Assembly (NCBI GenBank): GCA_900473045.1
Contig: UCKS01000029.1
Coordinates: forward strand, 1-64,000
DNA: 64,000 nucleotides
Direction: 5' to 3'
Source of the DNA: Hyphomicrobiales bacterium
GTDB taxonomy: Bacteria > Pseudomonadota > Alphaproteobacteria > Rhizobiales > Rhizobiaceae
The notes under the pieces: model-generated
Told to the model about the DNA's origin: nothing
The model's database searches: none
The model's input: the letters and a program-made list of their open reading frames with translations, nothing else
Part shown: positions 1-64,000 of the stretch, piece after piece
How the letters are laid out: each line of letters opens with the position of its first letter
How positions within the stretch are numbered: the first letter of the stretch is position 1
Position numbers and translations under genes: made by a program

Positions 1-525
1 TTCCGGCTCGGCGCAGACAAGAACCGCATCGTGAATCATCTCATCTATCCCATTCCGGAACCATCGCTACCATTCCTTGGCGTACATCTGACGCCGATGA
101 TCGGCGGGTTCGTGACGGTCGGTCCCAACGCCGTGCTGGCGTTTGCCCGCAACGGATACCGATTTGGCAACATCAGCCCCAAGGATCTCTGGGAAATGGT
201 TCGTTTTCCCGGGTTTCGCCACGTCATGGCACGCAACATGCGCTACGGGCTGGGCGAGATGGCCAACGCGCTCAGCCGCCGCCGGTACCTTGCGCTGTGC
301 CAACGCTATTGCCCGGAGTTGGAACTGGCGGATCTGCATCCGCATCCCGCTGGTATCCGCGCCCAGGCGGTCAGCCGCGACGGCCGACTGCTGCACGATT
401 TCCTGATTGAACGCACGGCCCGAACGGTTCATGTGCTCAACGCCCCATCACCGGCCGCCACCTCAGCACTGCCTATCGGCAAACATATTGCCGATATCGC
501 CGAGGCACATTTCCGCCGCTCGTAA
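1..525 (+). CDS. lhgO: L-2-hydroxyglutarate oxidase, C-terminal part (5' end outside window)
   Basis: The reading frame is open from base 1 and encodes the last 174 residues of a LhgO/YgaF-type FAD-dependent oxidase. These enzymes oxidise L-2-hydroxyglutarate to 2-oxoglutarate and pass electrons to the membrane quinone pool. The family-typical stretch IYPIPEPSLPFLGVHLT followed by VTVGPNAVLA is visible, which in this family lies in the FAD/substrate domain of the C-terminal half. The N-terminal dinucleotide-binding motif would be upstream of the window. The gene is complete at its 3' end (TAA at 523-525) and convergent with the next gene. The truncation is only the window edge. The assignment rests on family resemblance of the visible part. 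Confidence 0.85.
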   Translation, partial: FRLGADKNRIVNHLIYPIPEPSLPFLGVHLTPMIGGFVTVGPNAVLAFARNGYRFGNISPKDLWEMVRFPGFRHVMARNMRYGLGEMANALSRRRYLALCQRYCPELELADLHPHPAGIRAQAVSRDGRLLHDFLIERTARTVHVLNAPSPAATSALPIGKHIADIAEAHFRRS

Positions 526-737
526 CTTAACTCAGCGACCGAACTGGCATTCCGAGCGCTCAGGCCCTATTAATCTATAGCGCTTCCCCAACCTCGCATC
601 TTTTTGATGCACGCGTTGCAGCATGGCTCAGAACGATAAGTAATTCCTCAAGCAGAAACAGGGCTAAGGCCTTATTTCACACACACACCTGTCTTTTAAG
701 TGCTTCCCTATTGACCGAAGGCGGTCATGGTTCAGGC

Positions 738-767
738 CTTTCAAGGCGATCTCGATTGCCTTGAAAG
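738..767. terminator. Hairpin between convergent genes
   Basis: A perfect 10-bp inverted repeat CTTTCAAGGC / GCCTTGAAAG with a 10-base loop lies between the oxidase gene and the converging amidohydrolase gene. No T-run follows on either strand, so it is a candidate structured 3' end and not a textbook intrinsic terminator. The rest of 526-807 shows no gene; it contains a short CA repeat near 678. Confidence 0.45.
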
Positions 768-807
768 CAAACCGGTGGAAGCCAAAACCCGCGCACCATT
801 TCGCCCG

Positions 808-2283
808 TCAGCATACCGGCGGTTGGGGCGGCATGACGGGTTCGTCGAAGGTGCGCTGCAGTTTGCCCCAGCCGGGTTCGTGCATATGGGCGTGCAGCCC
901 GGCACGCGCGGCCAGCGCCAGCGCCTCCTCCTGTCCAAAGGTGATCGCCGCCTCGACATCGGTCGTCAGCACCTTGCCGCCTTCCATGAGAATTTTGCCA
1001 TCGACGATGACGGTGTCGACATCGCTTCCCAGCACCTGATGGACGAGCCGGTGCACCGGCATCCACATCGGCATCAAGTGCGGTTTGCGCATGTCGATGA
1101 TGGCGATATCTGCCTTCTTACCGATTTCGAGGGATCCGATCTCATGCTCCATGCCGATGGCGCGGGCAGCGTCGATCGTGATCATCTCGAAGATCTTGCC
1201 TGGCGGCAGCAGATAGCGGTCGTGGTTGTGGAGGAGATGCTGGGTAAACTGCGCCAGCCGTGCAGTCTGCAGCATGTCGAAATGCCGGCTCGGTGCTGCG
1301 CCATCGGTGGTGATCGCTACCCGGATACCCTTGGACATCATTTCCATAATCGGCGTCGAGCGTCCGGGAGGCGCGTGGGTGACGTGGGTGCCGGTTTCGG
1401 CAAGGATATCCATTTCCTCATGCGAAATGCCCCAACAATGCTGGAGGTGGATGTCAGGTCCCAGCAACGCATTCTCCTTGTCCTGGAAGGCCATGCGGAT
1501 TTGTCCCGCAAAGGCATCGGAATGCAGACGCACACCCCATTTACGGGCGGTTTCACGCACACGGCGCGCCTGATAGCGATCGTTTTCCGTCAGTTTAACC
1601 GCTTGGTCCGGTGACGAGGCGTTCGACGGCTCGACCGACGGAACGATGGTGAAGGGGGTCAGGAAAACGCTGATGCGGCCATCGGCGCTGCCGTTCAGCG
1701 CCTTGATGACGGCTTCGCTGCCTTCGATCATCTCCTCGAAAGCGATATGCCGGCGTTCGGGCTTGCCGCTTTCCCAGCGTGTCACCGGATGCGGCCAGGG
1801 CAGACCCGAAGGGCCGACGCAGATGATCTCGCGCAGTCCGATTTCGCTATAGGCGCGGGCATGATTGATGGCAAAGATCGGATCGTCGGCGCGCGGCATC
1901 GAGGTGATGATACTGGCGCCGGTGGTCACGCCGGCACGAAGCCGCTCGAGACCGGAGACGAGGCCGTCCGCATACCAGTAGTCGCGGGTCACATAATGAT
2001 AATATGTCGGGGTGACGACGCGCATCCACATCGCATTGGTGTCGGCCGCAACGCTGCGGATGAGAGCATGGCCCGCATGGCCATGAGCATCGATCAGCCC
2101 CGGGATAATCAGTTTGCCGCGACAGTCTATGATTGTCTTATCGGCGTGACGGGGCTCAAGCTCCTCTTTGGTGCCAATGTCGACAATTCTGTCGCCCGCA
2201 ATCGCCAGTGCTCCGTCCTCGATGATACGACGCTCCTGATCGACGGTGACAATCGTGCCGTGAAGCAGCAGATAATTTCCCAT
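808..2283 (-). CDS. Metal-dependent amidohydrolase (ATZ/TRZ-deaminase-like)
   Basis: A 491-residue amidohydrolase-superfamily enzyme, probably a cytoplasmic deaminase or hydrolase of a nitrogenous ring compound; substrate unknown. The barrel metal ligands are intact: PGLIDAHGH gives His67-x-His69, followed by His254 (VRLHSDAF), His282 (LQHCWGISHEE) and Asp327 (ITTDGA). The N-terminal beta-sandwich typical of the chlorohydrolase/deaminase branch precedes the barrel. The ATG at 2283 is chosen because GGGAGGAAACGGG lies directly upstream; an in-frame upstream start lacks such a site. The gene diverges from the binding-protein gene at 2454, with a shared GntR-type operator in the 170-bp gap. This links it to the importer and the other amidohydrolases on the plus strand. 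Unlike the two paralogues at 4121 and 9035 it keeps the canonical HxH motif. Confidence 0.85.
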   Translation of the reverse strand: MGNYLLLHGTIVTVDQERRIIEDGALAIAGDRIVDIGTKEELEPRHADKTIIDCRGKLIIPGLIDAHGHAGHALIRSVAADTNAMWMRVVTPTYYHYVTRDYWYADGLVSGLERLRAGVTTGASIITSMPRADDPIFAINHARAYSEIGLREIICVGPSGLPWPHPVTRWESGKPERRHIAFEEMIEGSEAVIKALNGSADGRISVFLTPFTIVPSVEPSNASSPDQAVKLTENDRYQARRVRETARKWGVRLHSDAFAGQIRMAFQDKENALLGPDIHLQHCWGISHEEMDILAETGTHVTHAPPGRSTPIMEMMSKGIRVAITTDGAAPSRHFDMLQTARLAQFTQHLLHNHDRYLLPPGKIFEMITIDAARAIGMEHEIGSLEIGKKADIAIIDMRKPHLMPMWMPVHRLVHQVLGSDVDTVIVDGKILMEGGKVLTTDVEAAITFGQEEALALAARAGLHAHMHEPGWGKLQRTFDEPVMPPQPPVC

Positions 2284-2348
2284 CCCGTTTCCTCCCATTT
2301 TCATAACCACCGCCACCTTGGCTGGAAAGGCGAATTTTGGCTACGATA

Positions 2349-2372
2349 ATTGTCAACAATATCATTGACAAT
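2349..2372. promoter_or_regulatory. GntR-type operator, copy 1
   Basis: ATTGTCAA and TTGACAAT form a perfect 8-bp inverted repeat around an 8-base centre. The left part also reads as the palindrome ATTGTCAACAAT, fitting ATTGTNNACAAT, which recurs at 5651 and 13259. It lies between the divergent amidohydrolase and binding-protein genes. FCD-type GntR regulators usually bind such TTGTNNACAA-like palindromes. The likely binder is the GntR protein encoded at 12500-13177. Confidence 0.65.
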
Positions 2373-2453
2373 AGAAATAGGTGAAACAATACTCCCTTCT
2401 GTCAGAGGGCTTGACTATCGAGGCTCGTCAACAATCAATAAGGGGGGGAAATC

Positions 2454-4019
2454 ATGTCCCGTGTGAAAAGCTTTATTCTTGCCGCGCTGACTGCGGCTGC
2501 CATTGCTGCGCCTGCCAGCGCAGAAACTCTTCGCTGGGGCGGACGAGCCGATATCTTCTCGCTTGATCCCTATTCGGTTCCGTCCACGTCGAACCTCGCC
2601 TTCCTCAACCACATCTATGAGGGCTTGGTGCGCTACGATGCGGACTTCAAGATCGAGCCTTCGCTGGCCACCGAATGGAAACTTATTGATGACAAGCATT
2701 GGCGCTTTACCCTGCGCAAGGGCGTGAAGTTCCACGACGGCGCCGAGTTCACGGCCGACGACGTGGTGGCTTCCTTCAAACGCGCTTCGGATGAGACCTC
2801 GCCGCTGCGCGGCAATATTCCGCTGTTCGCCGGTGTCGCCAAAGTTGATGACTACACCGTCGACATCGAAGTGACCGCGCCGACCTCGCTGTTCCTCAAC
2901 GACATCACCAATATCTTCATCTTCGATGCGACGTGGCTGAAGGCCAACAACAGCGAAAAGCCGACCGATTTTGCCTCCAAAGTCGAAGGCTACACCACGC
3001 AGCACACCAATGGCACTGGCCCCTTCAAGCTGGAAAGCCGCGTCCCGGACAGCAAGACCGTTCTCGTTGTCAATGATGGATGGTGGGATGAAAAGAAGCA
3101 CAATCTCGATCGCATCGAGTTCATGCCGATCTCGTCGGCTGCGACGCGCGTTGCTGCCGTTCTCTCCGGCGAAATCGACGTGATCGATTCAGCACCAATC
3201 CAGGATCTGCCGCGTCTCGAATCCTCGCCGGGGATCACCGTCAAGAAGCGTACCGAACTGCGGACCGTTTTCGTTGCGTTCAACCGCAAGGAAAAGCTGG
3301 AAGATGGCCGCCCGAACCCGTTCAATGACCTGCGCGTGCGCCAGGCGTTCGAAGCGTCCATCGACCGCGATCTGATCAATAAAAAAGTGATGCGTGGTCT
3401 GGCCCGTCCTTCGGGTTCACTCATCGCTCCGGAAATCTCCGGCTATGCCAAGTCGCTCGACACCTACAGCCCCGCCGATCCGGCGCGCGCCCAGCAGCTG
3501 CTGGCCGATGCCGGCATGAAGGACCTCGCCTTCACCTATATGTGCATGAACGACGAGAGCATCAACGAAGAGGATATCTGCTCGGGTATCGTCAACATGT
3601 TGAAGCGCGGCGGCTTCCAGCCGACCATGGATATCGCGCCACGCGCCGTCCAAACACCGAAGCGGACCAACGGCAAGGCAGACGTTTTTAACCTGAGCTG
3701 GGCCAACGAGCCGACGCTCGACGCCTATTCGCTGCTGTCGCAGGTCCTGTCGACCCGCAAGGGCTCAACGGGCGTTTCCAACTATGGCAACTGGTCAAAT
3801 CCGGAAATCGACAAGCTGGTCGAGCAGGCTGCCCATGAACCGGACAATACGAAGCGTCTGGCCCTTGAAGAAGCGGCCCTGAAAATCGCCAAGGATGAAA
3901 CCATGCTCATTCCTCTGCATCAGCAGCCGATCGCCTGGGCGATGCTGAGCACGGTCAAGAGCGTCGATTTCCGCGCCGACAACAAGCCACGTCATTGGCA
4001 TACCATGATGGGCAAATAA
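2454..4019 (+). CDS. ABC importer substrate-binding protein, family 5 (dipeptide/oligopeptide type)
   Basis: A 521-residue periplasmic binding protein of the DppA/OppA family. An N-terminal signal peptide of about 23 residues ends at ASA-ET. The mature protein starts with LRWGGRADIFSLDP and carries the family pattern of a conserved 'LAT-EW' plus 'FTLRKGVKFHDG' region at residues about 70-100. It captures the ligand and delivers it to the permeases encoded at 5900 and 6886. Given the amidohydrolases around it, the ligand may be a ring compound or amide and not a peptide; that is inference. The ATG at 2454 follows a purine-rich AGGGGGGG stretch. A terminator-like hairpin follows the gene, so it may be made in excess over the membrane parts. 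Confidence 0.88.
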   Translation: MSRVKSFILAALTAAAIAAPASAETLRWGGRADIFSLDPYSVPSTSNLAFLNHIYEGLVRYDADFKIEPSLATEWKLIDDKHWRFTLRKGVKFHDGAEFTADDVVASFKRASDETSPLRGNIPLFAGVAKVDDYTVDIEVTAPTSLFLNDITNIFIFDATWLKANNSEKPTDFASKVEGYTTQHTNGTGPFKLESRVPDSKTVLVVNDGWWDEKKHNLDRIEFMPISSAATRVAAVLSGEIDVIDSAPIQDLPRLESSPGITVKKRTELRTVFVAFNRKEKLEDGRPNPFNDLRVRQAFEASIDRDLINKKVMRGLARPSGSLIAPEISGYAKSLDTYSPADPARAQQLLADAGMKDLAFTYMCMNDESINEEDICSGIVNMLKRGGFQPTMDIAPRAVQTPKRTNGKADVFNLSWANEPTLDAYSLLSQVLSTRKGSTGVSNYGNWSNPEIDKLVEQAAHEPDNTKRLALEEAALKIAKDETMLIPLHQQPIAWAMLSTVKSVDFRADNKPRHWHTMMGK

Positions 4020-4048
4020 TCGCCCAAAGACCCGTTTTGACAGGAGAG

Positions 4049-4080
4049 GAGCGTTTCATGGCCGCATGAGGCGCTCTTTT
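4049..4080 (+). terminator. Intrinsic terminator-like hairpin after binding-protein gene
   Basis: GAGCG-TTT-CATG and CATG-AGG-CGCTC pair around a GCCG loop, with a 3+3 internal bulge, and are followed by TTTT. It sits 30 bases after the stop of the binding-protein gene and 41 bases before the next start. It fits a partial terminator that lowers downstream expression relative to the binding protein. Confidence 0.6.
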
Positions 4081-4120
4081 CATTTGAACTCCAGGCTCTT
4101 CAGCCGCTTCAGGAAAGACC

Positions 4121-5641
4121 ATGACATCCGATCCCCTCAACACGCTGACACTCGGCCAGCGGCCCGTGGGCCGTACTCTTTTGACCGCAGACTGGGTTCT
4201 CGCCTGGCGTAACGGTACACATCATCTCGTGCCGCGTGGCGAAATCGTCATGGAAGACGGCGCCGTTATGTTTGCCGGGCTCTCGTTTCCCGGCGAAGTT
4301 GCTCGCCGGATCGATTTCGGTGAAGCCCTTATCAGCCCCGGTCTGATCGACCTCGATGCCCTATCCGATCTCGATACGTATACGCTGGTTCACGACAACC
4401 AGCCCGGATGGGCGAGGGGACGCATCTGGCCACGATCCTATGTCGAGCGCGGCCCCTATGAAATGTATAGTGAGGAAGAGCTTGCCTTCCAGAAGCGCTT
4501 TGCGTTCGGACTTCTGCTTTTGAACGGCATCACCACCGCCGCACCGGTCGCCTCGCTTTATTATCGCGAATGGGGCGAAACCGTCGCCGAGTTCGAGGCT
4601 GCAGCCGATGCCGCCGCCGACCTTGGTCTCAGGGTATTCCTCAGTCCTGCATACCGCTCCGGCGGCATGGTGCTGGAAGCGCCGGGCAGGATGGTGCCGG
4701 TCTTTGATGAGGCGAAGGGCCTGCAGGGCCTGCACGATGCCGTATCCTTCATCGAACATCAGCACGGGCGTCACGGCGGCCTCATCAATGGCCTGCTTGC
4801 ACCGGACCGGGTGGAGACCTGCACACTGGAACTGCTGAAGCAGACCGTGGATGCGGCACGCAATCTGGATTGCCGTGCAAGGCTGCATATGGCGCAAGGA
4901 CCGCTGGAGCTCGAGACAATGCAACGGTTGCACGGAGCGAGCGGACCGCAATGGATGGCGAACCACGGGCTTTTGAGCGAACGGCTGATCGCGCCACACG
5001 CCACCTACGCCAGCAGGCAGGATCTGGAGCTTTATGCGGCCAACGGTGTATCCATCGCCCATTCGCCGCTGGTGTCGGCGCGGATGGGCAGCATGCTTCA
5101 TTCCTTTTCTGCCTGCCGTGACCTCGGCATCAATATAGGCATGGCAACGGATACCGCGCCGCCCGATATGCTGATGAACCTTCTCATGGGCCTCGCCGCC
5201 TGCCGCATCAGCGAAAAGAGGTCCGACGCCGTGCTGTCATCCGATCTGTTCGATGCCGCGACGCTCGGCGGCGCCAAAGCGCTCGGCCGGACCGACATCG
5301 GCAGGCTTGCACCGGGCACCCGCGCCGATATCGCCGTCTTCCGTCTCAACGACCCGCATATGACGCCCAGCGTCGATCCCATCACAACGCTGGTGCTTGG
5401 TGGTTCGGGCAAGGTCACCCAGGCAGTTTTTGTTGACGGGAGGCTCTCCATGCTGGAGGGCAAGCTGGCAGGTTTCGATATGTACGATGCGCGCAGGCGA
5501 GCCCAGAGCCAGTTCGAAGGTTTGGTCGCCAAATATCCTGATAGAAGCTGGGAGCACCCGCCGGTCGAGGCCTTGTTTTCGCCAAGCTATCCGTTGTGGC
5601 CGGAGAGCGGCGGCAAAGATGTTGAGGAAACGGCACCTTAA
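4121..5641 (+). CDS. Amidohydrolase-family protein lacking the HxH motif (paralogue 1)
   Basis: A 506-residue protein with the fold signature of the TRZ/ATZ amidohydrolases. The region that normally reads PGLIxxHxH here reads PGLIDLDALSDLD (residues 73-85), so the two canonical histidines are replaced by Asp79 and Leu81. The later ligands are present: His256 (RLHMAQ), His293 (APHATY) and Asp344 (MATDTAP). It therefore either binds one metal through fewer histidines, uses the aspartates, or has changed function. A close paralogue with the same substitution is encoded at 9035-10528. The gene lies between the binding protein and permease genes of one importer. Its C-terminal 80 residues continue past the barrel with a conserved ending FSPSYP shared with the paralogue. 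Substrate unknown. Confidence 0.75.
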   Translation: MTSDPLNTLTLGQRPVGRTLLTADWVLAWRNGTHHLVPRGEIVMEDGAVMFAGLSFPGEVARRIDFGEALISPGLIDLDALSDLDTYTLVHDNQPGWARGRIWPRSYVERGPYEMYSEEELAFQKRFAFGLLLLNGITTAAPVASLYYREWGETVAEFEAAADAAADLGLRVFLSPAYRSGGMVLEAPGRMVPVFDEAKGLQGLHDAVSFIEHQHGRHGGLINGLLAPDRVETCTLELLKQTVDAARNLDCRARLHMAQGPLELETMQRLHGASGPQWMANHGLLSERLIAPHATYASRQDLELYAANGVSIAHSPLVSARMGSMLHSFSACRDLGINIGMATDTAPPDMLMNLLMGLAACRISEKRSDAVLSSDLFDAATLGGAKALGRTDIGRLAPGTRADIAVFRLNDPHMTPSVDPITTLVLGGSGKVTQAVFVDGRLSMLEGKLAGFDMYDARRRAQSQFEGLVAKYPDRSWEHPPVEALFSPSYPLWPESGGKDVEETAP

Positions 5642-5650
5642 TTGCACAAA

Positions 5651-5674
5651 ATTGTCTACAATCACGTTGACAAC
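5651..5674. promoter_or_regulatory. GntR-type operator, copy 2
   Basis: ATTGTCTACAAT (5651-5662) fits the palindrome ATTGTNNACAAT found at 2349 and 13259, and the wider 24-bp layout (ATTGTCTA, 8 bases, TTGACAAC) matches copy 1 in 6 of 8 arm positions. It lies just after the first divergent-Asp amidohydrolase gene and before the permease genes, suggesting a second regulated promoter inside the locus. Confidence 0.6.
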
Positions 5675-5724
5675 TTTCAAAACCTTGTCTTAATGGGGCA
5701 CGACGAGAACAGGGGAGGCTGTAC

Positions 5725-5778
5725 GTGAGGAGCGTACGTCTCGTGGTAGTGCTGCTGGCATTGCGGCTCGTGTCCTGA
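5725..5778 (+). other. Possible 17-codon hydrophobic leader ORF with overlapping hairpin
   Basis: A GTG at 5725 stands 6 bases after a strong GGGGAGG site and opens a 17-codon frame, MRSVRLVVVLLALRLVS, ending in TGA at 5776-5778. The stop lies inside a perfect hairpin GTGTCC-TGAA-GGACAC (5770-5785). It resembles a signal-peptide start. It could be a leader peptide, the remnant of a lost binding-protein gene, or chance. The remainder of the 258-base gap (5642-5899) shows no other gene. Confidence 0.25.
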
Positions 5779-5899
5779 AGGACACACCGCTCATCTGCAC
5801 CTTTGCATTTTGCTGCCAAGCGGCAATCCCTGTCTCTGAGCGTTATTGATCGAACCGTCCGGGCAGGGTCCGTGGCTGGAGCGAAGCGGAGAGGTCACC

Positions 5900-6868
5900 A
5901 TGGTAGTCTTCATCATCAAGCGTCTCGGAAATGCAGTCCTGGTGATGCTATCCGTCGCCTTGCTCGCTTTTCTGATCTTCCGGCTTGCGGGCGATCCCGT
6001 CGAGTTGATGGTGGGCGAGCAGACATCGCAGGCCGACCGCGCGGCTCTTCGCGAGCGCCTCGGCCTGAACGACAGCCTGCCGACGCAATATATCCGTTTC
6101 GTCACCAACGCGGTGCAGGGCGATTTCGGTGTCTCTTACCGCAATGGCCAAAAAGTCCTGCCCGTGATTGCCGAGCGGTTCCCGGCGACATTGGAACTGG
6201 TCTTGGTTGCGACGCTACTCTCCTTGCTGTTTGGTCTTCCGCTGGGCATCCTGACCGCGATCCAGCGCGGCAAATGGTACACGGAGAGCCTGCAATTCCT
6301 ATCCATTGTCGGCGTGTCTCTACCGAGCTTCGTCGTCGGCATTCTTCTGATCCTTGTCTTTTCGGTGATCCTGGGCTGGGCGCCCGCGTTTGGGCGCGGC
6401 GAAGTGGTACAGATCGGTTGGTGGTCCACGGGTTTCCTGACCTCGTCCGGGCTGGCGGCGCTGATCCTGCCCTCGATCGCCTTGTCGCTCTACCAGATCA
6501 CGCTGGTGATGCGGCTGGTGCGGGCGGAAATGCTCGAAGTGCTGCGCTCCGACTATGTGAAATTTGCCCGTGCACGCGGCATCCCGCGCTGGCGCATCTA
6601 TTTCCGCCATGCCCTGCGCAACTGTCTCATGCCGGTCGTCACGATGACGGCGATGAATGTCGGGTCGCTGATCGCCTTCGCGCTGATCACCGAGACTGTC
6701 TTCCAGTGGCCGGGCATGGGCATGCTCTTCATCCAGGCTGTGACCTTCCTCGATATCCCGGTCATGGCAGCCTATCTCTGCATCATTTCCTTCATCTTCG
6801 TTGTCCTCAACATGCTGGTTGATATCGCCTACGCGGTGATTGATCCCCGCCTGCGCAACGCACGTTAA
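5900..6868 (+). CDS. ABC importer permease, DppB/OppB type
   Basis: A 322-residue inner-membrane permease with an N-terminal helix (FIIKRLGNAVLVMLSVA), the family-typical loop 'FRLAGDPVELM' and five further membrane segments. The cytoplasmic EAA-like loop is visible around residues 215-240 (LRSDYVKFARARG). It pairs with the DppC-type permease encoded 17 bases downstream. The ATG at 5900 is preferred over an upstream in-frame ATG because it follows GGAGAGG and gives the standard family N-terminus. It forms the translocation path for the ligand captured by the protein encoded at 2454. Confidence 0.9.
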   Translation: MVVFIIKRLGNAVLVMLSVALLAFLIFRLAGDPVELMVGEQTSQADRAALRERLGLNDSLPTQYIRFVTNAVQGDFGVSYRNGQKVLPVIAERFPATLELVLVATLLSLLFGLPLGILTAIQRGKWYTESLQFLSIVGVSLPSFVVGILLILVFSVILGWAPAFGRGEVVQIGWWSTGFLTSSGLAALILPSIALSLYQITLVMRLVRAEMLEVLRSDYVKFARARGIPRWRIYFRHALRNCLMPVVTMTAMNVGSLIAFALITETVFQWPGMGMLFIQAVTFLDIPVMAAYLCIISFIFVVLNMLVDIAYAVIDPRLRNAR

Positions 6869-6885
6869 GAAACGGGGCCGGTTCG

Positions 6886-7836
6886 ATGACCACTGAACTT
6901 CCGCAAACGGCCAAGGCCGCTCGACCCTCGCTGTTCAAGCGTATCCGCAACAGTGACCTCTGTTGGTCGTTCAGCCAGAGCAGATCGGCGCAGGTCAGCG
7001 CCATTCTGCTGGCGATCCTCATCCTGACGGCAATCTTTGCGCCGCTGATCGCGCCGCAGAACCCCTATGACGGGGCACTGCTCGACATGTGGAAGGCCGA
7101 ACTGCCGCCAATCTGGCAAGACGGTGGCGAGTGGCCTTATTTGCTGGGCACCGACACGCAGGGCCGCGACATGCTCTCGGCCATCCTCTACGGCACGCGC
7201 ATCTCGATCGTCATCGGCATCGCTTCCGTGGCATTGTCTCTCGTCATCGGTTTGACCGCTGGTCTGATTGCCGGATATTTCGGCGGCTTCATCGACAATC
7301 TGCTGATGCGCATCGGCGACATCATGCTCTCTATTCCGACGATCCTCGTTGCGATCCTCGTTTCCACCGTCGTGCGCCAGATGCTGCCGGAGAGCCTGCG
7401 CGAGATCGGAGCGTCGGCCGTGCTTGTCCTTGCCATCGCTCTTTCGGCCTGGGTGCAATATGCCCGGACGGTGCGTGCCCAAGCGATCGTCGAAAGCGGC
7501 AAGGACTATGTGCAGGCGGCCAAACTGATTGGCGTACCGTCCCGGCGCATCATGGCTCACCATATCCTGCCCAATACGCTGACGCCGATCATGGTCGCTG
7601 CGACGCTCAATTTCGGCATGGCTATCCTGACAGAGGCGACCCTGTCGTTCCTGGGTATCGGCATGCCGCCAAGCCAGCCTTCGCTTGGAACGTTGATCCG
7701 CATCGGCAATCAGTTCCTGTTTTCCGGTTCCTGGTGGATCGTCCTGTTCCCCGTCGCTCAACTCTGCCTGTTGGTCGTCACCGTCAATGTGCTCGGCGAT
7801 TGGCTGCGCGATGCGCTCAATCCGAAACTGAGGTAA
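6886..7836 (+). CDS. ABC importer permease, DppC/OppC type
   Basis: A 316-residue inner-membrane permease. It has the extended N-terminal cytoplasmic segment of DppC proteins, a first helix at about 38-60, then the family hallmark GTDTQGRDMLS (residues 88-98) and the EAA loop VQAAKLIGVPSRRIM (residues about 209-223). A further four to five membrane helices follow. It is the partner of the permease encoded at 5900. The gene is followed after 5 bases by the cytosine-deaminase-like gene, so transport and hydrolysis are probably co-translated. Confidence 0.9.
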   Translation: MTTELPQTAKAARPSLFKRIRNSDLCWSFSQSRSAQVSAILLAILILTAIFAPLIAPQNPYDGALLDMWKAELPPIWQDGGEWPYLLGTDTQGRDMLSAILYGTRISIVIGIASVALSLVIGLTAGLIAGYFGGFIDNLLMRIGDIMLSIPTILVAILVSTVVRQMLPESLREIGASAVLVLAIALSAWVQYARTVRAQAIVESGKDYVQAAKLIGVPSRRIMAHHILPNTLTPIMVAATLNFGMAILTEATLSFLGIGMPPSQPSLGTLIRIGNQFLFSGSWWIVLFPVAQLCLLVVTVNVLGDWLRDALNPKLR

Positions 7837-7841
7837 GTTCC

Positions 7842-9035
7842 ATGCACGATCTCTTGCTCCGCAATGTCAGGCCGATGGCCGGTGAAAGCTGCGATGTCCT
7901 GATCAAGGACGGGAAGATTGCCGGTTTTGGAACGTTCGAGCCCGAGTCCGGCATGTCGGTCGAGGACGGCGGTAGCGCTATCGCGGTTCCCGGCTTGATC
8001 GACGCCCATACGCATCTAGACAAGACCACCTGGGGCATGCCCTGGCACGTCAACAACCGTGCCGCAGTCTTGCGTGAGCGGATCGATTTCGAACGGGAAA
8101 ACCGCCTTGAGATCGGCATGGATCCGCATCGCCAATCCATGCGCCACGCGATCGGGCTCGCCGCCAACGGCGGTACGCATATCCGTAGCCATGTCGATAT
8201 CGACCCGACCCACGGCCTTTCGCTTGTCGAAGGTGTCTGGGAAACCCGCGAAAAGCTGAAGGGTGTCATCGATATCGAAATCGTTGCCTTCCCGCAGTCC
8301 GGCGTGATGGTCATGCCCGGTGCCGTGGAGCTTCTGGACGAAGCGCTCCGTCAGGGTTGCGAAGTGCTGGGTGGCATCGATCCGTGTGGCATCGACCGCG
8401 ACCCCAAGGGCCAGCTCGACATCCTCTTTGCCCTTGCCGTCAAGCATGGCGTTCCAATCGACGTTCACCTGCATGAGGCAGCCGACCTCGGCGCCTTCAC
8501 CATGGAACTGATTTTCGAGCGCATCCGGGCCCATGGCATGGAAGGTAAAGTTGCCATCAGCCATGCGTTTGCGCTCGGCATGAACGACTATCTGCGGGTC
8601 GGCAAGCTGATTGAGCAGATCGCGCGCCTTGATGTGGCGATCCTGACGACAGGCGCGCCGTCCGCCAACGTGCCTTCCATCATGCGGTTGAAGGAAGCCG
8701 GTGTGCGGGTTGGCGGCGGCTGTGACGGTATCCGCGATACCTGGGGTCCGTGGGGTCAGCCAGATATGCTGGACCGCGCCAAGGTCATCGGCATGAAAAA
8801 TGGACTGCGTTCGGACATCGAGCTTGCTCATGTTCTGCATGTCGTCTCCCAAGGAGGAGCCGATGTGATGCGGCTGGAAAACTACGGCCTGCAGATTGGA
8901 TGCAATGCCGATTTGACCCTCTTGACCGGCGAGACGCTCGCCCATGCTGTGGTTGATATCGCACCTCGGCCATTGGTCCTGAAGGCAGGCAAGGTCACCG
9001 CCCGTCAAGGCAAAGCCTTGGTGGAGATGCCGTGA
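7842..9035 (+). CDS. Cytosine-deaminase-like amidohydrolase
   Basis: A 397-residue amidohydrolase of the CodA/cytosine deaminase-like branch. GLIDAHTHLDK gives His56-x-His58; a further histidine pair lies in DVHLHEAAD, and the branch-specific motif GGCDGIRDTWGPWG resembles the CodA segment containing the catalytic Asp and the Trp near the active site. CodA-type enzymes deaminate cytosine or hydrolyse related rings such as ammelides and creatinine-like imides. The ring chosen here is unknown. The ATG at 7842 follows the permease stop by 5 bases, and the start gives a family-typical N-terminus (MHDLLLRNVR). The stop overlaps the next ATG by one base (TGATG), indicating translational coupling. 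Confidence 0.87.
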   Translation: MHDLLLRNVRPMAGESCDVLIKDGKIAGFGTFEPESGMSVEDGGSAIAVPGLIDAHTHLDKTTWGMPWHVNNRAAVLRERIDFERENRLEIGMDPHRQSMRHAIGLAANGGTHIRSHVDIDPTHGLSLVEGVWETREKLKGVIDIEIVAFPQSGVMVMPGAVELLDEALRQGCEVLGGIDPCGIDRDPKGQLDILFALAVKHGVPIDVHLHEAADLGAFTMELIFERIRAHGMEGKVAISHAFALGMNDYLRVGKLIEQIARLDVAILTTGAPSANVPSIMRLKEAGVRVGGGCDGIRDTWGPWGQPDMLDRAKVIGMKNGLRSDIELAHVLHVVSQGGADVMRLENYGLQIGCNADLTLLTGETLAHAVVDIAPRPLVLKAGKVTARQGKALVEMP

Positions 9036-10528
9036 TGAGCAAAGACCTTGCATCCCTCACGCTTGGACGCCGTCCGGAAGGCCGCACACTTGTTACCGCA
9101 AGCTGGGTGGTTGGCCATAAGGATGGCAGCCACCGGCTTTTGCAGAACGGTGAAGTCGTTTTCGAAAATGGCGAGATCCTTTTCGTCGGCCACCGCTTTG
9201 CCGGCGAGGTCGCCCGCCGCATCGATTTCGGCAACGCGCTGATCAGCCCCGGCCTGATCGATCTCGATGCGCTGTCCGATCTCGATACGACCATTCTGGG
9301 TATCGACAACCATCCCGGCTGGACCAAAGGCCGCGTCTGGCCGCGCTCCTATGTCGATGCCGGCCCTTATGAAATGTACAGCCAGAACGAGTTGGCCTTC
9401 CAGAAACGGTTTGCTTTCGGCCAGTTGCTCCTGAACGGCATCACGACAGCGGCCCCCATCGCCTCGCTGTTCTATCGCGAATGGGGCGAAACGATCGGCG
9501 AATTCGACGCTGCGGCTGATGCCGCCGGTGAGCTCGGCTTGCGGGTTTATCTCAGCCCCGCCTATCGCTCCGGCGGTATGGTTTTGGAAAGCCCCGGCCA
9601 GATCGTCCCGATTTTTGACGAAGAGCGGGGCTTTCAGGGACTGAACGACGCCATTGCCTATATCGAGAGGCAGCACGGCCGCCATGGTGACCTCGTGCGC
9701 GGCATGCTGGCGCCGGATCGGGTCGAAACCTCGACGCTGGATCTTCTGCAACGCACGGACGCCGCCGCACGCGATCTCGGCGTCAAGTTCCGCCTGCACA
9801 TGGCGCAGGGGGCCATGGAGGTGGATACGGTCCGCATGCTGCACGGCTCGACCGCACCGGCCTGGCTGGCCAAGGCGGGCCTTCTCAGCGACCGGCTCAT
9901 CGCGCCGCACGCCACCAATGCGACCGAGGAAGACCTGGCGCTCTATGCGCAGAACGGCGTCTCGATTGTGCATTGTCCGCTGGTTTCCGGGCGTGGCGGC
10001 AGCACGCTGAATTCCTTCTCGGCCTGCCGCAAGCGCGGCATCAACATTGCCATGGGTACGGATACGGCACCTGCGGACATGTTGATGAACCTGCTCGTCG
10101 GACTTATCACCTGCCGCATCAACGACGGTGCACCGCATCAGGTGAGATCGGCCGACCTCTATGACGCCGCAACGCTTGGCGGTGCACGGGCTCTCGGACG
10201 CGCAGATCTCGGTCATCTGTCGCCGGGTGCTCGTGCCGACATTGCGGTCTTCGATCTCGATGATACCGTTATGGCGCCCTCCATCGACCCCATTACGACG
10301 CTGGTTACCGGCGGTTCCGGCAAGGTCACGCGTGCCGTCTTCGTCGATGGCCGTGTCTCAATGGTGAACCGCCAGGTTGCTGGCATCGACATGGAGAAAG
10401 CCCGCGTCCAGGCGCAGGCGCAATACGACGGACTGATCGCCAAATATCCGGAACGGAGCTGGAACAGTCCGCCAGTTTCGGAAATCTTCTCGCCAAGCTA
10501 TCCGATCGAGGTTGATACCCATGGGTGA
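9035..10528 (+). CDS. Amidohydrolase-family protein lacking the HxH motif (paralogue 2)
   Basis: A 497-residue paralogue of the protein at 4121; most of the length aligns without gaps, including long identical blocks such as SPGLIDLDALSDLD and QKRFAFG. As in that protein, the HxH pair is replaced by the Asp-rich segment, while RLHMAQ, APHAT and MGTDTAP retain the later histidines and aspartate. Two such copies within one importer locus suggest either subunits of a hetero-oligomer or enzymes for two related ligands. The ATG at 9035 overlaps the preceding stop; a GTG three bases earlier is also possible. The 3' end overlaps the next ATPase gene by 8 bases. Confidence 0.77.
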   Translation: MSKDLASLTLGRRPEGRTLVTASWVVGHKDGSHRLLQNGEVVFENGEILFVGHRFAGEVARRIDFGNALISPGLIDLDALSDLDTTILGIDNHPGWTKGRVWPRSYVDAGPYEMYSQNELAFQKRFAFGQLLLNGITTAAPIASLFYREWGETIGEFDAAADAAGELGLRVYLSPAYRSGGMVLESPGQIVPIFDEERGFQGLNDAIAYIERQHGRHGDLVRGMLAPDRVETSTLDLLQRTDAAARDLGVKFRLHMAQGAMEVDTVRMLHGSTAPAWLAKAGLLSDRLIAPHATNATEEDLALYAQNGVSIVHCPLVSGRGGSTLNSFSACRKRGINIAMGTDTAPADMLMNLLVGLITCRINDGAPHQVRSADLYDAATLGGARALGRADLGHLSPGARADIAVFDLDDTVMAPSIDPITTLVTGGSGKVTRAVFVDGRVSMVNRQVAGIDMEKARVQAQAQYDGLIAKYPERSWNSPPVSEIFSPSYPIEVDTHG

Positions 10529-11504
10529 AGCAGAAAAAGCGGTCATCGACGTCCGCAATCTTCAGGTGGAGTTTCCAGGCCGCCGTGCAACCGTGACGCC
10601 GCTATCGGATATCAGCCTGTCCATCCGCGCCGGCGAAATCCTCGGCGTCGTCGGTGAATCCGGCGCCGGAAAATCGATGACGGGCCTGGCGATCCAAGGC
10701 CTGCTCGAGCGGCCCGGCCGGATCAGCGGCGGCGAAATCTGGCTCGGCAACCGCCGGATCGACACGCTCGATGATCGCGCGATGGAACAGATCAGAGGCC
10801 GCGAGATCGGCGCGATCTTCCAGGATCCGCTGACGTCGCTCAACCCGCTCTTCACTGTCGGGTCGCAACTGACGGAGACGATCCGTCTGCATCTGTCGAT
10901 GGGCAAGGTCGAGGCACGCGCCCGGGCCGTCCAACTTTTGCGCGATGTCGGCATTCCAGCACCTGAAGAGCGGGTAGACCATTATCCGCATCAGTTTTCC
11001 GGCGGCATGCGCCAGCGCGTGGTTATCGCACTCGCACTCTCGGCCTCGCCAAAACTCATCATCGCGGACGAGCCGACAACGGCACTCGACGTTTCCATCC
11101 AGGCGCAGATCATTTCGCTGCTGCGGCGGCTCTGCAAGGAGAAGCAGACGGCGGTCATGCTGGTGACCCACGACATGGGCGTGATTGCCGAAGCGGCAGA
11201 CCGCGTCGCCGTCATGTATGCCGGTCGTCTTATCGAAATCGGCCCGGTCGAGCAGGTGCTGCACGCGCCACGCCATCCCTATACGCAGGGTCTGATGGCA
11301 TCAATCCCATCGCTCGGCGCGCGGGTGGAAAAGCTCAACCAGATCGACGGCTCGATGCCGCGCCTCGACGCCATACCCGCCGGCTGCGCCTTCAATCCGC
11401 GCTGCGTTTCCGTCGGTCCGCGCTGTCTGCGCGAGCGGCCCGAACTCATAGCGGTTGGCGACGGCGCCAATGCCTGCTGGCTCAATGCGGGAGGAACAGC
11501 ATGA
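10521..11504 (+). CDS. ABC importer ATPase, DppD/OppD type
   Basis: A 327-residue ATP-binding subunit. Walker A is GESGAGKS, the signature is FSGGMRQR and Walker B is [12 protein letters not shown] followed by the His switch in VTHDMG. The C-terminal oligopeptide-transporter extension contains the cysteine-rich segment [14 protein letters not shown] (residues about 291-304), a likely iron-sulfur or metal site seen in DppD/OppD proteins. It pairs with the following DppF-type ATPase to drive the permeases at 5900 and 6886. The ATG at 10521 overlaps the previous stop; an upstream TTG is in frame but less likely. Confidence 0.9.
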
Positions 11505-12490
11505 CCGTATCTGCTCAGAAAAAACCGGCCCTGACCGTCAACGGCCTGGTCAAGACCTTCGACGTTTCTGCCCCCTGGCTCAACCGGGTGATCGAGCGCA
11601 AGCCGCGCCAGTTCGTACAGGCGGTCAACGATATCGCTTTCACCGTGCCTGCCGGCGGCTGCCTGAGCATTGTCGGCGAAAGCGGCTGCGGCAAATCCAC
11701 GGTGGCCCGGCTTGTCACGGGACTGCACAAGGCAAGCGCCGGAGAGATCAGGTTTGCGCCCGGACGGGCAGGAGCACCGCTTTCCGCCCAGATGATCTTC
11801 CAGGACCCCTACGCCTCGCTTAACCCGCGCTGGCGGGTAAAGAACATCATCGCCGAGCCGTTGCGCGAACTGAAACTGCGCGACACTGCCGCCGAAGTCA
11901 TCGAGCGCGTCGAGGAGCTTCTCCTGACCGTCGGACTTTCCGCGTCCGATGGTGAGAAGTTTCCACACGAGTTTTCCGGTGGTCAGCGCCAGCGCATCTC
12001 CATTGCCCGCGCGCTGGCGAGCGAGCCGGAATTCCTTGTCTGCGACGAGCCAACTTCGGCGCTCGACGTCTCCGTCCAGGCTCAGGTTCTCAACCTCATG
12101 CGCCGCCTGCAGGATGAACTTGGCCTGACCTACCTCTTCATCAGCCACGACATGAGCGTGGTTCGCCATATGTCGGATCGCATCGCCGTGATGTATCTTG
12201 GCCGCATTGTCGAAGAGGGCGATACCGAGGAACTGTTTGCCAGGCCGCGCCATCCCTATACGCAGCTTCTCTTGCAGACCATTCCCAACATCACTTCGCC
12301 TCGGCGTGACCGGGAACTGGCAGCGGGCGAAGTACCAAGCCCGCTCAAGCCCCCGTCCGGCTGTACCTTCCATCCGCGCTGCCCGATCGCAACGGCACGC
12401 TGTTCGGCGGAAGTGCCGGCCGTTCGTACGCTTGCAAACGGCACACGCGTCGCCTGTCATCTTGCAATCGACGAACCGGCGAGCGCCTGA
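11501..12490 (+). CDS. ABC importer ATPase, DppF/OppF type
   Basis: A 329-residue ATPase with Walker A GESGCGKST, signature FSGGQRQR and Walker B FLVCDEPTSALD. The C-terminal extension has the cysteine pattern CTFHPRCPIATARC, as expected for DppF proteins. The start overlaps the stop of the partner ATPase (ATGA) and is preceded by GGAGG. The gene ends 9 bases before the convergent end of the GntR regulator gene, closing the operon. Confidence 0.9.
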   Translation: MTVSAQKKPALTVNGLVKTFDVSAPWLNRVIERKPRQFVQAVNDIAFTVPAGGCLSIVGESGCGKSTVARLVTGLHKASAGEIRFAPGRAGAPLSAQMIFQDPYASLNPRWRVKNIIAEPLRELKLRDTAAEVIERVEELLLTVGLSASDGEKFPHEFSGGQRQRISIARALASEPEFLVCDEPTSALDVSVQAQVLNLMRRLQDELGLTYLFISHDMSVVRHMSDRIAVMYLGRIVEEGDTEELFARPRHPYTQLLLQTIPNITSPRRDRELAAGEVPSPLKPPSGCTFHPRCPIATARCSAEVPAVRTLANGTRVACHLAIDEPASA

Positions 12491-12499
12491 GCCTGTGGT

Positions 12500-13177
12500 T
12501 CAGCTGAGCGCGGCGCGCAGGTCGTGGGACAGGTCGCGGATTTCGCTGAGGTCGAGTTCGGCTTCCACATGGTCCAGATGATGGGCCATCAGGTGCGTGG
12601 CCTTCTCGGCATTGTTGCTGGCAATCGCCTCGACGATTTCGGCGTGTTCGTCCGGTCCGCAGTTGAAGCGGTTGGTGTTACGGTAAACAGCGGTGATCAA
12701 CGACGAGCGGGAGATCAGGTCCCGCATGGTGGTGAACAGGAAGTCGGAGCCGACGGTTTCGGCAAGCAGCAGGTGGAACCCGCCGGAGAGCTTGATGATG
12801 TCGGTGGTGATATCCTGGGCGTTGGCGATCCGCTCCTTGGCGACATGATCGCGCAGGCGCTTCAGGTTAGGCTTGGAGACCGATACGCACAGCCGCTCGA
12901 TGACGCAGCGTTCCACAGTCCTTCGCACGAAGAAGACGTCCCGGGCTTCCTCGACCGACGGCTTGCAAATGAAAGCACCGCGATTGGGAATGATGGTAAC
13001 CAGTCCATCTCGCTCAAGAACCGCAAGCGCCTGGCGAATTCTGGCCCGGCTGACATTGAAAATCGTGGCCAGCTGCTCTTCCTTCAGCTGGACTCCCGGT
13101 CTGAGCCTGCGTTCGGCGATGGACAACCAGACTTTCTCGACAATTTGCTGCGTAGAAGGGCCGCTTTGCTCGGTCAT
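12500..13177 (-). CDS. GntR-family regulator, FCD (FadR) subfamily
   Basis: A 225-residue regulator. The N-terminal winged helix-turn-helix (residues about 10-75) contains LKEEQLATIFNVSRARIRQAL and GLVTIIPNRGAF; the C-terminal all-helical FCD ligand domain follows, with the histidines expected for metal-assisted effector binding (FHLLLAETVG, DEHAEIVEAI, LMAHHLDHVE). The start at 13177 is chosen because GGGGAG lies 8 bases before it; a GTG nine bases upstream is too close to that site. The protein probably represses the importer and amidohydrolase genes through the ATTGTNNACAAT sites at 2349, 5651 and 13259, the last lying in its own divergent promoter. Confidence 0.88.
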   Translation of the reverse strand: MTEQSGPSTQQIVEKVWLSIAERRLRPGVQLKEEQLATIFNVSRARIRQALAVLERDGLVTIIPNRGAFICKPSVEEARDVFFVRRTVERCVIERLCVSVSKPNLKRLRDHVAKERIANAQDITTDIIKLSGGFHLLLAETVGSDFLFTTMRDLISRSSLITAVYRNTNRFNCGPDEHAEIVEAIASNNAEKATHLMAHHLDHVEAELDLSEIRDLSHDLRAALS

Positions 13178-13258
13178 AAAATTCACTCCCCATTGGGGCT
13201 AGACAAGCGTGAAACGGTGGAAAAAGTCAACCGTAACAACACGATTTTGATTGCAGGA

Positions 13259-13290
13259 TTGTAGACAATATGATTTGATATTGTAGATTA
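13259..13290. promoter_or_regulatory. GntR-type operator, copy 3
   Basis: ATTGTAGACAAT (13259-13270) matches the palindrome ATTGTNNACAAT of the sites at 2349 and 5651. A second half-site ATTGTAGA follows as a direct repeat from 13281. It lies between the divergent GntR gene and the flavin-reductase-like gene, so it would serve autoregulation and control of the two downstream genes. Confidence 0.6.
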
Positions 13291-13308
13291 TTAATCTGGG
13301 TGGATGCA

Positions 13309-13938
13309 ATGGAATTTGACTTTACAAAGCTTGATCCGCAAAGCCGCTACCGCCTGCTGACGAATTTCATCGGGCCGCGGCCAATCGCTCTGGTGAGCAC
13401 ACGCTCGCAGGCTGGCCATAATAATGCAGCGCCGATGAGCTTCTTCAACGTGTTTTCCCATGATCCGGCCATCGTTGTCCTCGGCATCCAACCCCGATTG
13501 AATGGCGAGGAAAAGGATACGACGGCGAATATCCGCCGGACGCAGGAATTCGCCATCAACATGGTCGACATGACCCTTTCACAGCAGATGCTGGTCTGTG
13601 GGCTCGGTTTTGACAGTGAGGTGGATGAGCTTTCGATGGCGGGTCTTACCGCCGCCGCCTGCACCAACATCGATGCAGCCTATGCGGCGGAATCGCCCTG
13701 CGTTTTCGAGTGCAGGGTCGAGCGCTTCATCGACTATCCGCGCCGTACCCTCGTTCTCGGCGAAGTCGTCCATATGCATGTCAGGCGCGAGTGCCTGGAC
13801 AGCGACGGACATTATGTCGATCCCGAGCAATACCAGCCGATCGCCCGGCTGCATGCCGATAATTACATCACCTCGGACCGCCAGTTCGTTCTGAAAGCTC
13901 CGCCAATTGCCGATTTCATCAAGCCGCAGGGCGATTGA
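13309..13938 (+). CDS. Flavin-reductase-like FMN-binding split-barrel protein
   Basis: A 209-residue protein of the flavin reductase-like (split-barrel) family. The segment RYRLLTNFIGPRPIALVST near the N-terminus and the following NAAPMSFFNVFSHDP are typical of members that bind FMN. Some supply reduced flavin to a monooxygenase, others act as stand-alone enzymes; no monooxygenase partner is encoded nearby. It begins the plus-strand transcript opposite the GntR gene and is followed 23 bases later by a racemase gene. ATG 13309 is chosen; a GTG three codons upstream is possible and neither has a strong ribosome-binding site. Confidence 0.82.
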   Translation: MEFDFTKLDPQSRYRLLTNFIGPRPIALVSTRSQAGHNNAAPMSFFNVFSHDPAIVVLGIQPRLNGEEKDTTANIRRTQEFAINMVDMTLSQQMLVCGLGFDSEVDELSMAGLTAAACTNIDAAYAAESPCVFECRVERFIDYPRRTLVLGEVVHMHVRRECLDSDGHYVDPEQYQPIARLHADNYITSDRQFVLKAPPIADFIKPQGD

Positions 13939-13961
13939 GGGACGCTGAAAGGTTCCATTCC

Positions 13962-14684
13962 ATGCACATCCGTCTCATCAATCCCAATTCCACGGCATCC
14001 ATGACAGCTCAGGCGCTGGCGAGCGCCTTGCGCGTCAAGCAGAGGGACACGGACGTCTCTGCTGTCAATCCGCTCGGCACGCCTGTCAGTATCGAAGGTG
14101 GCGCCGACGAAGCTTTGGCCGTACCGGGCATGCTGGACGAAATCCGGAAGGGCGAACGCCTGGGTATTGATGCCTATGTGTTGGCCTGTTTCGACGATCC
14201 GGGCCTGCATGCGGCGCGCGAAGTGGCGCGCGGCCCGGTCATCGGCATCTGCCAGGCAGCCGTCCAGGTCGCCATGACGATCAGCCGACGCTTCTCGATC
14301 ATCACCACGCTGCCGCGCTCGGTTCCCATCATCGAAGATCTCGTCAGTAACTATGGCGCCGAACGGCATTGCCGCCATGTCCGCGCCATCAACCTTCCCG
14401 TTCTCGGGCTGGAGGAGGATCCGGCCGAAGCGGAACGGTTGCTGATCGACCAGATCGAGGCGGCCAAGAGCGAAGACCGGGCGGAGGCCATCATTCTCGG
14501 CTGCGCCGGCATGTCGGCCCTCTGTGACAGGCTGCGCGACGCAACGGGTGTCCCTGTTATCGACGGCGTGACAGCAGCAATCAAGCTTGCAGAAGCACTG
14601 GTCGGCGCTGGCTACACCACCTCGAAAGTAAACGCCTACGACTATCCCCGCCTCAAGGAAAGCAAGGTTGCGGCCTACGCCTGA
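13962..14684 (+). CDS. Asp/Glu/hydantoin racemase family protein
   Basis: A 240-residue member of the aspartate/glutamate/hydantoin racemase family. The N-terminus MHIRLINPNS and the two cofactor-independent catalytic cysteine regions are visible: Cys76 in VLACFDDPGL and Cys182 in ILGCAGMS. Family members interconvert enantiomers of hydantoins or related amino acid derivatives. Its position beside ring-opening amidohydrolases fits processing of both enantiomers of a hydantoin- or ureide-like substrate, but the reaction is inferred only. It ends the GntR-controlled locus. Confidence 0.84.
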   Translation: MHIRLINPNSTASMTAQALASALRVKQRDTDVSAVNPLGTPVSIEGGADEALAVPGMLDEIRKGERLGIDAYVLACFDDPGLHAAREVARGPVIGICQAAVQVAMTISRRFSIITTLPRSVPIIEDLVSNYGAERHCRHVRAINLPVLGLEEDPAEAERLLIDQIEAAKSEDRAEAIILGCAGMSALCDRLRDATGVPVIDGVTAAIKLAEALVGAGYTTSKVNAYDYPRLKESKVAAYA

Positions 14685-14996
14685 GCGCGCCCGCCGCAGT
14701 CTGGCCATGAGGTCAAAATGGTCGATACCGCCTGGATGTTCTCGATCCACGAGCGCGCACCAGCCAAGTGGCGGCAATGCGATCTACGAAAAATACCATG
14801 GAGCATCGCTTCCCGCAGAAATCGCCAACCCGAAATAACGGATAGCGGCCTTCGGGAGGACTGACTGCGTGATGTTTGATCCTGGGTGCCATCAACGTTG
14901 GTCTTGTCAGTCGTTTGGATGAGACTCCAAACCGGTGCCTGGATGTGCTTGCGCATGATCCCTGACAAAACTGAGGCGAAAAGGTGCGAACCAAGA
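14685..14996. other. Gap between convergent genes with no recognised feature
   Basis: These 312 bases separate the racemase gene from the convergent ABC exporter gene. Short open frames occur on both strands, but none has a ribosome-binding site or family resemblance. I saw no clear terminator hairpin. Confidence 0.5.
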
Positions 14997-16817
14997 TCAG
15001 CCGGTCAGCCCTCCGCTCGACATGCCCTTCGTCAGCTCCAGTGCCTGGCGCTCGAACAGCCCGCGATAAATCCCGCTGTTGCGCCGGATAAGGCTGGCGT
15101 GGGTGCCTTCCTCGGCGATCTGTCCGTGGGCGAAGACCAGCAGCCGGTCGAGCGCACGGACAGTCGACAGGCGGTGAGCGACGACGAGTGTCGTACGGCC
15201 CTGCATCAACCTTTCCATCGCCTCCTGGATGAGCATCTCCGATTCCGAATCAAGACTCGAGGTCGCCTCGTCGAGGATCAGGATCGGCGCGTCGGCCAGG
15301 AAAGCGCGCGCGATGGCGATGCGCTGCCGTTCACCACCGGAAAGCTTGATGCCGCGTTCACCGACAAGCGTCGCATAACCCTTTGGCAGCGCCTCGATGA
15401 AGTCGTGGGCGCTGGCAAGCCGCGCGGCAATCCTGATTTCCGCTTGCGTGGCCGTTGGCCTCGCATAGGCGATGTTTTCCGCCAGCGAGCGGTGAAACAG
15501 GATCGGCTCCTGCTGCACGATGGCGATCTGGCGGCGAAGCGAGGTTTGGGCCACCTTGGAAATATCCTGCCCGTCGATCGAGACCACACCGTGGTTGACG
15601 TCATGGAGCCGCTGGATCAGCTTGATGAAGGTCGTCTTTCCAGAGCCGGAATGGCCGACGAGACCAACCCGTTCACCTGGCTTGATGGTAACCGAGAAAT
15701 CCTTATAGAGCGGGGCGTGGTGATTGCCGTAATGGAAGGTGACGTTATCGAACGTGATCAGGCCGGCCTTCACATGGAGAGCCGGGGCGCCCGCAACGTC
15801 TTCCACGCCCAACGGCTGTTCATGGATGGTGACGAGCTCCTCCATGTCGTTGACCGAACGCTGCAGGTTGCGGATATGCATGCCGACTTCGCGCAGATAG
15901 CCCTGAAGGATGAAAATGGCTGTCAGAACGAAAGTGATGTCGCCGGCATTGGCCTTGCCGTTGGCCCAGAGCCAAAGCGCAAGGCCAAGCACGCAACCGC
16001 GCAACAGGCTGAGCAACGCATTCTGCAAGGTGCCATTCAGGGTGCCCCGCGTCCAGGTGCGTCCCGTGCGGTCCCGCCACTTGCGTGTCACCGTGAAGAG
16101 GCGCTTGTCTTCCCGGTCCTCGGCGCCAAAGGCCTTGACCACGGCGTTACAGGTCACGGCGTCGGCGAGCGCGCCGCCAAGGCGTGTATCCCAGCTGTTG
16201 GCCATGCTCGCCATCGGCGCGACATAGCGCAAAGCCATCGTGGCGGTGAACGCGATAAATAATATCGAGCCGGCGCCGACCAGCAATCCCATCATCGGCC
16301 AGTACCAGGTCATCAGGATGGTCGAGCCAATGAGCATGATCAGCGATGGAAACAGCGCGACGAACACGGTGTCGTTGAGCAGATCGAGCGCCCACATACC
16401 CCGCGTCACCTTGCGAACGGTGGAGCCGGCAAAGCTGTTGGCGTGCCAATCGCTCGAAAAACGCTGGATATGGGAGAAGGAATTCGCAGCAATCTCCGAC
16501 ATCGACTTCAACGTGAAGCCGATGATGGCGGTAAACGTGGCATGCCGCAGGATGACTGCGCCGATCGACAGCGCCATCAGCCAACAGAAAGCGTTGACGG
16601 CGTTGTTCCAGGTTGCGGGGTCGCTCGCATGTCCGGACACAACCGCATCGACCAGACGGCCGGAGAACAGGGGCGTCAGCACGTCTGCGACCGTTGAAAG
16701 CATCACTGTGAACAACATAAAGGCGGCGCGGCCCGGCTGATGCTTCCAATGAGCCCAGCAAAAACGGAAAACGCTGCGAAAAGCCCCGCTACGGCGGGAT
16801 TTGAAACCAAAGGCCAT
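14997..16817 (-). CDS. ABC exporter, fused membrane and ATPase domains (MsbA/multidrug type)
   Basis: A 606-residue half-transporter. An N-terminal transmembrane domain with six segments (residues about 25-330) is followed by an ATPase domain with Walker A GHSGSGKTT, signature LSGGERQR, Walker B ILILDEATSSLD and the His switch in VVAHRLST. Such proteins act as homodimers exporting lipids, drugs or peptides across the inner membrane. Substrate unknown. The gene stands alone, with large gaps on both sides. The ATG at 16817 gives the family-typical start. Two long frames antisense to it have no family resemblance and were discarded. Confidence 0.88.
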   Translation of the reverse strand: MAFGFKSRRSGAFRSVFRFCWAHWKHQPGRAAFMLFTVMLSTVADVLTPLFSGRLVDAVVSGHASDPATWNNAVNAFCWLMALSIGAVILRHATFTAIIGFTLKSMSEIAANSFSHIQRFSSDWHANSFAGSTVRKVTRGMWALDLLNDTVFVALFPSLIMLIGSTILMTWYWPMMGLLVGAGSILFIAFTATMALRYVAPMASMANSWDTRLGGALADAVTCNAVVKAFGAEDREDKRLFTVTRKWRDRTGRTWTRGTLNGTLQNALLSLLRGCVLGLALWLWANGKANAGDITFVLTAIFILQGYLREVGMHIRNLQRSVNDMEELVTIHEQPLGVEDVAGAPALHVKAGLITFDNVTFHYGNHHAPLYKDFSVTIKPGERVGLVGHSGSGKTTFIKLIQRLHDVNHGVVSIDGQDISKVAQTSLRRQIAIVQQEPILFHRSLAENIAYARPTATQAEIRIAARLASAHDFIEALPKGYATLVGERGIKLSGGERQRIAIARAFLADAPILILDEATSSLDSESEMLIQEAMERLMQGRTTLVVAHRLSTVRALDRLLVFAHGQIAEEGTHASLIRRNSGIYRGLFERQALELTKGMSSGGLTG

Positions 16818-17489
16818 GGATATATGCGGCTCTCGCCGGCTCCGTCATATGGAAAAGGATGTCCGCGCAAAACCGCGCGAAATGGTTTGGTGAGGAACGA
16901 TCGGCCGGAAGGTTAGCACCCGCCCATCAGGTTCTGCAGCGTGGAAAACGCTGGCGGCTTCAGGCGATACGCGCGGAAGCTGCGGGAGAGTCGGAAAAAT
17001 CAGCCATCGAAAACTCCCTGGAACCGTGTTGATGATGCGCAACCCTAGATCAGTTGCGCGCGCAGGCCAAGTCAACCCGGAGAAATTTTCGACTGAGTGT
17101 CGAGGTGAGGCATACTTGCAACACCAGCTAGGCCGTGAGTTCCCCTCGCTGAGGAAATTGGCCAGCTGGGGCGGGGCTGGCGGTATGGCCACGAGGCATT
17201 CCCCAGCATGTTTCCGCAAACGGCCGTATGCTGGGGAATGTGTTTGAAGACTTCTCGCCTTTGCCTGACATTGAAGCTTACGCCTCCCAGACATGGAGAT
17301 ACTTCGCGTGGGTTCTGTCAGGTGGATCGCATCCAGACCCGGCGCGGAAACGGCCGCCGCGCTGAAGAGCGGCGGTTCCTCCAGCTGCACCTCATCAATC
17401 ACTTCGACCCTATTCGAGCAAAACGTTCGTTGTCTGCAGTTCGTCTTCTCTCAAGACCCGCAATCCTGACGGTTTTCTGGAAATATTCA
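16818..17489. other. Long intergenic region with one strong dyad
   Basis: These 672 bases carry the promoter region of the exporter gene and the 3' flank of the FtsX-type permease gene. Apart from the dyad at 17197-17240 I recognise no gene, RNA or mobile element. An open frame of 185 codons on the minus strand (16845-17402) is rich in Pro/Ser/Arg without domain-like pattern and is not called. Confidence 0.5.
17197..17240. repeat. Perfect 13-bp inverted repeat
   Basis: CATTCCCCAGCAT (17197-17209) and ATGCTGGGGAATG (17228-17240) are exact reverse complements separated by 18 bases; the spacer holds a smaller dyad GTTT-CCGC-AAAC. It could be an operator, a hairpin in an unannotated transcript or a mobile-element trace. 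No T-run follows. Confidence 0.6.
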
Positions 17490-18689
17490 CTAACCCCGTG
17501 CGCGAAGCGCGGCGGTCAGCGGCAGCCGTGTGGCGGCGATGGCGGGGAGGGCGCCGCCGAGGAGGCCGATGGCAACACCCAGCAAGCCTGATGTCAAGAG
17601 TACATCGGGTGTGACGGCGAGCTGGAAGGCCATCCGGGCGTTGTTGGCACCGATGGTGCTTGCCTGCCAGCCGTTGAAGATCAGCCAGGAGGCGAAGAGG
17701 CCGAGGAGGGCGCCAGCACCCGCAAGCACCATCGCTTCGACCCATGTGCCGAGAAAGGCCGAGAGGCGGCTGAAGCCAAGCGCGCGAACGGTAGCGATCT
17801 CCACAGTCCGGTCGGCAACGGAACTCATCATCGTATTGAGTGCGCCCGCCGTAGCCCCCACCGCCATCAACAGCGCGAGCGGCCAGCCGAACAGGCGGAT
17901 GAGGCTCGCGGTGCGTCCGGACTGTGCGGCATAAAGATCAGCTTCGGAAAGCGCGACGAGCGGAGTGCCCGTGATCGTGGCGATCTTGTCCTGCAAGCGC
18001 TCGAGCGTGGTGGGATCGACAAGGCGGAGTTTCAGGCTTTGTATCTGCCCCTGCCGGTCGAAAGCAGCGCGCACGGCGTCGAGGTCGGCCCATATTTCAG
18101 ATTCGGAGGCGCTACCACGGGCGGAAAAATGGCCCACGACGGTCCAGTCGACCGCACCGAGGCGGACCATATCGCCGACGCGAAGGCCGAACTCGCTGGC
18201 AAGACGGTCCCCGACGGCGATCTCGCGGGCACCCGGTGCAAAGACCCGTCGGGCCGAAAGGCTGATTCCCTCGCGGATCGACGGGCCGGCCGCATCCATG
18301 CCGTGCAAGCCCAGCGTGCGTGCCGTGCCGTCCGCCACCTGCTTCACATCGACGGGCACGACGATCTCGCGGGACAAGATGAGCTTGCCGCCCGCGTCAC
18401 GGAGGGCGCCCAGGTCGCCGGTCATGGCATCGAGCGTGCGGATAACGGCTGCGGGAACATCGGAGCCCATTTCCTGATTGGTACCGCCGCCAAGAATGAC
18501 GGCGACGGAGGGCGAACCGGCGGCGGTCAGTGCTGTCTCGAACCCTCTCGCCATGGACAGGAAACCTGCGAGCACGCAGACGACGAGCGCGACCGACAGG
18601 ATCATGGAGGCGGAAATCGCGAAACGGCGCGGCAGGCTGGAGAGATTGGTCCGGATCATCACGAGTGCTTGTCTGCTGTGGGTGGACAT
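17490..18689 (-). CDS. ABC transporter permease, FtsX/MacB type (second subunit)
   Basis: A 399-residue inner-membrane protein: one helix near the N-terminus (residues about 24-46), a large periplasmic domain, then three helices in the last 150 residues (around ALLMAVGATAGALNTMMSS, AGALLGLFASWLIF and LLGVAIGLLGG). The fold is that of FtsX-like permeases of MacB/LolCE systems. The segment DRTVEIATVRALGFSRL is the conserved coupling loop contacting the ATPase. It lies 5 bases after a related permease gene, so the exporter has two distinct permeases as in DevBCA- or LolCDE-like systems. Confidence 0.85.
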   Translation of the reverse strand: MSTHSRQALVMIRTNLSSLPRRFAISASMILSVALVVCVLAGFLSMARGFETALTAAGSPSVAVILGGGTNQEMGSDVPAAVIRTLDAMTGDLGALRDAGGKLILSREIVVPVDVKQVADGTARTLGLHGMDAAGPSIREGISLSARRVFAPGAREIAVGDRLASEFGLRVGDMVRLGAVDWTVVGHFSARGSASESEIWADLDAVRAAFDRQGQIQSLKLRLVDPTTLERLQDKIATITGTPLVALSEADLYAAQSGRTASLIRLFGWPLALLMAVGATAGALNTMMSSVADRTVEIATVRALGFSRLSAFLGTWVEAMVLAGAGALLGLFASWLIFNGWQASTIGANNARMAFQLAVTPDVLLTSGLLGVAIGLLGGALPAIAATRLPLTAALRARG

Positions 18690-18694
18690 GGGGA

Positions 18695-19837
18695 TTACCT
18701 CGTTCTGAACGCTTTGATGATGGGGGTTCGCACCGCATTGAAGGCAGGCAGCGCACCGGTCGCGAGGCTGACAGTGACGATGATGACCAGCCCTTTGACG
18801 AAAACCGGCGCCGAGAAGACCAGCCCCAATTCCGGGCCGGCAAGTATGGTGGCGAGCTTTGCCAAGGCGAGGCCGAGGCCGCCGCCCACGGCGAAGACGA
18901 ACAGGGTCTCGCCGAGAATGAGCGCCGTGATGCCAAGACGGGAGAAGCCGAGCGTCTTCAGCACACCGATCTCGAATGTGCGTTCGCGGACGGCAATGAC
19001 CATGGTGTTGACGACGATCATCAACAGAGTGACGAAGGCAGCCCCGACCACGAGGTTCATGATCAGGCCAACATCGGCATATTGGCGCAGGAACGCTTCC
19101 AGAAACTGCCGTTCCGATTGCGTGCGTGTCGGTGTGGCGGAGTTCGTGAAAAGGCTATCGAGCCGGGCGGCAAGCTCACCGGGCGCGGTGCCGGCGCGGG
19201 GCTGGACGATGAAGGCATCAACAGTGTCCTTGGCGCGCGCGCGGGCGGCGTTCACGTAATCGTAGCGGGCGATCATGAAATAGGTGTCGGTGGCGGCGTT
19301 TTCGCCCTCGAAGATTCCGGCTATCTCGAAGCTCCAATCGCGACCACCGTCCTCTCTTGGCGTATCGAAGGCGGTGACCGTCACACGCTGGCCGACGCCC
19401 CATCCCTGCGCCTGGACCAAGGCACGGCCGACCAGTACCCTGTCGCGGGCGTGGCCGATTGCCACCACCAGGGCCGGCGTCAACCCCAGGCCCTTGCCGT
19501 TGACGGCCAGCAAGCGGTCGGGATCGGCGGCGTTGATGGCGACGATGTTCTTCTCGACATCGACGAAGCCGCGCAGCCGAGTGACATAGCCAACGGCCGC
19601 AACATCGGGGTCGGCGGCAATGCGCGCCATCCCCGCCATTGGCAGCGGCTGCGTGCGGCCGCCCGCGCTGGTGACGCCAAGAATGTCGTCGCTCGCGCCA
19701 GCCGTCCCTTGCGTTCCATTGAGGAAGCTTGCTGTCAGACCATAGATCAGAAAGGCGACTGCGATGGAGACCATGAGAAGCACAGTGCGCAACGGCTTTC
19801 GCCAGGCATTTTTTCGGGCGAGATCGAAAAAAGTCAT
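18695..19837 (-). CDS. ABC transporter permease, FtsX/MacB type (first subunit)
   Basis: A 380-residue permease with an N-terminal helix (VLLMVSIAVAFLIYG), a periplasmic domain of about 220 residues and three C-terminal helices. The coupling-loop pattern VRERTFEIGVLKTLGFSRLG is present. Its start overlaps the ATPase stop by one base. Together with the neighbouring permease and ATPase it would form a mechanotransmission-type ABC complex that exports a substrate from the inner membrane or periplasm through the adaptor encoded at 20535. Substrate unknown. Confidence 0.86.
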   Translation of the reverse strand: MTFFDLARKNAWRKPLRTVLLMVSIAVAFLIYGLTASFLNGTQGTAGASDDILGVTSAGGRTQPLPMAGMARIAADPDVAAVGYVTRLRGFVDVEKNIVAINAADPDRLLAVNGKGLGLTPALVVAIGHARDRVLVGRALVQAQGWGVGQRVTVTAFDTPREDGGRDWSFEIAGIFEGENAATDTYFMIARYDYVNAARARAKDTVDAFIVQPRAGTAPGELAARLDSLFTNSATPTRTQSERQFLEAFLRQYADVGLIMNLVVGAAFVTLLMIVVNTMVIAVRERTFEIGVLKTLGFSRLGITALILGETLFVFAVGGGLGLALAKLATILAGPELGLVFSAPVFVKGLVIIVTVSLATGALPAFNAVRTPIIKAFRTR

Positions 19838-20538
19838 CAGGCAGCCCTCTTCTCTTCAACGAAATCGCCCTTGTCGAGATGCAGCGTGCGGCGGGCATAG
19901 AGGGCCGCCTGCGGGTCGTGCGTCACCATGACGATGGTTTTTTCCAAGTGCCGGTTGAGGAAGCGCAGCATCTCCAAAACCTCGTCGGCGGACTTGCGGT
20001 CGAGGTCGCCGGTCGGCTCGTCACAGAGCAGCAGGCCCGGATCGGAGACGATCGCACGGGCAATACCGATGCGCTGCTGCTGGCCGCCGGACATCATGGC
20101 CGGATATTGTTTTTCGCGGCCGGCCAACCCGACGAGGTCGAGGACCCTATCGACGCGGATGCGCCGCTCCTTGCGCGTAAGCGGTTTCAGCAGCAGCGGC
20201 AACTCGACGTTCTCGGCTGCCGTCAGCATGGGCAGCAGATTGTAGAACTGGAAGACGATACCCATGTTGTGCGCCCGCCAGGCGGAGCGCGCCGCTTCGC
20301 CCATCTGATCGAGGCGGCTGGTGCCGATCCGCAATGTTCCGCCATCCGGCCGGTCGATCCCGGCCAACATGTTGAGCAACGTCGATTTTCCCGATCCGGA
20401 GGGGCCCATGACAGCGACGAAATCGCCATGTGGGATGGCCAGATCGAGCCCCGAGAAGATGGAAATCGGCTCCCCGCCTATGCGATATCCCTTCCGGATT
20501 CCGCTCAGCGCAATGTAGGGGGTGGCGGTCTCGGTCAT
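19837..20538 (-). CDS. ABC transporter ATPase, LolD/MacB type
   Basis: A 233-residue ATPase with Walker A GPSGSGKST, signature MSGGQQQR, Walker B LLLCDEPTGDLD and the switch histidine in VTHDPQ. The length and the DEPTGDLD motif are typical of the LolD/MacB/FtsE branch that works with FtsX-like permeases. It overlaps the adaptor gene upstream by 4 bases and the permease gene downstream by one, so the four genes form one operon. Confidence 0.9.
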   Translation of the reverse strand: MTETATPYIALSGIRKGYRIGGEPISIFSGLDLAIPHGDFVAVMGPSGSGKSTLLNMLAGIDRPDGGTLRIGTSRLDQMGEAARSAWRAHNMGIVFQFYNLLPMLTAAENVELPLLLKPLTRKERRIRVDRVLDLVGLAGREKQYPAMMSGGQQQRIGIARAIVSDPGLLLCDEPTGDLDRKSADEVLEMLRFLNRHLEKTIVMVTHDPQAALYARRTLHLDKGDFVEEKRAA

Positions 20539-21656
20539 TGTGTTGATCCTTCTGCTTCATCAAGGGTAAGGCGAATGCGGGCCGCCATATTTGGACGGAT
20601 GCCGCGGGGCGGATCAGCAAGCGACAGGCGCAGCGTGACGGTGCCCTTTTCGGCGGAGGTGACGGGCGCCAGCCGCAGAACGGCAACGTCGAAGGGTTGC
20701 TCGGGGAAGCCGTCGAGTACCGCTTGGCCACGGAGTCCAGGCTTCAGGGCGGCAATGGTGGTTTCCGCCACATCGGCGTCGATGACGAGGCTTTTGGTAT
20801 CGGTGATCGTGAGCAGGCTCTGGCTTTCGCGGACACTGTCGATGCGTGCCAGCACCGTGTCGCCGACACGGGCATCGAGACGGGTGACCGTACCGGCAAA
20901 CGGCGCGCGAACGGTCAGTTCGGCCACCCTTTCCTCGGCGATGCGAATGGCGAGATCGGCGCTGTCTGCAGATTGCCGTGCTTGCGCCACCGCGTTTAAT
21001 GCCCTCTCCGTCGTGGCGCGTGCGTCTTCCAGCGCCTGTCTCGACGTCGCGTCGCGGACAGCGAGGATTTCAGTGCGATCCAGCAGGCTTCGGACTTGCG
21101 CAAGATCGATATTGTGCGCGGCAAGGACCAGTTCCGCCTGAGCCTTCGCAGCACGTGCTTGTTCAAGCGCGAAACGGGCGCCAGCATCCTCAAGTGTCAC
21201 CAGGATCTGGCCCGCTTCGACAGCGTCGCCTAGCATCGCGGCGATCTCTGTGATCCGGCCTTCATATTTGGCGAACACCACCGTCATGCGCGGCGCAACG
21301 ACGTAGCCGGAGCCAGTGATCTCGCGCCCGGCCGGGATGGGATTACGGACGGTGGATTGTCCTGCGATGCGCTCGCCCTGGGTTTGCGTCACAGGGACGG
21401 GGTCGGCAGCCGCATGCTCCGGTTCTGGTACGGCACCGAACATGGTTTCGAACTGGCGAACCACGTCTGGTTGATAGAGAACGATACCGGCGGCGACTGC
21501 GAGCATCAGCACGCAAAAGCAGGCAGGCAGGGCGAGACGCCGAAGTATCGGCTTCGGTTCCTGAGTGTCGTGGGGGACGGCTTCAAGCGATAGCGAGTTG
21601 AGCGTCTCGGCGCGATTTCGGCCGTATTCGGTGGTGATATCGAAATGTGTGTTCAT
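20535..21656 (-). CDS. Periplasmic adaptor (HlyD/RND-type membrane fusion protein)
   Basis: A 373-residue membrane fusion protein. A cytoplasmic N-terminus of about 40 residues is followed by one membrane anchor (FCVLMLAVAAGIVLYQ) and a periplasmic part with the biotinyl-lipoyl-like halves (residues about 120-150 and 235-260) around an alpha-helical hairpin rich in Ala, Gln and Arg. It would bridge the ABC complex to an outer-membrane channel. The start is uncertain: ATG 21656 is used, with ATGs 9 and 12 bases upstream also in frame and no clear ribosome-binding site for any. It begins 46 bases after the regulator gene ends. Confidence 0.83.
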   Translation of the reverse strand: MNTHFDITTEYGRNRAETLNSLSLEAVPHDTQEPKPILRRLALPACFCVLMLAVAAGIVLYQPDVVRQFETMFGAVPEPEHAAADPVPVTQTQGERIAGQSTVRNPIPAGREITGSGYVVAPRMTVVFAKYEGRITEIAAMLGDAVEAGQILVTLEDAGARFALEQARAAKAQAELVLAAHNIDLAQVRSLLDRTEILAVRDATSRQALEDARATTERALNAVAQARQSADSADLAIRIAEERVAELTVRAPFAGTVTRLDARVGDTVLARIDSVRESQSLLTITDTKSLVIDADVAETTIAALKPGLRGQAVLDGFPEQPFDVAVLRLAPVTSAEKGTVTLRLSLADPPRGIRPNMAARIRLTLDEAEGSTQ

Positions 21657-21702
21657 ACCGGGCATCATGACCGGCGAGGCCGCAAGCGCGACCTGGAACG
21701 CG

Positions 21703-22746
21703 TTATGGGTCGTGCTTGATCGCGATCGGGGACATCGCCGCCTTCCGCTCACGCCATTCGAGGGGCGCCATTTCGGTGACGCGGCGGAATTCTCGGTTGA
21801 AGTTGGACTTGGTCTGGAAGCCCACCTCGAACATGATCTCTGTCACGGCCTTGTCCGTTTCGACGAGCAGTGCACAGGCCTCGGCGATGCGGTGCTCGTT
21901 GACGTATTGCGAAACGTTCTTGCCGGTCGCCCGGTTGATCGCCGAGGAAATCTGCCGGGCCGGTATGCCCAGCTTGCGCGCGAGCCGATCGAGGTTGAGA
22001 TCGGCATCGCGATAGGCGCGCTTGGCCGCCATCAACGCCTCGATGGCCGACAGCGTCTCCTTTTCCCCGCCCGTATCAGACCGCACGGCGGCTTCGACAG
22101 TCTCCGTCACCGCGTGGCTTCGGCTCGCGGTTGCAGCGGCAATCGACAGAATGATCAGCGAGGCAAGATTTCCGGCCGCAATCAACGGTGGGGAATGTTC
22201 TCCCCGCATCCAGGTCAAGTCGAAAAACACGAACGTATCGATGGCTGCGGATAAGAGCAGCGCAAACGCGGCAAAGAGGATGGCGCGGTAGGCGGGCGCG
22301 GCGTCTTCAAAAGGTGCGAGGCGCAACGCATCTGCTCCGGGCTGCATCAAAAGCAGGATCGCAACCGCATAGGCAAGGAAGTTCAGCACGAGAGCCATGT
22401 CGATGGCGTCGCGCCAAGTTGCGAGCAACACGACGATGGTCAACATGGGAACGGCATGGAGAAAGAGCCGGCCCGCCACGGGAGTACGGCTCCTGCGCAC
22501 CAACTCAGTCACCCCCGCATAGGCGAGCGGCGGCACGGTGGCCGCAGTCACTGGCGCGAGATACATGACGGCGCCCCGCACGCCATATCCCCAGCGCAGG
22601 CCAGAGAGCAGCGACAGGAATGCGCTGACGAGGATAAGCGCCAAAAAAGGCCGGTTTGCAGGCCGCTCATCGCCGTGCCGCACGGCGGCAACGAAGAGAA
22701 CGATCAGCAAGATGGAGACAACGAAAGGAAGCTGAACGAACGGCAT
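21703..22746 (-). CDS. AraC-family regulator with a membrane-embedded N-terminus
   Basis: A 347-residue protein. The first 205 residues contain about seven hydrophobic stretches (for example FVVSILLIVLFVAAV, PFLALILVSAFLSLL, LTIVVLLATW and LASLIILSIAAA), so this part should span the membrane. The last 105 residues are an AraC-type double helix-turn-helix (LNLDRLARKLGIPARQISSA and VTEIMFEVGFQTKSNFNREF). Such proteins are thought to sense an envelope or periplasmic signal and bind DNA directly. It is the first gene of the exporter operon and probably controls it. Substrate or signal unknown. Confidence 0.87.
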   Translation of the reverse strand: MPFVQLPFVVSILLIVLFVAAVRHGDERPANRPFLALILVSAFLSLLSGLRWGYGVRGAVMYLAPVTAATVPPLAYAGVTELVRRSRTPVAGRLFLHAVPMLTIVVLLATWRDAIDMALVLNFLAYAVAILLLMQPGADALRLAPFEDAAPAYRAILFAAFALLLSAAIDTFVFFDLTWMRGEHSPPLIAAGNLASLIILSIAAATASRSHAVTETVEAAVRSDTGGEKETLSAIEALMAAKRAYRDADLNLDRLARKLGIPARQISSAINRATGKNVSQYVNEHRIAEACALLVETDKAVTEIMFEVGFQTKSNFNREFRRVTEMAPLEWRERKAAMSPIAIKHDP

Positions 22747-22924
22747 GAAAATCCGGTGCGGGAATGGAGGGAAGACGTTTCAGCCATCCTGCCCTGCATG
22801 ACAAGCTCGCGCGACCTTTATCATGTTTCATGCCATACAGAATGACCGAACTGTTTTGGCCTTTGCACCGATATCAACTTGCGCGCCAGGTCAGCCGCAA
22901 CATCATCCCTTTCACTGAAATAAC

Positions 22925-25339
22925 TCAGCGCCGCAATCGCTGTCCCCGGTCTGCGGGCTGGATCAGGTTGGCCACAATCCTGAAAGCGCCGGGCACGAGC
23001 TTATCAAGCTGGTGGTGCAAAACGAGGCTGACATGGGTATGCCGCCCCTTGCCAATCTCTGCCGAGATAAGTGCACCTTCGAGCGGATTTTCGCCCGGAT
23101 CGTTCATCGATAGCAGAGGTTGATATGCCTCGTGCCAACGTGCCGCGAAATAAAGTCCGCGCTCCTTGTCCCACCCATGCCAATCGCTGGCCTCGATCTT
23201 GTTCGGACCGATCATCAGCGGGTGCTCCGGCATCAGAACGTCGACAACCGCTGCTGGATCGGTGACCCGCCAGCGTACGGAGGGCGAGCCGATCTCGATG
23301 TTCAGCGGTGGCGTTTCAGCCGGGTTCCAGCCATCGGAAGGCCGATGATAAAGCGTCACGAGGTGCCCGCCGTTTTCCACGAAACGATGAAGCCGCGAGG
23401 TGGCCACTTTCAGATCCTTGCGGATGTCGAAGGTGAAAATGCCGACAACGATCGTCGTGAATGCCGAGAGATCGCCGGCCATTGCCGCTTCGTCCAGTTC
23501 GGTCACGTCGACGCCCATGCGGTGAAGCCAGAGACCGACGCGATCAGCGCCACCGCCGACATAACCGACCTTGGCTCCCGTCGGCAGCTTCAAGTCGAGA
23601 GCGAGAACGGACAGGGTCTCGGCTTCCCGAAACGCGGAGCGTCCGATATGGGGATAGGCAATCGGCGTCACTCGCATCGCGGGCTGACCGTCGATCATTG
23701 GTGTAAGCACGGTCAAGCCGGGTGCCATGGAGGCTGGCGCCTTCACATGGAAACCGCCAACACGCCGATCGACAGACCAGCCTTCCGGCGCAGAGAAATC
23801 GATATGCGCCTCGGTGCCTTTTGCTTTCACGTCCCACTGGCGGAGCGTGGCATCAAGCGGGAGGATGATGGCATTTGGCGACAACACCAGCGAGTGGGCC
23901 GGAGCAACGGACAGGGGCTCCTCAAGATCGACGCGCATCTTGACCATGCGGCCATCGATTTCCGTAGAGATTTCCGCAAACGCATCGCCGTTGCCGCCCA
24001 TGCTTGACCAGGCTGGAGCGTATTGCGGAGATAATGGCGCATCCGTTGTGGCGGCTAAGCCAAAGACGATCTGATCGTCAGGGCCTGGCTGCCGGGTGGC
24101 CGATACGCCGGCGGGCAGATGGAGATCGGTTTTCAGAAGCGCACCGCCACCTGTATGCAGCGTCAAAAACCCTTGGGCGCCGGGCCACAGAGTTGCCGGC
24201 GTCGCGACAGCCCTGACGGCAATACCCTGAGCGGCAAAGAGTGCAGTGTCGATGTGTGACAGCGTGCGCTCAAGCCGATGTCCATGCAGATCCAGCAGGG
24301 TTGTATTCCCGGCCGCAAGAGCCTCATCGATCGAGCCGGCCGCCTGCAGCAGCGCTTTGGAAATGCGGGCGGTGTCGGGGAAACTGTCGATGGCTTCGGC
24401 GATCCTGGCATCGGCCGTCCCTAGCACGTCGACAACAGTCTGGGACACGCCGGACTGCTCACCAAGCTGGGCAAGCGTGGTGGGCAGGCCATCGAAGATG
24501 GACGTTTCGTTTCCGACGCCGGTTACGGCGTATCTGAGATGCAGCGGCCAATCTTTGCGCGGCCGGTCGCGCCAGCGGCCCATGCCTTGAGAGGCATGAT
24601 AATAACGTGACCACTCGCCGATATGATCATAGCTCGCACCCGTGGCCCGTTCCACGCCGGATGCCTCGATCAGAAGGGTGGCGAGGGGCGGCGGTACCTC
24701 GTCGTCATAGGTATCGCCGCCGCCGGACCAGGCCGGCAGATAGAATTTCGAAACCGCCCATGGTTTCAAGCCTTCGGACATATGCTCCGGAAATGCTGTG
24801 GGATCGGCGGCCAGGCGGAGAGCCGTCTCGGCCGCCCGTGTCATCGCCCGGTGATGGCCATGCTGACCCGGGACGTCGAGAAATGTCGGTAGCACGATAT
24901 CTGGCCGTTCGGTTCGATAGGCGCGCACCAGCCGCTCAACCGTTCTCGGTTCACCCCAACGGGCAAAGGTCTGGTCGCCATCCTTGGAGAACCCGAAATC
25001 ATGAACCGGATCGTCCGGTCCATGCCCCAGCCAGTGAATATCGGCGTCGAGTTCACGTGCGGCCTCTTCCATTTCGCGGCTGCGCACGACGCCCAACGCG
25101 CCGAGCCGCTCCGGGCCGAGGGTGCTCTGGCCGCCTTCGCCGCGCGTGGAGCAGGCAATCACAACGCGCATGCCGAGCGCCAAGCGAAGATAGGCGAGCA
25201 GACTGCTATGCTCATCGTCCGGATGGGCGCCGCTGTTCATGATGCTAACGGTAGAATTCAGCCGGGAAAGAGCCCGATGCAGGCCGATCAACGAAGGGTT
25301 CTGTTTCTGTCTCTCGATACGCTCGCGATCGGTCAGCAT
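22925..25339 (-). CDS. Large PIG-L family deacetylase
   Basis: An 804-residue protein. The N-terminal third is a PIG-L/LmbE zinc deacetylase domain: AHPDDE at residues 38-43 gives the zinc ligands and general base, STRGEGGQ follows, and GHHRAM supplies the third ligand. PIG-L enzymes remove N-acetyl groups from GlcNAc conjugates or similar amino sugars. The remaining 500 residues contain beta-rich segments (residues about 370-560) and a C-terminal part resembling a class-I-glutamine-amidotransferase-like fold (GGHLVTLYHRP), neither with a certain role. There is no signal peptide. ATG 25339 follows GGGAGAG by 5 bases. The gene lies 45 bases behind the ROK regulator gene on the same strand and back to back with a sugar importer operon. 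Confidence 0.83.
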   Translation of the reverse strand: MLTDRERIERQKQNPSLIGLHRALSRLNSTVSIMNSGAHPDDEHSSLLAYLRLALGMRVVIACSTRGEGGQSTLGPERLGALGVVRSREMEEAARELDADIHWLGHGPDDPVHDFGFSKDGDQTFARWGEPRTVERLVRAYRTERPDIVLPTFLDVPGQHGHHRAMTRAAETALRLAADPTAFPEHMSEGLKPWAVSKFYLPAWSGGGDTYDDEVPPPLATLLIEASGVERATGASYDHIGEWSRYYHASQGMGRWRDRPRKDWPLHLRYAVTGVGNETSIFDGLPTTLAQLGEQSGVSQTVVDVLGTADARIAEAIDSFPDTARISKALLQAAGSIDEALAAGNTTLLDLHGHRLERTLSHIDTALFAAQGIAVRAVATPATLWPGAQGFLTLHTGGGALLKTDLHLPAGVSATRQPGPDDQIVFGLAATTDAPLSPQYAPAWSSMGGNGDAFAEISTEIDGRMVKMRVDLEEPLSVAPAHSLVLSPNAIILPLDATLRQWDVKAKGTEAHIDFSAPEGWSVDRRVGGFHVKAPASMAPGLTVLTPMIDGQPAMRVTPIAYPHIGRSAFREAETLSVLALDLKLPTGAKVGYVGGGADRVGLWLHRMGVDVTELDEAAMAGDLSAFTTIVVGIFTFDIRKDLKVATSRLHRFVENGGHLVTLYHRPSDGWNPAETPPLNIEIGSPSVRWRVTDPAAVVDVLMPEHPLMIGPNKIEASDWHGWDKERGLYFAARWHEAYQPLLSMNDPGENPLEGALISAEIGKGRHTHVSLVLHHQLDKLVPGAFRIVANLIQPADRGQRLRR

Positions 25340-25384
25340 GCTCTCTCCCACTATCTCTTCTTGTCTGCTGTCGGCCAGCCCGGT

Positions 25385-26605
25385 TCAGGCCACTTTGTCT
25401 GTCACGCCTGTTGGCGATGTCTCCATCTTCGGAGTCACCGCTTCGAACAGCGGCAGCGCGGCAGCACCGAGCGCCGCCGTCAACTGCCCGGTCTGGCCGC
25501 GAATGACGCGCGGCAGCGCGCGAGTACGGCGGCTTGCGACCGAGACAGGCAGAGCCTGCAGCGCGTCTATGATATCGTCGATAACTGCATCCGGTAGCGC
25601 ACCGCCCAGAATGAGGGTCTCCGGATCGAGAACGTTTTCGAGCATCGCGACAATCGGCGACAGATATTCCGCCGTTTCTGCGATCCATTCTCGAACCACC
25701 TGATTGCCTTTTTTATGCAGCACCTCGATGGCCTCGAAATCGGATTTCTCGAAGCCGGCTGCGGCGAGCTTTTCTTTCAGAGCGTAGACTGAAGCATAGC
25801 GCTCCAGGCAACCGTTCTGGCCACAGGCGCAGGGCCGGCCGCGCGGAGCGACGACGACATGGCCGATTTCACCGGCATTGCCGAACGCACCGCGAAATGG
25901 TGCGCCGTCATGGATCAGCCCCAGCCCGACGCCGACGCCGAAATAGATCATGCCGAAGTTAGAAATCGCTCGCCCGGCGCCGAACAAGCGCTCGCTGACG
26001 GCGGCGGCGTTGGCATCGTTTTCGACGATGACCGTTTCGCCGCTCGCCGCACTCAGAGCCGCTGCCGCATCAATCGAACCCCAGCCCGGCAGTGTGGTCG
26101 GGCCAACGGAGCTCATGCCCTCGATCTCGAATGGGCCGGGCATGACGACGCCGATACCCAGCAGCTTTGACGGAAACTCGGCGCGGACGGCTTCGACCTG
26201 CCGCGTAAAAAACGGAACGATGTATTCCGGCCGGGTATCCTGCACTGCGACGATCGATTTCGAGCGGAGCTTTCCCGAGAGATCGAGGACGGAGGTGACC
26301 ATATGGTCGGCGGCGATTTCAATACCGATGGTGATGGCTCCGTCCGGATTGACGGCAAACTGGATTGGCGGCTGGCCGCGGCCCGAGCGCAGGCGGCCAA
26401 TTTCCATAAGCAGGTGTTCGTCGACCAGTTCATCGACGATATTGGCGACAGCCTGCGCCGTCAGCTGGGTCAGCTTGGCGATGTGCATGCGTCCGAGAGA
26501 ACCGTGCATGCGCACGACATCCATGACGACGCGCCGGTTATGATCCCGGCTGCGTTCCGGGTTTTTGCCGATCGCGATCTGTTGCTTGCCTGATTGCCGC
26601 GCCAT
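25385..26605 (-). CDS. ROK-family transcriptional regulator
   Basis: A 406-residue ROK (NagC/XylR-type) protein: an N-terminal winged helix-turn-helix (residues about 20-80), then a sugar-kinase-like domain with VIVENDANAAA and the zinc motif CACGQNGCLE. Regulators of this group are usually repressors released by a sugar or sugar phosphate. ATG 26605 is preceded by GAGGTAG. It is divergent from the sugar importer operon at 26889, which it presumably controls through the AT-rich palindrome at 26667-26684. The downstream deacetylase gene is likely co-transcribed. Confidence 0.88.
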   Translation of the reverse strand: MARQSGKQQIAIGKNPERSRDHNRRVVMDVVRMHGSLGRMHIAKLTQLTAQAVANIVDELVDEHLLMEIGRLRSGRGQPPIQFAVNPDGAITIGIEIAADHMVTSVLDLSGKLRSKSIVAVQDTRPEYIVPFFTRQVEAVRAEFPSKLLGIGVVMPGPFEIEGMSSVGPTTLPGWGSIDAAAALSAASGETVIVENDANAAAVSERLFGAGRAISNFGMIYFGVGVGLGLIHDGAPFRGAFGNAGEIGHVVVAPRGRPCACGQNGCLERYASVYALKEKLAAAGFEKSDFEAIEVLHKKGNQVVREWIAETAEYLSPIVAMLENVLDPETLILGGALPDAVIDDIIDALQALPVSVASRRTRALPRVIRGQTGQLTAALGAAALPLFEAVTPKMETSPTGVTDKVA

Positions 26606-26666
26606 TTCGACTACCTCTGCCGTTGCGACATAGGGATAACGCCACAGTGCAGGACACCGCAATACA

Positions 26667-26684
26667 ATAATTAAACTAAATTAT
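26667..26684. promoter_or_regulatory. Candidate ROK operator
   Basis: ATAATT-AAACTA-AATTAT is a perfect 6-bp inverted repeat in the 283-base gap between the divergent ROK and binding-protein genes. The AT-rich composition and the TTAAACTAAATTA core resemble operators known for ROK repressors. A TTGACA box (26689-26694) follows directly. The rest of the gap has no gene. Confidence 0.45.
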
Positions 26685-26888
26685 CTTATTGACAAAATGT
26701 GGCGGCCGGATGAGCCTTATGAAATCGCGAACCTGCGATCATTGAAAAGGGAAGGGTGGCCCTCGGGCCTTTGGAGATCCTTCCGGACAAGCACAGCGAA
26801 GCGCCCGGCAGAATATTGACAGGCAGCTTTGGGGAACCAGATGAGCGCGAGCGGGATCATAGCCGACTCGGCATAAGGAGGGTTTATT

Positions 26889-28145
26889 ATGCGTCGCGGA
26901 ATTTTATTGGCCGGTCTTTTTACGGGGATCAGTGTCTTTGCGGTCAACAGCGCCCAGGCTGTTGAGATCGAATATTGGCAGTATGTCTACGAAACGCGCG
27001 TCAAGGCGATGGATCAGCTGATCGCGAATTTCGAGAAGGCCAATCCGGATATTACCGTCAAGCAGACGACATTCCCTTATGCCGATTATCAGACCCGCGT
27101 CGTTGCCGCCAACATGTCCGGCAGTGGCCCCGATGTGATGCAGCTTTTCTATGGCTGGCTTGACCAGTTCATCGCCGGCGATCTCGTTCAGCCCTTGCCC
27201 GTCGATACCTTTCCGCACGACAAAATCGAAAGCGAATTCTTCCCGATCGTTTCCGCCATGAAGCGCGGCGACAACTATTATGGTCTGCCGACCGCCGTTC
27301 GTTCGCTGGCGCTGTTCTACAACAAGAAACTGTTCCAGGAAGCCGGCCTCGATCCGAACAACCCGCCGAAGACGATCGACGAATTCGTCGCCGCCGCTGA
27401 AAAGACCGTGAAGCATGATGCCAACGGCAATATGACCGTGGCCGGCACGACAATGGATATGGCCGGGCAGGACCACCAGTGGTGGCGTGAGGTGCTGATC
27501 CGCCAGAACGGCGGCGAGCCGTATACCGCCGATTACGCCAAGGTAACCTACAACAGCGATGCCGGCATCAAGGCGCTGGAGTTCTACACGGACCTGCAGA
27601 CCGAACAGAAGGTTGGCGAGGTCGGCTTCATGGATGAAGGCCAGGCCGCATTCCGCGCCGGCCGTGCGGCGATGACCATTGATGGCACATTCCGCCTCGG
27701 CTCCTTCAAGAGCATCAAGGACTTCGAATGGGGCGTCACCGAACTGCCGACCAATGCTGCGGGCATACGATCGAATTACGCCAGCTATTTTGCCAATGGC
27801 ATCGGTGCCAAGGTGAGCGGCGAGAAGCTTGAAGCTTCGAAGAAGTTCCTCGCCTACATCTCTTCGCCGGAGGCCATGAAGGTCTGGCTCGATACGGTCG
27901 GTGAACTGCCGGCCCGCCGCTCGGCTGCTCTGACCGATGCCAATCTGGCTGATCCGATCTATTCGCCTTTCCTCAAGGCGCTGGATTACGCTCAGACAAC
28001 GCTGTTTGTCGACGAAGCCGCCCAGCGCCAGACGGCAATCGACATGGTCAATCGCGTGCTGCTGGAAAAGCAGTCGCCGGAGGACTCGATTGCTCAGGCT
28101 GCGGCAGCCGAGCAAGAGATCATTGACGCTGCGAAGGGCAAATAA
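26889..28145 (+). CDS. ABC sugar importer substrate-binding protein, family 1
   Basis: A 418-residue periplasmic binding protein of the MalE/UgpB class. The signal peptide covers about 24 residues and ends at AQA. The mature part shows the family pattern FEKANPDITVKQTTFPYADYQTR and a later GRAAMTIDGTF segment. It binds a sugar or glycoside and hands it to the permeases at 28155 and 29099. The ATG at 26889 follows AAGGAGGG. The ligand is unknown; the neighbouring deacetylase, lyase and kinase suggest an amino-sugar conjugate. Confidence 0.9.
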   Translation: MRRGILLAGLFTGISVFAVNSAQAVEIEYWQYVYETRVKAMDQLIANFEKANPDITVKQTTFPYADYQTRVVAANMSGSGPDVMQLFYGWLDQFIAGDLVQPLPVDTFPHDKIESEFFPIVSAMKRGDNYYGLPTAVRSLALFYNKKLFQEAGLDPNNPPKTIDEFVAAAEKTVKHDANGNMTVAGTTMDMAGQDHQWWREVLIRQNGGEPYTADYAKVTYNSDAGIKALEFYTDLQTEQKVGEVGFMDEGQAAFRAGRAAMTIDGTFRLGSFKSIKDFEWGVTELPTNAAGIRSNYASYFANGIGAKVSGEKLEASKKFLAYISSPEAMKVWLDTVGELPARRSAALTDANLADPIYSPFLKALDYAQTTLFVDEAAQRQTAIDMVNRVLLEKQSPEDSIAQAAAAEQEIIDAAKGK

Positions 28146-28154
28146 GGTCAAGCC

Positions 28155-29102
28155 ATGAGCTCCGCACCTGGAAATACGGATGGGACGGCCGCACGCCGCC
28201 CCGCCGCATCCCCTTGGGATCGGCTATCCATGCGCCACAAGCGCCTCATCTGGGTCTGGACGTTCCTGGCCCTGCCGATCCTGTTTTACTGCGTCATCCG
28301 GTTTTACCCGACATTGCAGGCCTTCTATCTCTCCTTCACCAACTGGAACCTGATGAAGCCGCCGAAATTCATCGGCTTTGCCAACTATGTGAAGCTCTAC
28401 AATGATCCGCAATTCTGGAAGGTTTTCCGCAACACCTTCACTTACCTGATTATCGGAACACCGCTCAGCCTACTGATTTCCTTCGTGATATCCTTCTATC
28501 TCGATCGCGTTCGTATTCTGCACGGGCTGATCCGGGCGCTCTATTTTCTGCCGTTTCTGACGACGGCTGCCGCTATGGCCTGGGTCTGGCGCTGGTTTTA
28601 TCAGCCTGCCCCGATCGGCGTAATCAACGATGTGCTTGGTCTGATCGGATTGCCACAGCAAGCCTTCATCCGCTCCGTCGATCAGGCTTTGCCGTCAATC
28701 ATGGTCACCTCGATCTGGGCCGGTCTCGGGTTTCAGATTATCATCTTCATGGCTGGTCTTCGCGCCATTCCCTCCACCTATTACGAGGCTGCTAAGATCG
28801 ATGGACTTGGCGAATGGCCGATCCTGTGGAAAATCACGCTGCCGCTGCTTAAGCCCACCACCGTCTTTCTCGTCGTGTTTTCCTCGATCGGTTTCCTACG
28901 CATTTTCGATCAGGTCTACAACATGACGACCAATGATCCGGGTGGCCCGCTCGGTTCAACCAAACCGCTGGTGCTGATGATCTATCAGACGGCCTTTTCC
29001 TCCTACAATATGGGCTATGCGGCAGCGCAAACCGTCGTGCTCTTTGCCATCCTGCTGACTGTGTCACTTCTGCAGCTCTGGATACTGAGGGAACGCAAAT
29101 GA
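28155..29102 (+). CDS. ABC sugar importer permease, MalF/UgpA type
   Basis: A 315-residue inner-membrane permease with six predicted helices; the first (LIWVWTFLALPILFYCVI) lies at residues about 30-50. The EAA loop is YYEAAKIDGLGEWPILWKIT (residues about 209-228). It pairs with the permease encoded at 29099, whose start overlaps its stop in ATGA. Together they form the channel of the importer. Confidence 0.9.
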   Translation: MSSAPGNTDGTAARRPAASPWDRLSMRHKRLIWVWTFLALPILFYCVIRFYPTLQAFYLSFTNWNLMKPPKFIGFANYVKLYNDPQFWKVFRNTFTYLIIGTPLSLLISFVISFYLDRVRILHGLIRALYFLPFLTTAAAMAWVWRWFYQPAPIGVINDVLGLIGLPQQAFIRSVDQALPSIMVTSIWAGLGFQIIIFMAGLRAIPSTYYEAAKIDGLGEWPILWKITLPLLKPTTVFLVVFSSIGFLRIFDQVYNMTTNDPGGPLGSTKPLVLMIYQTAFSSYNMGYAAAQTVVLFAILLTVSLLQLWILRERK

Positions 29103-29953
29103 CGGCACTTGTCCAGAATACCGCACCGCTCGCCAAGGCAAATATTCGCCCCGGCCGCATCATTGTCTGGACGCTGCTGTTCATCGGCGGCCTGGTAATG
29201 ATCACGCCGCTGCTGTTCATGTTCTCCACATCGCTGAAGACAGCGAGCCAGGTTTACGATCTGCGGCTGATCCCGTCGGCCCCGACGCTGCAGAACTACA
29301 TCACCGTGCTCTCCGACGGCAGGTTCATGCGCTGGTTCCTGAACTCCACCATCGTTGCCTGCACGGTAACGTTGTCGAACGTGTTCTTCGACAGTCTCGT
29401 TGGTTACACGCTTGCCAAGTTCACGTTTCGCGGCCGCCAGCTGATCTTTCTGGCAATCCTATCGACGCTGATGATCCCGACGGAAATGCTGGTCATTCCC
29501 TGGTATCTGATGTCAAGCCAGCTCGGCTGGCTGGATAGCTATTGGGGGATCATGTTCCCCGGCATGATGACGGCTTTTGGTACCTTCCTGATGAAACAGT
29601 TTTTCGAAACGGTTCCGAACGACTTTTTGGAGGCGGCCCGCATTGACGGACTGAACGAGTTCCAGATCTGGTGGAAAGTGGCGATGCCGCTGGTGACACC
29701 GGCGCTTTCTGCGCTGGCGATCTTTACATTTCTTGGCAATTGGACAGCCTTCTTCTGGCCGCTGATCGTGGTGACGAGCCGTGAACTTTATACGCTGCCG
29801 GTGGGGCTTTCGAGCTTTGCCGTCGAGCAATCCATTCAATGGGAAATGATCATGACCGGCGCGGCACTTGCCACCTTGCCGACGCTGCTCGTCTTCCTGG
29901 TGCTGCAGCGCTACATCGTGCGCGGCATCATGCTGGCCGGTCTGAAAGGATAA
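29099..29953 (+). CDS. ABC sugar importer permease, MalG/UgpE type
   Basis: A 284-residue permease with six helices and the EAA loop FLEAARIDGLNEFQIWWKVA (residues about 176-195). The N-terminal helix is WTLLFIGGLVMITPLLFMFS. The start overlaps the partner permease (ATGA). The lyase gene begins 5 bases after the stop, so transport and metabolism genes are co-translated in this operon. Confidence 0.9.
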   Translation: MTALVQNTAPLAKANIRPGRIIVWTLLFIGGLVMITPLLFMFSTSLKTASQVYDLRLIPSAPTLQNYITVLSDGRFMRWFLNSTIVACTVTLSNVFFDSLVGYTLAKFTFRGRQLIFLAILSTLMIPTEMLVIPWYLMSSQLGWLDSYWGIMFPGMMTAFGTFLMKQFFETVPNDFLEAARIDGLNEFQIWWKVAMPLVTPALSALAIFTFLGNWTAFFWPLIVVTSRELYTLPVGLSSFAVEQSIQWEMIMTGAALATLPTLLVFLVLQRYIVRGIMLAGLKG

Positions 29954-29957
29954 GACA

Positions 29958-31472
29958 GTGCCCGATAGCAATCCACGCCTGAACGACAAAACTGTCTTTC
30001 CCGATCCCATCTATAAGGAAACGGTTCTGCGCCCGCTTTTCGATAGTGCCAAGACCCATCATGTCGATGGCTTCCGGCGCATCGACCGTGCGCATCTGGT
30101 CATGCTGGTTGAAACCGGTATCCTCGACAGGACGCAAGCCTCCAAGATCGCCGGGGCTCTTGAGGCGATCGATCGCGATATCGATCCGGCCGAACTCGTT
30201 TATACCGGCGAAGTCGAAGACTTTTTCTTCCTGATCGAAAAGGAACTCAAGGCGCGCATCGGGGCCGATGTCGCGGGACGTCTACATACCGCGCGTTCGC
30301 GCAACGATATTGACCACACGCTGTTCAAACTCGGCTTGAAGGCGCGGATCGATGCGCTGATGGTCAAGGCTCATACATTGCTCGCCACGCTGATAGAAGC
30401 TGCCGATCGCGAGAGGGCGACTTTGATTGTCGCCTATACCCATGGTCAGCCGGCCCAGCCGACCACGTTTGGTCATTATCTGTCGGCAGCAATCGAGGTG
30501 TTCATCCGCGACATCGAGCGTTTGTCCGAAGCGCGCAGGATCGTCGATCTCAGTCCGATGGGTGCAGCGGCCATCACCACATCGGGCTTTCCAATCGACC
30601 GGGCAAGAGTGGCCGAATTGCTGGGGTTTCGGGCAGCCTTGCAGAACTCCTACAGCTGCATTGCCGCCGTCGATTACACCACGGCGACCTACAGCGCCGT
30701 CGAATTGACGTTCTTGCATCTGGGCCGGCTCATTCAGGATTTTCAGTTCTGGACAAGCTTCGAGGTCGGCCAGATCTACGTGCCAAATGCGCTGGTGCAG
30801 ATCTCGTCGATCATGCCGCAGAAGCGCAATCCGGTGCCGATCGAGCACATGCGGCTTCTGGCCAGCCAGACGTTTGGCCGCGCCCGCACGATGCTTGATA
30901 TCATGCACAACACGCCGTTCACCGATATGAACGACATCGAAGGCGAAACGCAGTCAGTTGGCTATGAGGCTTTCCACGCGGCTGGCCGGGTGCTGGATCT
31001 GATGGCGTCTTTCGTCAGGGCGATCCGGATCGATCCCGAGAAGGTCGCCAACAACATCCGCCGCTCCTGTATCACAATTACCGAGCTTGCGGATTCTCTG
31101 GTCCGCCTCGAAGACCTCTCGTTCCGCCAGGCACATGAGATCGCCGCGTCTGTGGCGCGCTCGGTCGTGGCCAGCGGCGGTGGACTTGAACAAGACGGTT
31201 ACGGGCCGTTTCTGGCCGCATTCGAGGCTTCGGTGGGCCGTAAGCCCTCGCTCGATATGAACCAGTTTGTCGAAATCGTCTCGCCGGAGCACTTCGTTGC
31301 CGTACGCGCCCGTTTCGGCGGTCCGGCCCCTGAGCCGATGGCGCAGGCGCTGTGCACCTATCGAAGCAAGTCTGCAGCCTTTATCGCGGAAGCGCAGGAC
31401 AATGCTGCGCGGGAAGCCAAGGCAGCCGTCGAACTCGATACAAAATTCAAAGCATTGATGGGAGCAGCCTGA
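29958..31472 (+). CDS. Argininosuccinate-lyase-like enzyme of the fumarase/aspartase superfamily
   Basis: A 504-residue protein similar to ArgH throughout. Superfamily motifs are present: HTARSRNDID (residues about 112-121), YTHGQPAQPTTFGHY and the signature SSIMPQKRNPVPIEH with the catalytic serine loop. True ArgH releases fumarate from argininosuccinate. Position inside a sugar importer operon, between permease and ATPase genes, argues against an arginine-biosynthetic role; it may eliminate fumarate or a similar acid from an imported conjugate. The start is GTG at 29958, 7 bases after AAAGGA. The stop overlaps the next start (TGATG). Confidence 0.82.
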   Translation: MPDSNPRLNDKTVFPDPIYKETVLRPLFDSAKTHHVDGFRRIDRAHLVMLVETGILDRTQASKIAGALEAIDRDIDPAELVYTGEVEDFFFLIEKELKARIGADVAGRLHTARSRNDIDHTLFKLGLKARIDALMVKAHTLLATLIEAADRERATLIVAYTHGQPAQPTTFGHYLSAAIEVFIRDIERLSEARRIVDLSPMGAAAITTSGFPIDRARVAELLGFRAALQNSYSCIAAVDYTTATYSAVELTFLHLGRLIQDFQFWTSFEVGQIYVPNALVQISSIMPQKRNPVPIEHMRLLASQTFGRARTMLDIMHNTPFTDMNDIEGETQSVGYEAFHAAGRVLDLMASFVRAIRIDPEKVANNIRRSCITITELADSLVRLEDLSFRQAHEIAASVARSVVASGGGLEQDGYGPFLAAFEASVGRKPSLDMNQFVEIVSPEHFVAVRARFGGPAPEPMAQALCTYRSKSAAFIAEAQDNAAREAKAAVELDTKFKALMGAA

Positions 31473-32506
31473 TGGCAAACATAGAATTGCAGGGTCTGCT
31501 CAAACGCTATGGCAAGATAGACGTTGTCCACGGCATCGATCTTGCGATCGCTGATGGCGAGTTCGTGGTTTTCGTTGGCCCGTCCGGCTGCGGCAAATCG
31601 ACGACGTTGCGGATGATTGCCGGCTTGGAAGACATTTCCGGCGGTACGCTGCGCATCGGCGGCGAGGTTGTCAACGAGCGCGAGCCCAAGCAGCGGAACA
31701 TCGCAATGGTCTTTCAGAACTATGCGATCTACCCACATATGAGCGTACGGCAGAATATTGGTTTCGGGCTCTATACGTCTAAAATCTCCCAGGCAGAGAA
31801 GAACAAGCGCATCGACGAGACGGCCGAGGTGCTTGGGTTGACCCAATACCTCTCCCGCAGGCCGGCCGCCCTTTCCGGCGGTCAGCGCCAGCGCGTCGCG
31901 ATCGGCCGCGCCATGGTGCGCAACCCATCCGCCTTTCTGTTCGATGAACCGCTTTCCAATCTGGATGCGCAGTTGCGGGCACAGATGCGTATCGAGATCA
32001 AGCGCCTGCATCAAAGGCTCGGCACGACGATCGTCTATGTCACCCACGATCAGATCGAAGCGATGACCATGGCCGACCGCATTGTCGTGATGCGCGACGG
32101 CCATATCCTGCAGGCGGGGACGCCGATGAATATCTACGACAATCCCGTCGATGTGTTCACCGCCAAATTCATCGGCAGCCCATCGATGAACCTCGTTCCC
32201 GGGACCTGGACAGACGACGGCGCCCGCGTCGAAGCGGAGGGTGCGCATCTGATCGGCGTCAGACCGCATGATCTCCTGATCGGCGAGACGCAGGACCCCG
32301 GGTTCAATCTCACGGGTGCGGTCACGGCGGTCGAGCCGCTCGGCTCCGAAACACTGGTGCATTTCGATGCGGCCGGCACATCTGTCATTGCAACCGCCCC
32401 GGCAAAACTGCTACCGGCCGTTGGCAGCACGGTGAGCGCCCATGCCAAACCCGGCTCGCTCTATCTTTTCGATGCCAAAACGGAAAAGGCCCTCGGCCGC
32501 CAATGA
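31472..32506 (+). CDS. ABC sugar importer ATPase, MalK/UgpC type
   Basis: A 344-residue ATPase: Walker A GPSGCGKST, signature LSGGQRQR, Walker B FLFDEPLSNLD and the switch histidine in VTHDQIEAMT. A C-terminal TOBE-like regulatory domain (residues about 235-340) is typical of CUT1 sugar ATPases. ATG 31472 overlaps the lyase stop and gives the standard start MANIELQGLLKRYG. It energises the permeases at 28155 and 29099. Confidence 0.91.
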   Translation: MANIELQGLLKRYGKIDVVHGIDLAIADGEFVVFVGPSGCGKSTTLRMIAGLEDISGGTLRIGGEVVNEREPKQRNIAMVFQNYAIYPHMSVRQNIGFGLYTSKISQAEKNKRIDETAEVLGLTQYLSRRPAALSGGQRQRVAIGRAMVRNPSAFLFDEPLSNLDAQLRAQMRIEIKRLHQRLGTTIVYVTHDQIEAMTMADRIVVMRDGHILQAGTPMNIYDNPVDVFTAKFIGSPSMNLVPGTWTDDGARVEAEGAHLIGVRPHDLLIGETQDPGFNLTGAVTAVEPLGSETLVHFDAAGTSVIATAPAKLLPAVGSTVSAHAKPGSLYLFDAKTEKALGRQ

Positions 32507-33396
32507 CGCTTAAGAACGAGACAAGATCGGCCGTGCTCAGCATCGGCCGGATTTATTGCGACCTGATTTTCACCGGATTGCAAGGCATGCCGGTGCTCGG
32601 CCGTGAGATTTTTGCCGAGAACATGGATATCGCGGCTGGCGGTGGCGCCTTTATCATGGCTGCTTACTGCACTCACGCAGGCCGCAAGACGGCGCTTCTT
32701 TCGCGCCTCGGTACCGACGCATTGTCGATGGGGCTGGAAGGTCAGCTTGCGGCGAGCAACGTCGATCTGCGGTTTCTCGACCGGGCCGCAGAGGCCGGGC
32801 CGCAGGTCACTGTCGCTATCATCAACGACCAGGAGCGGGCTTTCCTTTCGCGCCGCGCCGGTTCAGCCAAACCGGCGACGCTGTCAACGGCTCTGGAGTG
32901 GCCTGACGCCCGCCATCTGCACATTGCCGAATTTGCGACACTTGTCGAAATTCCGGGGCTGGTTGCGGCAGCGAAGGCAAAAGGCCTGACCGTGTCGCTC
33001 GATCCGAGTTGGGACGAAACGTTGATTTTCGACCGGGATTTTCTGGCCAAATGCGAAGGCATCGATATCTTCCTGCCGAATGTCGAGGAGGCTGCGGCCA
33101 TCACCGGCGAAACCGAACCGTCAAAGGCGCTGGATAGGCTTGCGACGGTATTTCCGGTCATTGCATTAAAGGCCGGTTCGCAGGGCGCATACCTCGCGAG
33201 CCGCGAAAATGTGTTGCACCGTCCCGCCAAACCCGTGCAAGTCATCGACACGACAGGGGCAGGCGATGCCTTCAATGCCGGCTTTATCCATAGCTGGCTC
33301 AATGGACATGATGACGAGATCTGCCTCAGCGACGCCGTCGCCATGGGTACGCTCGCCGTTCAAGCAGCAGGCGGCGCAACCATCCTAAAGTGTTAG
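32503..33396 (+). CDS. PfkB-family carbohydrate kinase
   Basis: A 297-residue ribokinase/PfkB-type kinase. The N-terminal glycine pair of the sugar site lies in AAGGGAFIMA, and the catalytic/anion-hole motif DTTGAGDAFNAGF (residues about 249-261) contains the base aspartate. It phosphorylates a sugar or nucleoside hydroxyl with ATP. As the last gene of the importer operon (start overlapping the ATPase gene by 4 bases) it likely phosphorylates the sugar released by the deacetylase and lyase. Substrate unknown. The gene is convergent with the hydrolase gene at 33450. Confidence 0.87.
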   Translation: MTLKNETRSAVLSIGRIYCDLIFTGLQGMPVLGREIFAENMDIAAGGGAFIMAAYCTHAGRKTALLSRLGTDALSMGLEGQLAASNVDLRFLDRAAEAGPQVTVAIINDQERAFLSRRAGSAKPATLSTALEWPDARHLHIAEFATLVEIPGLVAAAKAKGLTVSLDPSWDETLIFDRDFLAKCEGIDIFLPNVEEAAAITGETEPSKALDRLATVFPVIALKAGSQGAYLASRENVLHRPAKPVQVIDTTGAGDAFNAGFIHSWLNGHDDEICLSDAVAMGTLAVQAAGGATILKC

Positions 33397-33449
33397 GGGC
33401 TGTTCAAGGCAGATAAAGCTGACTGACCTCTCGCGCATGTACATCGCCT

Positions 33450-34394
33450 TTAAGCATCGTGGAGCCTGAGAAAGTCCGAAACCGTTGCCAGGCAAAGGGC
33501 CTTTTCCTCGACGTGCGGCATGTGGCTGGACTGCTCGAACACCACCCAGCGGCAGCCGGGGACCCGTTCGGCATAAGGCCGAACCACGTCTGCGGTCGCC
33601 TCGTCGTGACGTCCCGAGATCAGCAGCGTCGGGGCTGCGATCTGCGGCAAGCGGTCTTCGATCGTCCAGTCCTTCATTGTGCCGATGACGTGAAACTCGG
33701 TCGGGCCATTCATGTTGCGATATACGGTATTGTCCTCGTCCATGATCGCAAATGTACGCGCCACTTCCGGCGGCCACGGCGAGACGCGGCAGACGTGCCG
33801 GTCATAAAACACGCGCGATGCGGCGATGTATTCCGGATCTGTGATGGTGCCCGCTTCCTCGTGCTTCACGAGTGTTGCCTGAACGTCGGCCGGCAGTTCG
33901 CGGCGCAGACGGTTGGCCTCCGACACCCAGGTGTGCATGTTGGCCGGCGAATTGGCGATAACAAGCGCCTTTAACCCATCAGGCCGGCGCACCGCATGTT
34001 CCGCGCCGAGCATACCGCCCCAGGACTGGCCGAGAAAGGCATAGCGTTCCGCGATACCAAGATGTTTCAGCAACGCATCCAGCTCGTCGAGAAACAGCGC
34101 GACTGTCCAGAAGTCCGCTCCTTTGTGCGGCAGGCGTGTCGAGTTGCCGTTGCCGAGCTGATCGTAGTGGATGATAGGGCGGCCATCGAGCGCAGCGATA
34201 TCCTTGAATGAATCGACATAGTCGTGTGTGCAGCCTGGCCCGCCATGGGCGACCACCAGCGGCAAGAGCGGCGAGCCCAGCGATCCAGTGATACGATACC
34301 AAGTCCGGTAGTCGCGAAACGGCAGATAGGATTCCTGAGCTTCGACCGGTGCCACGTCTTTGCCTCCATGCGGTTGTTCCGATGGAGAAAGCAT
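33450..34394 (-). CDS. pip: Proline iminopeptidase-type alpha/beta hydrolase (1)
   Basis: A 314-residue serine hydrolase of peptidase family S33. HGGPG (residues 50-54) forms the oxyanion hole and GQSWGG contains the nucleophile Ser124; acid and base lie in SGRHDEAT and SSHMPHVEE. Such enzymes remove N-terminal proline or hydrolyse amides of small ligands. ATG 34394 is chosen because the family N-terminus begins there and AGGA lies just upstream; the frame extends 74 codons further upstream but that part overlaps the LuxR gene and is not domain-like. It follows the LuxR gene by 28 bases on the same strand, a pairing known from plant-associated LuxR solos. Confidence 0.87.
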
Positions 34395-34422
34395 ACCGTC
34401 CTGTTTCAGGCGGCGGCAGCTA

Positions 34423-35211
34423 TCACAAGTAATAGGATGGCTGGTCTTCCAGCAGGCGGTAATGGGTGGCGCGCACCACAGCCTGGGTGCGGTTCTTTGC
34501 GCCGAGCTTCTTGGCGGCGGCGTTGAGATGCATGACGACGGTCGGCACCGAGCGGCCGATGATGCGGGAAATCTCCTTTGCAGAAAGCCCCTCGGCCGAA
34601 TGCCGCAAACATTCACGCTCGCGGTCGGTCAAATGCGTCCGGGCTCCAGTGAGCGCCCTCTTGTCGAAGGCGGAAAAGGCAGCTTCATGGAAGACATGGG
34701 CCAAAAGGCTGAAATCCGCCATGTGGCGGTCGGCGTCGCCCTGGAAGTCCCGGCCAACCCCGAAACGTACCCCCGTCACCGTCGCGCAGTCGCCGCGCGG
34801 CAGATGCACCGGCACGGTCACACCGCAGGACATGTCCCGTTCGTAGAGATAGCGCGACACCGGCGCACTGCGCTCGGTGAGGAACCGGTTGATCGCCGTC
34901 CCGGCGGTGCGATCGTAATTCCAGAAGAACGGCGTTGTCGTGCGCATCGCCAGAAGCTGCACCGGGTCGATCCGGAAATACTCCCGGTCGAACCAGTATT
35001 CGCGCATGTCTTCGGAAATATTGCGCAGCTTCAGCAGCGACGGCAGCATGAGCTGGCCGTCGAGATCGTAGGGAACCGGGGTGTAGTCGTAGATCAGCGC
35101 ATCGAAGCCAAACCCCTTGATCACCTCGAACGCAGTGTCGATCCGTCCGTCCAGCGTCTGCTCGGCTGTAAAACGCGATCTGATCGCTCCGATGTCGTCA
35201 AACATGCGCAA
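34423..35211 (-). CDS. LuxR-family solo regulator of the plant-responsive type
   Basis: A 262-residue protein with an N-terminal autoinducer-binding domain (residues about 15-180) and a C-terminal LuxR helix-turn-helix (residues 195-255, [22 protein letters not shown]). At positions equivalent to Trp57 and Tyr61 of AHL receptors it has Met69 and Trp73 (EDMREYW), while Asp82, Pro83, Trp97 and Gly130 are retained. The Met/Trp replacement is the hallmark of plant-associated bacterial (PAB) LuxR solos such as OryR, XccR, PsoR and PipR, which respond to plant compounds instead of AHLs. No luxI gene occurs in the window. It is flanked by two pip-type genes and a peptide importer, the arrangement reported for PipR. 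Confidence 0.88.
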
Positions 35212-35310
35212 ATCCCAACGTCGAACACCCGGATCTGAAAAACAGGGGCAGGGCTATCCTATCACTTCTTATAGCTGGCGCGGAACCGGCAATCCGCTAA
35301 AAATTGGACA

Positions 35311-35327
35311 TGCTCAAAAGATGAGCA
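35311..35327. promoter_or_regulatory. Candidate LuxR-type binding site
   Basis: TGCTCA-AAAGA-TGAGCA is a perfect 6-bp inverted repeat with a 5-base centre, located 30 bases before the pip gene at 35357 and between the divergent LuxR and pip genes. lux boxes are about 20-bp inverted repeats at this kind of position. The match to a specific published PAB box cannot be checked here. Confidence 0.4.
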
Positions 35328-35356
35328 ATGACCTTGCAGGGTAGGGGAGATGGACG

Positions 35357-36250
35357 ATGTGGCGCGAGATTGAACCGGACGAGCGCATCGAGATCGATGT
35401 CGAAGGTCACACGGTCGTCGCCTACAGTTTCGGTTCGGGTGAGGAGACGATATTCTGCCTCAACGGCGGCCCCGGCCTGCCGTGCGATTACCTGCGCGAA
35501 GCGCATACCTGCCTGGTGGATGAGGGCTACCGTGTCGTTGCGTTCGACCAGCTCGGCACTGGCGCCTCCGACCGGCCGACAGATCCGGCGCTGTGGACCA
35601 TCGGCCGCTATGTCGAGGAGACCGAGACCGTCCGCAAAGCGCTCGGGCTCGGCAAGGTGCATATGCTTGGACATTCCTGGGGCGGCTGGCTGGGCATCGA
35701 CTATGCGCTGGCCTATCCCGGCAATCTCAAGACACTGATCCTTGAAGACACGGTCGCCGATATGCCGCATCTGATCGTCGAGCTCGAACGGCTGCGGGCG
35801 GCACTGGGTTCCGAAACCGTGGCGATGATGCAAAAGCACGAGGCGCGCGGAACGATCGATCATCCGGAATATCTGGCGGCGATCACCATCCTCAACTATC
35901 GCCATGTCTGCCGCCTTTCAGAATGGCCGGCACCGGTCCTGCGCTCGCTCGGAGACTGGAACATGGGACCGTATGGCACGATGCAGGGACCAAACGAATT
36001 CCTCTATACAGGCAATCTCAAGGACTGGAATCGCGTGCCGGATCTGCACAGGATCAAGGTGCCGGTGTTGATCACCTGCGGCGAGCATGACGAGCTGACA
36101 CCGGCCTGCGCATTGCGGATGAAACTCCACTTGCCGGATGCCGAGTTGAAAGTCATCGACAACGCCAGCCACATGCCTTTTTATGAAAATCCTGAGGCCT
36201 ACTATCCGGCGCTCCTCGACTTTCTCTCGCGCCACAGGACGAAGGGATGA
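35357..36250 (+). CDS. pip: Proline iminopeptidase-type alpha/beta hydrolase (2)
   Basis: A 297-residue S33 hydrolase. The oxyanion segment is NGGPG (36-40) and the nucleophile motif GHSWGG has Ser107; the acid lies in CGEHDELTP and the base in NASHMPFYEN. It has no signal peptide and should be cytoplasmic. It is divergent from the LuxR gene and precedes the importer genes by about 50 bases. It differs clearly from the hydrolase at 33450, so it is not a recent duplicate. It probably acts on the compound brought in by the downstream importer, either a proline-containing peptide or a plant amide. Confidence 0.87.
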   Translation: MWREIEPDERIEIDVEGHTVVAYSFGSGEETIFCLNGGPGLPCDYLREAHTCLVDEGYRVVAFDQLGTGASDRPTDPALWTIGRYVEETETVRKALGLGKVHMLGHSWGGWLGIDYALAYPGNLKTLILEDTVADMPHLIVELERLRAALGSETVAMMQKHEARGTIDHPEYLAAITILNYRHVCRLSEWPAPVLRSLGDWNMGPYGTMQGPNEFLYTGNLKDWNRVPDLHRIKVPVLITCGEHDELTPACALRMKLHLPDAELKVIDNASHMPFYENPEAYYPALLDFLSRHRTKG

Positions 36251-36301
36251 TCCGCATCGGGCAGTTCCCAGGCCTCGGGCAGCTTGGAAAGGTGTATGTG
36301 C

Positions 36302-37240
36302 ATGCATCGGTATAGGTTCGTTCTGTTCCGTCCGCTTCAATTTCTGCCGGTTCTGTTCGGCATCAGCGTCATCACCTTCATTCTCGTGCGTCTCATTCCA
36401 GGTGATCCGGCCCGGGTTCTGCTTGGCGCGCGCTCGACGCCGACGGCCATAGCCAGAATCCACGCCCAGTACGGCCTGGATGAACCGATCTGGCTGCAGT
36501 ATTTCTATTTCCTGCAAAATCTCGGCAAGGGCGAGATGGGCAAGTCCATCCTGTTCAAGATCGACGTGCTGAAGCTGATCCTGACCCGCATCGAGCCGAC
36601 GCTGGTATTAGTGCTCACCAGCGTCATCCTGTCGATCCTGATCGCGGTGCCGATGGCGGCGCTTGCCGCCCGCAACAATGGCCGCCTTGCCGATCATGCG
36701 GTGCGCATCGTCTCGACGCTCGGTATCGGCTTTCCGCCATTCTGGCTGGCGCTGATGCTGATCATCCTGTTTTCCGTCAAGCTCGGTATCTTTCCGGTAT
36801 CGGGCTACGGCGACACCTTGCTCGACAAGGCCGCCCACCTGATCCTGCCGAGCCTGACCATTGCCCTGTCGCTATCGGCGGTGCTGACACGCAGTTTGCG
36901 GGCGGCAATGATCGTCGAGCTGCAATCGGATCTGGCGACGGCGGCGCGTGCCCGTGGCATGCCGGAAAGCATCGTGTTCTGGCGGCATGTGCTGCCGAAT
37001 TCCCTGGTGCCGACCATCAACCTGCTCGCCGTCAATATCGGCTGGCTGATCGGCGGCACGGTGGTGGTGGAAACCGTGTTCGCCATTCCCGGCATGGGCC
37101 AGCTTCTGGTGCGCGCCATCTTCTCGCGCGACTATATGGTGGTTCAGGGCGTTGCGATGGTGTTTGCCTGCGCCACCGTGCTGGTCAATTTCCTCGCCGA
37201 TATCGTCACCGTGACCGTCGATCCGAGGGTGCGCCTATGA
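36302..37240 (+). CDS. ABC importer permease, DppB/NikB type
   Basis: A 312-residue permease with an N-terminal helix (LQFLPVLFGISVITFILV), the DppB loop LIPGDPARVLLG and five more helices. The EAA loop is near LQSDLATAARARGMPES. Start choice: ATG 36302 gives MHRYRFVLFRPLQF with AAGG 9 bases upstream; ATG 36296 and TTG 36284 are also in frame. It belongs to the operon beginning at the pip gene and overlaps the next permease gene by 4 bases. Confidence 0.89.
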   Translation: MHRYRFVLFRPLQFLPVLFGISVITFILVRLIPGDPARVLLGARSTPTAIARIHAQYGLDEPIWLQYFYFLQNLGKGEMGKSILFKIDVLKLILTRIEPTLVLVLTSVILSILIAVPMAALAARNNGRLADHAVRIVSTLGIGFPPFWLALMLIILFSVKLGIFPVSGYGDTLLDKAAHLILPSLTIALSLSAVLTRSLRAAMIVELQSDLATAARARGMPESIVFWRHVLPNSLVPTINLLAVNIGWLIGGTVVVETVFAIPGMGQLLVRAIFSRDYMVVQGVAMVFACATVLVNFLADIVTVTVDPRVRL

Positions 37241-38094
37241 TGCCTTCCGCCACCAACGCGACGCGCATGAACCTGCCGTGGAGCCGCTTTCTCGGCCGTC
37301 ACCTGACGCTTGCAACGGGTGCGGGTATCCTTGGCCTGTTCCTGATGGTGGCACTGACCGCCCCGCTGATCGCGCCCTATGATCCGATCTTCCAGAATGC
37401 CGACGTCCGCTTGCTGCCGCCGGCACTTGCCCACCCCTTCGGCACGGACAATTTCGGCCGCGATATTCTCTCGCGCGTTATCTGGGGCGCCCGTATCGAC
37501 CTGCAGATCGCCGTCATCGGCGTCGTCTTTCCGTTCCTGATCGGTACGTTCGTCGGCACGGTCGCGGGCTTTTTCGGTGGCATCGTCGATGCCATCTTCA
37601 TGCGACTGGTGGATATCATCCTCGCCTTTCCCTTCCTGGTGCTGATGCTGTCGATCATCGCCATTCTCGGGCCAGGCCTGTCCAGCTTCTACATCGCCAT
37701 GGCCCTGGTCGGCTGGGTTTCGTACGCAAGGTTGATCCGAGCCCAGATACTGGTGCTGAAGAACAGCGATTATGCGCTGGCAGCCGTCAGCCTCGGCTTC
37801 AGCCGCACGCGCATCATGTTTCGTCATCTGTTGCCGAATGCCATTGCCGGCTCTCTGGTATTCTCAATGTCGGATGCGGTGCTGGTGCTGCTCAATGGCG
37901 CCGCCATCAGCTATCTCGGGCTTGGCGTGCAGCCGCCGGTGGCGGAATGGGGCGTCATGGTCGCCGAAGGCCAGAGCTTTATCACCACGGCCTGGTGGAT
38001 CACCCTGTTTCCCGGACTTTCCATCGTCGTCCTCGCCTTTGGGTTCAGCTTGCTTGGAGATGGACTTGGTGAATGGCTGGGAGTGCGCGAATGA
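37237..38094 (+). CDS. ABC importer permease, DppC/NikC type
   Basis: A 285-residue permease. It shows the DppC hallmark GTDNFGRDILSRVIWGARID (residues about 68-87), the EAA loop ALAAVSLGFSRTRIMFRH and six helices. It forms the channel with the permease encoded just upstream. The overlaps ATGA at both ends (37237 and 38091) indicate a tightly coupled operon. Confidence 0.89.
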   Translation: MMPSATNATRMNLPWSRFLGRHLTLATGAGILGLFLMVALTAPLIAPYDPIFQNADVRLLPPALAHPFGTDNFGRDILSRVIWGARIDLQIAVIGVVFPFLIGTFVGTVAGFFGGIVDAIFMRLVDIILAFPFLVLMLSIIAILGPGLSSFYIAMALVGWVSYARLIRAQILVLKNSDYALAAVSLGFSRTRIMFRHLLPNAIAGSLVFSMSDAVLVLLNGAAISYLGLGVQPPVAEWGVMVAEGQSFITTAWWITLFPGLSIVVLAFGFSLLGDGLGEWLGVRE

Positions 38095-39782
38095 GCGAGC
38101 CGGTCCTCTCCATCCGCAGCCTGACGGTCCAAGCGCAGCTTGATGGCGAGACACGCACGCTGATCGATGCGGTCTCGTTCGATCTCGGCAAGGGCGAAAT
38201 TCTCGGCCTGGTCGGCGAAAGCGGTTCCGGCAAGAGCATGATCTGCCGCGCACTGGTCAAGCTTTTGCCATCCAAGACGATTGCCATCACAGGCGGCTCC
38301 ATGCTGCTGTCGGGGCGCGATCTCGTTCAGCTGAATGAGGCTGCGATGCGCTCCGTGCGCGGCGCCGACATCGGCATGGTGTTCCAGAACCCCACCAGCC
38401 ATCTCGATCCGGTCATGCGCATCGGCGACCAGATCGCCGAGGGTATCCGCTATCACCAAGGCAAATCGCGCAGCGAAGCCAAAGCTGCGGCAATCGACAT
38501 TCTCGGCCAGGTCGGCTTTCCCGATCCTGCCCGGCAATACGATAACTATCCGCACGAACTCTCCGGCGGCATGCGGCAACGCGCGATGATCGCGGTCGCG
38601 CTCTCCTGCAACCCGGAAATCCTGATCGCTGACGAACCGACGACGGCGCTCGACGTCACCATCCAGGCACAGATCCTCAAGCTTCTGATGGACCTGCGCG
38701 ACAGCCGCGGCCTGTCGATCATTCTCATCACCCATGACCTTGGCATCGTTGCCCAGACCTGCGACCGCATCGCCGTTCTGCGTCACGGCCAGTTGCTGGA
38801 ACTCGGCGACAAGCGCCGGGTGCTGTCGGCCCCGCAGCACGCCTATACGATCAGCCTGCTGGATAGCCACCCCTCTATGCCGGAGGAGGGCGGGCCGATA
38901 ACCGCCGAAGCAGTGATCGACGCACCGCCGGTGCGGCCATTGCTGGAGATCGACGATCTCGTCGTACGCTTTCCAACCCCGGGACTTGGCCTGTTCAAGG
39001 GCGGCCGGAAACACATTGCCGCCGTCAACGGTGTCAGCCTGCGTGTCATGCCGGGCGAAACCGTGGGCATCGTTGGCGAAAGCGGTTCCGGCAAGAGTAC
39101 TTTGGCGCGCGCCATTCTCGGGCTGACGCCTTTATCATCCGGCCATATCAGCTTTGATGGCTTGGATCTGGCGCAGCAGCGCAAGCAGACGCTGGCACAG
39201 ATCCGCACCCAGGCAGCCATGGTGTTCCAGGATCCCTACAACGCCCTCAATCCGCGCCTGACCATCGGCGAAACCCTGGCCGAAGTGTTGCAGGTACAGA
39301 ACAAGGTTCCCACCAGCCGCATCCCGGAACGTATCAATGAGCTGCTCGATCTTGTCGGTCTGGAGCGCGAATTCGCTACCCGCCGCCCCCGCGCCATGAG
39401 CGGTGGCCAGTGCCAGCGTGCTGGCATCGCCCGGGCGCTTGCCGTCGATCCGAAGATGATCATCGCCGACGAATGCGTGGCTGCCCTCGACGTCACCATA
39501 CAGGCGCAGATCATCGATCTCTTCCGCGAACTGAAGAGCATCATGAACCTGACGCTGCTGTTCATCGCACACGACCTCGCCATCGTCCGCGATCTCTGCG
39601 AACGCGTCGTGGTGATGTATCGCGGTGAAATCGTTGAGGAGGGGCTTTGCGCCGACGTCTTTGCCCGGCCACAGCATCCCTACACCGCCGCGCTGATCGC
39701 AGCCATTCCGGATATCGACCCTGACAAGCCGTTGCTGCGGCGCCTGCCAGGGCAAGCCGTACCGCATCTCTTGACTGCCTGA
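38091..39782 (+). CDS. ABC importer ATPase, fused DppD-DppF type
   Basis: A 563-residue protein carrying two complete ATPase domains, equivalent to DppD plus DppF joined. First domain: Walker [10 protein letters not shown], signature LSGGMRQR, Walker [13 protein letters not shown]. Second domain (from residue about 280): GESGSGKST, signature MSGGQCQR and a Walker B reading [12 protein letters not shown], where the usual Pro-Thr after Asp-Glu is replaced by Cys-Val. The catalytic glutamate is kept. Such fusions occur in GsiA/YejF-like transporters. The start overlaps the permease gene (ATGA). Confidence 0.9.
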
Positions 39783-39808
39783 TCATAACAACAAAGGGAA
39801 CGAACGAC

Positions 39809-41326
39809 ATGAAAAGCAAATGGAAAACGATGAGCATGGCCACGGTGCTGACCATGCTGATGCTGGGCTCGACGATTGCCGAAGCGGCCGGTGTGCTGAC
39901 CATCGGCCGGCGTGAGGATTCAACAACATTCGACCCGATCAAATCGGCGCAGAATGTCGACAATTGGGTATTCTCCAACGTCTTCGACGTGCTGGTGCGC
40001 GTCGACAAGACGGGCACGAAGCTGGAACCCGGCCTTGCCGAAAGCTGGGCCGTTTCCGGCGATGGCCTGACCTATACCTTCAAGATTCGCGACGCCAAAT
40101 TCTCCGACGGCTCGCCGATTACCGCCGGTGACGCAGCTTTTAGTCTCCTGCGCATCCGCGACAACGAAGGCTCGCTCTGGAGTGACAGTTACAAGATCGT
40201 CGAGACGGCCGAAGCCACGGACGACAGGACGCTGGTCGTCAAGCTGAAGACGCCATCGGCGCCGTTCCTGTCGACACTGGCGTTGCCGAACGTCTCGGTC
40301 CTGTCCAAGAAGGGGTTGGAAGAGGCCGGGGAAGAAGCCTTCGCCGAAAAGCCGATCGCCTCGTCGGGCGCCTTCACGGTCAAGGAATGGCGCCGTGGCG
40401 ACCGGGTCATCCTCGAAAAGAACCCGAACTTCTGGCAGGCCGATAGGGTCAAGCTTGATGGTGTCGAGTGGATTTCAGTGCCGGACGACAATACCCGCAT
40501 GCTGAACGTGCAGGCCGGAGAACTGGATACGGCGATCTTCGTGCCGTTCTCGCGTGTCGAGGAACTGAAAAAAGATCCGAACCTTGAGGTCCATATCGAC
40601 ACCTCGACGCGCGAGGACCATCTTTTGATCAACCACGAACACGGCGCCCTTGCCAAGAAGGAAGTCCGTCAGGCCCTCGACATGGCGATCGACAAGAAGG
40701 CGATCGTCGATACCGTTACATTCGGCCTCGGTGAAGTTGCGAACTCCTATATTCCGAAGGGCTCGCTCTATCACTATGCCGGCAACTACCAGTATCCTTA
40801 CGACGCGGCCAAGGCCAAGGCGATGCTGGCGGACGCCGGTGCTTCCGATCTGTCGTTGAATTACATCGTCAACGCTGGCAACGAGGTCGACGAGCAGATC
40901 GCCGTTCTGCTGCAGCAGCAACTGGCCAAGGCAGGCGTTACCGTCAATCTGCAGAAGGTCGATGCCAGCCAGAGCTGGGACATGCTGGTCGCCGGCGATT
41001 ACGATATCTCGGTGATGTACTGGACCAATGACATCCTCGACCCGGACCAGAAGACCACCTTCGTCCTCGGTCACGATACCAACATGAACTATATGACCCG
41101 TTACAAAAACGACAAGGTCAAGGATATGGTGGCGGCTGCACGGCTTGAGCTGGATCCTGCCAAGCGCGAAGCGATGTATGTCGAGATCCAGAAGATGGCC
41201 AAGGACGACGTTCACTGGATCGACCTCTACTATAGCCCCTACATCAACGTCTCGCGCAAGAATATCGGCAACTTCTACCAGAACCCGCTCGGCCGCTTCT
41301 TCCTTGAGGACACCGTCAAGAACTAG
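39809..41326 (+). CDS. ABC importer substrate-binding protein, family 5
   Basis: A 505-residue periplasmic binding protein of the DppA/NikA class. The signal peptide runs to about residue 27 (ends at AEA-AG), followed by LTIGRREDSTTFDPI. The family segment GLAESWAVSGDGLTYTFKIRDAKFSDGSPI is split here only for length: GLAESWAVSG then LTYTFKIRDAKFSDG. It delivers the ligand to the permeases encoded upstream. Given the LuxR solo and hydrolases, the ligand may be a plant-derived ethanolamine-type amide or a proline peptide. It ends the operon, with a strong terminator downstream. Confidence 0.89.
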   Translation: MKSKWKTMSMATVLTMLMLGSTIAEAAGVLTIGRREDSTTFDPIKSAQNVDNWVFSNVFDVLVRVDKTGTKLEPGLAESWAVSGDGLTYTFKIRDAKFSDGSPITAGDAAFSLLRIRDNEGSLWSDSYKIVETAEATDDRTLVVKLKTPSAPFLSTLALPNVSVLSKKGLEEAGEEAFAEKPIASSGAFTVKEWRRGDRVILEKNPNFWQADRVKLDGVEWISVPDDNTRMLNVQAGELDTAIFVPFSRVEELKKDPNLEVHIDTSTREDHLLINHEHGALAKKEVRQALDMAIDKKAIVDTVTFGLGEVANSYIPKGSLYHYAGNYQYPYDAAKAKAMLADAGASDLSLNYIVNAGNEVDEQIAVLLQQQLAKAGVTVNLQKVDASQSWDMLVAGDYDISVMYWTNDILDPDQKTTFVLGHDTNMNYMTRYKNDKVKDMVAAARLELDPAKREAMYVEIQKMAKDDVHWIDLYYSPYINVSRKNIGNFYQNPLGRFFLEDTVKN

Positions 41327-41347
41327 GTTCCCCCACATCTGATCCAA

Positions 41348-41374
41348 CCACGCCATCTGCTTTGGATGGCGTGG
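41348..41374. terminator. Bidirectional hairpin between convergent genes
   Basis: CCACGCCATC and GATGGCGTGG form a perfect 10-bp stem with a 7-base loop, 22 bases after the binding-protein stop. The flanks lack a long T-run. It lies between convergent transcripts and probably ends the LuxR-linked operon. Confidence 0.65.
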
Positions 41375-41471
41375 CGTCATCCCGTTCAGGTGGCGGTTAA
41401 AATCACTGGGGAGACCGTCGGAGCCGTCAGAAAGCAAACGCCAAGGTCACCAATGCGTTTGGACAGCACGC

Positions 41472-42797
41472 TCATGGTGCCACGCGCCAGATGGTGTTGC
41501 CGACATCATCCGCCACAAGCAAAGCTCCTGCATTATCAATGGCGACGCCGACCGGGCGGCCCATCGCCTTGTCGTCCGCACCGACGAAGCCGGTCAAAAT
41601 GTCCTTCGGATTTCCCGTGGGTTTTCCATCGGCAAAGGGAATGAAGACGACCTTGTAGCCGCTGCGTGGATTTCTATTCCACGAGCCGTGCTGCCCGACA
41701 AACGCGCCACTCTTGTACTCTGCACCCAGCAGATCACCGGTGTAAAATGTCAGACCGAGCGAAGCCGTATGGGGACCAAGCGCATAGTCCGGGACGATGG
41801 CCTTTTCAACCAGGTCCGGGCGTTGCGGCTTGACGCGTGTATCGACGTGCTGGCCATAATAGCTGTAGGGCCAGCCATAGAAACCGCCGTCCCTGACAGA
41901 CGTCATGTAATCCGGCACGAGGTCGCTGCCGATTTCGTCGCGTTCGTTAACCGCGACCCAAAGTTGCCCGCTATCCGGCTGCCAGGACAGGCCATTCGGG
42001 TTTCTCAATCCCGACGCAAAAACCCGAACCGCGCGGGTTGCGATGTCTATCTCCAATATGGCAGCGCGATTTTCTTCCGCCTCTATGCCGTTTTCACCGA
42101 CATTGCTGTTCGAGCCGACAGTCGCATAGAGTTTGGTTCCATCAGCGCTGGCGATCACGTCCTTTGTCCAGTGATGGTTGATGGGCCCGCCCGGCAGATC
42201 CGCGATCTTCTCAGGCGCTGCAGTGATCTGCGTATCACCTTCCGCATAAGGAAACGCGACGATCGCATCGGTGTTGGCGACATAAAGCTTGCCGTTTGCG
42301 AGCGTCATGCCGAAGGGAGAGTTCAGGCCCTGAAGAAAGAGCGAGCGGAATTCAGCAACCCCGTCGCCGTCGGCATCACGGACAAGGGTGATCCGATTGG
42401 CACTGGGTACCTGCGCGCCTGCTCTGCCCATGACCAGTCCCATGATCCAGGCTTTGGGGCTGAAACCGGTTTCTTCCTTCGGCGGCTTGTTGGTCTCGGC
42501 AATCAGGACGTCCCCGTTGGGAAGCACATGGATCCATCGCGGGTGATCGAAGTCTTTCGCAAAGGCATTGACCTGCAAGCCCTCAGCCGCTGTCGGCATC
42601 TTTCCTTCCGTCCAGGAGGCTGCTTCAGCGATATTCACGGTTGGAAGGATGGTCGCATTCGGTTTCGGCAAAACGGGTGATGGCCCATATCCCTGATCGA
42701 CGGAGACTGTCGCCTGCTCGCGGTCGAGGAAAACATACGCGCCAGCGGCGGCACCAAGGAGAACCGCAGCCGATAAACCGATAAGAATTTTTTGCAC
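41472..42797 (-). CDS. Sorbosone dehydrogenase-like beta-propeller protein
   Basis: A 441-residue protein of the glucose/sorbosone dehydrogenase (PQQ-binding-like) family. It begins with an uncleaved or cleaved export signal (ILIGLSAAVLLGAAAGAYVFL), then a six-bladed propeller containing HPRWIHVLPNGDVLIAETN, GLRNPNGLSWQPDSGQLW and VGQHGSWNR, all typical of this family. Members oxidise sugars or sugar aldehydes in the periplasm, though activity of many is unproven. The start is GTG at 42797, 8 bases after GGAG; an upstream ATG at 42866 would add a basic tail without family resemblance. It is divergent from the DUF72 gene. Confidence 0.78.
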   Translation of the reverse strand: MQKILIGLSAAVLLGAAAGAYVFLDREQATVSVDQGYGPSPVLPKPNATILPTVNIAEAASWTEGKMPTAAEGLQVNAFAKDFDHPRWIHVLPNGDVLIAETNKPPKEETGFSPKAWIMGLVMGRAGAQVPSANRITLVRDADGDGVAEFRSLFLQGLNSPFGMTLANGKLYVANTDAIVAFPYAEGDTQITAAPEKIADLPGGPINHHWTKDVIASADGTKLYATVGSNSNVGENGIEAEENRAAILEIDIATRAVRVFASGLRNPNGLSWQPDSGQLWVAVNERDEIGSDLVPDYMTSVRDGGFYGWPYSYYGQHVDTRVKPQRPDLVEKAIVPDYALGPHTASLGLTFYTGDLLGAEYKSGAFVGQHGSWNRNPRSGYKVVFIPFADGKPTGNPKDILTGFVGADDKAMGRPVGVAIDNAGALLVADDVGNTIWRVAP

Positions 42798-42976
42798 GAT
42801 GATGCTCCGCGAGCGTGATTGAGATCTGCTGAGTAAACTCGCCGGTTCCAAATTTGTTGCACGCATTATCCTGCTGGAAACGGCATCCGTGCACGCAACT
42901 GATAATTTTGGGGCAGGAACCAACAGGCTTCGCAACGGTTAACGGCGCAATCCTTCATATCCGTTAGGAGGTTTCC

Positions 42977-43684
42977 TTGCCGATCATCGCAACAGCCGCC
43001 TGGTCGATCCCGAAGTCCGTCGTCAGCCGGTTTCCGCAAGAGGGGAGCGGCCTGGCGCGCTACGCTGCTGTGTTTAACGGCGTTGAGATCAACTCGACCT
43101 TCTACCGCCGGCACCGCGCAACCACCTTCGAACGGTGGGCAGCGGCTGTACCGGACAACTTTCGCTTTGCTGTTAAATTGCCTGGTGAAATTACCCATAC
43201 GCTTCGATTGAAAAACATCGGTGAGGCCTTTCGCGTGTTTCTCGGTGATATCTCCCCGCTGCATGGGAAACTCGGCCCGCTTCTCTGCCAGTTGCCGCCT
43301 AGCCTGCCCTTCGACGAACAGGACGCGGAAACGGCATTCGGGACAATGCGGACAAGGCATCAAGGACCGATCGTTCTCGAAGTCCGTCATAAAAGCTGGG
43401 CGGACGATCGAGCGTTGGCGTTGTTGACGCGTTTCTCCATCGGCCGGGTTCTGGCGGATCCAGCGCCTGTCTGGCAGGTCGCCGATTTTCCACTGCCGAT
43501 CGAATATGTCCGCCTGCATGGCGCGCCAAAACGCTACTATTCCAGTTATTCGGACAAAGAGCTCCAATCATTTCGTACCGTGCTTGGCGCCGGCAGTTGG
43601 TGCGTGTTCGACAACACCGCCTCCGGCGCTGCGGCGCAAAATGCATTGCGGATGCTCGACATGCGCTCATCTCCAGCGACGTAG
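42977..43684 (+). CDS. DUF72 (YecE-like) protein
   Basis: A 235-residue DUF72 protein, a TIM-barrel-like family of unknown reaction. The N-terminal region reads YAAVFNGVEINSTFYR, the conserved core of the family, and the C-terminus WCVFDNTASGAAAQNAL is also typical, so the whole gene appears intact. The start is a TTG at 42977 preceded by GGAGG at 5 bases; no ATG fits better. Its last 139 bases overlap the 3' end of the convergent apnL gene. Confidence 0.82.
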   Translation: MPIIATAAWSIPKSVVSRFPQEGSGLARYAAVFNGVEINSTFYRRHRATTFERWAAAVPDNFRFAVKLPGEITHTLRLKNIGEAFRVFLGDISPLHGKLGPLLCQLPPSLPFDEQDAETAFGTMRTRHQGPIVLEVRHKSWADDRALALLTRFSIGRVLADPAPVWQVADFPLPIEYVRLHGAPKRYYSSYSDKELQSFRTVLGAGSWCVFDNTASGAAAQNALRMLDMRSSPAT

Positions 43685-45525
43685 GCGATATGGGTTACTT
43701 CAAATGGAGCGATGGACCTGCGGCCGAGTAGAGTTTCAATGGACTGCTCATCCGCCGTGAGATTGACGATCCAGACAGTTTCGCCGACTGCTGTCTCCAC
43801 CATGAACGCGACTACCTTGCCCGGAGCGGACGAGGTGACGGCCTGCCATTTTTGCCCGGCACTTTCAGCCAACCCTTTGACAATGGCATGCAGCGGACGC
43901 GTGCCGCCTTCTTCGACTGGTTCTTGCCTTCCGGCGTAAAGTCCGAACGAGCCGGTCAGCGCCGAGAGCGTCAGTGTTTCGAGACGGGCATCCAGAACCG
44001 AGGCGATATATCCGGCCGCAAATGCGGCGGCAAACTGGCCCGTGTGTCGGGGGTCGCAGTTGGCCATCGGGATACGGGCGCCGTCCGGATTGTCCATCGT
44101 GCGGCTGCCGTAGGGGTTCTGGCGCATGGGGATGGTGGACGGACCGATACGGTAGGGTTTGTTGCCGTAGATGGCGCGGAAGGACCGGGTGATGAAGGGC
44201 AGGGCTTCGAGCGTCTGCATGACGCTGACATCGTCGGCAGCATGCACGATCGGGTTGGTGCAATGGCTGATGAAGGCAAGGTTTTCGCCGGGTACGCGCT
44301 TGCGGTTGAGCTCGGTGAAGTAGGAGAGCATGCCACCACCGAGACGGGCTCCGGGGAAGGCCTTTGCGGCTGCCGCGTAGACGTCTTCGAGCGGTGGGCA
44401 GTCGGGCCACCTGCTGCCGGGTGGTGTCGATTGGCGATCGACCGAGGGACAAACCATGATGGCGTCGGGCGCGAAGCTTGCGGCGCGCATCCCGGTGGCG
44501 ATTTCCTGCAGTTCCTCATCGAGAGGGCGCAGGCAGGCAACGGCAATTTCGAGTGCGGTGGTGCCGGGGTGAATGGAGGCAATTTCGGCAAAATCCGTAA
44601 ACGCCGACGCGTCATGGCCGGCTGCCGGGTCGAAATGAAACAGCAGCTCCTGAACCGTCAGCGCATCCGGTTGCCGGAGGGCTGCGAGGCTGGCCTTGGC
44701 TTCCTCGGGCGTGATCAAGAGGGCGATGGCGGGCATGACGCCGGTGGTGGTGCCGGGTGCGAGGCGGACAGTGCCGGTATTCTCGGCTGTGGCGGGAGAA
44801 ATGTCGGAGGCGGCGCGGCTGTCGGTGATCGTTACGATGATCTGCTGCTCGACCGGTTCGTTTGCCGCGATCCGGTAGGGCCAGGGCAAAGCGAGCGGGC
44901 GGACATAGGTCTTGTAGGAGGCGTCCGACCAGTTGCGCTGGTCTTCCATCTCGAACGTGTCACCTTCCATGAGGCATTCGACGCTGACACCGGGGACGGC
45001 GGTGTGGGTGAGGGTGCGCATGTCCTTGAACGGCTGCCATGGCGCGATCAGGTCGGGCAGCTCGGTGTCTTCGATGCTGCCATCGACGTGCTCGACGATG
45101 ACGGGTGTACCGGCAACGCCAACGATCGGATGGAGGATGCAGAAACCGCAGCGATTGGTCTCGAAGCCGGTTGGAGACTGGGCGGTGCCTTTGAATGTCA
45201 GCCTGCCATCAGCCGTGCCTTCGATGGTGGCGGATATATCGAGAATGATACCGTCCGGTCCGGCGCAGCGGGCGGTGTAGGCAACGGTAAAGCCGGTTTC
45301 AGTTTGCGTGACAGTGATGTTCGACAGCGTCGGATCATAAGTGCCCCAGTCGCGGTCGCGCACCAGATAGGAGATGGCTCGCAGCACCTCGACGCCGTCA
45401 TAGGTGATCGTTCGCAAATTGCCAGCGGCCAACTGCGCCGTCAGTTTTCCGGCTTTCAGCAGGCGCGGGGCGGGCTCGGCCTGCCTTGTACCGTAGAGCT
45501 GGAAGACAAGGTCTGCATTCATCAT
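43546..45525 (-). CDS. apnL: D-apionolactonase
   Basis: A 659-residue protein matching the large ApnL family in which D-apionolactone is hydrolysed to D-apionate. There is no signal peptide. The N-terminal half is beta-rich (residues about 20-260, with NRCGFCILHP), and the second half is TIM-barrel-like with FISHCTNPIVHAADD. The assignment depends strongly on its partners: the dehydrogenase gene overlapping its start (ATGA), and apnO, oiaK and oiaX in the same cluster. The last 46 codons run into the antisense end of the DUF72 gene, so the C-terminal tail after about residue 613 is probably a recent extension by loss of an earlier stop. Confidence 0.8.
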   Translation of the reverse strand: MMNADLVFQLYGTRQAEPAPRLLKAGKLTAQLAAGNLRTITYDGVEVLRAISYLVRDRDWGTYDPTLSNITVTQTETGFTVAYTARCAGPDGIILDISATIEGTADGRLTFKGTAQSPTGFETNRCGFCILHPIVGVAGTPVIVEHVDGSIEDTELPDLIAPWQPFKDMRTLTHTAVPGVSVECLMEGDTFEMEDQRNWSDASYKTYVRPLALPWPYRIAANEPVEQQIIVTITDSRAASDISPATAENTGTVRLAPGTTTGVMPAIALLITPEEAKASLAALRQPDALTVQELLFHFDPAAGHDASAFTDFAEIASIHPGTTALEIAVACLRPLDEELQEIATGMRAASFAPDAIMVCPSVDRQSTPPGSRWPDCPPLEDVYAAAAKAFPGARLGGGMLSYFTELNRKRVPGENLAFISHCTNPIVHAADDVSVMQTLEALPFITRSFRAIYGNKPYRIGPSTIPMRQNPYGSRTMDNPDGARIPMANCDPRHTGQFAAAFAAGYIASVLDARLETLTLSALTGSFGLYAGRQEPVEEGGTRPLHAIVKGLAESAGQKWQAVTSSAPGKVVAFMVETAVGETVWIVNLTADEQSIETLLGRRSIAPFEVTHIAYVAGDERMSSIRNAFCAAAPEAVLSNTHQLPAPSTVRNDWSSLSE

Positions 45526-46556
45526 GTCAGCAGCGTTCCGATGTCGATGGTGGCTTTCGAGGCGGCACTTTCATAGGCCGCTTCGACCAACGCGAAGGTT
45601 TTCAGATTATCGGCGCCGGAAGTGGAGGTTTCCTTGGCGGTAATCAGGCTGTCGATCCAGTGTTGCTGAATGACGAAGACGCTTTCCTGAATATTGTGCC
45701 ACGGACGCGATGCCCACGGGAGAAGCGTCGGGGCGACATCGGTGTTGACGGTGCCCTGCACATTCGTGACCTGCAGTTCATAGCCCTGCGAAAGGCGGAT
45801 CGAACCCTCAGTGCCATCGATCTCGATCAATGTTTCGGGAAAGGGCTCGATCGACTGTTTAGTCGCATAACTGACATCGACGATGGAGGCCGCCCCGTTT
45901 TCGTGATCGAGCAGGATGGTAGCGACATCCTCGCCGTTGATCTTCGGATTGACGCGCTTGATGCGCGCCGTCAGCGAGGTGACGTCGCCAAGGATGTAGC
46001 GGGCGATATCCAGCGTGTGGATGCCGAGATCCTCGATGATGAAGCGCTTGCCTTCGGCGAGGTATGGCTGGCCGGAGAAAACATCGTACCCGGAGCGGAA
46101 CGAGAAGCGGCCCCAGAAGGGCGAGCCGATGGCGCCGCTATCCAGCGCCTTGCGGACTGCCTGGATCGGCGTCTGCCAGCGGAAATTTTCATGAACCATC
46201 AAGGGAATGCCGGCTGCCGTGCAGGCCGCGACCATGGCCTTGGCATCGGCAAGCGTCGGCGCGAACGGTTTCTGGCAGATGGCGGGGATCTTATGTGCGG
46301 CGGCCATTTCGACAAGGGCACGGTGGCTGTTAACCGTCGTGGCTATATCGACGAAATCAAAGCCGCCATCGGCAAACATCTGGCCCGCATCGGTGTAGCG
46401 CCGCGCGATGCCGAACTGGTCGCCGACGATCTTCAGACGCTCAGGATCGCGGTCGCAGATGGCAACGATGTCAGCGCCCTTGACGTCGTTCCAGCCATGC
46501 ATCTGGTTGACGGCGAAGAAGCCGCAGCCGATCAGGGCGCCCTTGAGGTCTGGCAT
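45522..46556 (-). CDS. apsD: D-apiose dehydrogenase (Gfo/Idh/MocA family)
   Basis: A 344-residue oxidoreductase. The N-terminal Rossmann fold has ALIGCGFFAVNQMHGW, and the family motif CQKPFAPT (residues about 95-102) carries the active-site lysine; the C-terminal domain contains EDLGIHTLDIARYILGD with the catalytic histidine. ApsD oxidises D-apiose to D-apionolactone with NAD+. The specific call is from context with the lactonase and downstream enzymes, since Gfo/Idh/MocA proteins act on many sugars. ATG 46556 has AAGGAA upstream. A large inverted repeat separates this gene from the importer genes. Confidence 0.8.
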   Translation of the reverse strand: MPDLKGALIGCGFFAVNQMHGWNDVKGADIVAICDRDPERLKIVGDQFGIARRYTDAGQMFADGGFDFVDIATTVNSHRALVEMAAAHKIPAICQKPFAPTLADAKAMVAACTAAGIPLMVHENFRWQTPIQAVRKALDSGAIGSPFWGRFSFRSGYDVFSGQPYLAEGKRFIIEDLGIHTLDIARYILGDVTSLTARIKRVNPKINGEDVATILLDHENGAASIVDVSYATKQSIEPFPETLIEIDGTEGSIRLSQGYELQVTNVQGTVNTDVAPTLLPWASRPWHNIQESVFVIQQHWIDSLITAKETSTSGADNLKTFALVEAAYESAASKATIDIGTLLT

Positions 46557-46581
46557 GTGATGTTTCCTTATTAAAAAGAAC

Positions 46582-46731
46582 CCCTCCCCAACCCCTCCCC
46601 ACAAGGGGGAGGGCTTAATTCGCGGCGCTCTCTCGCTACTCAGCCAATCTCTTCAATCGCTGAAGTCATGGTGTGATTGCGGAAAGTGCGGCGTTCTAGC
46701 CCCTCCCCTTGTGGGGAGGGGTTGGGGAGGG
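46582..46731. repeat. RIME-like palindromic intergenic element
   Basis: The 27 bases at 46582-46608 and at 46705-46731 are exact reverse complements (C/T-rich left arm, G/A-rich right arm, each containing CCCCAACCCCTCCCC or its complement), with 96 bases between. It resembles the palindromic intergenic mosaic elements common in rhizobia. It fills the gap between the permease gene and apsD in one operon and may form a long hairpin in the mRNA, affecting stability or read-through. The 188-base gap contains no gene. Confidence 0.7.
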
Positions 46732-46744
46732 CCCCTTAAAAACC

Positions 46745-47809
46745 TTAACCCTTCTTCGCCAGCTGCATCAATGTCACCTGCTGCTGCAACCGGCGCTGTG
46801 CCTGGTCTACCACCACGGCGACGATGATGACGATGCCCTTGATGACCATCTGCCAGAAGGAGGACACGCCCATCATCACAAGGCCGTCCGACAAGATGCC
46901 GATGACGAAGGCGCCAATGATGGTGCCGCCGATCGTGCCACGGCCGCCGGACATCGAGGTGCCGCCGAGAACGGCAGCGGCGATGGCGTTGAGTTCGAAC
47001 GAATTGCCGGTTGCCGGATGCGAGGCCATCAGTTCGGACGAGATGACGATACCAACGATGGCGGCGCAAAAGCCGGAGAACATGTAGACGAACATCTTGA
47101 CGCGATCGACGCGGATGCCGGACATGCGGGCGGCGCGCTCGTTGCCGCCGACAGCGAAGATCTGCCGTCCGATCGGCACGTATTTGGCGACATAGGCGGC
47201 GGCAAGCGCCACGACAATCAGGATCCAGATCGACACCGGCAGACCGATGATGCGGCCGGAGCCGAGGAAGCCAAAGCCGGTGGTGGCAAGTTCGGGTTTG
47301 CCGATGAGATTCGGGAAGGTCTGGCCGTCGGAGGAGAGCAGCGCGAAGCCACGAGCGACATAGAGCGTGCCGAGCGTGGCGATGAAGGGGGCGACGTTGA
47401 GCTTGGTGATCAGCAGCCCGTTGACCGCACCGATGAGGATGCCGACGACAAGCGTGATGAGGCAAACTTCGACGACGTTGAAATACATCGTATAGCCGAT
47501 CTGCAGGTCGATTCCGTTGAGGATCAGGCCACCGGCCACCATGCCGCAGAGACCGACGATCGAGCCGACCGACAGGTCGATGCCGCCGGTAATGATGACA
47601 AATGTCATGCCCATGGCGAGAAAGGCGTTCAGCGCCACATGCTTCGACATCAGGATGATGTTGGCTGCCGATAAAAAGTTCGGCGCAAAGATGGAGAAGA
47701 AGGCGATGACGGCGAACAGCGCGATGAAAGTTCTGAGCTTCATCAGTGTCAGGAGGATGGAGCCGCTATCGGCCGCCGGGGCCTTTTCCGTCGAGGTTGC
47801 AGTCGTCAT
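46745..47809 (-). CDS. ABC sugar importer permease, RbsC type
   Basis: A 354-residue permease of the ribose/xylose type with about ten hydrophobic segments. The family block GGIDLSVGSIVGLCGM (residues about 75-90) and the later GGTSMSGGRGTIGGTIIGA are conserved. With the ATPase at 47809 and the binding protein at 50098 it forms the importer of the D-apiose cluster. The start is the ATG at 47809 sharing its first base with the ATPase stop. Confidence 0.9.
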   Translation of the reverse strand: MTTATSTEKAPAADSGSILLTLMKLRTFIALFAVIAFFSIFAPNFLSAANIILMSKHVALNAFLAMGMTFVIITGGIDLSVGSIVGLCGMVAGGLILNGIDLQIGYTMYFNVVEVCLITLVVGILIGAVNGLLITKLNVAPFIATLGTLYVARGFALLSSDGQTFPNLIGKPELATTGFGFLGSGRIIGLPVSIWILIVVALAAAYVAKYVPIGRQIFAVGGNERAARMSGIRVDRVKMFVYMFSGFCAAIVGIVISSELMASHPATGNSFELNAIAAAVLGGTSMSGGRGTIGGTIIGAFVIGILSDGLVMMGVSSFWQMVIKGIVIIVAVVVDQAQRRLQQQVTLMQLAKKG

Positions 47810-49365
47810 CACGCAATTTCCCTTGTCGATGTGTGGCCGGCCGATTTGTGTCCCTCGGACGCAGCCTTGACGATGAGTTCTTCGGTGGCGTCAGCCCGGT
47901 CGAGGATCGTCGTGATCTTGCCGTTGCTCATGACGGCGATCCGGTCCGACAGCGCCATGACCTCTTCGAGGTCGGAGGTGGAAAACAGGATAGCGAGCCC
48001 TTCGCCGGCGAGTTTGCGCATGGTGCGGAAGACATCGGCCTTGGCCCCCACATCGATGCCGCGGCTCGGCTCGTCCATCAAGAGAACCTTGGGATTGGTC
48101 ATCAGCGCCTTGCCGATGACGACCTTCTGCTGGTTGCCGCCGGACATCGACGTAACATCGAAATCCGGGTTCGGCGCCTTGATCGAAAGGTTGCGGACCT
48201 GTTCCTTGACGGCCGCCTGCTCGCGGTCACCGGAAATGTGAAAGCCGAATTTCACGAATTTTTCCAGGCTCGCCAACGTCAGGTTCGCGGCGATTGACAG
48301 GACCTGCACAAGACCTTCGCGCTGGCGGTCTTCCGGGATGAGGGCAAGGCCTTTGCGGATGCGGGTGGACGTATCCTTGGCGGCGATCTCCTCTCCGGTG
48401 ACGAAAATCCTGCCGGTGGAATGTGCATGCTGGCCGATGACGCATTCGAAGAACTCGCTACGGCCGGCGCCCATCAGGCCATAAATGCCCAGCACTTCGC
48501 CGGCGCGAACCGAGATCGACAGGTGATCGACGGCAAAACCGCCGGTCTTGCGCGGCAAGCAAATGTCTTCTGCGCGGAAGGCCTCATTGCCCAGTTTGTG
48601 ATCGAGCGACTTGGCGAAATCCTTGGCATCCGAGCCGATCATCGAGCGCACGATCCATTTGGTGTCGATATCGCGCACCATCGCCTGGCCAGTGATCTGG
48701 CCATCGCGCAAAACGGTGATGTAGTCACCGATCCGCATCAGCTCTTCGAGGCGATGCGAAATATAGACAATGGCGACGCCCTGCGCCTTCAGTTCGCCGA
48801 TGACCTTGAACAGGATATCGACTTCGGCGGCAGAGAGCGCTGATGTCGGTTCGTCGAGAATGAGGATTCGGGTATCGAGCGAGATCGCCTTGGCGATTTC
48901 AACCAGCTGCTGCTGGCCGATCGGCAGGTCCTCGACCATGGTCTCGGCGCTGATGCCGGCATCGAGCTTGTCGAGGAACTGGTTGGCTTTCTGAACCTGG
49001 GCCTTGTGGTCGATGCCGCGAATGCCGCGGGTGATCTCGCGGGTGGCGAAGATGTTTTCGGCGACTGAAAGATTGCCGAACAGGTTGAGCTCCTGGAACA
49101 CCATGCCGATGCCATGCTTCTGGGCGTCGGCCGGGGAGTTGAACTCGACTTCCTTGCCTTCGAGCAGGATCCGGCCGAGCGACGGTTTTTCGACGCCGGC
49201 GATCAGGCGCATCAGCGTCGACTTGCCGGCGCCGTTTTCGCCGACCAGCACATTGACCGCGCCGCGCCTCAGCTCAAGGCTGGCATGCTTGACGGCGACG
49301 ATGCCCGAATAGACTTTCGTCACATCATCGAGTTTCAGGATCGTATCGTGGGTTTCGGCAGCCAT
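47809..49365 (-). CDS. ABC sugar importer ATPase, RbsA/MglA type (two domains)
   Basis: A 518-residue double ATPase. Domain 1: Walker A GENGAGKST, Walker B ILILDEPTSALS. Domain 2: degenerate Walker A GLMGAGRSE, signature SGGNQQKVVIGKAL and LLMDEPSRGIDVGAK, as in all RbsA-like proteins where only one half is fully competent. It powers import of a monosaccharide, most likely D-apiose or a related branched sugar. ATG 49365 lies one base after the stop of the DUF2291 gene. Confidence 0.91.
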   Translation of the reverse strand: MAAETHDTILKLDDVTKVYSGIVAVKHASLELRRGAVNVLVGENGAGKSTLMRLIAGVEKPSLGRILLEGKEVEFNSPADAQKHGIGMVFQELNLFGNLSVAENIFATREITRGIRGIDHKAQVQKANQFLDKLDAGISAETMVEDLPIGQQQLVEIAKAISLDTRILILDEPTSALSAAEVDILFKVIGELKAQGVAIVYISHRLEELMRIGDYITVLRDGQITGQAMVRDIDTKWIVRSMIGSDAKDFAKSLDHKLGNEAFRAEDICLPRKTGGFAVDHLSISVRAGEVLGIYGLMGAGRSEFFECVIGQHAHSTGRIFVTGEEIAAKDTSTRIRKGLALIPEDRQREGLVQVLSIAANLTLASLEKFVKFGFHISGDREQAAVKEQVRNLSIKAPNPDFDVTSMSGGNQQKVVIGKALMTNPKVLLMDEPSRGIDVGAKADVFRTMRKLAGEGLAILFSTSDLEEVMALSDRIAVMSNGKITTILDRADATEELIVKAASEGHKSAGHTSTREIA

Positions 49366-49366
49366 G

Positions 49367-50023
49367 TCAGCCGCCGATCGTGATGGTGGCGGGCGTGAAC
49401 AGCGCCGGCTGGCCGGCAGACGGCAGCGGATATGCGCCGAGCGCTTCCACCTTCTTTCCTTCAAGGCCGTCACGCGAGAGCTTTTCGAGTGTCAAGCCGT
49501 TGATATGGACGTTGAAGGCCTTGCCGAATTCGGCCCACTGGATCTGGTTCTTGAATTCGTTGAAATTGACGAAGTCGAGGCTATCGCGGATCGCCGTACC
49601 CTTGATGACCGGGCCGATCTGGATGCGGACGTCGGCCTTGCCGTCGCCATCGACATCGGTGTCGAGATAGCCAGCACGCGACGTCGTTTCGGCCTTAACG
49701 ATCGTGCCGGAGACCTTGGCGGCGAAGGTCCAGGGCGCGCTGCCCTCCTTCTCCTTGTGGCCGTATTTTTCCGCTGCAGCATCAAGATCGGATTTGGACA
49801 GCGCCGCCACCTCCTGAAAGGGGCCGGCGCGCGTCTCAAGGAACGGGATGACCTTGCTGTCCCAGATTTCGGCAACCTGACGGGCGGGATTGAAGCCGCC
49901 GCTTGCTGCCTCCGCAGCTTCTTCCGCCGTCGGTGTCTTGATGATCTTGCAGCCGCCAAGGGCCAGCATGGTGGCCAGCGCAAGGGAAAGCGGGATAGCG
50001 GCGGCAGACCGGAAATGCGGCAT
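49367..50023 (-). CDS. DUF2291 lipoprotein
   Basis: A 218-residue protein with a lipoprotein signal: hydrophobic segment IPLSLALATMLALGGC with the lipobox cysteine at residue 25. The mature part matches DUF2291, a family found in sugar ABC operons of alphaproteobacteria with unproven function, perhaps aiding the binding protein or permease. It has a DVDGDGKADV loop (residues about 122-131), which looks like a calcium-binding loop. The ATG at 50023 follows GGAG by 8 bases. It lies between the binding-protein and ATPase genes. Confidence 0.82.
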   Translation of the reverse strand: MPHFRSAAAIPLSLALATMLALGGCKIIKTPTAEEAAEAASGGFNPARQVAEIWDSKVIPFLETRAGPFQEVAALSKSDLDAAAEKYGHKEKEGSAPWTFAAKVSGTIVKAETTSRAGYLDTDVDGDGKADVRIQIGPVIKGTAIRDSLDFVNFNEFKNQIQWAEFGKAFNVHINGLTLEKLSRDGLEGKKVEALGAYPLPSAGQPALFTPATITIGG

Positions 50024-50097
50024 GAATATCACTCCGTCAGATGGCAAAAAACGCACGGGGCAGATATCTCCGCCCTGTGCGCATCCTTTTGGGAGGA

Positions 50098-51111
<1,014 letters not shown>

Positions 51112-51121
51112 CTATCTTTGA

Positions 51122-51949
51122 TCAGGTGATGCGCCGGATGCTTTCGGCGATCTCCTCGGGTTCGAAAACTTTCTTCCAGTCGTCGCGCATCAAGGCGGGG
51201 ATGCCGAATTCGATAGCCTTGTTGCAGGCATCGGAGAACACGCCCTGGACTTCGCCGAAAATCACGGCGCCGAGTACGTTGAGGTGTCCGAGCAGGAAAT
51301 CGCGGGCAGCCTCTTCCGGCACGCCGCGCTTCACGCATTCGTCCATAGCCTGCTTCATGACCACCAGGAGCGAAGCGGCAACGGTTTCAGACAGGCCCGG
51401 CTCCAGCATCGCCATCTGATCGACGGTGACGCGGTGCGAGCGCATGACCGGAGCCCAGATGACCTTGGCGATCTCTTCGCCGAGGCCGTAGGCTTCCTCC
51501 GGTCCCTGCATCAGCGCCGAGACGATGTGCTGCTTGGCGAACAGGCCGCCGAAATGGTCTTTCTTCGCCTGCATGTCCGTTTCATCGTTGAAGATCGGCG
51601 GATGGCAGGGGTGGGTGACGAAATAGGTGAGGTCAGTCCGCTCCGGCAGGTGGCCGGCGAACGGGGCGGCAGCATCAAGCGCCACGACCATCGTTCCGGC
51701 TTTCAGCTTATCGGCAATCCCGGCGGCAACTTTGCCAATGGCCGTATCCGGCACGGCGAGGATGACCACGTCAACGCCAGCAAGCGCCGTATCGACATCG
51801 ACGCAGGACAGACCGAGGTCATTTTGAAGCCGCGCCTTGCCGGCATCGCTTACTTCCACATGGCGCACGTCGAAACGTGAGCCCTTGAGGTTCTTGGCAA
51901 GCCGGTAGCCCATTTTGCCGCCAGCACCGAAGAGTGCGATCGAAGTCAT
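51122..51949 (-). CDS. apnO: D-apionate oxidoisomerase
   Basis: A 275-residue NAD-dependent enzyme related to 6-phosphogluconate/3-hydroxyacid dehydrogenases. The Rossmann motif GAGGKMG is at residues 8-14 and VILAVPDTAI marks the end of the nucleotide domain; FVTHPCHPPIFND (residues about 109-121) is a conserved substrate-site histidine segment in ApnO-like proteins. ApnO converts D-apionate to 3-oxo-isoapionate. It begins the importer-apsD-apnL transcript, and the GCAACTGGTATGATGAGT motif lies 39 bases upstream of its start. Confidence 0.83.
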   Translation of the reverse strand: MTSIALFGAGGKMGYRLAKNLKGSRFDVRHVEVSDAGKARLQNDLGLSCVDVDTALAGVDVVILAVPDTAIGKVAAGIADKLKAGTMVVALDAAAPFAGHLPERTDLTYFVTHPCHPPIFNDETDMQAKKDHFGGLFAKQHIVSALMQGPEEAYGLGEEIAKVIWAPVMRSHRVTVDQMAMLEPGLSETVAASLLVVMKQAMDECVKRGVPEEAARDFLLGHLNVLGAVIFGEVQGVFSDACNKAIEFGIPALMRDDWKKVFEPEEIAESIRRIT

Positions 51950-51987
51950 GTTTCCTCACCTGCGTGTTTGTTTCACGGTGGCTTAAG

Positions 51988-52005
51988 GCAACTGGTATGA
52001 TGAGT
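51988..52005. promoter_or_regulatory. Shared regulatory motif, copy 1 (apnO promoter)
   Basis: GCAACTGGTATGATGAGT matches the motif at 56047 in 17 of 18 positions. It lies 39 bases upstream of the apnO start. An identical element at both main promoters of the apiose cluster points to the GntR regulator at 56171. Confidence 0.6.
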
Positions 52006-52343
52006 CAATCAGTATGTCATATGGTGAGGTGATTATTTATAGTTGCCGCCTGAGATCGCCGGCGCACGGGTGAATATGGGCAGTATCGACAATCACTGGA
52101 AGATTTCAGGGATATCCCGGCAATCAAGGGTAGCTACTCCTAAAGCCGGATTATTTTTGAGCAGATGATGAGACTTTAACGTGGAATAAATCGTTGTAAC
52201 CAAAGATCATCCATCAGAGAGTTTTTTCTCGGAGTGATGTTTCTGGATGAACGGCTAGGGTTTTCATTATCCGGATTTGAAAGAGCGGAATTTATACTCA
52301 GGGACTGGCATTTTATTGGTGTTATTTCGACAAGGAGCGCGCG

Positions 52344-52364
52344 ATGATTGAAAAAGAACGGTAG
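52344..52364 (+). other. Seven-codon upstream frame before the HD-GYP gene
   Basis: AAGGAG followed 6 bases later by ATG opens MIEKER-stop, ending one base before the HD-GYP start codon. The good ribosome-binding site serves this minicistron better than the gene itself, so the HD-GYP protein may be made by re-initiation. Chance is also possible. Confidence 0.35.
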
Positions 52365-52365
52365 C

Positions 52366-53370
52366 ATGCTCAAGCGTATCAAGCGCCACCAGGCCCGGGT
52401 CGGCATGTTTATTACCGATATCGAAGATCCTTTGCGAGACGAGGCAGCGCCAGTGCGCAGCTTTATGCTGAAGGACGAAGCGGCGGCGGCAAAGGTGAGA
52501 GCCAGCAATATCATCAGCCTCGTCATCGACATCCGCAGGGGAGTGGATGTCAGCACGAGCCGGCCGGTACCGGACACGCGGGAAGGCGAGGCATCGCTGT
52601 CCAATCTTTCCCGGCCTTTTACCCAGACCGAAATCAAGGAAGCGCTACAGACGATCGAGCAGACCAGGCCGCTTCTCGACACGCTCTTTTCGAACGCGCG
52701 CCTGAACGGCAGGGCCACGCTCGAGCCCGCCGATCGTGCTGTCGAACAGATCGCCAAATCGATGGAAAGCAATCCGGCAGCGTTAATCGGTATTACCCGC
52801 CTCAAGACCAAGGATGAGTACACGTTCCTGCACTCGATCGCCGTCAGCGCGCTGATGGTACACTTCGCGCGCTTCCTCAAGTTCGATGAGCAAACGGTGC
52901 GCATTCTTGGCGTCAGCGGTCTGTTGCACGACATCGGCAAGACGGTCATGCCCAACGCACTGCTGTCGAAGAAAAGCGCGCTGACCGACGAGGAAATGGC
53001 GGAGATTCGCACTCATCCGGTTCGTGGCTATGAATTGCTGTCCCGCCAAGGCGACATGCCGCAGGTCGTTCTGGATGTCTGCCTGCACCATCACGAGCGA
53101 ATCGACGGCAAGGGTTATCCCTTCGGTCTGTCGGACAAGCAAATCAGCCCCTCGGCACGGATCGCCGCCATTTGCGATGTCTATGATGCGATGACCTCGG
53201 CGCGATCCTATAAACGCGCGTGGACGCCCGCCGAAACGCTGAGGATGATGCTGAAATCCCAGGGCCATTTCGACCGGCATCTGCTGACGCAATTCCATGC
53301 CAGCCTGCGTGCATCGTTTTCACCCATGCCGCCGAAAGACCGGCGCAACGAGGTTCGCGAGATCCAGTAA
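52366..53370 (+). CDS. HD-GYP domain protein (DUF3391 N-terminus)
   Basis: A 334-residue protein with an N-terminal DUF3391-like domain (residues 1-60) and a C-terminal HD-GYP domain: His156, the HD pair His188-Asp189 in LLHDIGK, HHHE at 241-244 and RIDGKGYP at 245-252. HD-GYP proteins hydrolyse cyclic di-GMP to GMP (some to pGpG), lowering a signal for biofilm and surface attachment. All key residues are present, so activity is expected. There is no sensor or receiver domain. ATG 52366 is used; a TTG at 52348 is in frame. It interrupts the apiose genes on the opposite strand and is probably unrelated to sugar breakdown. Confidence 0.87.
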   Translation: MLKRIKRHQARVGMFITDIEDPLRDEAAPVRSFMLKDEAAAAKVRASNIISLVIDIRRGVDVSTSRPVPDTREGEASLSNLSRPFTQTEIKEALQTIEQTRPLLDTLFSNARLNGRATLEPADRAVEQIAKSMESNPAALIGITRLKTKDEYTFLHSIAVSALMVHFARFLKFDEQTVRILGVSGLLHDIGKTVMPNALLSKKSALTDEEMAEIRTHPVRGYELLSRQGDMPQVVLDVCLHHHERIDGKGYPFGLSDKQISPSARIAAICDVYDAMTSARSYKRAWTPAETLRMMLKSQGHFDRHLLTQFHASLRASFSPMPPKDRRNEVREIQ

Positions 53371-53383
53371 GGTGCCGACAAAT

Positions 53384-54727
53384 CTACGCTTGAAGGCCGT
53401 CGCGGATCTGCGCGAAATAACCATCCGATCCAACCTGTCCGCCCTTCAGCGCAATCTGCAGCCCGTTCGTCGCGGTATACGTGCCGTGCGCCGTGCAGAG
53501 CGGCGATCCTGGTGTTTGTGGTAGCGGCAGCAGCGTGGTCAGCGCCTGCACATGCAGTTCCCGAAGTGCATGGCTGGACGTATCGCCCCCAGCGATAACA
53601 GCGCGGGTCAACTGTTGTTCTTCCACCAGACGCCGCAGGATCGTGCCGAGCAACCGGCCAAGGCGGTGGCGGCTGCCGGGAATGCGGTCGATATCGCCGC
53701 CGCGATCGGCGGATGGGCCAAGCGCGGTGTTGAGGATGACGCTCTCGCCGCTCTTGAGACTGCTGAGACCAGCGGCAATTGCCTGTTCCAGAGCAGCATT
53801 GCCGTTTTCACCGAGCAATTCCAGTGGATCAAGATTGATGCCAGCAAAACCGTTCTGGGTCGCATGGTGGATCTGCCGCTCGGTGGTCGGCGAGACGCTG
53901 CCGGAAACGACAGCGATACGATCGGCCTTGCCGGGCAGGGGGAAGGTTTTCGTTCCCTCCGTCAGGCCCGCATTATGCCAGGCGGTCAGCAGGGCGTATT
54001 CGACACCGGAGGAGCCAGCAACGAGCCAGCCGCCGTCCTGCCGCAAGCGCCAGAGTTGGCGCCCGGCATGGGACTGGCTTTCCGGGCTGTCGACATCGAA
54101 CAGCATCATGCCGTCCGCATCCCTGCAGAGATTATCGACCCGGCTATCCGCATCCGCAGCGGCGAGCACGCAGAGATCAACGAGTCTTGTTTTCAACGTC
54201 GTCTGTGCGCCGAGATGCAGGCGCAGGTCGGCCTCGGCCATGGGCGTCACCGGGTGGCGGCTCATGACGGGGTGGCGGTCGATGCGGTAGACTTCTCCCT
54301 GATAGGCGGCGAACAGATGCCCGAAGGCGGTGTAGCGTTTCAGCTGTGGCGCGCCGACCAGGATGGGGACGTAAGCCTGATCGAACAGCGTCCGGCCGAT
54401 TTCGACGGCCTTGCCGATATTGCCGATCCGCGGGCTGGAATCGAAGGTCGAGCAGACCTTATAGTGGCAGATATCGGCGCCGAGGCTTTTCAGCCAGCGA
54501 AAGGCCGGTGTCAGGTTCTCGTCCATCCAATCCGGCGTTTCGCTACGGCTGGTGCCGGCAAGGCCGATGGCGCGGCAGTGGCCGAAACGTTGAAGCAGGG
54601 CCTCATCCGGCAGGTCCATGAACAACACGGTCTCGACGCCGTTGGAGGCCAGGGCCTCCATGACATCGGTGGAGCCCGTCAGATCGTCGCCGTAATAGGA
54701 GAGAAGAAGGTTGGTTTGTGTGGTCAT
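53384..54727 (-). CDS. oiaK: 3-oxo-isoapionate kinase (DUF1537 four-carbon acid sugar kinase family)
   Basis: A 447-residue member of the two-domain DUF1537 kinase family. The N-terminal sugar-acid domain has YYGDDLTGSTDVMEAL (residues 11-26), and the C-terminal nucleotide domain has VIAGGDTSSHAL and GSPLCTAHG. OiaK phosphorylates 3-oxo-isoapionate at the 4-position. The neighbouring RuBisCO-like gene (5 bases upstream on the same strand) specifies this role over other DUF1537 acid-sugar kinases. It ends 13 bases from the convergent HD-GYP gene. Confidence 0.83.
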   Translation of the reverse strand: MTTQTNLLLSYYGDDLTGSTDVMEALASNGVETVLFMDLPDEALLQRFGHCRAIGLAGTSRSETPDWMDENLTPAFRWLKSLGADICHYKVCSTFDSSPRIGNIGKAVEIGRTLFDQAYVPILVGAPQLKRYTAFGHLFAAYQGEVYRIDRHPVMSRHPVTPMAEADLRLHLGAQTTLKTRLVDLCVLAAADADSRVDNLCRDADGMMLFDVDSPESQSHAGRQLWRLRQDGGWLVAGSSGVEYALLTAWHNAGLTEGTKTFPLPGKADRIAVVSGSVSPTTERQIHHATQNGFAGINLDPLELLGENGNAALEQAIAAGLSSLKSGESVILNTALGPSADRGGDIDRIPGSRHRLGRLLGTILRRLVEEQQLTRAVIAGGDTSSHALRELHVQALTTLLPLPQTPGSPLCTAHGTYTATNGLQIALKGGQVGSDGYFAQIRDGLQA

Positions 54728-54732
54728 GAATT

Positions 54733-55986
54733 CTACTCGCTGGCGCTGCCGAATTTCTGGATCGAGGCGGCAAGCTCCGGGTGATCCCTGGCATATGTTT
54801 CAAGCGGGATATCGGCGACCGCCGCTTGCCAGGCTTGTTGCACGGCGCGCACGCCGGCTGCCGGGCCACCGGGATGGCTGACAATGCCGCCGCCACAGAG
54901 ATAGAGCAAATCGGTGGTCCGGCCGGTGCGACGATAGGTTTCCGGCGCCTGACCGCCCCACTGTCCGGAGCCGGCGACCGGCAGTGCGCAGTCGGATGGG
55001 TCGAACAGCGGCGTGGTCACCGCCTTGAAGCTTTCGACGAAACTGTCGTCCGGCTCCCAGTATTTGACGCCGATGCCGTTGATCTGAAACTGGTCGACAC
55101 CGAGAAGACGCCAGAACTGCTGCCAGACCTTGAAATCGAAGCCGATGCCGGGATGCCGGGTGAGAACGTCCCAGCCGTTGCGATGGGCATGTAGCACGAG
55201 TCCCGAGCGCTTGCGCAGGAACGCCATGCCGCCCATGCCGATGGAGTTGATATTGACGACGGCGCAATTGCCGCCCGCTTCCAGAACGAGATCATGGTTG
55301 CGCATCATCTCGTCTGGATCGGTCGCCGAGATGCCGAAGGCATACATCACCTTCTTGCCGGTCTTCTGCTCGTGATCGAGAATTTTCGGCATGATGGCCG
55401 CGACGCGCTCGCTGAGCGGCGAGTATGCCGGGCTCATCAGCTTCTCGTCGTCCTTGATGAAATCGACGCCGGAGCCGATCAGCTCGCCGACCAGCTCTGC
55501 CGTTTCATGCGGGCGCAGGCCCAGTGCCGGCTTGACGATGGTGCCGATAATCGGCCGGTCGTAGACGCTGGTGAGCCTGCGGCTGCCGGGCAGGCCGAAT
55601 TGTGGACCGGGATAGGCAGCCTTGTATTCCTGCGGCAATTTGAGGTCGACGACCCGCAGGCCGGTCATGCCGCGGATCGAGAAGATGCCGCCGACTGCGA
55701 TGGTCATCAGGGCGGACAGATCAGTGCCGATGGCATCAAGGGGGAAGGCGATGTCAACATCGGCGCGGCGGATCGGTCCCTGGCCCGCGGCGGCTTCCGG
55801 CCAGCTCGGATGGTCGGCGTCGGCAAGCGAGCGGACGGCAAGAACGCGGGCGGCGACGCGCGCCTTTAATTCCGGTGTCTCGCCGGGCACGGGTACGAAG
55901 GTGCCGGTTGATTGGTCGCTGGCGATCTTTTCCGCCATCGCTTCGATACTGCCGGACGTTTCAATTCTATAGGTGACGACGATCAT
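54733..55986 (-). CDS. oiaX: 3-oxo-isoapionate-4-phosphate decarboxylase (RuBisCO-like protein)
   Basis: A 417-residue form IV RuBisCO-like protein. Catalytic residues known from RuBisCO are present: Lys152 in GTIVKPALGL, the carbamylatable Lys178 with Asp180 and Glu181 in GVDFIKDDE, HAHRNGW at 266-272, and Lys308 in the loop-6 position (GIGVKYW). OiaX decarboxylates 3-oxo-isoapionate-4-phosphate to L-erythrulose-1-phosphate and CO2. ATG 55986 gives the usual N-terminus MIVVTYRIET; an ATG 24 bases upstream is possible. It diverges from the GntR gene with the second operator copy between them. Confidence 0.86.
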   Translation of the reverse strand: MIVVTYRIETSGSIEAMAEKIASDQSTGTFVPVPGETPELKARVAARVLAVRSLADADHPSWPEAAAGQGPIRRADVDIAFPLDAIGTDLSALMTIAVGGIFSIRGMTGLRVVDLKLPQEYKAAYPGPQFGLPGSRRLTSVYDRPIIGTIVKPALGLRPHETAELVGELIGSGVDFIKDDEKLMSPAYSPLSERVAAIMPKILDHEQKTGKKVMYAFGISATDPDEMMRNHDLVLEAGGNCAVVNINSIGMGGMAFLRKRSGLVLHAHRNGWDVLTRHPGIGFDFKVWQQFWRLLGVDQFQINGIGVKYWEPDDSFVESFKAVTTPLFDPSDCALPVAGSGQWGGQAPETYRRTGRTTDLLYLCGGGIVSHPGGPAAGVRAVQQAWQAAVADIPLETYARDHPELAASIQKFGSASE

Positions 55987-56046
55987 GATCGCGCAAAAGC
56001 CTCCCGGCATGACAAATCCCGGCCAGTTTTGGCTGGTACGTTTTCC

Positions 56047-56069
56047 GCAACTGGTATAATGAGTATATC
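56047..56069. promoter_or_regulatory. Shared regulatory motif, copy 2 (oiaX / GntR promoter)
   Basis: GCAACTGGTATAATGAGT (56047-56064) repeats the motif at 51988 with one change. Here it extends into an imperfect palindrome TGGTATA-ATGAG-TATATCA (56052-56070) matching in 6 of 7 arm positions. Such a site between divergent regulator and target genes is a typical GntR operator. Confidence 0.62.
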
Positions 56070-56170
56070 AATTAAGCAAGAGGGCGCTTGCATCCGCAGC
56101 AATCGATGTGGACTGTACCCCTCGAAGGGGGAGGTGCGCATTTCCTTCGCAACGGGAGCGGTGCATAACG

Positions 56171-56905
56171 ATGGCGAATGTAAACCAGCGAGATACCATG
56201 GGCCAGCAGACCGAACAGATCGTCCGCCGCAAACTGTCTGACGAAGTTTTCGCACGGCTGAAGGCGATGATCACCTCCGGCGAATTGCAGCCCGGCGATG
56301 AGATGCCGTCCGAACGCGAACTGATGGAGCGCTTCGGCGTCGGCCGACCGGCGATCCGCGAAGCGATGCAGGCGCTGGCCGGCATGGGACTGGTGGCGAT
56401 TTCGCATGGCGAGCGCGCCAAGGTGCTGGAACTGACAGCACAATCGATCTTCCGGCAGATGGATATGACCGCGAAGATGATGCTGGCCAAGTCGTCGGAT
56501 TCATTGGAACATCTGAAAAGCGCCCGCATTTTCTTCGAACGCGGCATGGCGCGCGAGGCAGCCGTCAAGGGCGATGCCAATGACATCGCAGGGTTGCACG
56601 AAATCCTCGACCGGCAGCGCGCATCGCTCGGCGACGCCGAAGCCTTCATTGCCGCCGATATGGAATTCCACACCCGGATCGCCCGGATTTCCCGCAATCC
56701 GATCTATGTCGCCGTCAGCGACGCGATGCTCGCCTGGCTGAAGGAATACCATACCGAAATGCTGATCTGGACCGGCAAGGAAAAGTTCACGCTGGCCGAG
56801 CACGAGGAAATCATCACCTGCCTGGAAGCCGGCAATCCCGACGCCGCCGAACAGGCTGTGCTGAAACATCTGGAACGGTCGCGGGCGCTATACGCTGCAA
56901 AGTAA
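56171..56905 (+). CDS. GntR-family regulator of the apiose cluster (FCD/FadR subfamily)
   Basis: A 244-residue regulator. The winged helix-turn-helix (residues about 20-85) reads LKAMITSGELQPGDEMPSER and FGVGRPAIREAMQAL; the helical FCD domain follows with the metal-type histidines MEFHTRIA and HEEIITCL. It has the longer DNA-binding preface of FadR-like proteins. It diverges from oiaX, sharing the region with the operator at 56047, and likely represses oiaX-oiaK and apnO-importer-apsD-apnL until a pathway intermediate binds. ATG 56171 is used; ATG 56198 is also plausible, and neither has an ideal ribosome-binding site. Confidence 0.86.
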   Translation: MANVNQRDTMGQQTEQIVRRKLSDEVFARLKAMITSGELQPGDEMPSERELMERFGVGRPAIREAMQALAGMGLVAISHGERAKVLELTAQSIFRQMDMTAKMMLAKSSDSLEHLKSARIFFERGMAREAAVKGDANDIAGLHEILDRQRASLGDAEAFIAADMEFHTRIARISRNPIYVAVSDAMLAWLKEYHTEMLIWTGKEKFTLAEHEEIITCLEAGNPDAAEQAVLKHLERSRALYAAK

Positions 56906-57135
56906 TCGCCGGCCTCCGTGCGCTCCAGCCGCCGCGCCTTGGGACGATTGGCACTGGCGCGAATGAACGGCGGCAGCGCTGCGGCTCAGACAAGGCTTTG
57001 AGGTTACACCTGCAAACAGTCTGCAGCCTTCGGCGGAACCGCCAGCCGGAAAATCACGCCGGCATCAAAACCGGAAAACGGCTTTGCCGTTCAGACCTGC
57101 ACGAGATGCGCAGCGCGCGGCACGGAACCATACCA

Positions 57136-58851
57136 TCAAAAGCGCATCAGGTTTTTGCCTTTGAGCTGGGTAATAGCCTCGTCAACTTCCTTTTCCGTCC
57201 GCTCAGCGTTCCAGCCGCAGGCACGGGTGGCAATGGCGGCAATGGCCTGCAGATCGCCGATTGTCAGGGAACCGGTGACGGCTAGCGTTGTTCTACGCAT
57301 GACGACATCCGCCAGACGTTCGACAAACTCGTTGCGGACGACGTAGTCGATTTCCGCCAGACTGTAATCCTGCGAGTCAGGCAGCCGTTCGGTGCCGCTC
57401 CAGGCGCCTTCATGTCGTGCGACCTGCGAGGCGCGGGTTCCGTAGCGGGACAGAAGGGTGTCGACCCGCTGCAGATCAAGGCCGGATGCGGCCGATGTTT
57501 CGGTCAGCCATTGCAAACGTTGCCCTGCGTCTGCGGGGAAATTTCGGCCGCCGCCAATCGGCATCGAGCGGGTGCTGACGGTTCGGCTTCGTCCCAGGCG
57601 CTTGAGCACCGTATCGGCGACTTCCTCTGCAAATCCCCGGAAGGTGGTCCACTTGCCGCCGACCAGGGAGATGATCGCAAAAGGACGTGTTTGATCCGGC
57701 TCGGTCACCGGCGCCGAGTGATCGCGGCTGATCAGGCCGGCGATGGACGCGTCCGAGGCGGGCAGGGGCCGGATACCGCTATAGGCATAGACGATCTGGG
57801 CGCGATCGACTTTGACGCCCGGCATCAGCGCGCTGACGCTTGCCAGCAAATAATCGACTTCATCCTGTTCGCAGCGAACCGTATCCGGATTGTCGGCCTT
57901 CGTATCGGTCGATCCGACAAGGGCGCGGCCGAGGTAATCGAATACCAGGCAGATACGCCCGTCATCGGCCTCGAAATAGACCATGCGGCCGGCAAGGTTG
58001 CGCACCAGTTCGTCGTTCTTGAGCAGAATATGCGAGCCCTTGGTGCCGCCGATCATTTTGGAGGGCGCCCCGAGCGCGGCGTTGACGTGGTCGATCCAGG
58101 GACCTGCGCCGTTGACGACCAGTTTCGGGCGCACGGAAAACGTGCCGCCTTTTTGAGCCTGAAAGGTCAAAAGACCGCCCGAGGCCGACGTCATCGCGGT
58201 GTAGTTGGCCGCCACAGAGGTTTCGCTGGCCGCCAGGCCGTCTTCGATCAATTCCAGGACCAGCCGTTCTGGATGGCTGATTTTCGCGTCGTAATAGGTA
58301 CCTGCGGCAACAATCGACTTGGTCAGGACAGGCATTTCTTTTAGCGCGCGACTGCGCCCGACCAAGCGATGGCGCGGCATGACACGGTCGCGCGATCCGT
58401 AGAAATCGTAGAGTGCCAGTCCGATCTTTATCAGGACAGCACCACGGCTGCGCGGTGCACTGGTCGAGCCGAACAGCGTGCGCAGAGCGGCGGTTATGCC
58501 GTTGAACCAGGAAAAAATCGGGATTAGCGTCGGAAGCGGAGTGACGTAGTGGGGCGCATTTTTCAACAGCAGATTGCGCTCCAGCGTGGATTGCGCAACA
58601 AGGCCGAATTCGCCGGTTTCCAGGTATTTCAGGCCACCATGGATCAGCCGGGAAGGTGCTGCACTGGTGCCTGAACCGAAATCACCCTTATCGATGATCA
58701 GGCATTTCAGTCCCTGCGCGCACAAATCGCGGAACAGGCCGGCGCCATTGATGCCGGCGCCGAAAATGACGACGTCGAAATCCTCATTATTGCCCAGAGC
58801 GGTCAGGCGATCTGCCAGGTGAGGAGACGTTTCGTTTTGCGATTGGTTCAT
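57136..58851 (-). CDS. GlpD-like FAD-dependent polyol-phosphate dehydrogenase
   Basis: A 571-residue flavoprotein related to aerobic glycerol-3-phosphate dehydrogenase and to EryB. The FAD motif VVIFGAGINGAG is at residues about 28-39 and SRLIHGGLKYLE follows; the C-terminal helical GlpD domain is present. It would oxidise a polyol phosphate and pass electrons to quinone. Location behind an FGGY kinase and a DeoR regulator suggests a tetritol or pentitol phosphate more than glycerol-3-phosphate; that is inference. It overlaps the regulator gene by 4 bases (ATGA) and ends the operon. Confidence 0.84.
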   Translation of the reverse strand: MNQSQNETSPHLADRLTALGNNEDFDVVIFGAGINGAGLFRDLCAQGLKCLIIDKGDFGSGTSAAPSRLIHGGLKYLETGEFGLVAQSTLERNLLLKNAPHYVTPLPTLIPIFSWFNGITAALRTLFGSTSAPRSRGAVLIKIGLALYDFYGSRDRVMPRHRLVGRSRALKEMPVLTKSIVAAGTYYDAKISHPERLVLELIEDGLAASETSVAANYTAMTSASGGLLTFQAQKGGTFSVRPKLVVNGAGPWIDHVNAALGAPSKMIGGTKGSHILLKNDELVRNLAGRMVYFEADDGRICLVFDYLGRALVGSTDTKADNPDTVRCEQDEVDYLLASVSALMPGVKVDRAQIVYAYSGIRPLPASDASIAGLISRDHSAPVTEPDQTRPFAIISLVGGKWTTFRGFAEEVADTVLKRLGRSRTVSTRSMPIGGGRNFPADAGQRLQWLTETSAASGLDLQRVDTLLSRYGTRASQVARHEGAWSGTERLPDSQDYSLAEIDYVVRNEFVERLADVVMRRTTLAVTGSLTIGDLQAIAAIATRACGWNAERTEKEVDEAITQLKGKNLMRF

Positions 58852-59624
58852 GCCGGGTTTGTCCTGACGACGCGCAGGCGGACGCCCGCCTGTTCGAGTT
58901 TTTGCGCTTGAGCGTCGCTGATCCCGTCGGTCACCAGAACGGTGTCGAATGCGGTGAGTTCGTCCAGCGCATGCAGAGCGACATTGTTGAACTTGAAATG
59001 GTCAACCAGCAGAATGCGCTGGTTGGACGCTGCCATCATCGCCTGCTTGACACGCACCACCTGTGGATCCTGGATATAGGTGGTTGTGCCGGTGATGGCG
59101 GACACCGAGCAGAAGAGAACATTGGCGCGTAGCCTAGAAACGGCGTTTTCGCAGACGATGCCGATATAGGCATTGTATGTCCGGTGATACTGACCACCAA
59201 GACAGATGAAGTCGATATCATCGGCTGCAGTCAACAGTGCTGCGGTCGAGAGACTGTTGCTGATCACGGTCAGCGGCTTGATATCGTGCAAAAGCGGCGC
59301 AATGGCGCAGGTCGTCGTCGAATCGTCGAGCATGATGACCTGACCCGCTTCGATGTAATCGAGCGCAGCGCGGGCCAAAGCGTTCTTTTCGGCGGTTCCC
59401 ACCGTCATGCGGTAACGGAAGGCGCTCTCGTAGACACCGGACGGCTGCGCGGTCACCGCACCATGCAGCTTGCGCAAGACCCCTTGCTGCGCCAGATGAT
59501 CGATGTGGCGGTGGATGGTCATGCGCGATACACCGAAATGCTCGGCAAGATCGTCAAGCCGCACCTGGCCGAGCTTGATGACATAGTTGGCGATTTCTTC
59601 GCGCCGTTCGTCCGCCTTGATCAT
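58848..59624 (-). CDS. DeoR-family regulator
   Basis: A 258-residue DeoR/GlpR-type protein. The N-terminal helix-turn-helix (residues about 5-57) contains VRLDDLAEHFGVSRMTIHRH; the C-terminal sugar-phosphate-binding domain has VIMLDDSTTTCAIAPLL, and ICLGGQYHRTYNAYIG. Such regulators are generally repressors responding to a phosphorylated sugar. ATG 59624 overlaps the kinase stop (ATGA) with a GGGGGA run upstream. It most likely controls this operon, as EryR-type DeoR proteins do in erythritol loci. Confidence 0.86.
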   Translation of the reverse strand: MIKADERREEIANYVIKLGQVRLDDLAEHFGVSRMTIHRHIDHLAQQGVLRKLHGAVTAQPSGVYESAFRYRMTVGTAEKNALARAALDYIEAGQVIMLDDSTTTCAIAPLLHDIKPLTVISNSLSTAALLTAADDIDFICLGGQYHRTYNAYIGIVCENAVSRLRANVLFCSVSAITGTTTYIQDPQVVRVKQAMMAASNQRILLVDHFKFNNVALHALDELTAFDTVLVTDGISDAQAQKLEQAGVRLRVVRTNPA

Positions 59625-61156
59625 GCGCCGTCCCCCTCGGTTCTCTCTGCCAGTTTCTCGATATCCGGCCATACAGGCTTCAGTGTCTCAGCAATCCGGC
59701 AGTAGAGCGAGAAGCGCCGGTTGAAGTCTACGCTGCGGGCCGGATCAGGCTGATATTGACGTCCTGTCGCGCTCAAGTCGCGCGGATCGTCATGGACCGA
59801 AGCGAACAGGCCAACGGCTGCGCCGGCGCACAAGGCTGCGCCAAATGCCGCCGCCTCATCGGTCGATGTCACCGTTACCGGCATGTCGAGGATATCGGCA
59901 AACATCTGCGCAAAGGCCGGGTTGCGCGATGCGCCGCCGGTCAGGCGCGCCTCCTTAAAGGCGAAACCGTCATGCAGCGCATCGATATGGGTTTTATGAT
60001 TGAAGGCGATGCCTTCGAGCACGGCCTTCAGCATATCGCCGCGATCGTGCCAGCCATGCAGCCCAAGGAAACTGCCGCTGGCAAGATTCCCATGGGGCGA
60101 GCCAAAGAGATAGGGGTGGAAGAGGATGGTCGATGGTCTTTGCAGGGCGGCGTCGATCTCGTGCGCCAGCGTTTCGTGGATCGACGTGCCGCTAGCGGCG
60201 GCTGCGTCCTGGTCCTTGCGGCACAGCGTGTCGAGGAACCAGTCGTAGTTTGCAGCTGAAGCGGGCGAGATCGCCATGTTGTTCCATCGCCCTGCATCAA
60301 TGGCATTGCGGCAGAACCAGCGGGGATCGACGCGCACATCCGTGGATACAACCTGGTTGATCGAATAGGTGCCTGCGACGATGCTGACAATATCATCGGC
60401 ATGGCCGCCGATGCCGAGCGCGGAAGCCGTGACGTCATGCAGACCGAAGGCAACCGGCGTGCCTGCGGCGAGCCCTGTCAGCGCAGACGCATGTGACGTG
60501 ACGTATCCGGCGATCTCGGCAGAATGCGCCATGGGCGGTAGGGATTCGAACACTTCGTCGAGGCCGAAGAGGCGCATTGCTTCCCGCGAAAAGGCCTGGG
60601 TGTGGACATCGGTGAAGGATGTGCTTGCCTCGGTCCGGTCAGTTCCGATCGTGCCCGTGAGGCAGAAGCGCAGCCAGTCCTTGCAGCCAAGCACATGCCG
60701 GATGAGTTTGTAACGGTCTGGCTCGTGCTGTTTGATCCAGGCGAGCAGGGCAGACGGTGCGGAGACGTGCGGAATCTGGCCGGTCAAAGCCAGCGCTTGG
60801 GTGAATACGGCACTCTCGGACCACTTGTCGATGACTGCGCCAGCGCGGCTGTCGAGCGACAGAATACCCGGACCAAGAGGCTGTTTGTCTTCATCGAGCA
60901 GATACAGGCCGTCGCCGTGGGCGGTCGCCGCGACCGCATTGATATCTGACGCGGGTCTGCCGCTCAGGGTAATTGCCTCGCGGATAGCCTCGGCCGTAGC
61001 GCTCCAAAGTCCGGCCATGTCGCGTTCGACAAAGCGCGCCTGGGGCATGGATTGCGGCACGCGCCGCCGCGCGACTGAAAGCTGAGTCCCGTCGGCGTCA
61101 AAGATGACCGCCTTCGTCACAGTCAGTCCGTTGTCGATCCCCAGCAGGCTCGCCAT
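59621..61156 (-). CDS. FGGY-family carbohydrate/polyol kinase
   Basis: A 511-residue kinase of the FGGY family. The N-terminal phosphate loop region is GIDNGLTVTKAVIFD, the catalytic aspartate lies in VAFGLHDVTASALG, and the C-terminal ATP site has LTGGASRNPAFAQMFAD. LGCKDWLRFCLTG is reminiscent of the L-xylulose kinase/erythritol kinase branch. It should phosphorylate a polyol or ketose imported by the transporter encoded at 61504-64000. The following GlpD-like enzyme makes a polyol substrate more likely. Exact substrate unknown. Confidence 0.83.
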   Translation of the reverse strand: MASLLGIDNGLTVTKAVIFDADGTQLSVARRRVPQSMPQARFVERDMAGLWSATAEAIREAITLSGRPASDINAVAATAHGDGLYLLDEDKQPLGPGILSLDSRAGAVIDKWSESAVFTQALALTGQIPHVSAPSALLAWIKQHEPDRYKLIRHVLGCKDWLRFCLTGTIGTDRTEASTSFTDVHTQAFSREAMRLFGLDEVFESLPPMAHSAEIAGYVTSHASALTGLAAGTPVAFGLHDVTASALGIGGHADDIVSIVAGTYSINQVVSTDVRVDPRWFCRNAIDAGRWNNMAISPASAANYDWFLDTLCRKDQDAAAASGTSIHETLAHEIDAALQRPSTILFHPYLFGSPHGNLASGSFLGLHGWHDRGDMLKAVLEGIAFNHKTHIDALHDGFAFKEARLTGGASRNPAFAQMFADILDMPVTVTSTDEAAAFGAALCAGAAVGLFASVHDDPRDLSATGRQYQPDPARSVDFNRRFSLYCRIAETLKPVWPDIEKLAERTEGDGA

Positions 61157-61503
61157 GGTTTCCCTCCTCGTTGATCGAGCATCAAGGCAACGCCATCCAC
61201 CACAGAAGACGATACCATTCGGTATATTGTATCGTATTTCAGCGTGAAATTAACGTCAAGAACTGTTATCTTTTTGAGGGATGCTTTTTCAGACAGGCAT
61301 GTGCGCGGAAATGCACTGCGATTCCGGCAACAACAGAAGCTATATCTGAGGCGAGGGGTGCCAAGAAAGCATTTGCCGCAGAATACGCAGTGATAACTAG
61401 ACAGCCACGTCAAGGCCTCTTCCGTTATTCGGGAACCCGTCGATCGATGATTTTTCGATCGGAAGTCGAGATTGAGGGCGCCCGGAGGCGCCCTCGGACC
61501 GTG
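61157..61503. other. Gap between binding-protein and kinase genes
   Basis: These 347 bases hold no gene. They contain the hairpin at 61474-61495 and, near the kinase, an AT-rich stretch with GATACC-ATTC-GGTATA (61211-61226) and a nearby GTATC (61229-61233) that could be a DeoR operator or an internal promoter. An inverted pair CGATCG lies at 61441-61461. Confidence 0.4.
61474..61495 (-). terminator. Hairpin after the binding-protein gene
   Basis: GAGGGCGCC and GGCGCCCTC form a perfect 9-bp stem with a CGGA loop, 9 bases after the stop of the binding-protein gene on the minus strand. No T-run follows, so it may be a processing or stability element that favours binding-protein mRNA. Confidence 0.55.
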
Positions 61504-62463
61504 TTACTCGGAGAGCGTGAACGGAGCCGTGTACTTGTCGACATTGTCCTTGGTGATCAGCAGGCAATCAAACAGCTGCTTTTCAGTCGCAGCGCCAGTC
61601 TTGCCCGTCTTGATGAAGGAATCGGCCTGCTTGACGGCTTCGGCCGAGAAGATCGCTACGGGCTGAAGCACGGTATATTCCAGTTCGCCAGCCTTGATGG
61701 CTGCCACTGCGTCCGGGGAGCCGTCAAAGCCGCCGACTTTGATGTTGGCAAGCTTGCCGGCTTCCTTCAGTGCCGCGATCGCACCGAGTGCCATCTCGTC
61801 ATTGCCGCTGATCAGGCCGATGACATCAGGATTGGCCTGGAGCAGGCTCTGCATCTTGTCGTGACCCTGTGTACGATCCCAGTTGGCAACCTGCGAACCG
61901 ACCTTTTCCAGATCAGGATACTGGCTGAGAACGGTTTCGTAACCGTTCGAGCGGGTCGCCGCATTGTTGTCGGATGGCGCGCCGAAAAGCTCGACGTATT
62001 TTCCCTTTTCGCCGATGCTCTGGACCCACTGCTGGGCACCGAGGGCTGCACCCTGCGCGTTGTTGGAAACGAGCTGTGCCTTGGCGAGGCCCTCCTGGTT
62101 GATCTCGGCGTTGACGAGGAAAACCGGGATGTTGGCAGCGATGGCCTTCTTCACGGCACCGATGGAACCGTCAGCATTGGCCGGATCGAGAATGATTGCG
62201 ACCGATTTGTTGGTGATCGCGGTATCGATCAGGTTGCTTTCGGTGTTGGTGTCGCCCTTGGAGGCACCAACCGTCGCGGTGTAGCCGAGTTCCTTGGCCT
62301 TTGCAGCAGCCACTTCGCCTTCCGTAAACCAGTATGGGTTCGACGGGTCGTTGACGATGATCGAAATCAGGCCCTCAGCCGATGCCGCCGTCGCCGACAG
62401 CGCCATGACCGGCGCAGCCAGGATGAAGCTGGTTAGCAGCATTCTCTTTGTCAATTTTAACAT
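61504..62463 (-). CDS. Sugar/polyol-binding protein of RbsB type
   Basis: A 319-residue periplasmic binding protein. The signal peptide (LLTSFILAAPVMALSATAASA) ends near residue 28, then LISIIVNDPSNPYWFTE. Segments ESNLIDTAITNKSVAIILDP and LISGNDEMALGAIAAL match the Peripla_BP_4 family and the paralogue at 50098. It supplies the permease and ATPase encoded upstream. The ligand may be a polyol such as erythritol, threitol or a pentitol, judging from the kinase and dehydrogenase. Confidence 0.88.
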   Translation of the reverse strand: MLKLTKRMLLTSFILAAPVMALSATAASAEGLISIIVNDPSNPYWFTEGEVAAAKAKELGYTATVGASKGDTNTESNLIDTAITNKSVAIILDPANADGSIGAVKKAIAANIPVFLVNAEINQEGLAKAQLVSNNAQGAALGAQQWVQSIGEKGKYVELFGAPSDNNAATRSNGYETVLSQYPDLEKVGSQVANWDRTQGHDKMQSLLQANPDVIGLISGNDEMALGAIAALKEAGKLANIKVGGFDGSPDAVAAIKAGELEYTVLQPVAIFSAEAVKQADSFIKTGKTGAATEKQLFDCLLITKDNVDKYTAPFTLSE

Positions 62464-62498
62464 TTTACTCTCTCCCTTGATGGTTGGTCGTATGCCAG

Positions 62499-63629
62499 TC
62501 AGCTGGCGATCTTCCCGTGGGTGGCATTGGCGGTCAGGCCTTTGCCCGTCGGTTGCAGAGAAGCGGATGGGCCGTCGGTCTCGGTCGTCTTCTTGACGCG
62601 GCGGCGATACTGGACGGCATTGAGCAGCACCGCGAGCACGATGACCGCGCCGGTGAAGACTGTCTGCCAGTAGGAGGAAATGCCGATGATGACCAAGCCA
62701 TCGGACAGGAAGCCGATGACGAAGGCACCAAGCAGGGTTCCGCGGATATTGCCGCGGCCGCCCGTCAGTGCAGCACCGCCGATGACCACGGCGGCGATGG
62801 CCGTCAATTCGTAGGATGTGCCAGCCGTTGGGCCGGCGGAGGTCAGCTGCGAGGACAGGATGAGGCCAGCGATGGCGGCGCAGATCCCGGACAGCATGTA
62901 GACTGCCACCTGAACCTTCTTGACCGGAACGCCGCTGAGTTCTGCAGCCCGCTCATTGCCGCCCGTGGAATACAGCCAGCGGCCGAAAGCCGAGCGGTTG
63001 AGCACGAGGCTGCCGATGAGCGCCAGGACGACCAGAACGACAACGCCGATCGGGATGCCGGCGAGGCGATTGAAGCCAAGCCAGTCGAAACCGGTATTGC
63101 CCAGCTCCGCCTTGCCGCCAAGGTTGTTGTAGGTCAGGCCATTGGTCATCAGAAGCGCAAAGCCCCGCGCCACATACATCACGCCCAGCGTTGCAACGAA
63201 GGCCGGAACTTTGAAGCGGGCGATAAGAATGCCGTTGATCATGCCGACGAAGGCGCCGAGTGCGCAGACGAGCAAGACGACGACCCAGATCGGTGGATAG
63301 AGAACGACGCCAAGCGCGTTAAGCGTCACGCCCTGCATCAGGAAGCCTGCAACCACACCTGCAAGCCCAAGCGTCGAGCCGACCGACAGGTCGATGCCGC
63401 CATTGAGGATGACGAGCAGCATGCCGATCGCGAGAATCCCGTAGATCGCCACATGCGACGACATGATCAGGAAATTGCTGACCGAAAAATAATAGGGCGA
63501 CAGGAACGAGAAGACGACGATGATGGCGATCAGCGCGAAAAATGCCCGTCCTTCAAGCAGCAGTCTGCCCAGGTCGAAGCCATCGCGGAAAAGACCTGAA
63601 CGAGGTGGGGTAGTGACTGAACTGGCCAT
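62499..63629 (-). CDS. ABC sugar/polyol importer permease, RbsC type
   Basis: A 376-residue permease with about ten hydrophobic segments, the family block NGGIDLSVGSTLGLAGVVAG and the later GGAALTGGRGNIRGTLLGA. It carries a slightly longer cytoplasmic N-terminus than RbsC. ATG 63629 is chosen as the first start after the ATPase stop region; the frame upstream overlaps the ATPase gene. It works with the ATPase at 63656 and the binding protein at 61504. Confidence 0.88.
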   Translation of the reverse strand: MASSVTTPPRSGLFRDGFDLGRLLLEGRAFFALIAIIVVFSFLSPYYFSVSNFLIMSSHVAIYGILAIGMLLVILNGGIDLSVGSTLGLAGVVAGFLMQGVTLNALGVVLYPPIWVVVLLVCALGAFVGMINGILIARFKVPAFVATLGVMYVARGFALLMTNGLTYNNLGGKAELGNTGFDWLGFNRLAGIPIGVVVLVVLALIGSLVLNRSAFGRWLYSTGGNERAAELSGVPVKKVQVAVYMLSGICAAIAGLILSSQLTSAGPTAGTSYELTAIAAVVIGGAALTGGRGNIRGTLLGAFVIGFLSDGLVIIGISSYWQTVFTGAVIVLAVLLNAVQYRRRVKKTTETDGPSASLQPTGKGLTANATHGKIAS

Positions 63630-63655
63630 AGTCAGGGCTCCATTAAACTCGGTAA

Positions 63656-64000
63656 TCAGAGATGCACGGCTTCGCCGGAGGCGGCCATGATCTCTTCTTT
63701 TGAAACATTGGCGCCGAACTGCGCTGAAATCTTGCCGCGCCGCATCACCACAACCCGGTGCGCAATGCTGAGGCATTCGGCGACTTCGGATGTGGAGAAG
63801 ACGACGGCGAGGCCCTTGGCTGCCCGTTCGCTGAGCAGGCGGAACACCTCCGCTTTTGCGCCGATATCGATGCCGCGGCTTGGCTCATCAAGAAGGATGA
63901 CGCGCGGATTGGTCGCCAGCATCTTGCCGATGACGACTTTCTGCTGATTGCCACCTGACAGCGAGCCGATCGCAGCGCTTCCACCATCGGTCTTGATATG
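63656..64000 (-). CDS. ABC sugar importer ATPase, RbsA type, C-terminal part (5' end outside window)
   Basis: The frame is open to the window edge and encodes the last 114 residues of an RbsA-like double ATPase. The second-domain signature SGGNQQKVVIGKM and LLDEPSRGIDIGAKAEVF are visible, followed by FSTSEVAECL. It is the first visible gene of the minus-strand polyol operon. Truncation is only the window edge. Confidence 0.88.
   Translation of the reverse strand, partial: HIKTDGGSAAIGSLSGGNQQKVVIGKMLATNPRVILLDEPSRGIDIGAKAEVFRLLSERAAKGLAVVFSTSEVAECLSIAHRVVVMRRGKISAQFGANVSKEEIMAASGEAVHL

Follow-up and report, generated by a model that had tools for sequence, protein, structure and literature searches.

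The closest described counterparts of the locus analyzed here are gene sets built around LuxR solos of the plant-associated-bacteria (PAB) type. In the PipR system of Pseudomonas sp. GM79, the solute-binding protein AapF binds HEHEAA, which is also its crystal ligand. Importer mutants of GM79 are unresponsive while peptidase mutants over-respond, and changing the operator abolishes pipA induction (PMC4981722). The rhizobial regulator NesR is tabulated in the arrangement pip/tra-nesR-pip (PMC10134790 Table 1), and Rhizobium, Agrobacterium and Mesorhizobium are listed with an arrangement of this kind (PMC4338825); the arrangement has been in print for rhizobia since these papers, of 2015 and 2023. 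Here we compare with these systems a locus in a rhizobial genome, within a window of 64,000 nucleotides, by which we mean the whole stretch of DNA that was analyzed.

A seven-gene cassette conserved as a unit

Positions 33450-41326 of the window hold seven genes, which encode a LuxR solo of the PAB type, a pair of S33-type peptidases and an ABC importer of the peptide type (Table 1). The sequence-only reading had described luxR as flanked by proline iminopeptidase-type genes, one of them leading an importer operon, and we do find luxR between two alpha/beta hydrolase genes with the importer behind the second. That reading had also held a rhizobial version with twin pip genes to be notable. The observation was right and the claim of novelty wrong, as the cassette is a new member of an already described kind: besides the published listings, identical gene order and the full set occur in 79/80 fetched loci, S. 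meliloti among them, and in the 80th the contig end cuts pip1. The gene set is also present in five of eight more distant PAB loci. Among the carriers are Pleomorphomonas, Ciceribacter and Pararhizobium antarcticum, the last of which was described from Antarctic water.

Table 1. Coordinates of the cassette genes and predicted regulatory elements in the window
Feature	Position	Strand	Remarks
pip1 (pipA counterpart), proline iminopeptidase-family hydrolase, 301 aa	33450..34355	-	TIGR01250 266.2 bits; predicted GTG start
-10-like element of putative pip1 promoter, TATGCT	34390..34395	-	positions 42-47 from operator start, conserved in 81 cassettes
operator 1, 20 bp, lux-box-like, contains luxR stop codon	34417..34436	-	centre 71.5 bp before pip1 start
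luxR (nesR/pipR-type PAB LuxR solo)	34423..35205	-	260 aa from ATG; Pfam Autoind_bind and GerE, 12/12 pocket positions, tree
operator 2, 20 bp, lux-box-like, between luxR and pip2	35258..35277	+	centre 89.5 bp before pip2 start
-10-like element of putative pip2 promoter, TAAAAAT	35298..35304	+	positions 41-47 from operator start, conserved in 81 cassettes
pip2 (aapA counterpart by position), S33-type aminopeptidase, 297 aa	35357..36250	+	TIGR01250 260.7 bits; first gene of importer operon
ABC permease, DppB/NikB type (aapB counterpart)	36284..37240	+	BPD_transp_1 140.4 bits
ABC permease, DppC/NikC type (aapC counterpart)	37237..38094	+	BPD_transp_1 86.8 bits and OppC_N
ABC ATPase with both NBDs (counterparts of aapD and aapE in a single gene)	38073..39782	+	two ABC_tran stretches, oligo_HPY
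solute-binding protein, AapF type	39809..41326	+	SBP_bac_5 333.3 bits

The five nearest relatives, for each of which about 16-19 kb was fetched, match the window over 33443-41330. Outside the cassette, no match exceeds 200 bp except one of 266 bp (11956-12221) in one of the five. This conservation as a unit is therefore not a matter of chance. The genes neighboring the cassette vary among these five relatives, and in three members of the genus (two without a luxR match, one with a luxR match on another contig) the left flank and the window remain collinear as far as 33395-33405 and diverge beyond. Although neighbors vary, the GC content of the cassette (0.604) equals the level of the window, with 0.599 in the left flank and 0.601 in the right, and we do not claim a mobile element; we call the cassette portable, not mobile.

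Peptidases and importer of the PipR/Aap type

Both hydrolases exceed the 167.65-bit cut-off of NCBIfam TIGR01250, the profile of proline iminopeptidase-family hydrolases, bearing out the proposal that genes of this type stand on both sides of luxR. Both retain the GxSWGG, HDE and SHMP motifs, which we take to be the sites of the catalytic Ser, Asp and His. The best solved relative of pip1 is 7a6g, a 'putative proline iminopeptidase' (473.9 bits, query 33450-34373). The likely start of pip1 is the GTG at 34355 rather than 34616, because the GGAG before this GTG recurs in eight relatives. Since pip2 is by position the counterpart of AapA, which in GM79 is mainly an alanine aminopeptidase (PMC4981722), the label 'two proline iminopeptidases' may hold for just one of the pair.

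A PipR-like importer operon led by a pip gene had been proposed as well, and the operon does encode an AapF-type binding protein: it matches AapF (PDB 7kz8) with an E-value of 2.3e-247 and 362/480 identical residues (75%), and the next solved relative is a far weaker match. The history of the binding protein is unlike that of the importer core, with 24 loci nearer the window and 56 further; in a test on 43 rows, holding the window-like ones together gave p-AU 0.26 for the binding protein and 0.002 for the permeases and ATPase. Two classes of the binding protein are fully separated by a single column, residue 16, which probably belongs to the signal peptide, and with separation by this residue alone we do not claim a ligand switch between them.

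The gene content could also describe a unit of nutritional scavenging, wherein the signal for LuxR is a common nutrient, peptide or amine, of any origin and the peptidases supply metabolism, with no plant sensor as such. GM79 PipR responds also to peptone, soytone, tryptone and a tripeptide (PMC4981722), and the range of carriers given above points the same way, as does the gene content of this genome, in which nodA was not found (also by a NodA check) and nifH had no match above cut-off. The latter two results make nodulation, an assay suggested earlier, a poor one for this strain. We nevertheless consider scavenging unlikely, given a binding protein of the type crystallized with HEHEAA and the plant-related roles of characterized PAB members (PMC10134790).

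The regulator groups with PAB solos

Both LuxR domains score above cut-off (Autoind_bind, PF03472, 85.7 bits; GerE, PF00196, 50.5 bits). The ORF is readable from a TTG at 35211 (34423-35211, minus strand, 262 aa), and the ATG at 35205, giving 260 aa, is the likely start. EDMREYW forms residues 67-73 of the 262-aa ORF, and alignment to TraR places Met69 at W57 and Trp73 at Y61, in agreement with the sequence-only reading. The protein agrees with the published PAB pocket at 12/12 positions (Cluster 1 and 2 residues, PMC3821632 Table 1). W57, Y61, V73, F101 and A105 of AHL receptors are replaced by M, W, Q, V and L, while D70, P71, W85 and G113 are retained; receptors of the TraR/SinR/CinR type conserve both W57 and Y61. 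As a signature of the PAB class, the Met-Trp pair holds for the window protein and in its second half only for the class at large: Trp occupies the Y61 site in 18/18 tabulated PAB proteins, of which 13 have M and 5 have W at position 57 (PMC3821632), and PipR itself retains the conserved Trp57 (PMC4981722).

Phylogeny, the check proposed earlier, agrees with the pocket. The PAB rows form one set (32 rows, SH-aLRT 99) that includes the window LuxR, S. meliloti L038 and Pseudomonas-type rows, with L123 and L125 as the PAB anchor by their 95% AapF identity, and the window LuxR stands apart from the genome's five other LuxR proteins included in the tree. Together with the gene context (two adjacent pip genes and no linked luxI), pocket residues and phylogeny support the assignment of the predicted protein as a PAB-type LuxR solo. 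In a phylum sample, 12 of 398 genomes scored above 200 bits and the following match had 86.5 bits; we do not regard this gap as setting the PAB group off absolutely, since family-sample matches at 199.5, 196.6 and 165.1 bits fall within it.

A luxI partner elsewhere had been named as a refuting finding. The cassette contig (C40) has no luxI match; the genome has three (PF00765), all on different contigs from the cassette, one next to a luxR and one, on C70, with no PF03472 match on the same contig. These matches lend something to the idea that LuxR is an AHL-responsive solo eavesdropping on AHLs, either foreign ones or those of its own genome, as does the binding of ExpR/AHL to the S. meliloti nesR promoter (PMC5977203), which would mean AHL control of expression and not a ligand role. 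The five pocket replacements, the separation from the genome's other LuxR proteins and the failure of OryR and PipR to respond to tested AHLs (PMC4471428, PMC4981722) make this idea very improbable.

Candidate operators confined to the cassette

On sequence evidence alone, a lux-box-like operator precedes each peptidase gene, as in the PipR/Aap system, with a -10-like element at equal spacing. The operator pair is present in 80/80 loci, and in 81/81 cassettes the luxR stop codon lies inside one operator copy. Genome-wide, at up to two mismatches, the operator occurs exactly twice, both times in the cassette, in this genome and in ten others (11/11), S. meliloti 4H41 among them; a closed local regulon is thus predicted. 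A search of the genome for more targets gave no evidence of any, with five sites at 3 mismatches and eight at up to 3 in the reversed control. What seems new here is this regulatory detail, namely that the likely DNA target of LuxR is apparently confined to the cassette's own two promoters.

A regulon so predicted is hard to square with the NesR-methionine regulon in the literature. The regulator could instead be NesR-like with a wider reach, directly controlling methionine-cycle and stress genes, the cassette being one target among these. metHK and ahcY are named as experimentally confirmed NesR targets in regulon predictions (PMC3164228), the mean predicted regulon is 8.24 genes (PMC4560400), and deleting nesR in Ensifer aridi has effects on symbiosis, on salt tolerance and on motility (PMC8877191). 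The cassette-only distribution in all 11 genomes tells against such reach, though degenerate sites could escape a search at two mismatches, and in E. aridi SahR sites lie before ahcY, metH, bhmT and metK; direct control of this breadth seems to us quite unlikely. With about even prospects of being right, we propose that the NesR cassette of alphaproteobacteria works as a closed, portable circuit for sensing, import and degradation, with no direct DNA targets beyond the two promoters of the cassette itself. Methionine-cycle control would then be indirect or would run through the SahR sites upstream of those genes, and the pip1 operator, built into the luxR stop, would constrain the regulator's last residues. 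If the regulon is confined in this way, the published broad nesR phenotypes need another explanation. The operator also supplies a precise candidate site for NesR's direct regulon.

A proposed sense-and-consume circuit

The reading that we favor, at a probability of roughly two in three (0.68), is a cassette of the NesR/PipR type by which a small molecule is imported, sensed and consumed. Uptake by the AapF-like protein and the ABC importer would concern a small compound resembling an amine or a peptide, in all likelihood from plants (HEHEAA or a relative), and LuxR would take this compound as its ligand in place of an AHL. Ligand-loaded LuxR would bind the two operators at the -35 place, with centers near -42.5 to -43.5 relative to the inferred start, and activate pip1 on one side and pip2 with the importer on the other. 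Activation of the importer would provide positive feedback, while the two aminopeptidases may clear the ligand or a derivative, providing negative feedback. We computed gene content and order, families, pocket residues and the operators, which at the stringency of the search are confined to the cassette; the GM79 model is the source of the ligand class, of the activation and of the two feedback loops. Operator 1 has the same distance to pip1 as the GM79 PipR site has to pipA, which favors the circuit, as do the GM79 mutant phenotypes, the pocket residues, the tree, the AapF identity and the conservation of gene set and operator pair. Against it, no plant signal has been demonstrated for NesR (PMC3821632, PMC5977203), the phenotypes of nesR mutants are broad (PMC8877191), and Kosakonia PsrR, also a PAB protein, does not respond to HEHEAA, ethanolamine or rice root macerate (PMC7301841). 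The NesR and PsrR observations leave the earlier label 'plant-responsive' unsupported for NesR-type proteins. The effect of PipR on aapA is weak in GM79 (PMC4981722), so LuxR may likewise act only weakly on pip2 and the importer in the window.

Comparison with known systems

The S. meliloti NesR cassette (4H41, L038) equals that of the window in its seven genes, their order and their strands, and 4H41 shares the operator pair; that the L038 gene is NesR we infer from species and context. L038 and the window are 74% identical in LuxR, 81% in pip1, 86% in pip2 and 89% in the binding protein, and they differ by this divergence and in their neighboring genes. A cassette common in rhizobia is now tied to PipR/HEHEAA, the sole LuxR system responsive to plants whose ligand has been identified.

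GM79 PipR/Aap likewise has a PAB LuxR between two S33 peptidases, the second of which leads an importer operon with an AapF-type binding protein, and its operator lies 71.5 bp before the pipA start. PipR has Trp57 where the window LuxR has Met, and the two NBDs are separate proteins in GM79 but joined in the window; in L123-L127, stops lie in frame between the two. Pseudomonas-type loci have a different dyad before pip1, 3' of the luxR stop, whereas the window operator contains the stop, and the aapA-side site of GM79 overlaps the pipR 5' end at -91.5 while its window counterpart is intergenic at -89.5. Solos of the Xanthomonas OryR/XccR type share with the window a PAB LuxR and an adjacent pip, most of them with Met57 and Trp61 (PMC3821632, PMC10134790). 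In Xanthomonas the ABC importer is not genetically linked and an APC-type transporter gene lies upstream instead (PMC4981722), whereas the window has a linked importer.

A seven-gene cassette with a PAB-type LuxR solo

The sequence-only reading had claimed a LuxR regulator, two pip genes and a peptide importer together at one locus, and this was correctly spotted: all seven genes were found there. The locus lies on a contig of 75,115 bp (C40), in a genome of 6.78 Mb and 125 contigs. The ATPase is a single protein of 569 aa with two NBDs. The pip1 and pip2 products both pass the TIGR01250 cut-off, retain the GxSWGG, HDE and SHMP motifs, and are 36% identical to one another over 275 residues.

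Features of the cassette and its two operators
Feature	Position in window	Strand	Basis
Seven-gene cassette	33450-41326	both	gene calls and domain searches
luxR, then pip1		-	domain searches
pip2, two permeases, ATPase, SBP		+ (divergent from luxR)	domain searches
Operator 1 (before pip1)	34417-34436	-	pattern match
Operator 2 (before pip2)	35258-35277	+	pattern match

With TraR numbering anchored on the DP motif and G113, the window LuxR carries M, W, D, P, V and Q at positions 57, 61, 70, 71, 72 and 73, and W, V, L, M, G and T at 85, 101, 105, 110, 113 and 129. All 12 agree with the PAB (plant-associated-bacteria) column in Table 1 of PMC3821632. The score is likewise 12 in all 80 relatives from our genome scan and in six of eight more distant PAB rows (the others score 11 and 9); 18 other LuxR rows score 1-9, and the same genome's other LuxR proteins 2-7 (5/7 scored; one locus gave no match, and two overlapping loci led to the same protein). 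A quick tree of 55 rows, with 23 of the 80 relatives included, bears out the PAB grouping: the window LuxR falls within the 32 PAB rows, which form one set (SH-aLRT 99). The outer part of this tree is untrustworthy because many outside rows are long branches. Two of the more distant PAB rows fall among rhizobial rows. Met57 with Trp61 had also been taken as a signature that includes PipR, which does not hold, since PipR keeps the conserved Trp (PMC4981722) and W57 is present in four Pseudomonas-type rows (L097-L100). Met57 is common among PAB LuxR solos, not universal.

In the more distant locus L129 (18 kb), a LuxR with 11/12 PAB pocket residues has no pip match within those 18 kb (tblastn, E 1e-8), so the rule that places PAB solos next to pip does not hold here. 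In L128 (18 kb), a LuxR with 9/12 adjoins pip1, and the importer is a different, weakly similar peptide-type system whose SBP is 23% identical. Another genome, G069, has four LuxR-type matches on contigs C147 (locus L131) and C9, three of them in tandem within ~2.1 kb of C9. The window's own genome has a LuxI-type synthase match at C70:159558-159998; it has no obvious partner regulator, as C70 holds no PF03472 LuxR match.

Conservation of the cassette and its importer

Our scan of genome contigs matched 123 stretches, 90 of them relatives, and the best 80 of these were kept (67-90% identity); the window LuxR served as query, so this set was selected for close relatedness. All seven genes, in identical order and on identical strands, are present in 79 of these best 80; in the exception, L032, a contig end cuts pip1. 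The full cassette is also present in five of the eight more distant PAB loci (L122-L126), and tblastn found no pip2 match in L127. In the five nearest relatives the DNA match to the window spans 33443-41330; apart from a 266-bp match in one relative, no other match exceeds 200 bp. Presence is patchy, at 11/26 genus genomes and 28/297 family genomes (own genome included in both).

The system is already described, and the cassette is a well-conserved example of it. A rhizobial version with twin pips had been called notable, but NesR is already tabulated as pip/tra-nesR-pip in Table 1 of PMC10134790, whose text counts Rhizobium, Agrobacterium and Shinella as PAB carriers, and PMC4338825 attributes the same arrangement to Rhizobium, Agrobacterium and Mesorhizobium.

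The best PDB match of the SBP is AapF of Pseudomonas sp. GM79 (7kz8/7kz9, E 2.3e-247; next solved sequence 1.3e-50), with 362/480 aligned residues identical; 7KZ9 is AapF with bound HEHEAA (PMC11168924). Identity to AapF reaches 95% for the SBPs of L123 and L125, linking these loci to the GM79-type system. A single gene-length piece matched the ATPase in each of the 80 loci and in L122; in L123-L127, stops stand in frame between the two NBDs.

The SBP (window 39809-41326; L012-L091) differs in its history from the other cassette genes: the protein is window-like in 24 loci and more distant in 56, and in several loci with a window-like SBP (Sinorhizobium, Neorhizobium) the permeases and ATPase are placed among those of Rhizobium sensu stricto. 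Window 2454-12490 holds a further peptide-type ABC system, made up of an SBP_bac_5 protein, one permease and two ATPases with three amidohydrolases interspersed; a fourth amidohydrolase is at 808-2316 (minus strand).

A conserved candidate operator pair

The interest of the locus lies in its operators rather than in its rhizobial host. When both luxR-flanking regions were aligned in 86 loci (the window, the 80 and L122-L126), each held one conserved block, with the pattern CCTATNACTTNTNATAGCTG. The window has 2 sites at ≤3 mismatches, against 0.04 expected, and the two cassette operators are the only sites in the whole genome at ≤2. At 3 mismatches there are five further genome sites, against eight at ≤3 for the reversed control. 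At ≤2 mismatches, each of the 80 loci has two sites, and there are no others in their 1,458,872 bases. Ten further whole genomes also have exactly two each, against 5 matches of the reversed pattern across all ten; loci from these genomes went into the pattern, so the informative part of this test is the lack of additional sites. A strict pattern can overlook genuine targets, since LuxR-type proteins can accept degenerate sites.

On both sides, an AT-rich conserved element lies at about positions 41-47 from the operator start, ungapped in 81 cassettes; conservation is 1.35 and 1.42 bits at positions 38-50, against 0.69 and 0.79 bits in the intervening stretch at 21-35. If this element is a -10, it puts the operator centre at about -42.5 to -43.5, where lux boxes usually lie (PMC4471428). 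The luxR stop codon falls inside operator 1 in 81/81 cassettes (TGA 79, TAA 2), and L122, another alphaproteobacterial locus, has the same operator pair. No description of the rhizobial pair was found in the search listings and paper passages covered, and it may already be in print.

Host genome

NodA was not found in the own genome, in a search that matched no control genome; the identical search matches in 3/4 check genomes, S. meliloti among them. For nifH, the own genome gave two weak matches below cut-off, and 3/14 control genomes pass it. A symbiotic plasmid may be lost or missing, since the assembly is in 125 contigs, despite being 99.92% complete by marker count. Within the window, an SBD_N/NBD_C kinase (53384-54727) adjoins a RuBisCO large-chain-like protein (54733-56010), a pair (53384-56010) that resembles oiaK/oiaX of isoapionate breakdown.

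Comparison with known systems

In GM79, mutation of the importer removes the response, peptidase mutants respond too strongly, an altered operator abolishes pipA induction, and aapA is under weak control (PMC4981722). By analogy, the window cassette would run the same loop of ligand, activation and feedback. Several published observations count against this reading. NesR is reported to affect stress tolerance, motility and symbiosis (PMC8877191, PMC5977203); regulons predicted from a NesR motif comprise 5-7 genes in three S. meliloti strains (PMC3164228) and average 8.24 genes (PMC4560400); and Kosakonia PsrR was unresponsive to HEHEAA, ethanolamine or rice root macerate (PMC7301841). The predictions call metHK and ahcY experimentally confirmed NesR targets (PMC3164228), and SahR sites precede ahcY, metH, bhmT and metK (PMC8877191). 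We suggest, as a suggestion only, a motif mix-up in the NesR regulon papers, with SahR sites at methionine-cycle genes.

Every part of the GM79 PipR/Aap system has a counterpart in the window. The two differ in that the Aap system has two separate NBD proteins (PMC4981722), whereas the window cassette has one ATPase with two NBDs. Pseudomonas-type loci, where the operator pattern was not found at ≤3 mismatches, instead carry a different dyad before pip1, 3' of the luxR stop, whereas in the window operator 1 contains that stop.
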